Shown here: piece by piece, positions 1 to 32,257 of the stretch | Position numbering within the stretch: position 1 is the first letter of the stretch | Layout: each line of letters opens with the position of its first letter | Assembly (NCBI GenBank): GCA_028686425.1 | Contig: JAQUBZ010000010.1 | Location: forward strand, 39,585 to 71,841 | Reading direction: 5' to 3' | DNA length: 32,257 bases | Origin: Bacteroidales bacterium | GTDB taxonomy: Bacteria; Bacteroidota; Bacteroidia; Bacteroidales; UBA932 | Notes under the pieces: model-generated | Told to the model about the DNA's origin: nothing | Databases searched by the model: none | What the model saw: the letters and a program-made list of their open reading frames with translations, nothing else | Position numbers and translations under genes: made by a program

Positions 1-116
1 CCGCATCAGAGGACCGCACGGAGGCCGTGTGTTCAAGAGTAACGCAGAACACGGCAAGGCCGGGAGTGCGTGAACCTTCCCCCCAAGGGGGAATTTAAAG
101 GGGGTCAAAAAAAGAG
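1..116. other. GC-rich non-coding end of window
   Basis: I see no credible gene here. The stretch is clearly richer in G and C than the rest of the window. It lies just beyond the 3' end of tmRNA, a position where mobile elements often integrate. It contains a short G/C hairpin (listed separately) and a T run on the tmRNA strand immediately after the tmRNA 3' end. The first 100 bases read open in one plus-strand frame and stop at about 96, but the peptide resembles no family I know, and such open frames are expected in GC-rich sequence. Confidence 0.5.
77..93. repeat. G/C hairpin, possible dispersed intergenic repeat
   Basis: TTCCCCC at 77-83 and GGGGGAA at 87-93 form a perfect 7-bp inverted repeat around a 3-base loop. 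A further GGGGG follows at about 100-104 after an AT-rich spacer. Bacteroidales genomes carry many short intergenic repeats of this look, so a dispersed repeat is likely, but only one copy is in the window. It could also help end tmRNA transcription, although the T run lies before the hairpin in that direction, not after it. Confidence 0.4.
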
Positions 117-510
117 TGGAGATGGGCGGACTCGAACCGCCGTCCAAACAAAGCGCCCGAAAGCTTTCTACATACTTATCCTTCTCTTGATTGTCGGGAG
201 ATAACTGCCTGCAGGCCGGCCATTATTTCCGTATCCTCGTAATCTTAGTGCACTTTAGAGGAGTAGATGCACGCAGTAAACTTGAATGATACCCCGATTG
301 CCGGACATAGTTCACGTAAAGTCGGGCGGGATACTCGTCGCAACTGCCCTGGGCAGCGCGATTAAGGAGTCGGACTATGTCAGACTACGCAGCGAGTGCA
401 TAATTGTTATTGCCAGTTAATGGCTTGAGATCTGAGATTAACGAGCCGGGTCACGAAGCTCGGTATGCTTACCTTCTGACATCATTTGCTGTCAAAACCA
501 AAACATCCCC
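117..510 (-). ncRNA. ssrA: tmRNA (transfer-messenger RNA)
   Basis: tmRNA rescues stalled ribosomes by acting as an alanine tRNA and then as a short mRNA encoding a degradation tag. On the minus strand the 5' end GGGGATG pairs with CATCTCC at the 3' end to form a 7-bp acceptor stem with one G-U pair. A TTTTGACA element follows the 5' end, as in other tmRNAs, and a T arm with GGCGG/CCGCC around TTCGAGT precedes the acceptor strand. The discriminator base is A and CCA is not encoded. The length of about 394 nt is normal for the order. The tag reading frame is at 385-414. A possible -7 box, CATCTTTG on the minus strand (533-540), lies about 23 nt upstream of the mature 5' end and is one base off the TAnnTTTG consensus. 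Confidence 0.95.
385..414 (-). other. tmRNA proteolysis-tag reading frame
   Basis: The frame reads GGC AAT AAC AAT TAT GCA CTC GCT GCG TAG, giving tag (A)GNNNYALAA, where the first alanine comes from the charged tmRNA. From memory, related Bacteroidales tags are of the GENNYALAA or GETNYALAA type, so the ending is standard, and asparagine replaces the acidic residue at the second encoded position. The resume codon is inferred by matching tag length to those relatives. Confidence 0.85.
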
Positions 511-563
511 AATATTTCAAACAACTTCACCGCAAAGATGCAAAAAATAAACCGAACGTTGCA

Positions 564-1934
564 TCAATCCACCATAATTTCCGAAAAACTTTTGGAATAC
601 TCTTCGCCATAGAGCGTGAGATATTCCTTTGTATAGTTGCTATATAGCTGTTTAGCAAGCGTATGCTTGCCAATTTCTTTGAAAGCCTTACATTTGTATT
701 CCAGTCCGATTTCACTCAATGGATCAAACACAAACAGGGCATCACAAATTTGTATTATCAAATTGGTTTCGTCTTTGACATTTAGTCCGGTAATATAACT
801 TGACAATATAGTTATGACAGAGTCCGATATATCCGATTTGATGGAATCAAGCCATTCTGCATCAAAATTATTAATGAATTGCCCTTTCTCCACAATAAAG
901 AGCAATCGTCTTACATCTCCCTTTGAGACGATACCTTTGGACATTATCTGCAAAAATTGAAGATAATCTATATCGATTCCCGATATTTCAATTTTCCAAT
1001 AGCCGCTTTCTCCAACTATTTTACAATCTCCAATGTTGTTGATAAGGTTTCTGAGTTTGTTGAAATAAACACATCTGTTGTTATTGGCACTTTGCTCACT
1101 TTTGTCATACCATAAAATTGACTTTAATGATTCGGAAGAGACACCCTTGCCATTTGAATGGCAGATCAGCAGAAAAAACAATTCTTTCAGAATAGGAGAG
1201 AACTTGCTTGAAATATTAATTCCGTCTTTAGAATAAGCCCTGAAATCGCCGAATAATGAGATTTCGGATACTTTTTCCCCTTCTTCTTTTATAAATTCTC
1301 TATGCCTGACGGTAATATTCTGTTCTTTTGCATCTTTTTCCGCCTTGTCTCTCTTTTTGTTCTGTCTGTGTATATAGGCAAATACTATGATGTCAAATAG
1401 AATTATTGCCACAATCCAGATAAATTCATTTCGGTTTTTATTGTCGATGACGGTTTCGAGTATCTCAAATGTCACTAAATCTATGCAATCGGCAGATGGA
1501 AATGGTGTTATTGTCAATCTGCTTCCCGAAATATTCAAATTGTCGATATTGTCAAAAACAATGGTGTCCGAACTGCCGATAATTATACAATTTTTCTTTA
1601 CCTTATCTATTGAAATATTGTACCTTATAGTATCATTGACTGTAATTATCCTATCAGAATACTCTCTAATTCGTCTTGTCTCTTTTTCCGAGATGAAAGA
1701 GATATAAGTTTCGTTTTCCTGGGAGTACTCATAAATAATGGAACATAACAATAAATTGTTTTGAGAAATGGACACTATTTGTTCATACATACTCCCTTTA
1801 AAATTGTCATTCGGAGAAAATACAATCTCAATGGAATATACGTCGGCAGGTGAAACAATTCGACTGTTTTCAGCTCCGAATAATAATTGTATCGACATCA
1901 ACAATATTGCAACGACTATAATAATATGTCTCAT
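564..1934 (-). CDS. membrane-anchored SARP-like transcriptional regulator
   Basis: The 456-residue protein starts with a signal peptide (about 1-21). It then has an extracytoplasmic domain rich in beta-strand-like segments (about 22-168), one TM helix (about 171-188) and a Lys/Glu-rich linker. Residues about 226-318 resemble an OmpR/SARP-type winged helix, with FGDF, a stretch like 'LFFLLICHSNGKGVSSESL', ILW and NNNRCVYFNKLRNLI. Residues about 322-450 form a helical region like the BTAD domain of SARP regulators. The layout implies an external signal passed to a membrane-tethered DNA-binding domain, the reverse order of ToxR. The gene diverges from the SusC/SusD unit, so it probably controls that unit. 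The periplasmic domain may be lectin-like (LamG fold), which is a guess. ATG 1932-1934 begins the hydrophobic leader. Confidence 0.75.
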   Translation of the reverse strand: MRHIIIVVAILLMSIQLLFGAENSRIVSPADVYSIEIVFSPNDNFKGSMYEQIVSISQNNLLLCSIIYEYSQENETYISFISEKETRRIREYSDRIITVNDTIRYNISIDKVKKNCIIIGSSDTIVFDNIDNLNISGSRLTITPFPSADCIDLVTFEILETVIDNKNRNEFIWIVAIILFDIIVFAYIHRQNKKRDKAEKDAKEQNITVRHREFIKEEGEKVSEISLFGDFRAYSKDGINISSKFSPILKELFFLLICHSNGKGVSSESLKSILWYDKSEQSANNNRCVYFNKLRNLINNIGDCKIVGESGYWKIEISGIDIDYLQFLQIMSKGIVSKGDVRRLLFIVEKGQFINNFDAEWLDSIKSDISDSVITILSSYITGLNVKDETNLIIQICDALFVFDPLSEIGLEYKCKAFKEIGKHTLAKQLYSNYTKEYLTLYGEEYSKSFSEIMVD

Positions 1935-1948
1935 CTCCTGTTTTTCTA

Positions 1949-1964
1949 CAAAAATAATATTATT
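1949..1964 (-). promoter_or_regulatory. -7 box of the regulator gene overlapping an AT palindrome
   Basis: On the minus strand TATTTTTG (1949-1956) matches the Bacteroidota -7 consensus TAnnTTTG exactly and sits 14 nt before the regulator's ATG. No TTTG is found at -33, and the implied leader is very short. A perfect 12-bp palindrome, AATAATATTATT (1953-1964), overlaps it in the 123-bp divergent spacer. It is a candidate operator, but AT-rich palindromes are common by chance. I find no convincing promoter for the plus-strand unit; the nearest is TAATTTTA just before 2041. Confidence 0.35.
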
Positions 1965-2057
1965 ATTGTAAATAATTATTTTTTTAAGGAGAAATTAAGG
2001 TATTTGTTAAGAAATTCATTCACTCTTTCTCGTAATTTTACAAAAGAATTAACTGAT

Positions 2058-3434
2058 ATGGTATTATTAGGAGGCTTAATAGCTATTCATTTAGTGGCAC
2101 TTACAATTTATATGCTGCTGAAGAAGTACAATGCTTCAATAACATTGCTTATAATGGGTATGGCAATGACATTAATAGCATTTTTACTAAATATTAATGG
2201 GCTTGTAAATACTAATGTGGATTTTATTCTGTTTACGCTCTTTGACAATATTGTTAATGCTTTTTCCGAACGCATTTCCGGAGTAGGTTTGATGGTTATG
2301 TTGCTTTGCGGATATGTTGAATATATGAAGAGAATAAAGGCAAGTGACGTATTTGTATATGTGATGATGCAGCCTTTATCGGTTTTTAAGAAGTACCCTT
2401 ACCTGGCGACAATACTTATTATTCCTATCGGACAGATTTTATCACTTGCGATTCCTTCAGCGGCAGGCGTTGCTCTGCTGCTCGTAGCTACAATTTATCC
2501 GCTGCTGCTTGGGCTGGGAATGAATAAAATGACAGCTTTGACGGCGATAGTAGCGTGTACATTGCTTGATTTCGGAGTAAACTCGCCTTGTTCTATAATG
2601 GCAGCAGAAGTACTTGGAATGGATATCGTTACCTATTTCAGCTATCAGATAAAGATTGTGATACCGATGTGCATTGTAATAATGGTAGTCTATCTCGTAT
2701 ATTATATATGGATTGACAAGTATCACAAACCGAATAGGATTCCGAAAGAAAAGACGGCCGAAATATCGGAATGGCGTAATATCGTTCCTTTGTATTATGC
2801 CGTACTGCCTGCACTTCCGTTGTTGCTTTCAATTATTTTTTCACGATTTCTACCATTGTCCGATAAGGGGTATTACCTTGATTTGAACGCATCTATCCTT
2901 CTCTCATTTTTTATAGCGGGGATTGCCGATATTTTCAGGAGACGCTCTGTAAAAGATGCTTTCTCTTCAATGACTATTTTCTGGCAGGGAATGGGGAAAA
3001 TATTTGCAACAGTTGTTGTTCTTATCGTTGCTGCCGATATATTTGCCGAAGGGCTGAGAAGTATCGGTTTTATAGATTCGATGATATCGGTTGCACAGTC
3101 ATTGAATCTCGGTAAGACGGGAATTACTATCATGCTCTCCCTTATGGCTTTCTTTTCGACTGCAATTACGGGAAGTGGGATTGCCTCTTTCGATGCCTAT
3201 CGGCAGATTGTCCCTGACGTTGCCATGCAATTCGGAATGGATCCGTTATCACTGATGATGCCGATTCAGATGATTTCCGGAATAGGAAGAGCAATAACAC
3301 CAATAGCAATTGTTATGATTGTGCTTTCTGAAGTGGGGGGAGTTTCCCCTTTCAAACTTGCCAAACACAATCTTATACCGATTGCTGCAATTGTAATAAT
3401 ACTGCTATTATATACGTTGAATATCAATTATTGA
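2058..3434 (+). CDS. DcuC-family C4-dicarboxylate transporter (divergent paralogue)
   Basis: This 458-residue inner-membrane protein has about a dozen hydrophobic segments. It aligns along its length with the protein at 9764-11146. Shared elements include FKKYPY, IPIGQ, SAAGVALLLVATIYPLL, FWQGMG, FATVV, LIVAADIF, GFIDS and a C-terminal GVSPFKLAKHN. These mark the DcuC family, which moves C4-dicarboxylates such as succinate, fumarate or aspartate. It departs from its paralogue where the other has GPGSANTALASQL (here VNSPCSIMAAEVL) and MGSGNAAFFSFGP (here ITGSGIASFDAYR), so the substrate may differ. An upstream ATG at 1887 would add 57 residues overlapping the divergent gene. ATG 2058 matches the paralogue's N-terminus and is preferred. 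It is the first gene of the unit, 26 nt before the next. Confidence 0.82.
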   Translation: MVLLGGLIAIHLVALTIYMLLKKYNASITLLIMGMAMTLIAFLLNINGLVNTNVDFILFTLFDNIVNAFSERISGVGLMVMLLCGYVEYMKRIKASDVFVYVMMQPLSVFKKYPYLATILIIPIGQILSLAIPSAAGVALLLVATIYPLLLGLGMNKMTALTAIVACTLLDFGVNSPCSIMAAEVLGMDIVTYFSYQIKIVIPMCIVIMVVYLVYYIWIDKYHKPNRIPKEKTAEISEWRNIVPLYYAVLPALPLLLSIIFSRFLPLSDKGYYLDLNASILLSFFIAGIADIFRRRSVKDAFSSMTIFWQGMGKIFATVVVLIVAADIFAEGLRSIGFIDSMISVAQSLNLGKTGITIMLSLMAFFSTAITGSGIASFDAYRQIVPDVAMQFGMDPLSLMMPIQMISGIGRAITPIAIVMIVLSEVGGVSPFKLAKHNLIPIAAIVIILLLYTLNINY

Positions 3435-3460
3435 CCGAATATTAACTATTAACACACAAT

Positions 3461-5002
3461 ATGTATAAAAAATTTCTCATCGTTTGCTTCTTGATGCTCT
3501 GTACTGCTTCCCTATTTGCGCAGATACAGAGCATGGAAGTGACACAAAAGTTTTATCCAAATCCGGATATGACTTTTTCTACTCCTACTCTGTCGATTGC
3601 ACAGGATAGATTTGCTTCCTATCAGGAGATTATGGAGTGGATAAGTTCAAGGGCTCTGAAAGATGACAGGATGTCTGTTGAAATGGTAGGTGTTTCTTCC
3701 AAAGGTAGAGAAATACCGATGATCAAACTTTCCAATAGAAATAATGATGCTTCCAAAATCAAAGTATGGATGCAGGGGGCAATTCACGGTAATGAACCGG
3801 CAGGGGCGGAAGGATTGTTTATGCTTACCGACTATATTCTGAATAACGAAGCAGGAGGAAAGTATCTTGACAAAATCGACCTCTATATTTTGCCTATGGC
3901 CAATATTGACGGATATTTCGCCGATACAAGAGCATCGGCGGATGGGTATGATTTAAATCGTGACCAGACTAAATTTGCTGATAAAGAGAGTGTTATTATT
4001 AAAAAAGCGTTTATGGCGGTTAATCCCGATGTGGCTATAGATTTTCACGAATTCAGTCCTATCAGAAAAGAGGTGGCTTTCATTGGGGAAAAAGGCGGGG
4101 CAATATATTACGATGTATTATTTCTTCCAACAGGTTATCCAAATGTTCCCAAGGCTCTTAGGAAGGCTACCATCAAGTATTTGCAGACTCCTGCCGAAAA
4201 AAAGCTGGATAAAGCGGGTTATTCGCACTTCTTCTATTTTTCTATAGATGATTCGGGAGAGGAACCGGTTCTGGCCAAGGGAGCCAAAAGTCCGCAATCA
4301 AGCTCCACCTCATATTCTTTGTCAAATGCAATATCTATTTTAGTGGAAATCAGGGGGATAAAGTTTGGGAGACTTTCTCTTGAGAGGAGGACCAACTCGG
4401 TATTTATAGTAGCTGAATCGGCCCTTGAACAAACTTACAACCATAGTAAGGCTATAAGAAAAATAGTTGACAAATCAATCAATCGTACTATTCAGAGGAG
4501 GGACAACATCAGCGTTACGGGAGTTTCTTCCGAAAAAAGACTTCCTGTACAATTTGTTGATTTTGCGACTAATGAGCTTGTTGAAAAGAACTTGCTCGTA
4601 AAAGACGCTCTTGAATACAAGAGCCTGATTGTTCGCGACAGACCTATTGGTTATATTATCGAGAAAGGAGAGGAGGCCGCGATAGACAATTTGAAAACAT
4701 TGGGAATAGACATTATCGAAATTGAAGAAGATTGGAATGCGGATGTGGAAAGTTACAAAGTTATCGAATACACTACGGCAAAGAAGAGCTGGGAGAAAAT
4801 TCATCGTGCTGCCGTAAAAACCGAAATCATTAAGCAGAATAAAATATTTCCGAAAGGATCTTATTGGATAAGATTGAATCAGGAAAATGCCAATTTCGCC
4901 GTTTCGGTGCTCGAACCCGAATCAGACAACGGATTTGTCACATTCAGAGTTATTGACACTGAAAAAGGTGAAATATTGCCTATACATCGTGTAATGAAAT
5001 AA
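3461..5002 (+). CDS. secreted M14-family zinc carboxypeptidase
   Basis: This 513-residue protein begins with a signal peptide (about 1-20, cleavage near LFA-Q) and has no lipobox, so it is periplasmic or secreted. The M14 active site is visible: zinc ligands H109 and E112 in HGNEPAGAEG and H196 in DFHE, the substrate-binding NR in YDLNRD (N166-R167), and a likely catalytic Glu at E296 in LVEIRG. The M14 domain covers about 50-330. The C-terminal 180 residues carry no motif I recognise. M14 enzymes usually remove C-terminal residues from peptides, and some act on peptidoglycan peptides or acyl-amino acids. Its place between a transporter and SusC suggests it trims the imported substrate. The exact specificity cannot be read from the sequence. 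Confidence 0.85.
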   Translation: MYKKFLIVCFLMLCTASLFAQIQSMEVTQKFYPNPDMTFSTPTLSIAQDRFASYQEIMEWISSRALKDDRMSVEMVGVSSKGREIPMIKLSNRNNDASKIKVWMQGAIHGNEPAGAEGLFMLTDYILNNEAGGKYLDKIDLYILPMANIDGYFADTRASADGYDLNRDQTKFADKESVIIKKAFMAVNPDVAIDFHEFSPIRKEVAFIGEKGGAIYYDVLFLPTGYPNVPKALRKATIKYLQTPAEKKLDKAGYSHFFYFSIDDSGEEPVLAKGAKSPQSSSTSYSLSNAISILVEIRGIKFGRLSLERRTNSVFIVAESALEQTYNHSKAIRKIVDKSINRTIQRRDNISVTGVSSEKRLPVQFVDFATNELVEKNLLVKDALEYKSLIVRDRPIGYIIEKGEEAAIDNLKTLGIDIIEIEEDWNADVESYKVIEYTTAKKSWEKIHRAAVKTEIIKQNKIFPKGSYWIRLNQENANFAVSVLEPESDNGFVTFRVIDTEKGEILPIHRVMK

Positions 5003-5021
5003 TATATCTAATCATAACTTT

Positions 5022-7949
5022 ATGAAAAAATTACTATTAATGCTAATACTGTCGGCTATTTCGATTGCCGCAGTCGCTCAAATCAAGGGAAAAGTAATTG
5101 ATGGAGCTAATGGCGAACCCTTTATGGGGGTCAGCGTATTGATAAAAGGGACTATGGTCGGGGCGGAAACTCAGGCTGATGGTTCTTTTACACTCCCTGC
5201 CCAAATAGGAGATATTGTCCTTTTTTCTTTTATCGGGTACCTTGAACAAGAGGTGAAAATTACAGATAACAGAGAATTGAATATAACTCTCATGCAGGAT
5301 ACCAATCTTATTACAGAAATTGTAGTGGTCGGTTACGGTTCGCAGAAGAAAAGCGATGTGACCGGTGCGGTTGCCTCATTCAATACCAAACAATTGGAAG
5401 AGAGGCCTAATGCAAATATCATTCAGACCCTTCAGGGAGCAATTGCAGGATTGAATATTTCAATGACAGGTTCGGATGCAGAAGGCTCTATGTCTTCTAC
5501 CAGGATCAGAAGCAATAATTCCATTTCTGCGTCAAACAAGCCTCTTATTATTTTGGACGGAATTCCTTTTTCGGGTTCGTGGTCCGAAATCAACTCAAAT
5601 GATGTCGAGTCTATTGAAGTATTGAAAGATGCCTCATCATCGGCAATTTACGGTGCAAGAGGCTCTAATGGTGTTATCTTGATTCAAACCAAGAAAGGTA
5701 AAGGCGAGAAGGTGGCTGTTTCATACAATGGTTACATATCCATGAACAAGGCCATCAATATTCCTCAAATGATGGATGGAGAAACATTTTTTCAGAGGAA
5801 AACGGAATCAGGCGGAGATATGACCATGACCGAAATTGAAATGCACGATAAGGGGCAATCTACGGATTGGCTTGGGCTTGCACTTCGCACAGGCTACAAA
5901 ATGCAGCATAACGTCTCTTTCAGAGGTGCTTCCAAGACCACCAGATATTATTTTTCTGCAAATATGAACGACAACAGAGGGATTGCCGTAAACGATGATT
6001 TTTCAAGATATTCATTGAGATTCAATCTGGAACAGGACCTCGGAAAATGGGTTAAATTCGGAACAAACACACGTTATGGATATTATGACAGAAGTGGTAA
6101 TAACATTAATTTCAGTAGTGCTTATCTGATGAATCCTCTTGGCTCTCCATATTACGAAGATGGCTCTCTGAGACTTCAGGTATGGGAAGACAATAATTAT
6201 GCAAACAACCCTTTAAGTGCACTCAATGAGCTTAATAACGACATTACCCGATCACTTGTCACAAACAATTACATAGATGTGAAATTTCCTGTTAAAGGGC
6301 TGACTTACAGGCTAAATACAGGTTATTCCTATAAAACTCGCCTATACCAGAATTATCAGGGGCTTGATACAGTCAACGGACTTGCAAATGGTGGTGTTTT
6401 GAATATTGCAAATACATACAGCGAAGATTGGCTGATTGAAAATATTCTTTCTTACACACGTGAATTCGGAAAGCATACAATTTTCCTGACGGGTCTATAT
6501 TCTGCTCAGTATGAGGATCGTATTGCTAATTCTATCGAAGCATCCAATTTTCCTAATGACGTTATGACCTATTGGCAGCCAAATAAAGCTGCATCTACTT
6601 CAACTTCTGCCTCAAGGACTACAATGACACACGTTTCTCAAATGATTCGTGCCAACTACAGTTACGATTCAAGGTATCTGTTCACATTTACGGCAAGAAG
6701 AGACGGATATTCCGCTTTTGGAGAGAACAAGAAATATGGTATATTTCCTTCAGTTGCATTGGGATGGAATGTTGTAAACGAGGATTTTGTAAAGGATTCA
6801 GGTTTCGGAAGACTATTCAATAATTTTAAGGTGAGACTTTCATGGGGCAAAAACGGAAATGAGGCGATTGACGCTTATTCCACTCTCCCTGTTTTGAGAG
6901 GAAAAAACTATCTTACAGATGACTACAGTGCGGCTTTCGGATTTTATCCTTCACAGCTTGCCTCACCTCTTCTCGGTTGGGAAACTACAACTTCTTTTAA
7001 TGCGGGGATCGATTTCGGCTTATTGAACAATAGAATTAAAGGTACGTTGGATTTATATACCACTAATACATACGATCTGTTGTTGTGGAGAACCATTCCG
7101 TCAATCAATGGTACAAGTTCTGTCCTTGAAAATATCGGAAAGACAAAAGGTCGGGGCATAGAATTTCAAGTATCGTCTGTAAATGTCACAAATAAGAATT
7201 TTACATGGAGTACCGATTTCAACATCGTCCATTCTTCATCTGAAATTGTGGATGTCGGTCTATATGACGATGCAGGAAATGCCATGGATGATATTGCTTC
7301 CGGCTGGTTTGTCGGCTATCCTGTAAGTGTCAATTATGACTATTTGTTTGACGGTATTCACCAGGTGGGAGAGAGTGTTTCATATACATCTCCTCTCTCG
7401 CAGCCAGGTTATGTAAAGTATTGGGATCTTGATGGTGACGGAGTGATTGATACTGAAGACAGAGGCATTATCGGAAGTCGTGAGCCGTCATTTACATTTG
7501 GAATGAATAATACATTCTTCTACAAAAACCTCTCTCTTTCTATATTTGTAAATGGCTCGGTAGGAGCAACTTATCCAAATTATTTACTATCAACTCACAC
7601 TTTGTCGTACAGACAGAACCAGTTGAACAAGGAGTTCTGGACAGAGGCAAATCCTATTAATACCTATCCTGCAAATATTGGAGACGGTTCGGTTAACACT
7701 AAACGTATGGACTTTTATGAAAAGACTGATTATCTGAGAATTAAAGATGTCAGCCTTGCGTACAGATTTCCAGAAAAGATTTCCAAAAAGATAGCTTTGA
7801 GCAGACTTGAAGTCTATATCAATGCAAAGAATTTATATACTTGGACTTCGTGGTCAGGTCTTGACCCTGAATTTGTTTCATCGGGAAGCAATCAGAGGGC
7901 TATTCCTCAGACTTTGGAACTATTGTTTGGTTTAAGATTCGATTTTTAA
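5022..7949 (+). CDS. SusC/RagA-type TonB-dependent outer-membrane transporter
   Basis: The 975-residue protein has a signal peptide (about 1-19) and an N-terminal carboxypeptidase-regulatory-like beta domain (about 21-97, from GKVIDGANGEPFMGVSV). It then has the EIVVVGYGSQKKSDVTGAV segment, the plug with PLIILDGIPF and the family signature YGARGSNGVILIQTKKGKG (about 207-227), and a long beta-barrel ending in aromatic DF. It forms the pore of a SusCD importer powered by TonB. The partner SusD follows after 19 nt. SusCD pairs take up glycans, but RagAB of Porphyromonas gingivalis takes up peptides. The peptidase genes on either side favour a peptide-like ligand here. Length and domains look complete. 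Confidence 0.95.
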   Translation: MKKLLLMLILSAISIAAVAQIKGKVIDGANGEPFMGVSVLIKGTMVGAETQADGSFTLPAQIGDIVLFSFIGYLEQEVKITDNRELNITLMQDTNLITEIVVVGYGSQKKSDVTGAVASFNTKQLEERPNANIIQTLQGAIAGLNISMTGSDAEGSMSSTRIRSNNSISASNKPLIILDGIPFSGSWSEINSNDVESIEVLKDASSSAIYGARGSNGVILIQTKKGKGEKVAVSYNGYISMNKAINIPQMMDGETFFQRKTESGGDMTMTEIEMHDKGQSTDWLGLALRTGYKMQHNVSFRGASKTTRYYFSANMNDNRGIAVNDDFSRYSLRFNLEQDLGKWVKFGTNTRYGYYDRSGNNINFSSAYLMNPLGSPYYEDGSLRLQVWEDNNYANNPLSALNELNNDITRSLVTNNYIDVKFPVKGLTYRLNTGYSYKTRLYQNYQGLDTVNGLANGGVLNIANTYSEDWLIENILSYTREFGKHTIFLTGLYSAQYEDRIANSIEASNFPNDVMTYWQPNKAASTSTSASRTTMTHVSQMIRANYSYDSRYLFTFTARRDGYSAFGENKKYGIFPSVALGWNVVNEDFVKDSGFGRLFNNFKVRLSWGKNGNEAIDAYSTLPVLRGKNYLTDDYSAAFGFYPSQLASPLLGWETTTSFNAGIDFGLLNNRIKGTLDLYTTNTYDLLLWRTIPSINGTSSVLENIGKTKGRGIEFQVSSVNVTNKNFTWSTDFNIVHSSSEIVDVGLYDDAGNAMDDIASGWFVGYPVSVNYDYLFDGIHQVGESVSYTSPLSQPGYVKYWDLDGDGVIDTEDRGIIGSREPSFTFGMNNTFFYKNLSLSIFVNGSVGATYPNYLLSTHTLSYRQNQLNKEFWTEANPINTYPANIGDGSVNTKRMDFYEKTDYLRIKDVSLAYRFPEKISKKIALSRLEVYINAKNLYTWTSWSGLDPEFVSSGSNQRAIPQTLELLFGLRFDF

Positions 7950-7968
7950 TGAATAAGGAGATAAAACA

Positions 7969-9759
7969 ATGAAACGAATATTATATATTTTATCGATAGT
8001 GTCAACATTGACACTCAGTTCATGCAATAAAGATTTTCTCGTAGAAAATCCCGTGAATGATATATATGCTGAAAATCTGTTAGTTAACCTTGACGGTTTT
8101 GAAAGTATGAATTATGCACTTCTTTCGTTTGTCCGTGACGAATACGGCAGATTGGATATCAGTTACGGAAGTACATCTTTCAGCTCTCTTCCTTTTGCAA
8201 AATCTGTGATGTGGAGTTGTGGTATAGACAATACATGGGGAAATAACAGACATAATCAGACAAGATTTTTCAGTTATCCTAAAAATATTGTGGCCATGAC
8301 AGATGGAGAGGTCTTTTTGTCTCTCTTTGAATGGCTGTATAAAGTAGTAAATACTGCCAACATGGTTATCAACCGTGCTGAAAATCCGGATGTTGACTGG
8401 CAGGGAGGTTCTCCTGCGGCGGACCTTGCCAACAAGGAGAGAATTATTGCAGAAGCAAGATTATACAGAGCTTGGGCGTACAGGCATCTCACATATTCTT
8501 TCGGAGATGTTCCGTTAAGCACCGAAGAGATTACCGGGGAAAACTATCGTGTCGATTGGGAACGTAATTCGGTTGCCGATATACGTAAAGTCATGGAGGA
8601 AGATTTTCAATATGCAATAGATAAACTGCCGATGCGAAGCAATGGTAATAACACAAAGCCCAATCAGGCAGTTGCACGTCATTATCTTGGCGAATTATAT
8701 CTTGCCGAAGGTAATCCGTCATCTGCAAAATCCGTATTACAACCACTTGTAGAGGGTGGAGATTACTCATTGATGACATCAAGATTCGGTAAAGATGCTT
8801 CATCTTCCGGTAATCCTTTTATGGATGTGTTCAGATCTCCGCTTTATACAGAGGGGAATAATGAGGTTTTGTGGGCTTTTCTCAATACGGAAGATGAAAA
8901 TGTGGCGTATGGCAATGCTCCATCCATTTTTATGAAAAATATGTGGCAGAATTACTATTCCAATTTATCACAAGTAAAAAATCTGAAACACTCTCAATAC
9001 GAAGGGACCACCATTAAATTGTTCTGGTCTCTGAATGGAGGAAAGGGTGCAGGCAGGTGTGCTATTTCTTTAGGTGCTTTTGCTCTTTATAAATATGATA
9101 ATCAGCAGAATAATGATTACAGATATGGAGATGACGCATTTGTATGGCATCTTTATTTTCTTGATGAGAACAATACTCGGTATGAAGTATTAAATTCAAA
9201 ATCAAGTCTTATCAATCTCAAGGCCAACTCGGCCATGAGCAATGATAATGATCCCACTATCAAGCAGTATAATCTTCCTTCCACCAGAAAGTGGAGTTAT
9301 GTGTATCCTATATTCGATCGTTCAGATGATGACCAGCAATACAATGATATGGTTTATTTGAGATTGGCTGAAACATATTTGCTCTATGCAGAGGCTCTCT
9401 ACAAACTCGGAGATGCTACAGGCGCTGCACAGTGGATAAATAAGATAAGAAGTCGTGCCAACGTTTCATCTATACCGGCATCGGCCGTTTCCATCGATTT
9501 CATACTTGATGAACGCAGTCGTGAGTTGATTACCGAAGAACAGAGAAGGCATACTTTAATTCGCCTTAGCCAGGAAAATGGTGGAAATGAACGCCTTTCA
9601 AGCAGTATATTTAAGACAAGGGTCAGAACATATAATGAAGTTTCAGGTAGAGAGGTCAGAGGTATGCACGATGATGACACTCCGGTGTTATTTCCTGTAC
9701 CACAGAAGTTTATAGACTCCAATACCGGAAGACGGATAGAACAGAATCCGGGATATTAG
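7969..9759 (+). CDS. SusD/RagB-type nutrient-binding lipoprotein
   Basis: The 596-residue protein begins with a lipoprotein signal ending LSSC, with the lipidated cysteine at C19 and CNKDFL typical of SusD. Family features include an early ANMVINRAE helix, the RLYRAWAYRHL segment, NQAVARHYLGELYLAEG TPR-like helices, the LRLAETYLLYAEALYKLGD segment near 460, and the C-terminal LFPVPQKFI and QNPGY. It acts as the lid of the preceding SusC and captures ligand at the cell surface. SusD proteins are specific to their ligands, and this sequence does not reveal which ligand it binds. Confidence 0.95.
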   Translation: MKRILYILSIVSTLTLSSCNKDFLVENPVNDIYAENLLVNLDGFESMNYALLSFVRDEYGRLDISYGSTSFSSLPFAKSVMWSCGIDNTWGNNRHNQTRFFSYPKNIVAMTDGEVFLSLFEWLYKVVNTANMVINRAENPDVDWQGGSPAADLANKERIIAEARLYRAWAYRHLTYSFGDVPLSTEEITGENYRVDWERNSVADIRKVMEEDFQYAIDKLPMRSNGNNTKPNQAVARHYLGELYLAEGNPSSAKSVLQPLVEGGDYSLMTSRFGKDASSSGNPFMDVFRSPLYTEGNNEVLWAFLNTEDENVAYGNAPSIFMKNMWQNYYSNLSQVKNLKHSQYEGTTIKLFWSLNGGKGAGRCAISLGAFALYKYDNQQNNDYRYGDDAFVWHLYFLDENNTRYEVLNSKSSLINLKANSAMSNDNDPTIKQYNLPSTRKWSYVYPIFDRSDDDQQYNDMVYLRLAETYLLYAEALYKLGDATGAAQWINKIRSRANVSSIPASAVSIDFILDERSRELITEEQRRHTLIRLSQENGGNERLSSSIFKTRVRTYNEVSGREVRGMHDDDTPVLFPVPQKFIDSNTGRRIEQNPGY

Positions 9760-9763
9760 AGAT

Positions 9764-11146
9764 ATGTACATGGGAGCTTTATCGTTCATACTTTGTATTG
9801 CCATTATAGTAGGAACAGCATTTCTGCTATATAGGAAGTACAATCCTCAGGCAGTGCTGATCTTTTCAGGACTGTCAATGGTGGCATTGGCTGCTTCCAT
9901 CGGAATATCTCCGGTGGAAGTGTCAAAGCCTACAGGAACCTCAATTTTCGACCTTATTCAAATCATAGAGGAGCGATTTATATCCAATTTTACGAGGGCA
10001 GGCCTGATGATAATGGTGATAGGAGGCTATGTGGCTTTCATGAACAAGATTCAGGCGACAAATGCACTTGTTCATATTGCCATCAAACCTTTAGCCTTTT
10101 TCAAGAAGTACCCGTATATTGCATCGATTGCTGCTATTCCTATCGGTCAGCTGCTGTTTATGACAACACCTTCGGCCGCCGGAATAGGATTGCTGCTTGT
10201 TGCCTCTGTTTACCCTATTCTGGTAAATCTCGGTGTGAGCAAATTGACTGCATTATCTGTTATTTCTGCCGCTACACTGTTTGACCAGGGACCGGGTTCG
10301 GCCAATACGGCGTTGGCATCACAACTTGTTGATATGGGTGCAATTGAATATTTTTTAAAGCACCAACTGCCCAATGTTGTCCCGACAACTGTTATTTTGA
10401 TGGCAGTATTTTATTGGAATAACAAAAGATGCGATAAGAGAGATATTGCGAAGGGAAAGCAGATTTTCAGTGAACCTATGGACGAAAATCAAAAGCTTGA
10501 GGTTCCTAAATGTTTTGCCCTGCTGCCGCTTCTTCCTCTACTACTTTTGATAATATTTTCAGACTATATAGGCCTTTTTCATGTAAAATTGTCCACAACC
10601 GTGGCAATGTTAATTTCGTTTATATTTTCAGTTATTTGCATAATTGTCTATAAACGTAACATAAAAGAGGTATTTTCATTAATTGGAAGTTTCTGGCAGG
10701 GGATGGGAAATGTGTTTGCAACGGTCATAACACTGATAGTAGCTGCCGAAATTTTTTCAGGAGGGTTGATAAGTCTCGGTTTTATCGATTCGCTTGTCTC
10801 CGGTACCACTACATTGGGGTTCAGTGGAATAGCAATATCCGTACTGATAACAGCCATTGTATTTTTAGCCGCAATGCTGATGGGAAGCGGTAATGCGGCA
10901 TTTTTCTCATTCGGACCTCTTATGCCGGGGATTGCCGCCAAACTCGGTATGCCGGCTGTACAGATGATACTGCCTATGCAACTTGCTGCAAGCATGGGAC
11001 GTGCGACATCTCCTATTGCGGGAGTAATCGTAGCAATTGCAGGGGTAGCAGGAGTTTCTCCCATGGATTTGGCTAAAAGAAATCTGCTGCCTCTGATTGT
11101 AGGAATAAGTTCTTTAACAATAATTCATTTTGTATTCGGAATATGA
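9764..11146 (+). CDS. DcuC-family anaerobic C4-dicarboxylate transporter
   Basis: This 460-residue polytopic inner-membrane protein is closer to typical DcuC than its paralogue at 2058-3434. It keeps TPSAAGIGLLLVASVYPIL, TLFDQGPGSANTALASQL, FWQGMGNVFATV, LMGSGNAAFFSFGPLMPG and MGRATSPIAG. DcuC carriers export succinate or exchange it for other C4-dicarboxylates in anaerobes. It lies 4 nt after SusD, and its TGA overlaps the ATG of the dipeptidase (ATGA), which implies translational coupling. Coupling to an aspartate-releasing enzyme fits a role in exporting succinate made from aspartate via fumarate, or in aspartate/succinate exchange. ATG 9764 is taken as start; ATG 9770 is also possible. 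Confidence 0.87.
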   Translation: MYMGALSFILCIAIIVGTAFLLYRKYNPQAVLIFSGLSMVALAASIGISPVEVSKPTGTSIFDLIQIIEERFISNFTRAGLMIMVIGGYVAFMNKIQATNALVHIAIKPLAFFKKYPYIASIAAIPIGQLLFMTTPSAAGIGLLLVASVYPILVNLGVSKLTALSVISAATLFDQGPGSANTALASQLVDMGAIEYFLKHQLPNVVPTTVILMAVFYWNNKRCDKRDIAKGKQIFSEPMDENQKLEVPKCFALLPLLPLLLLIIFSDYIGLFHVKLSTTVAMLISFIFSVICIIVYKRNIKEVFSLIGSFWQGMGNVFATVITLIVAAEIFSGGLISLGFIDSLVSGTTTLGFSGIAISVLITAIVFLAAMLMGSGNAAFFSFGPLMPGIAAKLGMPAVQMILPMQLAASMGRATSPIAGVIVAIAGVAGVSPMDLAKRNLLPLIVGISSLTIIHFVFGI

Positions 11147-12255
11147 TAACACTAATTAAAAATGCTAAAATATATTCTCCCAACCCATTGAAGGGGAGAG
11201 AGATATTAATATCTGACGGCACGATTGCCGCCATATCCGACAAAATAACTTTGATTGGATGTGATATAAATGTAGTTGATGCTTCCGGCTGCTATGTGTG
11301 CCCGGGATTTATAGATGAACATGTCCATATTACGGGTGGAGGCGGTCAGATGGGGCACTCGTCATTTATTCCGGAAGTCACTGTCGCCGATTTGGCAGCT
11401 GTGGGAACTACTACAGTTCTCGGTCTGCTTGGAACTGATGGTTTTGTGAAAGAGCTTTCAACGCTTTATTCAAAAACCAAAGCACTTGACGAACAGGGAA
11501 TTACGGCTTATATGCTAACAAGTTATTATGGCCTTCCCGAAAAGACAATCACCGGTTCAATTGCCGAAGATATGATTTTCATCGACAAGGTGATAGGATG
11601 CAAATTGGCAATGAGTGACGATAGATCATCTTTTCCTACGGAGCAGGAAGTGTTGAGGCTTGTCAATCAGGTCAGGCTGGGGGGATTTACTTCCGGAAAG
11701 CATGGAATATTGCATATACATTTGGGCAATCTCAGTACTAAAATTGACATAATTCTCTCTATCATAGATAAATATCCTACATTAATCACGTATTTTTCAC
11801 CGACACATACCATCCGTACAAGGGCTTTGTTTGATGATTGTGTCCAATTTGCCAAAAAGGGCGGTATGATTGATATTTCTACGGGAGGAACCAAATTTAC
11901 CGAACCTCATCTTGCTGTCGGAATGGCTCTTGAAATGGGAGTTCCTCTTGAAAATATGGCATTTTCAAGTGACGGCAGGGGTGGAGTAAGGCGTGAAAAT
12001 CCACAGACAGGAGAAATTACCTATACTCCTGCCCCTTTGGACTTGAATTATAAGGAGTTTGTCTGCCTTGTCAGGGAAAATATCCTCCCTCTCGAACAAG
12101 CTTTGATGCTGCTGACTTCAAATCCGGCACGCAATCTTTCATTGAAGCGCAAGGGTAAAATTGCCGTTGGCGCGGATGCCGATTTTGTATTTTTAGATGA
12201 AAATCTATCCATTAATTCTGTTTATGCAAAAGGAAAAAATATTACTAAAAGATGA
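11143..12255 (+). CDS. iadA: isoaspartyl (beta-aspartyl) dipeptidase, IadA-like
   Basis: This 370-residue cytoplasmic amidohydrolase (no signal peptide) aligns with E. coli IadA at a constant offset of 8 residues through the active site. It keeps the metal ligands H60, H62, bridging K154, H193, H222 and D277, and also Y129, R161 and R225. IadA splits beta-Asp-X dipeptides, which arise from protein isomerisation or cyanophycin breakdown, into aspartate and X. Two substrate-pocket residues appear changed against E. coli: E77 is Q69 (GGGGQMG) and S289 is G281 (SSDGRGG). This alignment was made from memory. The changes leave catalysis plausible but make the exact substrate uncertain. The start overlaps the upstream transporter stop by 4 nt, and the stop overlaps the next ATG the same way. 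Confidence 0.88.
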   Translation: MITLIKNAKIYSPNPLKGREILISDGTIAAISDKITLIGCDINVVDASGCYVCPGFIDEHVHITGGGGQMGHSSFIPEVTVADLAAVGTTTVLGLLGTDGFVKELSTLYSKTKALDEQGITAYMLTSYYGLPEKTITGSIAEDMIFIDKVIGCKLAMSDDRSSFPTEQEVLRLVNQVRLGGFTSGKHGILHIHLGNLSTKIDIILSIIDKYPTLITYFSPTHTIRTRALFDDCVQFAKKGGMIDISTGGTKFTEPHLAVGMALEMGVPLENMAFSSDGRGGVRRENPQTGEITYTPAPLDLNYKEFVCLVRENILPLEQALMLLTSNPARNLSLKRKGKIAVGADADFVFLDENLSINSVYAKGKNITKR

Positions 12256-13139
12256 AACATACTATTATTTATTTGACAATCATGACTTTATGTGTCCTAT
12301 TGTCGGGATGCGCAAAAAAAAGTGATTATATTTTTCACCGTGGCTCGGACATGGCCGAATTTAGATGTGAGGCACCATTTCAGGGATTGACAATCCCTGT
12401 GTATTATCATATTCCAATGGATGGAAATGTGTCAGAAATGCCTGTACAGTTTGTTATGCACGGTGTGGGAAGAAATGCCGATGATTATCGCGATGCATGG
12501 GTCGAAAAAGCCGACCAATATGGGTTTATTGTTATCACTCCAAAATTTTCCAAAAGTGATTTTCCCGAATCAGACTATCAGCAGGGGCGCATTATTGATA
12601 AAGACGGATTTTTCAGTGATAAAGACAGCCTTACATACGTTCTGATTGATCAGATTTTCAATTATTTTGTTGAAAATAGTGATTCAAAAGCACGTAAATA
12701 CAATATTTACGGACACTCGGCCGGAGCTCAGTTTGTTCATAGGTATATGATGTACAATGATACGCATTTGGTTGAAAAAGCCATTTCGGCCAATGCCGGG
12801 TGGTACACTATGCCCACAGATACAATAGATTTTCCATACGGGCTTGGAGCAAGTCTTGAACAACTTAAATTGGATAAAAAGGCATATTATGCCAAAAATA
12901 TGACCATTTTGCTCGGAGACGCAGACACTGTTCGTACGTCCGACTTAAGGGTTACGCCTGAGGCTGATATGCAGGGATTGAACAGATTGGCTCGCGGACG
13001 CAATTTTTTCGATTATTGTCGGACAGATGCTCAAAAGATGGGTGTTCCTTTCAATTGGAGTTTGCAATATGTCAGCGGTTCCAACCATTCAAACAAGAAA
13101 ATGGCCCCGGCAGCTGCCGATATATTATATGGTCGGTAA
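12252..13139 (+). CDS. lipoprotein alpha/beta-hydrolase, function unknown
   Basis: The 295-residue protein has a lipoprotein signal ending LLSGC (lipidated C20), so it is anchored outside the cytoplasm. The rest looks like an alpha/beta-hydrolase of the poly-hydroxybutyrate-depolymerase/LpqC type. It has an oxyanion region at VMHGVGRNADDY, the nucleophile elbow GHSAG with S156, a probable acid in GDADT (D223 or D225), and a probable His at H279 in GSNHSN. It could be an esterase, amidase or peptidase. As the last gene of the unit, overlapping iadA by 4 nt, it probably acts on the imported compound, for example by removing an ester or amide group. The substrate is not known. Confidence 0.75.
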   Translation: MKHTIIYLTIMTLCVLLSGCAKKSDYIFHRGSDMAEFRCEAPFQGLTIPVYYHIPMDGNVSEMPVQFVMHGVGRNADDYRDAWVEKADQYGFIVITPKFSKSDFPESDYQQGRIIDKDGFFSDKDSLTYVLIDQIFNYFVENSDSKARKYNIYGHSAGAQFVHRYMMYNDTHLVEKAISANAGWYTMPTDTIDFPYGLGASLEQLKLDKKAYYAKNMTILLGDADTVRTSDLRVTPEADMQGLNRLARGRNFFDYCRTDAQKMGVPFNWSLQYVSGSNHSNKKMAPAAADILYGR

Positions 13140-13163
13140 ACAACATATTTCAATTCTGAAACT

Positions 13164-13808
13164 TTATTCGCCTATTAGCAATTGAATGACCCCTTCTGCA
13201 GTGGAGATGATACCGAGGACTGCGATGATTACTCCCGAAATGCGGTTGATGTATAGAAGTTGCCTGAGTCTGAATCGTTTTCTGAAAATATTGATTGTGG
13301 CTGTAAGGACAAACCACCATGCTGCCGTTCCGAGAAACACTCCGGCCAGTATGACCGAAACGGTATATTTCTCGTAAGAGTCGCCTGTGGTGATTCCGAC
13401 AAAAGCAAATAATCCGAGTAGAAGGACAAGCGCTCCGGGGTTTGTTATTGTTACGGCAAGTCCCTGAAGTATTTCCTGCACGTGTTTTTTACTTCCGATA
13501 TTTTTAGGCTGCCTCAGCTGCCTGACAGGATTGGTGATGGCGATCCGGATACCTATGATACAGATAATCACTCCTCCGATAAGCATGACCCACACTCTGT
13601 TGGCCATTATGAAATCATTGATGAATGCCAAAGAAAACAAGGCTATGGCGGCATAGAAAGTATCCGCAATAGAAGACCCCAGCCCCAGAGAGAAGCCTGA
13701 ATGTCTCCCTTTGCTGATGGTTTTCTGAATGCACATTATACCTACCGGTCCCAAAGGAATCGAGGCTCCAAGCCCTACAATCAACGCTTTTATGAAATTA
13801 TCAAGCAT
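13164..13808 (-). CDS. LysE/RhtB-family amino-acid exporter
   Basis: This 214-residue inner-membrane protein has about six hydrophobic segments. LysE-family features are the N-terminal GASIPLGPVGIMCI segment, the GLGSSIADTFYA segment, and GLAVTITNPGALVLLLGLFA in the middle. Relatives export lysine, arginine, threonine, homoserine or similar compounds. The true substrate cannot be told. ATG at 13806-13808 is chosen because the alternative upstream start (13859) adds 17 residues without family resemblance and runs over the -7 box at 13830-13837. It converges with the lipoprotein hydrolase, leaving 24 nt, and diverges from lnt. Neither neighbour suggests a shared pathway. Confidence 0.85.
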   Translation of the reverse strand: MLDNFIKALIVGLGASIPLGPVGIMCIQKTISKGRHSGFSLGLGSSIADTFYAAIALFSLAFINDFIMANRVWVMLIGGVIICIIGIRIAITNPVRQLRQPKNIGSKKHVQEILQGLAVTITNPGALVLLLGLFAFVGITTGDSYEKYTVSVILAGVFLGTAAWWFVLTATINIFRKRFRLRQLLYINRISGVIIAVLGIISTAEGVIQLLIGE

Positions 13809-13829
13809 ACAATCCAAGTATTTTGCGGG

Positions 13830-13837
13830 CAAAGTTA
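13830..13837 (-). promoter_or_regulatory. -7 promoter box of the LysE-type gene
   Basis: TAACTTTG on the minus strand matches the Bacteroidota -7 consensus TAnnTTTG exactly, 21 nt before the chosen ATG. No TTTG lies at the usual 19-21 nt upstream. The position supports the shorter start of the gene. Confidence 0.45.
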
Positions 13838-13860
13838 TCATAATTTGGCAAAAAATCACC

Positions 13861-13868
13861 TATCTTTG
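13861..13868 (+). promoter_or_regulatory. -7 promoter box of lnt
   Basis: TATCTTTG is an exact match to TAnnTTTG, 24 nt upstream of the lnt ATG, so the leader would be about 18-20 nt. A clear -33 TTTG at the right spacing is missing. A TTTG 13 nt upstream is too close. Confidence 0.5.
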
Positions 13869-13892
13869 TGAGGATTAATTAAAAATGATAAA

Positions 13893-15512
13893 ATGAATAC
13901 GCAGAACCGGATTATCAAATTCCAAATATGGAGCCTCATCGTGATGTTTGCATTGTTATCTTCGCTTCCTTTTCTGGTGCCTCATTGCGGATTGTTTTCT
14001 CTGATTGCTTTTGTTCCATTATTTTACCTCGAAAAATTATGCTCGGATTATCACATAAAGCATACATGGTGGTATTATTTTACGGCATTTCTGCTTTTTA
14101 ACATAGCTTCCACTTTCTGGATTTATTTTGTTTCGGCAGCCGGATCTGTTGCGGCACTAACCCTCAATGCCCTTCAGATGACAGTCATATTTTCGGTATT
14201 CAGATGGGGCAAAAAGAGATTTCCGGATTACAATATACTCCCATATCTGTTTTTTATTGTCATGTGGCTTGCGTGGGAGCACATCTATTTCAATGTGGAA
14301 ATATCGTGGCCGTGGCTTGTTCTCGGCAACTCGTTTGCCACATCCGTAAAGCTTGTACAATGGTATGAAATATTCGGCACAGTGGGAGGGTCATTGTGGA
14401 TTTTGCTTACCAATGTATTAATCTATTTCACTGTGTTGTCTCTTTGCAACGATTACTCCAAAAGATCTGTAAAATGGTTCTTTTCCATTTCAGCTTTTTT
14501 GCTTATTGCGGTACCCGTGGTGTGTTCTCTTGTAAGATATAACAATTACAAGGAGACGGAGCCCGGTATTGAAGTAGTTGTGGTTCAGCCTAATATAGAT
14601 CCCTTCAAAAAATACGGCATTCTTCCTCAGGAGGAACTGGATAGGAACATGCTTGAGCAGGTCGGAGGGATTATAACCCCAGATACGAAGTATATTATTA
14701 CCCCTGAGACATTTACATACGGCTTGGATCTCGACAATCCTACAGGAAGCGCCTCATTTTTAAGATATAGGGATTTCTTATCCAAGTATCCTGAAGTCAA
14801 TCTGTTGGTAGGCGTTTTGACCTATAAGTATTATCCCACCTATTCCAAGCCGACATCATCGGCCCGTCCAAACGGAAAGTTCTGGTATGATGTATATAAT
14901 ACGGCTCTGATGATGGATTATGACGGAAGATTTGAGTACTACCATAAGTCGAAGCTTGTACCGGGAGTGGAAATCATTCCTTATCAGCAGTATGTGCCAT
15001 TTTTAGCCGATCTGATATCCAAATTCGGAGGGGCTGACAATAGTTATGGTACTCAGGAAGATATGTCAATTCTTGAAGGAAATGACGGCAACAAGGTTGG
15101 AGCGATGATTTGTTATGAGTCCATTTATGGAGATTACTCACGCAGGGCCGCTAAAATGGGGGCCACATTTATGGCAGTGATGACAAATGACGGATGGTGG
15201 GGAGACACTCCGGGTTACAGACAGCATTTCAGGTATGCTTCCTTGAGAGCAATAGAGATGAGGAGGGATGTAGTTCATGCCACCAATACCGGAATATCCG
15301 GCTTTATCAACCAAAGAGGTGATGCTTCGCAAAAGACACCTTGGTGGGAGGCAGTAGCCATAAGGGGAGAGGTTCATCCCAATTCGGTCATTACACCTTT
15401 CACAAAATATGGCGATGTGGTCGGCTTGACTGCAGCTTACGCCTTCTTGCCTCTGCTGATTCTGTTTTTCATGCACGGCTTTTTAGAAAAAAGCAGAAAA
15501 AAGCGCTCCTGA
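13893..15512 (+). CDS. lnt: apolipoprotein N-acyltransferase
   Basis: Lnt transfers the third acyl chain from phospholipid to the N-terminal cysteine of lipoproteins in the inner membrane. The 539-residue protein has an N-terminal block of TM helices (about 12-220), a nitrilase-like catalytic domain (about 225-505) and a final TM helix. The expected Glu-Lys-Cys triad is visible as E272 (ITPETF), K352 (YYHKSKLVP) and C407 (GAMICYES), followed by VMTNDGWWGDTPG and TNTGISGFI. Size is near that of E. coli Lnt (512). It has its own -7 box and converges with the UbiD-family gene, with 31 nt between the stop codons. Confidence 0.93.
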   Translation: MNTQNRIIKFQIWSLIVMFALLSSLPFLVPHCGLFSLIAFVPLFYLEKLCSDYHIKHTWWYYFTAFLLFNIASTFWIYFVSAAGSVAALTLNALQMTVIFSVFRWGKKRFPDYNILPYLFFIVMWLAWEHIYFNVEISWPWLVLGNSFATSVKLVQWYEIFGTVGGSLWILLTNVLIYFTVLSLCNDYSKRSVKWFFSISAFLLIAVPVVCSLVRYNNYKETEPGIEVVVVQPNIDPFKKYGILPQEELDRNMLEQVGGIITPDTKYIITPETFTYGLDLDNPTGSASFLRYRDFLSKYPEVNLLVGVLTYKYYPTYSKPTSSARPNGKFWYDVYNTALMMDYDGRFEYYHKSKLVPGVEIIPYQQYVPFLADLISKFGGADNSYGTQEDMSILEGNDGNKVGAMICYESIYGDYSRRAAKMGATFMAVMTNDGWWGDTPGYRQHFRYASLRAIEMRRDVVHATNTGISGFINQRGDASQKTPWWEAVAIRGEVHPNSVITPFTKYGDVVGLTAAYAFLPLLILFFMHGFLEKSRKKRS

Positions 15513-15543
15513 TTGTGGCAGAAGTGAGCCTTGCCGCGCAGGT

Positions 15544-17061
15544 CTATTTTGAGCGGGCATCGAGAGTCAGTATGCCCTCTTTTATGGCAGCATCTCTCTC
15601 CGGATTACAGTTGATACCGAGCAGCCATAGTTTCCGATAGTCGGAACTGTTTTGTTCCTCTTTGTCGTATATTATTTGAATTACTTCCGAAATCTCTTTA
15701 CGCGAGTAAGTTGCGTTATGAGATGTGGCATCGATGCAGAGTTTTCCGACAACTCCGCCAACGGATGAAGAATGGTCGGAATCCCTTGCTGCACCTCTGC
15801 TTATAAGTGTATCGCGTTCAGGCGAATAATTGTTTAAAATGGCCGATTTGACACTATTGCGGTCCCGTATGTCCGTATCTCCGTCAACAATCACCATCAA
15901 CTTGTTGAACATCATCTGCTGAAATCCCCAAAGAGCATTTGCGACCTTAAATGGCTGACCGTCATATCTTTTGTCGATTTTAACGATTATTATATTCTCT
16001 TCGGTACCCTCTTCCCTGATATGAATGTCGGTAATTTCCGGTGCTATGACCGTTTTGATGGTGGAAAGAAATATTTTTTCAGAGGCAGGATTGAAATATT
16101 GACATTCCTGAGGCGGGATGCCCGGTACAATGGCCGGATAAACTGCATCCATTCTGTGAGAAATGCAAGTTACGTGAAATACGGGATACATTCCGGCAGG
16201 GGAGATGCACCCTGTATAATCATTAAATGCTCCTTCAAGGGCTTTAACCTCACTTTTCTGGACATATCCCTCTATTACGAAATCGCAATCGGCGGGAACT
16301 TTCAGATCCTGGGTAAAGCACTGCACCAACTCTACAGGCTTGTCCCTTAAAAATCCTGCAAGCAGGTATTTGTCGATTTCTTCCTGAAAATGTGTTTTTG
16401 CCAAATAATTATAGACAGGATCTCCTCCAAGGCATATTGCAACGGGAAGTCTGTGAGAAGATCCGGCAAGGAATCCGGCTCCGGTGCTATGCGCGTGCCA
16501 ATGAATTGAAGACGTGGTATCTGAAAATATCTGCATTCTTACAGTTTCGACATTTCTCGCTCCTGTGAGAGGATTGCAGGTATTTACCATAGGCATGGTG
16601 ATAAATTGACCGGCATCGGCAGGATTGCATTTCAGGATGGGAAGGGTACTTAATCTTGCATTATATTGAACAGATTCCTGACATGGAGCCTGCCCTTTAA
16701 AATCGACAGGAAACCATTTCGAGATGTCGTTAATCAGTCGGAACATCTTGAAAGTGTTGACGATTCCCTTTTTTGAACTCGGCAATTCTCCGGTAAATTC
16801 CTTTATTCTTTCCGAAATATCTTCAAATGAGTCAACTCCGATAGCATACTTCATTCTCTGTTCAGAGCCGTACATATTGGTCAGGACGGGGAATCTGGTG
16901 CCTGTATTCTCAAAAAGAAGGGCTTTTCCTCCGTCAGGACTTTTACAAATGCGGTCCGTATATGCGGCAATCTCAAGGAGAGGATTGGTAAACTCTTTAA
17001 TCCTGATGAGTTCTCCTTTTGATTCAAGCAGTTTGATATAGTCCTGAAGAGAGCGATACAT
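15544..17061 (-). CDS. UbiD-family decarboxylase
   Basis: This 505-residue cytoplasmic enzyme is close in size to E. coli UbiD (497). Family segments are an N-terminal LQDYIKLLESKGELIRI, GARNVETVRMQIF, SIHWHAHSTGAGF, LPVAICLGGDPV, CDFVIEGYV and MMFNKLMVIVDGDTD. UbiD enzymes use prenylated FMN to decarboxylate aromatic or unsaturated acids. In quinone pathways the substrate is a polyprenyl-hydroxybenzoate or a related menaquinone precursor. This organism probably makes menaquinone, but no other quinone gene is here, so the substrate is open. It follows the FAD/Fe-S dehydrogenase with only 2 nt between them and is probably co-transcribed, which would fit a respiratory link. Confidence 0.85.
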   Translation of the reverse strand: MYRSLQDYIKLLESKGELIRIKEFTNPLLEIAAYTDRICKSPDGGKALLFENTGTRFPVLTNMYGSEQRMKYAIGVDSFEDISERIKEFTGELPSSKKGIVNTFKMFRLINDISKWFPVDFKGQAPCQESVQYNARLSTLPILKCNPADAGQFITMPMVNTCNPLTGARNVETVRMQIFSDTTSSIHWHAHSTGAGFLAGSSHRLPVAICLGGDPVYNYLAKTHFQEEIDKYLLAGFLRDKPVELVQCFTQDLKVPADCDFVIEGYVQKSEVKALEGAFNDYTGCISPAGMYPVFHVTCISHRMDAVYPAIVPGIPPQECQYFNPASEKIFLSTIKTVIAPEITDIHIREEGTEENIIIVKIDKRYDGQPFKVANALWGFQQMMFNKLMVIVDGDTDIRDRNSVKSAILNNYSPERDTLISRGAARDSDHSSSVGGVVGKLCIDATSHNATYSRKEISEVIQIIYDKEEQNSSDYRKLWLLGINCNPERDAAIKEGILTLDARSK

Positions 17062-17063
17062 AT

Positions 17064-19892
17064 CTATTTTTTAGTATTTATACCTGCTGCTTCGGCAACA
17101 AGATAAACAAGAGATTCAAAAGTTATTCCACTATTTTTTGAAAGGCCTATTTCGCAGGTCCTACTTGTAGCATAGCCCGATTCGCAACCTTTGGATTGTT
17201 CTTTTATCTCTCTAAGACCGTGTGAATTAAGCTCTGGCAGCAAAAATCCCCTGTCTCCGGCAAATCCGCAACAGTTTGTATCCATGACGACTACCTCCCT
17301 TGCGCATTTGCGAGCTATTTTGGCGAGGATTGTGTCAACCTCCATCTTCTTGGATGAGCAGACTGCAAACAGTGCCACCTTTTTATCGACAGGTGTGATG
17401 TCTAATCTGTCCATCAGGTATTTATCTATAAATTCTGCCGGTTCGTAAAGTTTAAGCTCTCCATCCATGTTGGTGTGCATGGTATATAGACAAGGGCTCA
17501 TGTCGCAAAGAATAGGGTATTTGCCATTGTCTGAGGCTTTTATCAATGCAGCCTTTAGCTCGTCGGATGCTTTCTTTCCGGCCTCTACATATCCTTTGCT
17601 TGAAAACAGCATCCCGCAGCAGAGTTTGTTCATATTTTCCGGGTAAATTATCTGATACCCGGCCTTTTCTATCAATGCAGCCGTAACAGCGGTTACCTCT
17701 TTCTCTTTGCAGTAGGCTTTGGTTGTTCCCATGCTCCTTGTTATACAGGATGGGAAATAGACCATTTTATCCTGTTTTTCTTCTGTATGTGCGTTAATTT
17801 TAATTTTGTCGGCTCCTGTAGGCATGTATTCGTTCCACAGTGGAACAGCCTTGAATGTGATGGCTCTCATACCTCTTGCAAGGGCTCCGAACACTTTTTT
17901 TCCAAAGATCAGACGGATACAGTTCAACAGTTTGAGGCTCCCCCTGAGAAATGCCGTAGCCTTGTCCATGTTGCTGGCAAGAGCGACTGCCCTTTTTTCT
18001 CCTTTCGGAGAATGGCTTTCATGACGCAGTTCTTTGACCAATTTGCCGGCATCGGCTTTGACAGGGCAGTGCAGATTGCACAAACTGTCTGTGGCACATG
18101 TCTGCAATCCTGCATATTTGTAGAGTTTCTGCATTTCTGCAGCTCTGTGCGGTTCGGTCCCGGTGGTTTTTAATCGTTCTATCTCCCTGAAAGCAGCCAC
18201 TCTCTGTCTTGGAGAGAGGGTTAGTCCTTCAGCAACGCAATGCCCTTCACAGAAGCCGCATTCCATACATTTATCCACGATTTCCCTTGAGGAAGGAATA
18301 GGTTTCAGATTTTCGATATGGGCATTCGGATTGTTATTGAGAATGACCCCCGGATTGAGTATCTGCTTCGGGTCAAAAATCTCTTTTACGTCTTTCATCA
18401 ATTGATATGCCTGTTTACCCCACTCTTTTTCTACAAACGGAGCCATGTTTCGTCCTGTACCGTGTTCGGCTTTCAAGGATCCGTCATATTTGGCAACGAC
18501 GAGGTTGGCTATATCATCCATGAATCTGCGATATTTTTCAACTTCATCGGTTGTTGCAAAGTCCTGATTGAACATAAAATGAAGATTTCCTTCAAGGGCA
18601 TGTCCGAATATTACGGCATCTTCATATCCGTCTTTTGCAAAGACCTCTCTCAAATCGGTAGTGGCTTGAGCCAGCATATTTACGGGGAAACATATATCTT
18701 CGATAATTGCCGTAGTGCCGGATTTCCTCATCCCGGCAACTGTAGGAAGCATCTCTTTACGTATTTTCCAAAGCTTGGCCTGTTCGGCGGCATCTGTGGT
18801 GAATTGGTATGGCAGTTCTGTCTGAATATCCTTTATCGATTCGGTGATTGCTTCAACATTTGACTTCAAATCGGCATCATCTGCGCCTCTTGTTTCAATG
18901 AGCAGTACGCAGCTTTCGTCACCTATCGTCTTTAAAAATTCTGGAATGCCCGGAGTCTGATCTACTGAACGGACACCTGCTCTGTCAATTAGTTCTACAG
19001 CAGATACATGCTGTAGTTTCAATATCTGTACGGCCTGGCAGGCATCTTTGATAGTGGGGAAAGTGGCAAGAGCAAGTGCTTTGAACTTGTGATCTATGAC
19101 AGTATTGTAAGTGATTGAAGATATAAATGCCAATGTTCCTTCAGAACCTATAATCAGGTGTTTCAATATGTCAAAACCGTCAGAATAATCGACAAAGGCA
19201 TTCAGAGAGTATCCTGTGGTGTTTTTTATCTTGTATTTTTTTTGAATACGCTCTTTAAGCACCACATCGGCATTGATGTATTGGGCAATACCCTCAAGGG
19301 ATTTTAATAAGTGTTTGTGGCTCTTGCGGAAATCATTTACCGAGTTTTCATCAGCAGTGTCGAGCAGAGTTCCGTCAGGGAGAATCACCCTTATATCGGC
19401 GATGGTCTTGTATGAATTTTCAGAAGTGCCGCAGCACATACCGCTCGCATTGTTGGCCGCAATACCTCCGATCATGGCGGCATCGATGGAAGCGGGGTCA
19501 GGACCTATTTTTCTCCCGAAAGGGGCAAGGTATCTGTTTGCAAGATAGCCTCTTATGCCTGGTTCAAGTTTGATTTTCGCCCCTTGTTCCATCACTTCGT
19601 ATCCGTGCCAGCCGTGAGATGCTATCACGAGAACAGAGTCGCTTATGGCCTGTCCTGATAGTGAAGTGCCTGCTGCTCGGAATGTTACGGGAATATTCAT
19701 CTCGTATGCGGTGCGTAATACGGTTTGAATCTCCCTTTCGGAGACAGCTTTGATTACAAGCTTCGGGATTAATCTGTAGAACGAGGCATCAGTGCCATAT
19801 GCCAATGTACTCAGTGAGTCGTGCAGCATTCTCTCTGAAGGAATGCTTTGTCTGAGTGTGTCGTAAAATTCTTTGTACTTTCCGGTAATCAT
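17064..19892 (-). CDS. fused FAD/Fe-S dehydrogenase, D-lactate/glycolate type
   Basis: This 942-residue protein joins functions that E. coli splits between GlcD- and GlpC-like subunits. Residues about 38-180 are an FAD-binding (PCMH/FAD_binding_4) domain with RAAGTSLSGQ and IGGIAANNASGMCCG. About 190-520 is the FAD-oxidase C-terminal domain with HALEGNLHFM and KAEHGTGRN. Two 4Fe-4S clusters follow: C542/C545/C548/C552, and C599/C605/C609 with CP. The C-terminus carries heterodisulfide-reductase-like cysteine motifs at 715, 758-759 and 874-875 (CCG). The family oxidises D-2-hydroxyacids such as D-lactate or glycolate and passes electrons to the quinone pool. No TM helix is evident, so it would be a peripheral membrane enzyme. 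The exact acid is inferred only at family level. Confidence 0.87.
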   Translation of the reverse strand: MITGKYKEFYDTLRQSIPSERMLHDSLSTLAYGTDASFYRLIPKLVIKAVSEREIQTVLRTAYEMNIPVTFRAAGTSLSGQAISDSVLVIASHGWHGYEVMEQGAKIKLEPGIRGYLANRYLAPFGRKIGPDPASIDAAMIGGIAANNASGMCCGTSENSYKTIADIRVILPDGTLLDTADENSVNDFRKSHKHLLKSLEGIAQYINADVVLKERIQKKYKIKNTTGYSLNAFVDYSDGFDILKHLIIGSEGTLAFISSITYNTVIDHKFKALALATFPTIKDACQAVQILKLQHVSAVELIDRAGVRSVDQTPGIPEFLKTIGDESCVLLIETRGADDADLKSNVEAITESIKDIQTELPYQFTTDAAEQAKLWKIRKEMLPTVAGMRKSGTTAIIEDICFPVNMLAQATTDLREVFAKDGYEDAVIFGHALEGNLHFMFNQDFATTDEVEKYRRFMDDIANLVVAKYDGSLKAEHGTGRNMAPFVEKEWGKQAYQLMKDVKEIFDPKQILNPGVILNNNPNAHIENLKPIPSSREIVDKCMECGFCEGHCVAEGLTLSPRQRVAAFREIERLKTTGTEPHRAAEMQKLYKYAGLQTCATDSLCNLHCPVKADAGKLVKELRHESHSPKGEKRAVALASNMDKATAFLRGSLKLLNCIRLIFGKKVFGALARGMRAITFKAVPLWNEYMPTGADKIKINAHTEEKQDKMVYFPSCITRSMGTTKAYCKEKEVTAVTAALIEKAGYQIIYPENMNKLCCGMLFSSKGYVEAGKKASDELKAALIKASDNGKYPILCDMSPCLYTMHTNMDGELKLYEPAEFIDKYLMDRLDITPVDKKVALFAVCSSKKMEVDTILAKIARKCAREVVVMDTNCCGFAGDRGFLLPELNSHGLREIKEQSKGCESGYATSRTCEIGLSKNSGITFESLVYLVAEAAGINTKK

Positions 19893-19898
19893 ATTCGG

Positions 19899-21422
19899 TT
19901 ATTTAGGTCTTTTGTTAGTCATCATTGATTCAATTATTCCGTCAAGTGTTTCCGCAGTAATATCTTTTGCGATTATAACTTTGTCTTTATCAAGTAGATA
20001 TATCTTTGGAACATATAGAACGTCATATTTTTCGTGAATATTGCCGCTCTTGTTTTCATCCCATAAATATACCCATTTTTTCTCGTTATCCTTAATAAAT
20101 TTTCTCCACTCCGCTTCATTTTCTCCGGTATAGACGGCAATTACGCGAATACCTTTTCTTTTATACTTCTCATATATGGCCTTGAGAGCCTCTTTACTCT
20201 CATTGCAGTCACTGCAGTGAATAATATGGAAAAACAAGATAGTATATCTGGAACTGTATCCGAGTATGGATTTGTCTCGCCCTTTTTTGTCCTGAAGCAC
20301 CAAATCGGAAGCAACCGAACCGATCATATTTTTAGAATACATCTCAAGAACATATTTCATCTGCTCTACAAATTCCACGGACCAATATTCAGGGCGATTG
20401 ATAATATATTGATTAGCAATAGTATATGCACCTTGAGAGTATTCCGTGTAAGGTTGTGATTTGAGGTATTTGTATAATTCGTAAAATGATTCTCTGTATA
20501 ATGCACTATCTTTTCCCACCATTTTTTCAAAGGAAGTGGCTATTTGGGCAATAGTTGCAGAATCGACCGGATCCATTTCTGAAAATATATTGTCAAATAG
20601 TGCATGATAGTCGGCAATGGAGTTGTTACGGATGTCGAGCAGTTGTGATAGAGCATTGCAATCAAGTTTGCGCCCGATGATAATGTTTTGTCTGTCAATA
20701 AGAAACATTGCCGGAGTTGACAGTACCGAATATTTTTTGTGGAATAATGAACCTGCTTCCGGATCCCACAAGTGATATATTGTTACGGCAGGATTGTCTA
20801 TTTTAGAAAAGTGAATGTTTACATACTTATGCCAATCATCTTTATTGCCCTGAGTGTAAACGGCCAATAATGTAATGGGAATTCCCTTGTAATTTTGGAT
20901 AATGGAGGATAATTGTTCTGTCTGTTCCTTACACGAAGAGCATTTGTCGTCATAAAAATAGAGAACCTTATACTCTCCCTCGCAATTTCTAAGTGAAATC
21001 AAATGTCCGTTAATGTCTTCCAATACAAGCTCTTGGGCGCTTTTACCGAGTAATGACTCTCTGTTAAATTCGGCATAAGTATAGAGCATCACAAATGAGT
21101 CTTCATCGCTCCATTTCAGCCGTTTATTCAAAAAATAATTGTCTGCGAGGTAAACTGCGACTGTCTCGTGCCCCATGACGGGAGAGGAAGAGTAGTAATC
21201 GAATGCGATTCCGGCTATTTTTGACTGCGTTGCCGTATCGGACACATTGTCAATGAGCCTGTCAATTTTGGAGATAATCGTATCTACAGGTTGTCTGTTC
21301 AGGCTCTTAAGATAGTCGGTAATTCCCGGATAGAGATTGGTCGTCTTGCTTTGAGCGACAATCAGGCAATTTCCGATAAGAGATAGAAACAATATCAGAG
21401 ATATGATTCTCTTTTTTATCAT
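19899..21422 (-). CDS. exported protein with two thioredoxin-like (TlpA/AhpC-type) domains
   Basis: The 507-residue protein has a signal peptide (about 1-23) with no clear lipobox. Residues about 30-125 resemble the helical DUF5106-like region of Bacteroidales thioredoxin proteins. Two TlpA-like domains follow. The first (about 128-265) has C161-S-S-C164 and cis-proline motif STPAMFLID (P237). The second (about 368-500) has C403-S-D-C406 and cis-proline motif VPKIYLLD (P472). A helical linker (about 280-360) separates them. Both CXXC motifs are intact, so both domains could be redox active in the periplasm or envelope. The partner is unknown. The gene follows coaD after 1 nt and precedes the FAD/Fe-S dehydrogenase by 6 nt. 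Confidence 0.82.
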   Translation of the reverse strand: MIKKRIISLILFLSLIGNCLIVAQSKTTNLYPGITDYLKSLNRQPVDTIISKIDRLIDNVSDTATQSKIAGIAFDYYSSSPVMGHETVAVYLADNYFLNKRLKWSDEDSFVMLYTYAEFNRESLLGKSAQELVLEDINGHLISLRNCEGEYKVLYFYDDKCSSCKEQTEQLSSIIQNYKGIPITLLAVYTQGNKDDWHKYVNIHFSKIDNPAVTIYHLWDPEAGSLFHKKYSVLSTPAMFLIDRQNIIIGRKLDCNALSQLLDIRNNSIADYHALFDNIFSEMDPVDSATIAQIATSFEKMVGKDSALYRESFYELYKYLKSQPYTEYSQGAYTIANQYIINRPEYWSVEFVEQMKYVLEMYSKNMIGSVASDLVLQDKKGRDKSILGYSSRYTILFFHIIHCSDCNESKEALKAIYEKYKRKGIRVIAVYTGENEAEWRKFIKDNEKKWVYLWDENKSGNIHEKYDVLYVPKIYLLDKDKVIIAKDITAETLDGIIESMMTNKRPK

Positions 21423-21423
21423 T

Positions 21424-21903
21424 TCAACTTCTCAATTGAAGGTAATAGTTAATGTCTATATTTTTGGGAAGGAAGCATTTTGCATCTCCTCCATTGATGA
21501 GAACATCTCTGACGACTGTTGACGAAATGAACGAATATTCATGCCCTGCAGGGATGAAAATACACAATATTTCCGGAGCCATCTTCCTGTTAGCCTGAGC
21601 AATAACACTTTCAAGCTCAAAATCGGTTGTTGTCCTCAAACCTCTTATAATGCAATTGGCCCTCTTTTCTCTGCAAAAATCGACAGTCAGTCCCGTATAA
21701 GAACAGACTTCAACATTCTCCATCCCATCAATGGCTTTCCTTATAATCTCAACTCTGATTTCGGGAGTAAAGAACCCCCCCTTAGTGCTATTGTATCCGA
21801 CTGCAACAATCACTTTATCAAAAAGATTCAATGCAGATTTCAAGACATCCAAATGCCCGAGTGTAAATGGGTCGAATGAACCTGGGAATATCGCTGTTCT
21901 CAT
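21424..21903 (-). CDS. coaD: phosphopantetheine adenylyltransferase
   Basis: CoaD makes dephospho-CoA from 4'-phosphopantetheine and ATP, the penultimate step of CoA synthesis. The 159-residue protein has the expected length. It shows the nucleotidyltransferase GSFDPFTLGH motif (T14, H17), the IIRGLRTTTDFE segment and the ISST motif near the C-terminus (YSFISSTVVRDV). A promoter with TTTG-N19-TACCTTAG lies 20-50 nt upstream of the ATG, so coaD probably heads the transcript that continues into the thioredoxin-like gene. Confidence 0.95.
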   Translation of the reverse strand: MRTAIFPGSFDPFTLGHLDVLKSALNLFDKVIVAVGYNSTKGGFFTPEIRVEIIRKAIDGMENVEVCSYTGLTVDFCREKRANCIIRGLRTTTDFELESVIAQANRKMAPEILCIFIPAGHEYSFISSTVVRDVLINGGDAKCFLPKNIDINYYLQLRS

Positions 21904-21922
21904 TTTTTATGAAATTATGGCG

Positions 21923-21953
21923 CTAAGGTATAGCAATTAATCCAATAATCAAA
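21923..21953 (-). promoter_or_regulatory. coaD promoter
   Basis: On the minus strand TTTG (21950-21953), a 19-nt spacer and TACCTTAG (21923-21930) fit the Bacteroidota sigma factor pattern TTTG-N19-21-TAnnTTTG, with one mismatch in the -7 box. The leader would be about 13-15 nt. Confidence 0.6.
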
Positions 21954-21964
21954 AGAATAATCTG

Positions 21965-22633
21965 TCAGAGGCTCCAATCTATAGGTTGTTCCCCTTCATT
22001 GATAAGGTATGTATTTGCTTTTGAAAAATGTCTGCATCCGAAAAATGCTCCTCTTGCAAGAGGAGATGGGTGGGCAGCTTCAAATACGGCATGTTTTGAG
22101 GTGTCTATAAGCTCTTTTTTGCTTCTTGCAAAATTGCCCCATAATAAGAAAACAAGTCCTGTACGCTTATCTGACAGTGTTTTAATTACAGCATCCGTAA
22201 ATTCCGTCCAACCGGCACGGCTGTGCGAAGTCGGTTGTGATGCTCTGACCGTAAGGACTGCATTCAAGAGAAAAACACCTTGTTCTGCCCATTTCTCGAG
22301 AGAGCCGTCCTTATTGATTTTTATTCCGAGGTCCGACTCTATCTCCTTGTAAATATTGATCAGAGATGGCGGAGTCTGCACACCGTGTGGCACGGAAAAA
22401 GATAATCCGTGTGCCTGACCGGGATTGTGATAGGGATCCTGCCCGATAATCACTACTTTGACCTTATCAAATGGGGTGAGATTAAAAGCATTGAAAATCA
22501 GTGATCCCGGAGGATAAATCGTCCTTCCTTCTTTTTTTTCCGAATGAAGAAACTCGACAAGCCTCTCAAAATAGGGCTTGTCAAATTCTTCCTTAAGAGC
22601 CTCTTTCCAACTTTGCTCAATATTCACATTCAT
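21965..22633 (-). CDS. ung: uracil-DNA glycosylase, family 1
   Basis: Ung removes uracil from DNA to start base-excision repair. The 222-residue protein has the family-1 motif GQDPYHNPGQAHGLSFSVP, with catalytic D66, and the HPSPLA motif with H188. It also has LLNAVLTVR and LLWGNFA, which are typical of Ung. Its length equals that of bacterial relatives. It lies 14 nt downstream of lon and is probably co-transcribed. There is no sign of a secretion signal. Confidence 0.96.
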   Translation of the reverse strand: MNVNIEQSWKEALKEEFDKPYFERLVEFLHSEKKEGRTIYPPGSLIFNAFNLTPFDKVKVVIIGQDPYHNPGQAHGLSFSVPHGVQTPPSLINIYKEIESDLGIKINKDGSLEKWAEQGVFLLNAVLTVRASQPTSHSRAGWTEFTDAVIKTLSDKRTGLVFLLWGNFARSKKELIDTSKHAVFEAAHPSPLARGAFFGCRHFSKANTYLINEGEQPIDWSL

Positions 22634-22647
22634 GACAGTACAGCGAT

Positions 22648-25062
22648 TTATTTTGAAAAAACATACTCAAGGACTTCGTCAATGGTATTTACATACTTGA
22701 AAACAAGTCCTTCGAGATATATATCCTTGATTTCCCGTATATCCCTTTCGTTCTCTTTAGACAAAACGATAGTATGTACTCCGGCTCTTTTGGCTGCAAG
22801 AATTTTTTCTTTTATGCCTCCGACAGGGAGGACTTTCCCTCTGAGTGTAATCTCACCGGTCATTGCTATACCGCTTTTGATACTTCTCCCTCTGAGAGCC
22901 GATGCAATGGCACTGACCATGGTAATACCTGCCGATGGTCCGTCTTTAGGTATGGCTCCTTCAGGGACGTGTATGTGTATATCCTTCTCGTAAAATACTT
23001 TAGGCTTTACCATAGTCAAATCGGGATGAGCTTTCAGGTACTGAAGTGCAATCATTGCAGACTCTTTCATAACATCCCCCAAATTGCCGGTAGTTGAGAG
23101 TGAACCTTTACCTTCATCACTCAAACTGCACTCTACAAAAAGTATCTCTCCTCCTGTTTCGGTCCATGCAAGGCCTGTCACAACTCCCGGAGCCTCGTTT
23201 CCCTGTTGAAGATCGTGCATGTTGGTAGGAAGTCCGAGATAATCCTTTATTTCATTGCCACCCATTACCTGTTTGTGCTCCTCTTCGAGGGCTATTTTTT
23301 TGGCAGTGATACGGGCAACTTTGGCAATCTGCTTGTCAAGTCCCCTGACACCCGATTCTCTTGTATATTCATCGATAATGGTATCTATCGCCTCATCCGA
23401 AAATTGTAGATCTACGTCTTTAAGTCCATGAGCTTCAAGTTGTTTGGGGATAAGATATCCCTTGGCAATCGCAACCTTTTCCTGAGGTATATATCCCGAT
23501 ACGGAAATCAATTCCATTCTGTCCAATAGGGCAGGGTGGATGGAACTTATATTGTTGGCGGTGGTTATGAACAATACCTTAGACAAATCGTAATCTATGT
23601 CGAGGTAATTATCATGAAAAGCAGTATTCTGCTCAGGGTCAAGTACTTCAAGAAGCGCTGATGCCGGATCTCCATGAAAATCGTCACTCACTTTATCTAT
23701 TTCGTCAAGAACAATTACGGGATTGGAGCTATTGACTTTCTTTATTGTCTGGATAATCCGTCCGGGCATTGCTCCAATGTAAGTTCTTCTGTGTCCTCTG
23801 ATTTCGGATTCGTCATGCAGACCTCCGAGTGAAATTCTTCCGTAATTTCTTCCCAAAGCTCTCGCTATCGATTTGCCGAGAGATGTTTTGCCTACCCCCG
23901 GAGGGCCGTACAGACACAAAATGGGTGACTTCATATCTCCTTTCAGCTTGAGAACTGCCAGATATTCTATGATTCTTTCCTTCACCTTTTCAAGTCCGTA
24001 GTGATCTTCATCCAATACCTTTTGAGCATTTTTCAAATCAAGATTATCCGGCGTGGTTTCATCCCAAGGCAAGTCTATAAGGAATTGAACATAAGAGTAT
24101 TGAATATTGAAGTCAGGAGAATTTGGATTGGTCCTCTCCAATTTCTGCAACTCTTTTTCAAAAGCTTCCGCAACATAGGCAGGCCACTTTTTGTCCTTGG
24201 CTTTCTTTCTGAATTCGGAAAAGTCCTGATCGTCACCGGCAATACCGAGCTCTTCCTGAATGGTTTTCAGCTGATTGTTAAGGTAGTATTCTCTTTGCTG
24301 GTGGTCGATTTCGGATTTGACCTTTTTTTGAATATCATCTTTAATCTTCAGTATCTCTATCTGCTTGTTAAGCAGTTCGAGTAATTTCAAAGCTCTGTCT
24401 TTCAGTATATTTTCGCGAAGAAGATCTACTTTGTCGAGAGTATTGTCTATTTCTATGCTCGAGGCGATAAAATTAATCAGAAATTCGTATCCGTCAATGT
24501 TTTTGATGGCAAAACCGGCTTCCTGCGGAAGATTAGGTGTCAGCTTGATGAGGTGCAGAGCAGCATCTTTGATAGAACCTGCCACGGCCTCCATATCGGT
24601 GTCGTTTTTATCGGGCACTATATCATTAAGGTATGTTATATTCGCCATCAGATACGGGACCGTGATGTTGATAGAGTCAACATGAAACCTTTTTATACCC
24701 TGAACAATCGCAGTTACGGTATTGTCCGGCATTTCGATAACTTTTATTATTCGTCCGAGAGTACCTGTATCAAACAGGTCTTTCGGAGACGGGTCTTCTA
24801 TCTTTGCATCAATTTGGGTGACAGCGCCAATCAATTTATTCGATTTGAACGACTCATTGATAAGTTTGATGGACTTGTCTCTGCCGACAGCTATCGGAAT
24901 TACTGTTTCCGGAAATAAAATAGCATTTCTCAAAGGGAGAACAGGCAGTATAACAGGCATCTCCGAATCAGTTAATTTTTGAGCCGGATCGAAGTTCATC
25001 ACCGGAATAATATTAACTTCCGGTGCGTTTTCAGAAAAAATCGTGTCTAAAATATCTTTCAT
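22648..25062 (-). CDS. lon: ATP-dependent protease Lon
   Basis: Lon degrades damaged and regulatory proteins in the cytoplasm. The 804-residue protein has a substrate-binding N-domain (about 37-235), a coiled linker (235-300), an AAA+ module with Walker A GPPGVGKT (386-393) and Walker B VIVLDEIDK, and a C-terminal S16 protease domain. The catalytic dyad is S710 (KDGPSAG) and K753 (GGIKEKIL), 43 residues apart as in E. coli (S679, K722). The start at ATG 25060-25062 adds a short acidic leader before the conserved LPVLPLRNAILFP. I find no convincing promoter in the 139 nt upstream, between this gene and the HU promoter. Confidence 0.97.
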   Translation of the reverse strand: MKDILDTIFSENAPEVNIIPVMNFDPAQKLTDSEMPVILPVLPLRNAILFPETVIPIAVGRDKSIKLINESFKSNKLIGAVTQIDAKIEDPSPKDLFDTGTLGRIIKVIEMPDNTVTAIVQGIKRFHVDSINITVPYLMANITYLNDIVPDKNDTDMEAVAGSIKDAALHLIKLTPNLPQEAGFAIKNIDGYEFLINFIASSIEIDNTLDKVDLLRENILKDRALKLLELLNKQIEILKIKDDIQKKVKSEIDHQQREYYLNNQLKTIQEELGIAGDDQDFSEFRKKAKDKKWPAYVAEAFEKELQKLERTNPNSPDFNIQYSYVQFLIDLPWDETTPDNLDLKNAQKVLDEDHYGLEKVKERIIEYLAVLKLKGDMKSPILCLYGPPGVGKTSLGKSIARALGRNYGRISLGGLHDESEIRGHRRTYIGAMPGRIIQTIKKVNSSNPVIVLDEIDKVSDDFHGDPASALLEVLDPEQNTAFHDNYLDIDYDLSKVLFITTANNISSIHPALLDRMELISVSGYIPQEKVAIAKGYLIPKQLEAHGLKDVDLQFSDEAIDTIIDEYTRESGVRGLDKQIAKVARITAKKIALEEEHKQVMGGNEIKDYLGLPTNMHDLQQGNEAPGVVTGLAWTETGGEILFVECSLSDEGKGSLSTTGNLGDVMKESAMIALQYLKAHPDLTMVKPKVFYEKDIHIHVPEGAIPKDGPSAGITMVSAIASALRGRSIKSGIAMTGEITLRGKVLPVGGIKEKILAAKRAGVHTIVLSKENERDIREIKDIYLEGLVFKYVNTIDEVLEYVFSK

Positions 25063-25201
25063 TGTGTCAAATTGTCAGTATTTATTATATAAAGATGAAT
25101 TTTTAGCATAGATATTGCATATTATTCACTTGTTTTTGTTTTGCTGCATATCAGGTCAATCATTATGCCAAACTAAAATATTGAAAAAAATGAATTACTT
25201 T

Positions 25202-25232
25202 TTTGAATATTAAAAAATTAACTCTATTTTTG
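25202..25232 (+). promoter_or_regulatory. HU gene promoter
   Basis: TTTG (25202-25205), exactly 19 nt, then TATTTTTG (25225-25232) is a perfect match to the Bacteroidota housekeeping promoter, TTTG-N19-TAnnTTTG. Transcription would start near 25239, giving a leader of about 70 nt before the HU ATG. The leader contains GATAC and GTATC arms (about 25239-25271) that could form a weak hairpin. Confidence 0.8.
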
Positions 25233-25311
25233 CAGCCCGATACGCCTCGGTAGTAAGAAAAGAGTTGTATCAAAATAGTTTAGATTACTAACCCAATAAA
25301 TAATTATTATC

Positions 25312-25593
25312 ATGACTAAAGCTGACATCGTAAATGAAGTTGCTAAAAAAACAGGTTTAGAAAGAATTCAAGTTCAGAGGATTGTTGAATCTTTTATGGA
25401 AAGTGTTGAAACATCTCTATCGAAAGGTAACAACGTGTATCTGCGTGGTTTTGGCAGTTTTGTGGTTAAGAAACGTGCTAAAAAGACAGCACGCAACATC
25501 TCACAGAAGACTACAATTGTCATTCCTGCACACAAGATTCCTTCTTTCAAACCGGCTAAGGTATTTGTAAACAAGGTTAAATCTTTGAAATAA
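25312..25593 (+). CDS. hup: HU/IHF-family DNA-binding protein
   Basis: The 93-residue protein is a small basic nucleoid protein with the normal HU length. It has the N-terminal helical dimerisation part beginning MTKADIVNEVAKKTG, the VYLRGFGSFVVKKR segment, the beta-arm residues ARNISQKT, and the IPAHKIPSFKPAK ending typical of HU. It bends and compacts DNA as a dimer. A strong consensus promoter lies upstream, and a very small basic gene follows 23 nt after the stop, probably on the same transcript. Confidence 0.95.
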   Translation: MTKADIVNEVAKKTGLERIQVQRIVESFMESVETSLSKGNNVYLRGFGSFVVKKRAKKTARNISQKTTIVIPAHKIPSFKPAKVFVNKVKSLK

Positions 25594-25616
25594 TCAACAT
25601 TTAAATAATATATATT

Positions 25617-25706
25617 ATGCCAAGCGGTAAAAAGAGAAAAAGACATAAAATGGCTACGCACAAACGTAAAAAACGTTTGCGCAAGAACAGACATAAGAAG
25701 AAATAA
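25617..25706 (+). CDS. 29-residue AURKAIP1/COX24-type basic protein, probably ribosomal
   Basis: This short frame encodes 29 residues, of which 20 are Lys, Arg or His. It begins MPSGKKRKRHKMATHKRKK, then R-L-R, and ends NRHKKK. Bacteroidota genomes carry a near-identical tiny gene beside HU and RNase G/E. The RHKMATHKRKKR core matches the C-terminal COX24/AURKAIP1 (mS38) motif known from mitochondrial small subunits, and mycobacterial bS22 is considered a relative. A role on the 30S subunit is therefore likely, but it is inferred from the family and not shown here. It lies between HU and the hairpin before RNase G/E. Confidence 0.8.
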   Translation: MPSGKKRKRHKMATHKRKKRLRKNRHKKK

Positions 25707-25739
25707 TATTGTTGCCAATTTATTCTTTTAGTATTAGAT

Positions 25740-25785
25740 TAATCTAAAGCGAGTTCATTGCAGTTCGCTTTAGATTATTGTTTTT
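25740..25785 (+). terminator. Rho-independent terminator or rng leader hairpin
   Basis: A perfect 13-bp stem, TAATCTAAAGCGA (25740-25752) with TCGCTTTAGATTA (25765-25777), has a 12-nt loop and is followed by TTGTTTTT. This is a good intrinsic terminator for the HU-small protein transcript. It ends 19 nt before the RNase G/E ATG. A 14-nt palindrome TTAGATTAATCTAA (25734-25747) overlaps the 5' arm and could form a competing 5-bp hairpin. Confidence 0.7.
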
Positions 25786-25804
25786 ATAATCTTGAGTTTT
25801 GTAG

Positions 25805-27358
25805 ATGGATAAAGATCTGATAATTGATGTAAAACAGACTGAGGTTTCAATAGCGCTGTTGGAAAACCACAGACTCATTGAGTTAAATAGAGAGGTCAAT
25901 GAAGGAAAGAATTATAGCGTGGGTGATGTCTATTTAGGCAAAGTTAAAAAAATACTTCCTTCGCTTAATGCCGCTTTTGTCGATATAGGGGATCAGCGTG
26001 ATGCTTTCGTTCACTACCTTGATTTGGGACTTAACTTTAAGGCATTTGATTATTTCACGAGGCAGATTAATGTCAATCGAGATTTTTCTACATTCTTTTC
26101 AAGTGTCAAGATTAATGAAATCTTGGAAAAAGAGGGCAAAATCGAAAAATTTCTCTCTCCCGGACAGCCTATAATTGTCCAAATTGTAAAAGAGCCGATT
26201 TCTACCAAAGGTTCGCGTCTTACTGCCGAAATCTCCATAGCGGGAAGAAATATGGTATTGCTTCCTTTTGCAGATAAGGTAAGCATATCGCAGAAGATTA
26301 CTTCAAAAGACGAAAAACAGCGCCTTGAAAGGCTTGTATATAGTATTCTGCCACGCAATTACGGTGTAATAATAAGAACGGCCGCCGAAGGCAAACGCGC
26401 AGCAGTTCTTGACGCAGAACTCAAATCCCTTATCAAAAAATGGGAAGAGTCGTGGATAAAAATTGCCAAATCTAAAGCCACACAATTGCTGTTTACTGAA
26501 AACAGCCGTACGACAACTATTTTAAGAGACTTGCTCAATGATTCGTTTTCAAATATTTACGTCAATGATGAAGATGTATTTAACGAAGTCTCAGAATATG
26601 TATCGACAATATCTCCGGATCAGGAAAAAATAGTCAGATTATACAAGGGGAACGAACCTATTTTTGATCATTTTGAAGTATCGAGACAAATCAAAGGTTC
26701 GTTTGGAAAGATTGTCTCCATCAAACAGGGAGCGTATCTCATCATCGAACATACCGAAGCGCTTCATGTGATAGATGTCAACAGCGGAATCAGAGCCAAG
26801 CAGAAAGATCAGGAGGGCAACTCATACGATGTCAATGTGGCAGCAGCTGATGAAATAGCACGTCAGCTCCGATTGAGGGATATGGGGGGAATTGTGATAA
26901 TAGACTTTATCGACATGGATGCAAATGAGCACAAGATAAAGCTTTACAAACACATGATGGAGCTTATGTCATCTGATAGAGCCAAACATACGGTCCTTCC
27001 GCTCACTCGTTTCGGTTTGATGCAGATTACCCGTCAGAGAGTGAGACCGGCTACGGAAATCAATACTACTGAAGTTTGTCCTACCTGCAATGGTACAGGC
27101 AAGATAGGTCCTACCATCCTTATAGATGAGACACTTGAAAGACAACTTGCATATTATGTCAAAGAGAAAAATATATCAAGTTTTGTACTGAAAGTAAGTC
27201 CTATCCTCGCCGCTTACCTTACAAAGGGATTCGTAAGCATCAAAAGCAAATGGACAAGAAAATATCATTGCAAGATTAAACTCGTATCGGAATCAGATTA
27301 TTCTATCTTGCAGACCGCATGGTGCACCCCCGATGGTGAATCAATAGATCAGGATTAG
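25805..27358 (+). CDS. rng: ribonuclease E/G family protein
   Basis: The 517-residue protein covers the RNase G length (about 490) and lacks the long C-terminal scaffold of RNase E. It has an S1-like domain (about 37-125, GDVYLGKVKKILPSLNAAFVDIG), the catalytic region with acidic residues in HVIDVNSG and IVIIDFIDMD, the LPLTRFGLMQITRQRVRP segment and the zinc-link CPTCNGTG. The enzyme cuts single-stranded RNA in rRNA maturation and mRNA decay. A strong hairpin upstream could end the preceding transcript or regulate this one. The 3' end converges on argH with only 8 nt between stop codons. Confidence 0.94.
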   Translation: MDKDLIIDVKQTEVSIALLENHRLIELNREVNEGKNYSVGDVYLGKVKKILPSLNAAFVDIGDQRDAFVHYLDLGLNFKAFDYFTRQINVNRDFSTFFSSVKINEILEKEGKIEKFLSPGQPIIVQIVKEPISTKGSRLTAEISIAGRNMVLLPFADKVSISQKITSKDEKQRLERLVYSILPRNYGVIIRTAAEGKRAAVLDAELKSLIKKWEESWIKIAKSKATQLLFTENSRTTTILRDLLNDSFSNIYVNDEDVFNEVSEYVSTISPDQEKIVRLYKGNEPIFDHFEVSRQIKGSFGKIVSIKQGAYLIIEHTEALHVIDVNSGIRAKQKDQEGNSYDVNVAAADEIARQLRLRDMGGIVIIDFIDMDANEHKIKLYKHMMELMSSDRAKHTVLPLTRFGLMQITRQRVRPATEINTTEVCPTCNGTGKIGPTILIDETLERQLAYYVKEKNISSFVLKVSPILAAYLTKGFVSIKSKWTRKYHCKIKLVSESDYSILQTAWCTPDGESIDQD

Positions 27359-27366
27359 CAAAGTCG

Positions 27367-28692
27367 CTATTTCTGCTCAAATCCTTTCAATACCGACATC
27401 ATCTTTGCCTCAATTTCCTTGTTGCAGAGATTGCCGATGCTTCCTGCATGAGTATGGTGCAGTTTCTCGACCGAGTCGTATTTTTGCGAGATATTTTCAG
27501 CAAAAGTATGGGCATTGACCTCCATTCCAACGCTCTTGTAAGCATCTCTGAATGGCATGCCGGAGAGGACTCTCTTGTTTACCTCTTCAACAGTAAACAT
27601 ATAGTCATATTTTGAGTCTTTGATGATATGCTCGTTGACTATTATATTTTCAAGCATGTACCTTGTCATCCCGATAGTGCCATGCATGGAATCTATGGCA
27701 GGAAATAGTATATCTTTAAGTAATTGAAAATCACGATGATAGCCATGAGGCATATTGGTGGTGAGTAACGATATTTCGTTTGGAATGCTTTGTAATCTGT
27801 TGCATTTGCCTCTTATAATTTCCAATACATCCGGATTTTTCTTATGCGGCATTATGCTCGATCCTGTGGTTAATTCGTCAGGAAAAGAGATAAATGCAAA
27901 ATTGCCGCACATATATTCACAACAATCAGATGCGAATTTATTCAATGTGGCTGCAAATGAGGCCATTGCACAAGCCAAAGCTTTTTCGGTCTTTCCTCTG
28001 CTCAATTGTGCGGCAATAGAATTGTAGTGGAGTGTGTGAAATCCGAGCAATCTTGTCGTATCTTCTCTGTCGAGAGGGAAAGAACTTCCGTAACCGGCTG
28101 CAGAACCGAGAGGGTTCTGATTTGCAATCGAATAAGCCGCCACAAGCATACTCATGTCGTCCACAAGTGTTTCTGAATATGCTCCAAGCCATAGTCCGAA
28201 AGATGAAGGCATGGCAATCTGTCCGTGAGTATATCCGGGAAGGAGTACATTTGAATATTTGTCACTCTTGGATTGAAATTCGTCAAATAACTCCAAGATT
28301 TCATCCCTGATTGCCAAAATTTCACTTTTGAGATACAGTTTGATGTCCACCAGCACCTGATCATTCCTCGATCTGCCTGAATGAATCTTCTTTCCTATAT
28401 CTCCAACTCGTTGAGTAACAAGTAATTCTACCTGAGAGTGAATATCTTCCACTCCGTCTTCGATACGGAAATCGCCTTTGTCTATCTCCGATATAATCTT
28501 ATCCAGCTCCTGCTGCAGAATATGTTCCTCTTTTTTGTCAAGTAATCCCACTTTGGAAAGCATTGCTATATGGGCCTTTGACCCTATTACATCCACCTTT
28601 GCCAGACGCATGTCAAGTGTTCTGTCATTTCCTATGGTAAATTGTTCGACAATGTCTGTGGCAGATGTGCCCTTATTCCATAAAGTACTCAT
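27367..28692 (-). CDS. argH: argininosuccinate lyase
   Basis: ArgH splits argininosuccinate into arginine and fumarate, the last step of arginine synthesis. The 441-residue protein has the fumarase/aspartase superfamily signature GSSIMPHKKNPD. It also has HSGRSRNDQV and the LPGYTHGQ segment typical of ArgH, followed by NPLGSAAGYGSSFPLDR. Its ATG overlaps the stop of the M20 deacylase by one base (TAATG), a sign of translational coupling. It is the last gene of the cluster. The stop converges with RNase G/E, leaving 8 nt and no room for a separate terminator. Confidence 0.97.
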   Translation of the reverse strand: MSTLWNKGTSATDIVEQFTIGNDRTLDMRLAKVDVIGSKAHIAMLSKVGLLDKKEEHILQQELDKIISEIDKGDFRIEDGVEDIHSQVELLVTQRVGDIGKKIHSGRSRNDQVLVDIKLYLKSEILAIRDEILELFDEFQSKSDKYSNVLLPGYTHGQIAMPSSFGLWLGAYSETLVDDMSMLVAAYSIANQNPLGSAAGYGSSFPLDREDTTRLLGFHTLHYNSIAAQLSRGKTEKALACAMASFAATLNKFASDCCEYMCGNFAFISFPDELTTGSSIMPHKKNPDVLEIIRGKCNRLQSIPNEISLLTTNMPHGYHRDFQLLKDILFPAIDSMHGTIGMTRYMLENIIVNEHIIKDSKYDYMFTVEEVNKRVLSGMPFRDAYKSVGMEVNAHTFAENISQKYDSVEKLHHTHAGSIGNLCNKEIEAKMMSVLKGFEQK

Positions 28693-29768
28693 TATAACTC
28701 TTTTATAAAATTAATATATCCCTCTACACCCTTAAAAATCTCACTTTTTAAAATATATTCATCCTCTTTGTGGGAGCGAGATGATTCGCCGGGGCCCATC
28801 TTTATGGCAGGCAGAGCCAACCTCATCCAGTCGGAGGTGGTAGGGGAGATGTAACTTGTGATATTCAGTTTATTAATCGTTTTAATCAGATGGTGCCCTT
28901 CCGGTGTGGAAGATGTCTTATTGGTAAGCGATCGTGGTGACAAATCGCTTTTCAATTCATTCATAAGGATATTGAATATCTCCTGATTGGTATAGCAGTC
29001 TGTAGGGCGTATGTCAACTACATATCTGCAATTGTCGGGGATTACATTGTGAGCAGTTCCGGCCTCTATCTGTGTGACGGTCATTTTGACCTCTCCCATC
29101 AATGGGGACTTCTTTGCAAATCTGTAATTGCGCAATTTCTCTATATCGTCAATTGCAATATAGAGGGCGTTAACTCCTTCATTACGTGCAGCGTGACCGC
29201 TTTTCCCCTTTGATACGGCATCAATTACCAACAGTCCTCTCTCTGCGATTGCCGCATTCATGGATGTAGGTTCTCCGATAATTGCATAATCCACAAACCG
29301 TGTAAGAGAGTCGGCAATTCCCGTCATTCCTGTATCTCCCGACCTCTCTTCTTCAGCTGAAAGCACAAGGGCTATATTTACATTAAGGGTCTTGTAAATA
29401 TCTTTATTTTCAGCAAAATAAAGAAAAGTATGAATCATGCTTGAAACGCATCCTCCGGCATCATTGCTCCCCAATCCCAATACTTTGTCTGCAGAAAGCG
29501 GTGGATTGACCGGATCAAAAGTATAGGATTTGACGGCAGTCACTGTATCAATATGTGAATTGAGCATCAAGGTCGGCATTCCATGATTTACAATATCCAA
29601 TGTTGCAATTATATTGTTGCCTGTTCTTTTGATATTAATGCCCTCTCTTTGAAGGTATTTTACGATAAAATCGGCGCGTTGCTCTTCGTGATATGACACG
29701 GAGGGGATTCTCACCATTTTCTCAAGGAAAGAAACAGCCTGATTGCAGTAATTATCAAGGATGTCCAT
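28692..29768 (-). CDS. argE: M20-family N-acyl-ornithine/citrulline deacylase
   Basis: This 358-residue zinc amidohydrolase has M20 metal-binding motifs: NSHIDTV, LGSNDAGG, SAEEERSG and IIGEPTS, and a C-terminal GPGESSRSHKEDE. In this cluster it should remove the N-acyl group in arginine synthesis. Because the adjacent carbamoyltransferase looks like the N-succinylornithine type, the likely substrate is N-succinylcitrulline, the product of that enzyme. Bacteroidota are known to use succinylated intermediates. The ATG shares one base with the argB stop and the stop shares one base with the argH ATG (both TAATG). The gene name follows its role in the cluster, since M20 enzymes are hard to separate by sequence alone. 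Confidence 0.88.
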   Translation of the reverse strand: MDILDNYCNQAVSFLEKMVRIPSVSYHEEQRADFIVKYLQREGINIKRTGNNIIATLDIVNHGMPTLMLNSHIDTVTAVKSYTFDPVNPPLSADKVLGLGSNDAGGCVSSMIHTFLYFAENKDIYKTLNVNIALVLSAEEERSGDTGMTGIADSLTRFVDYAIIGEPTSMNAAIAERGLLVIDAVSKGKSGHAARNEGVNALYIAIDDIEKLRNYRFAKKSPLMGEVKMTVTQIEAGTAHNVIPDNCRYVVDIRPTDCYTNQEIFNILMNELKSDLSPRSLTNKTSSTPEGHHLIKTINKLNITSYISPTTSDWMRLALPAIKMGPGESSRSHKEDEYILKSEIFKGVEGYINFIKEL

Positions 29769-30541
29769 TATTTCAACAATGTTTGTATATCGTTGTCGAG
29801 ATTTTTTGCATGTTTGACATAGACCTCGGATACTCCGTTCTCTATTGCCGAAAATGCGTTTTCGAGTTTGGGAATCATCCCTTCTACAATTTTACCCTCA
29901 TCTTGCAGCTCCACAAATCTTTTGTGCGTGAGAAGAGGTATTATTGATTCCGGATTATTCTGGTCATATAGAACTCCGTCTTTTTCAAAGCAGTAGATCA
30001 ATTTGGTACAATAGTCTCTTGACATGGCAATAGCTATGCTTGAAGCCATGGTGTCCGCATTGGTATTTAGCAGAGAACCGTTTTTGTCATGAGTTATGGC
30101 ACAAAATACAGGACAGATGCCCCTTCCGAGGAAACTCATGATGGCAAGATTGTTGATTTTGGCGGGATCGACATCTCCAACATATCCGAAATCTATAGGC
30201 TCCGGAGATCTCCTTGTGGCAGGAACGACATCGCAATCGGCTCCAGAAAGGCCTATGGCATTGCATCCAAACTTTTGAAGGTTTGCGACAATGGTCTTGT
30301 TTATCCATCCGGCATAAATCATGGTCACCATTTTGAGGGTTTCATAATCCGTAATCCGGCGTCCTTTATACATTTTGGTCTTTATTCCCATCTTCCGGGC
30401 CATTTCACTTGCCATGACACCACCGCCATGAATCAATATTTTAGGTTCGGCTATCTGATTGAACTTAATCAGAAATTGTTCAAGAGCCAAAGGGTTATCT
30501 ACGATGTTTCCACCTATTTTTACTACGGTCAACAGTTTCAT
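29768..30541 (-). CDS. argB: N-acylglutamate kinase
   Basis: ArgB phosphorylates N-acetylglutamate, or probably N-succinylglutamate in this lineage. From ATG 30541 the protein is 257 residues and has the amino-acid-kinase motifs VVKIGGNIVDN, LIHGGGVMASEMARKMG, GLSGADCDVVPA and a C-terminal KDGVLYD. A GTG two codons upstream (30547) would overlap the argF' stop, but ATG 30541 begins right before the conserved K-L-L-T-V-V-K-I-G-G strand and lies 2 nt after that stop, so it is preferred. The stop overlaps the next ATG by one base. Confidence 0.93.
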   Translation of the reverse strand: MKLLTVVKIGGNIVDNPLALEQFLIKFNQIAEPKILIHGGGVMASEMARKMGIKTKMYKGRRITDYETLKMVTMIYAGWINKTIVANLQKFGCNAIGLSGADCDVVPATRRSPEPIDFGYVGDVDPAKINNLAIMSFLGRGICPVFCAITHDKNGSLLNTNADTMASSIAIAMSRDYCTKLIYCFEKDGVLYDQNNPESIIPLLTHKRFVELQDEGKIVEGMIPKLENAFSAIENGVSEVYVKHAKNLDNDIQTLLK

Positions 30542-30543
30542 AA

Positions 30544-31503
30544 TCACTTATTTAATCCAATTAATAATTCTTTTAATACAGTTTGCGCCGATACCACTCG
30601 ATTGGCGGCTTCGGGAATGACTATCGAACACGGAGACTCGATGACATCATCGCTGACAATCATATTTCTCCTTACAGGAAGACAGTGCATGAAGTATGCA
30701 TTGTCGGTTAGAGCCATTTTCGCCGAATCAACTGTCCATGAGCGATCTGTGCTTAACACCTTTCCGTAATTCGGTTCCGAATAAGCAGACCAGTTCTTGG
30801 CGTATATAAAATCGGCTCCCTCAAATGCCTTGTTCTGATCATATTCCACCTTTGCCTTTCCCACAAATTCGGGGGCAAGTTCATACCCTTTCGGGTGAGT
30901 TATCACAAAATCATAGTCGGTTTCATTCATCCATTCTGAAAATGAGTTGGCAACAGCCTGTGGCAGAGCTTTGGGATGAGGAGCCCATGTCAGCACCACT
31001 TTCGGTCTTTCTGTACGTTTGTATTCCTCAATTGTAATCAGGTCTGCAAATGTCTGGAGAGGGTGCCTTGTTGCAGCTTCCATGCTGAAAACCGGCTTTC
31101 CGGAGTATTTGATAAACTGATTTAATATAGTCTCTTCATAATCAAATGATTTGCTTTCAAAGCGTGCAAATGACCTTACCCCGATGATGTCGCAGTATGA
31201 TCCCATCACAGGAATCGCCTCAAGAATATGTTCAGGCTTGTCACCGTCCATTATCACACCTCTTTCGGTTTCGAGTTTCCATGCTCCCTGATTGATGTCG
31301 AGCACAATTACATTCATTCCGAGATTGAGACCGGCCTTTTGAGTGCTTAATCTGGTTCTCAGGCTCGAATTGAAAAATATCATCAGAAGGGTCTTGTTCT
31401 TGCCGAGTTCCTGATCAGCAAAGGGATGTTGTTTTACATACCGGGCCTTTGCAATTGCATCTTCTATCGATAAAATATCGTCTATGTTTGTAAAATATCT
31501 CAT
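30544..31503 (-). CDS. argF': N-succinylornithine carbamoyltransferase
   Basis: This 319-residue enzyme transfers carbamoyl phosphate to an ornithine derivative. It has the carbamoyl-phosphate loop NSSLRTR, HPLQTFADL and the ornithine-side HCLPVRRN motif. Residue 90 is proline (GDKPEHILEAI). In Bacteroides fragilis a proline at this position marks the N-succinylornithine enzyme, and glutamate marks the N-acetylornithine enzyme. The surrounding MDGDKPEH loop also fits the succinyl type. It would give N-succinylcitrulline for the downstream deacylase. It is 2 nt after argD and 2 nt before the argB ATG. Confidence 0.93.
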   Translation of the reverse strand: MRYFTNIDDILSIEDAIAKARYVKQHPFADQELGKNKTLLMIFFNSSLRTRLSTQKAGLNLGMNVIVLDINQGAWKLETERGVIMDGDKPEHILEAIPVMGSYCDIIGVRSFARFESKSFDYEETILNQFIKYSGKPVFSMEAATRHPLQTFADLITIEEYKRTERPKVVLTWAPHPKALPQAVANSFSEWMNETDYDFVITHPKGYELAPEFVGKAKVEYDQNKAFEGADFIYAKNWSAYSEPNYGKVLSTDRSWTVDSAKMALTDNAYFMHCLPVRRNMIVSDDVIESPCSIVIPEAANRVVSAQTVLKELLIGLNK

Positions 31504-31505
31504 TA

Positions 31506-32257
31506 TTAATTAGTTAATTCGTTAAAGGCAGATACAAACCTGTCGGCTGTCTCCTTGTCAATGCAAAGAGGAGGCAGCAGTCTTATTACATTTTTACCTG
31601 CACCTCCGGTAAATATTTTCTTTTCAGACAAAAGTCTGTTTCTCAGATCCTGATATTCGGGATGCATCTCCAGACCTATCATAAGTCCTCTTCCTCTTAT
31701 CTCTTTAATCGCTTTGTTTCCGTCAAGTCGTGAAACAAGGTAATCTCCCATATTTTTAGCGTTGTCTATAAGAGATTCATCCTCAATGACTTTCAGAACT
31801 GCAAGGGCAGCCGCACACGCGAGGTGGCTTCCGCCGAAAGTGGTCCCCAACATTCCGCTTACAGCCTCAAACATGGGAGAAATAATGACACCACCGATAG
31901 GGAATCCATTGGCCATCCCTTTGGCAGTCGTGATGATGTCTCCCTTTACATCGGAGTGCTGATGAGCAAAAAAATTCCCGGTTCTTCCATAACCCGATTG
32001 TACTTCATCAAAAATTAAGACCACATTGTATTTATCGCAAAGAGCTCTTATCCCTTTAAGATATTCTGCATCAGGTTCAAAAATGCCGGCTACGCCCTGA
32101 ATCCCTTCAATGATGATGGCGGCGCAGTCCCCTTTTGCAAATTCGGCCTCCGCTTCTGCAAGATTATTCATTCGGACAAAAGTGATATGGTCTGTCTTGT
32201 TGAAAGGAGATTGTATTTTAAGATTGTCTGTAGCGGCAACAGCTCCGGAAGTCCTTC
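31506..32257 (-). CDS. argD: N-acylornithine aminotransferase, partial (5' end outside window)
   Basis: The frame stays open to the window edge, 28 codons beyond an internal ATG at 32171, so the N-terminal part is missing. The visible 249 residues include SGAVAATDNLKI near the edge, the IIEGIQGVAG segment, LIFDEVQSGYGRTG with the cofactor-binding Asp, and TTAKGMANGFPIGG with the PLP lysine (codon about 31920-31922). This is a class-III aminotransferase of the ArgD type. It converts N-acyl-glutamate semialdehyde to N-acyl-ornithine, probably the succinyl form here. argC and argG may lie upstream, outside this window. Confidence 0.92.
   Translation of the reverse strand, partial: RTSGAVAATDNLKIQSPFNKTDHITFVRMNNLAEAEAEFAKGDCAAIIIEGIQGVAGIFEPDAEYLKGIRALCDKYNVVLIFDEVQSGYGRTGNFFAHQHSDVKGDIITTAKGMANGFPIGGVIISPMFEAVSGMLGTTFGGSHLACAAALAVLKVIEDESLIDNAKNMGDYLVSRLDGNKAIKEIRGRGLMIGLEMHPEYQDLRNRLLSEKKIFTGGAGKNVIRLLPPLCIDKETADRFVSAFNELTN

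Follow-up and report, generated by a model that had tools for sequence, protein, structure and literature searches.

Gene organisation of the locus

The DNA stretch analysed here (32,257 nucleotides of a Bacteroidales genome; hereafter the window) carries seven closely packed plus-strand genes, which diverge from a minus-strand gene for a membrane-anchored, SARP-like regulator (REG, 564..1934). The ORF listing places all of them where the first-pass annotation of this DNA had put them. The 123 nt between the two divergent gene starts (1935..2057) presumably contain regulatory signals. The plus-strand set begins with DcuC-1, a DcuC-family inner-membrane carrier (2058..3434), the start of which was taken as the ATG at 2058, while a longer frame begins with TTG at 1887. 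It is followed by a carboxypeptidase A/B-like zinc peptidase of family M14 (3461..5002), a SusC/RagA-type TonB-dependent transporter (5022..7949; TIGR04056, 799 bits), a SusD/RagB-type surface lipoprotein (7969..9759; SusD_RagB, 111 bits) and a second DcuC-family carrier, DcuC-2 (9764..11146), identified by family search and locus comparison. The last two genes encode an IadA-like M38 amidohydrolase (IadA-A, 11143..12255) and an α/β-hydrolase of the PahZ1 family (EST, 12252..13139). From DcuC-1 to DcuC-2, the genes are separated by 26, 19, 19 and 4 nt, and 4-nt overlaps join DcuC-2 to the IadA-like gene and the latter to EST. The two carriers scored 179 and 224 bits against Pfam DcuC, and the M14 gene 74 bits against Peptidase_M14. 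A promoter scan returned 63 sites (41 in shuffled sequences) and a terminator scan 16 (11 in shuffled sequences), neither of which was informative, and the sole Rfam match within positions 1-14000 was a tmRNA.

As in polysaccharide-utilisation loci, adjacent susC and susD genes are accompanied here by degradative enzymes and a regulator. Nevertheless, Pfam and NCBIfam searches of the ten window proteins encoded between 564 and 15512 found no carbohydrate-active enzyme, in agreement with the first-pass annotation, which had described the locus as free of glycan enzymes. The same searches of the ten proteins detected no cyanophycinase, again as previously noted, and cyanophycin utilisation was rejected on this ground.

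REG had no Pfam match up to an E value of 0.01. Its AlphaFold2 model (mean pLDDT 72.5), considered together with an alignment of seven sequences, shows β-strands followed by a helix at residues 169-199, and a cytoplasmic part that resembles AfsR and EmbR. Foldseek retrieved AfsR (8hvr, E = 1.4e-6), EmbR (2fez, E = 2.9e-6) and galectins (from E = 7e-5). The model thus suggests an outer jelly-roll domain, galectin-like but of low model confidence, followed by a transmembrane helix, a SARP-like winged helix and helical repeats. The galectin-like domain, together with a CBM_48 match of 27.6 bits in a surface protein of a related locus (L010), gives a weak hint of a glycan.

Conservation of the module in Bacteroidota

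The gene set is a conserved module common to distantly related Bacteroidota. We compared 19 loci from 18 Bacteroidota genomes carrying IadA-like genes of the same clade as the window gene (the IadA-A clade). A DcuC gene lies directly upstream of the IadA-like gene in all 19, being of the DcuC-2 type in 18 and of the DcuC-1 type in the remaining one (L018). M14 is present in 17 loci (not seen in two) and EST in 14 (not seen in five). The full gene order is kept in two genomes of the same genus (G067 and G052), which have DcuC-1 relatives at the same place and SusD relatives 75 and 74% identical to that of the window; the core recurs at another 16 places, including one in the window's own genome. 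That genome also has a SusC-SusD-DcuC copy at a contig end (C34). One of the loci compared (L011) is from a genome labelled as a strain, Lutibacter sp. HS1-25. The outer-membrane part is more variable, with SusCD in 6/19 loci and two porins in 11/19; the same degradation core combines with either system. REG-like genes occur in seven of the 19 loci, MocR-type regulator genes in nine, DASS-like carrier genes in seven loci, and DctA-like carrier genes in L007 and L010.

Neither DcuC nor EST was found beside canonical iadA in the 29 loci examined, out of 66 places listed. Left out of both groups were L013-L017, labelled as Firmicutes (5 of the 11 loci of one survey), which carry weak IadA matches without the other parts. 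Genome-wide, 18 DcuC matches were found in 12 genomes, and one per genome adjoins IadA-A. Chance neighbourhood can therefore be rejected, given these counts and the invariant DcuC-IadA linkage, although the estimate of chance adjacency takes no account of how the genomes are related. The idea of a single uptake-and-cleavage locus, proposed in the first-pass annotation, is supported by that linkage; as to the co-occurrence of its parts, the carrier-amidohydrolase pair proved constant and M14 nearly so, whereas SusCD is not a constant part. Our search of the literature, mainly of open-access papers, found no earlier account of such a cluster.

The PahZ1-like hydrolase and the M14 peptidase

The α/β-hydrolase gene, absent from the title of the first-pass annotation, turned out to be the most informative of the seven. 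EST shows 42 and 36% identity to the two solved PahZ1 chains, compared with 41% between those chains; by sequence, EST resembles PahZ1 about as much as the chains resemble one another. S156, D225 and H279 are invariant in 17 sequences and presumably form the Ser-Asp-His triad, as assigned by the α/β-hydrolase pattern. The start of EST appeared lipobox-like by eye (LLSGC). PahZ1 has been reported to cut β-tri(Asp), not α-tri(Asp), leaving L-L, D-L and D-D dimers, and to be related to PHB depolymerases (PMC4456602). A PHB depolymerase identity for EST itself was rejected, as its Pfam and NCBIfam scores fell below the cut-offs and PahZ1 fits better.

EST is associated with the clade well beyond the window. 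In the order sample, it was found in 5/7 clade genomes and 2/386 others (Fisher's test, P = 6e-9), and in the phylum sample in 4/4 clade genomes and 15/391 others (P = 4e-6); among the non-clade neighbourhoods read in the latter sample, 8/11 were without M14. In two genomes (L063 and L064) EST is fused to M14. Elsewhere (L125, L128 and the Microvirga locus L117), genes for peptide transporters or peptidases lie beside EST relatives. L122 combines EST with DASS and a distant SusC and has no M14 or IadA match. A plasmid search gave 24 records with EST-like matches, and one of the three neighbourhoods read was informative.

The M14 protein has a start that looks like a signal peptide by eye. Its residues H109, E112, H196, N166-R167 and E296 are invariant in 15 sequences, and we take them to be the zinc ligands, the catalytic Glu and the Asn-Arg pair for the terminal carboxylate. 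PahZ2, an M20-type enzyme, was considered as an identity for this gene and rejected, no chain of that name being among the M14 matches listed.

The altered pocket of the IadA-like enzyme

The window IadA-like protein scored 343.8 bits against TIGR01975, above the curated cut-off of 331.25. It is about 37% identical to E. coli IadA, and the IadA-A proteins form a separate clade (support 100/100). The window protein retains the equivalents of all metal ligands (H68, H70, K162, H201, H230 and D285), the leaving-group arginines R169 and R233, and Tyr137, which is Phe in 6/19 clade members. On the other hand, the position of Glu77 is occupied by Gln in seven, Lys in 11 and Glu in one of the 19 members (Q69 in the window), the exception being the second copy in the window's own genome (L018), and that of Ser289 by Gly in 18/18 (G281 in the window). 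Both Glu77 and Ser/Cys289 are kept in 31/31 canonical sequences. The position of His168 is Asp or Glu in 12/19 clade members. Of the plasmid records with IadA matches, the best 15 of 32 were mostly Citrobacter and Escherichia genes named iadA, and the one plasmid region read carried no annotation.

Glu77 is reported to contact the α-amino group of the substrate and to be needed for activity; in the Colwellia enzyme, the corresponding Glu-to-Gln exchange abolished activity on β-Asp-Leu, and the α-carboxylate of the substrate was essential (PMC5517026). This α-carboxylate is taken to be the group contacted by the Ser289 equivalent in Colwellia IadA. The first-pass annotation had read the gene as an ordinary isoaspartyl dipeptidase, a role that, as first stated, finds no support in view of the two replacements and the inactive Colwellia mutant. 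The clade has been named 'β-aspartyl peptidases' by a database cut-off, though a residue needed in the studied relative is gone. Judged from the pocket residues, ordinary isoaspartyl dipeptides are not supported as the final substrate. Scavenging of such dipeptides by an enzyme working despite its substitutions, with Asp168, for example, taking over, would agree with the curated score, the retained metal and leaving-group residues and Tyr137, and the acidic residue at position 168 in most members. Nevertheless, we regard it as decidedly unlikely, as both pocket residues are invariant in the 31 canonical sequences but replaced in the clade, the Glu-to-Gln change is inactivating in Colwellia, and canonical iadA lacks DcuC and EST neighbours in the loci examined.

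Alternatively, the end substrate may be a β-aspartyl dipeptide that is D-configured or altered at the α-amino group, left over by a PahZ1-like enzyme or derived from aged proteins, with Gln/Lys77 and Gly289 refitting the pocket. The D-L and D-D dimers released by PahZ1 are compatible with this idea; a neutral or positive residue 77 together with Gly289 could suit swapped positions of the amino and carboxylate groups, and the L018 copy with its Glu77 would fit a division of labour between the two copies. With its refitted pocket predicted from sequence, we consider this reading quite unlikely.

Putative substrate and pathway

As for the substrate class, sequence evidence gives good support to a β-linked C4-dicarboxylate chain, because EST is PahZ1-like and the IadA-A clade is altered yet keeps its metal and leaving-group residues. 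Within this class, we somewhat favour a catabolic system for β-linked C4-dicarboxylic acid oligomers or polymers, with β-aspartyl (isoaspartyl-type) oligo- or polypeptides as the most probable candidates. The anionic chain would pass the outer membrane by SusD and SusC, or by the two porins in most relatives. EST would cleave β-amide bonds within the chain to give dimers, as its homology to PahZ1, the only member of known activity, suggests, and the exported M14 carboxypeptidase would remove residues at the carboxyl end. The dimer or freed C4-dicarboxylate may then enter the cytoplasm via the DcuC carriers, perhaps in exchange for succinate, although DcuC carriers are not, to our knowledge, known as peptide importers. 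In the cytoplasm, the dimer would be split by the IadA-like enzyme, whose altered pocket sites correspond to contacts of the α-amino and α-carboxylate groups in ordinary IadA. The regulator may detect the substrate outside the cell and switch the operon on.

This explanation is favoured by (i) the DcuC-IadA linkage (19/19 versus 0/29 canonical loci), (ii) the likeness of EST to PahZ1, its co-occurrence with the clade and its fusions to M14, (iii) the DctA-like and DASS-like carriers in related loci, (iv) the EST relatives beside peptide transporters and peptidases, and (v) the conservation seen in the M14 catalytic residues and the IadA-A metal ligands. Against it count the replacement of Glu77 and Ser289 and the Phe at position 137 in some members, the loci in which EST or M14 was not seen, the non-clade genomes with EST, mostly without M14 in the neighbourhoods read, and the weak glycan hints given above. 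We also know of no natural β-poly(aspartate). The β-aspartyl chemistry proposed in the first-pass annotation now finds its main support in the PahZ1-like hydrolase and in three unrelated kinds of C4-dicarboxylate carrier (DcuC, DctA and DASS) encoded in related loci.

An alternative candidate is the oxygen analogue of β-poly(aspartate), namely poly-β-malate, or a different β-malyl ester. In this case, malate would be the cargo of the DcuC, DASS and DctA carriers, EST would act as a polyester depolymerase, and the substrate of the IadA-like enzyme would be malyl-malate, a compound free of α-amino groups. The loss of the residue contacting that group, the three unrelated carrier families, the PHB depolymerase kinship of PahZ1 with similar weak family matches of EST, and the composition of L122 are in line with this possibility. 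So is the occurrence in L007, L067, L068 and L122, and below the cut-off within the L063 fusion, of a DUF4886 protein that by eye resembles SGNH hydrolases. However, PahZ1, which supplies the characterised EST relatives found, is an amidase, other relatives neighbour peptide transporters or peptidases, amidase activity is also the rule for M14 and M38 enzymes, and nearly half of the loci have MocR-type regulators, which usually sense amines. Overall, a malyl ester appears unlikely. If poly-β-malate and D-β-aspartyl chains are taken jointly as candidates for the true substrate, it is attractive to speculate that this locus is the first natural gene system to be recognised as serving the consumption of β-linked poly(C4-dicarboxylates), and that IadA-A represents a new activity without L-α-amino recognition, though we find this joint reading doubtful. 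If it is the case, PahZ1-type enzymes, so far studied on a man-made polymer, gain a natural role.

Returning to the favoured β-aspartyl reading, the substrate assignment, if true, would provide candidate genes for the environmental breakdown of polyaspartate. In any case, the PahZ1 family, studied on a synthetic polymer, is now linked to a conserved natural operon, and its natural substrate is therefore directly testable.

Comparison with known systems

RagAB and other SusCD peptide importers employ, like the window locus, a SusCD pair for a presumed non-glycan substrate; the window locus differs in its dedicated hydrolases and C4-dicarboxylate carriers, and 11/19 of its relatives have two porins instead of SusCD. 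Cyanophycin utilisation loci share the logic of an isoaspartyl dipeptidase combined with a transporter, yet their IadA is reported to have broad β-aspartyl dipeptidase activity (PMC10206079), and the window locus differs from them in lacking a cyanophycinase among the ten proteins scanned. IadA itself (M38; 1onw of E. coli and 5xgw of Colwellia) has the metal site, Arg169 and Arg233 in common with IadA-A, whereas IadA-A has Glu77 and Ser289 replaced, forms its own clade and lies downstream of DcuC in every locus compared. Finally, PahZ1 of Sphingomonas sp. KT-1 and Pedobacter sp. KP-2 belongs by sequence to the same family as EST and has the same presumed triad. PahZ1 is described as a lone enzyme acting on synthetic aspartate chains (PMC4456602), in contrast to EST, which is a member of a conserved uptake operon and is twice fused to M14.

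Gene content and layout

Open reading frame coordinates place the eight genes of the first-pass annotation at the positions proposed there, and Pfam/NCBIfam profiles agreed with the families stated. The seven plus-strand genes are indeed tightly packed, with gaps of 26, 19, 19 and 4 nt and two 4-nt overlaps; the first starts at ATG 2058, 123 nt from the start of the divergent regulator gene. The title given to the set, correct in the families that it stated, left unnamed the seventh plus-strand gene, an α/β-hydrolase with a lipobox-like start by eye (EST; 12252-13139, plus strand). Downstream of EST, Pfam/NCBIfam identified a LysE-type gene (13164-13859, minus strand) followed by lnt (13893-15512). 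Elsewhere in the window are a tmRNA gene with the tag GNNNYALAA (114-510, minus strand) and an arginine biosynthesis-like gene run named by eye (27367-32171, minus strand), whose carbamoyltransferase, also by eye, may belong to the N-succinyl or N-acetyl type.

Conservation in relatives

The source genome (2.2 Mb, 51 contigs) carries a second IadA-like gene. Among 149 sampled genomes of the family, a match at E 1e-20 or better was found in three, namely the source genome and two of the same genus. Both of the latter keep the order regulator / DcuC-1, M14, SusC, SusD, DcuC-2, IadA, EST, at 49-75% identity to the window proteins (about 30% for the regulator). Further relatives, obtained from a scan of named genomes and from order and phylum genome samples, fell into two groups. 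Group A, the clade of the window, comprises 19 loci in 18 genomes (46-70% identity to the window IadA-like protein), and group B, canonical IadA, 66 places in the order and phylum samples (32-41%), of which 29 neighbourhoods were fetched. Five weak matches of the named-genome scan (L013-L017) were assigned to neither group, and two loci split into two pieces each (L019 with L072, L020 with L073) were counted once.

DcuC lies immediately upstream of the IadA-like gene on the same strand in 19/19 group A loci; SusC and SusD were found in six of the 19. In 12 group A genomes, DcuC gave 18 matches; eight of these genomes have a single copy, always the IadA neighbour. Only the window and the two same-genus genomes showed a second DcuC within the locus. 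M14 is present in 17 of the 19 loci (none in L018, the second source-genome copy; L012 stops at a contig edge) and EST in 14 (not in L007, L011, L018, L067 or L068). M14 is flanked by two porin-like genes in 11/19; in L009 the first matched Porin_O_P (40.7 bits) and the second had no Pfam match. Regulators are REG-like (i.e., resembling the window regulator) in seven loci, MocR-like in nine and an ECF sigma/FecR pair in L063. Additional dicarboxylate carriers are a DASS-like gene in seven loci by similarity (named by the family model in L009 only) and, in L007 and L010, one resembling DctA (named by the model in L007 only). Neither DcuC nor EST was found near IadA in the 29 group B neighbourhoods; a weakly similar M14 (24-30%) occurred in five. 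Contig ends truncate some of the flanking regions.

EST was detected in 7/393 order-sample genomes, five of them among the seven with group A, and in 19/395 phylum-sample genomes, including 4/4 with group A (Fisher's test, P = 6e-9 and 4e-6, respectively, uncorrected for relatedness and with the source genome counted in both samples). The other two order-sample genomes, G229 (E 7e-31) and G173 (E 9e-17), had no other locus parts near EST.

In 12 group A loci, a cluster of linked, secreted-looking proteins was also noticed, in most cases upstream of DcuC; among five members scanned, three have lamin-tail domains, three type IX sorting tails, and that of L066 is an LRR protein. The broken IadA-like frame in L068 (9745-10843, genome G274) and an insertion of roughly 500 bases between DcuC halves in L008 (8148-9998) may be assembly errors.

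A PahZ1-like hydrolase

The closest solved relatives of EST are two chains of PahZ1, poly(aspartic acid) hydrolase-1 (E 5e-54 and 6e-53), followed by LpqC (3e-38). EST is 42% and 36% identical to the PahZ1 chains, which are 41% identical to each other, and its S156, D225 and H279 are invariant across the 17 sequences compared. The PahZ1 of Pedobacter sp. KP-2 cleaves β-tri(Asp), not α-tri(Asp), and neither of two tested β-di(Asp)s, leaving L-L, D-L and D-D dimers (PMC4456602). Profile and fold both place M14 among carboxypeptidase A/B-like enzymes, and its catalytic residues are retained. EST and M14 share a single open frame in L063 and L064, and this fusion speaks for one extracytoplasmic substrate common to both; in L063 a DUF4886 stretch lies between them (20.3 bits, below its cut-off).

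Outside group A, 11 of the 15 EST-bearing phylum-sample neighbourhoods were read. EST stands beside M14 in three (L125, L126 and L128). By family model, L125 and L128 both encode a PepT-like M20 peptidase, accompanied by POT and NhaC carriers in the former and by AbgT in the latter; the likeness of L126 to L125 was judged solely from the sizes and starts of its genes. In L122, where no M14 or IadA matched, EST is accompanied by DUF4886, a DASS carrier and a distant SusC; a distant SusC (22-23%) lies near EST in L120 and L121, and a weak DctA-like match (25%) in L127. In the other four, no query gene was seen. An EST relative on a Microvirga plasmid has an oligopeptide ABC transporter on one side and an M20 peptidase on the other; two further plasmid neighbourhoods had nothing similar. 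The informative contexts favour peptide-like substrates. As a separate observation, L125, L126 and L128 represent another recurring set of PahZ1-like hydrolase and M14, with peptidase and carriers by model in L125 and L128.

A divergent IadA-like clade

The window IadA-like enzyme narrowly passed the TIGR01975 cut-off. A tree of 48 rows separates group A (17 rows; broken L068 and cut L012 excluded) from the rest by a 100/100 branch with a length of 1.28. Group A keeps all metal ligands as well as Arg169 and Arg233 (E. coli numbering), L068 being unreadable at 285 and 289; Tyr137 is present in the window enzyme and Phe in 6/19. Glu77, His168 and Ser/Cys289, kept in 31/31 group B sequences (29 loci and two solved chains), are replaced in group A, with one exception at position 77: this residue is Gln in seven, Lys in 11 and Glu in one (n = 19). 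Residue 168 varies among D, E, I, V and P, and 289 is Gly in all 18 readable sequences.

In Colwellia IadA (PMC5517026), the Glu77 equivalent touches the α-amino nitrogen of the substrate, and changing this residue to Gln leaves no β-Asp-Leu activity; Cys297, the Ser289 equivalent, contacts a substrate oxygen, which we take to belong to the α-carboxylate that the authors call essential. Because the residues equivalent to these contacts are replaced, acyl-half binding has likely changed in group A and the amino-acid-like leaving half been kept.

The second source-genome copy keeps Glu77; a DcuC gene and a divergent REG-like gene precede it, and M14, EST and SusCD are absent. This mini-locus (L018 2274-6133, contig C47) is flanked by two beta-lactamase-type serine hydrolase-like genes, by eye. 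SusC-SusD-DcuC paralogues (57, 54 and 54% identical) occupy positions 163-6333 of contig C34, also in the source genome; since this set runs off the contig end, the system may be present in one more copy.

Substrate of the system

What the PahZ1-like hydrolase, the carboxypeptidase, the C4-dicarboxylate carriers of three kinds and the dimer hydrolase derived from IadA would have in common is a chain of β-linked C4 dicarboxylic units. Aspartyl chains, towards which we lean modestly, fit the known activity of the EST family and the peptide contexts in which its relatives occur. Malyl chains, one alternative, agree with the carriers and with the α-amino contact lost in the IadA-like clade. D-β-aspartyl units, another alternative, would match the dimers left by PahZ1 and also the refitted pocket. 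Weak hints of glycans run against a β-aspartyl reading: the outer part of the regulator resembles galectin-like jelly rolls (Foldseek, from 7e-5) in a low-confidence region of the predicted model (pLDDT block means 37-67), and a surface protein of L010 matched CBM_48. The cytoplasmic part of the regulator resembles AfsR and EmbR (Foldseek on the predicted model, E about 1e-6). The step attributed to each protein is putative, being drawn from homology.

A literature search on such a locus found none. The component families are known; their combination and its conservation, like the fusion and the altered IadA clade, appear not to have been described within the literature searched. SusCD-type nutrient loci are a known kind, and we regard the window locus as a variant of them.
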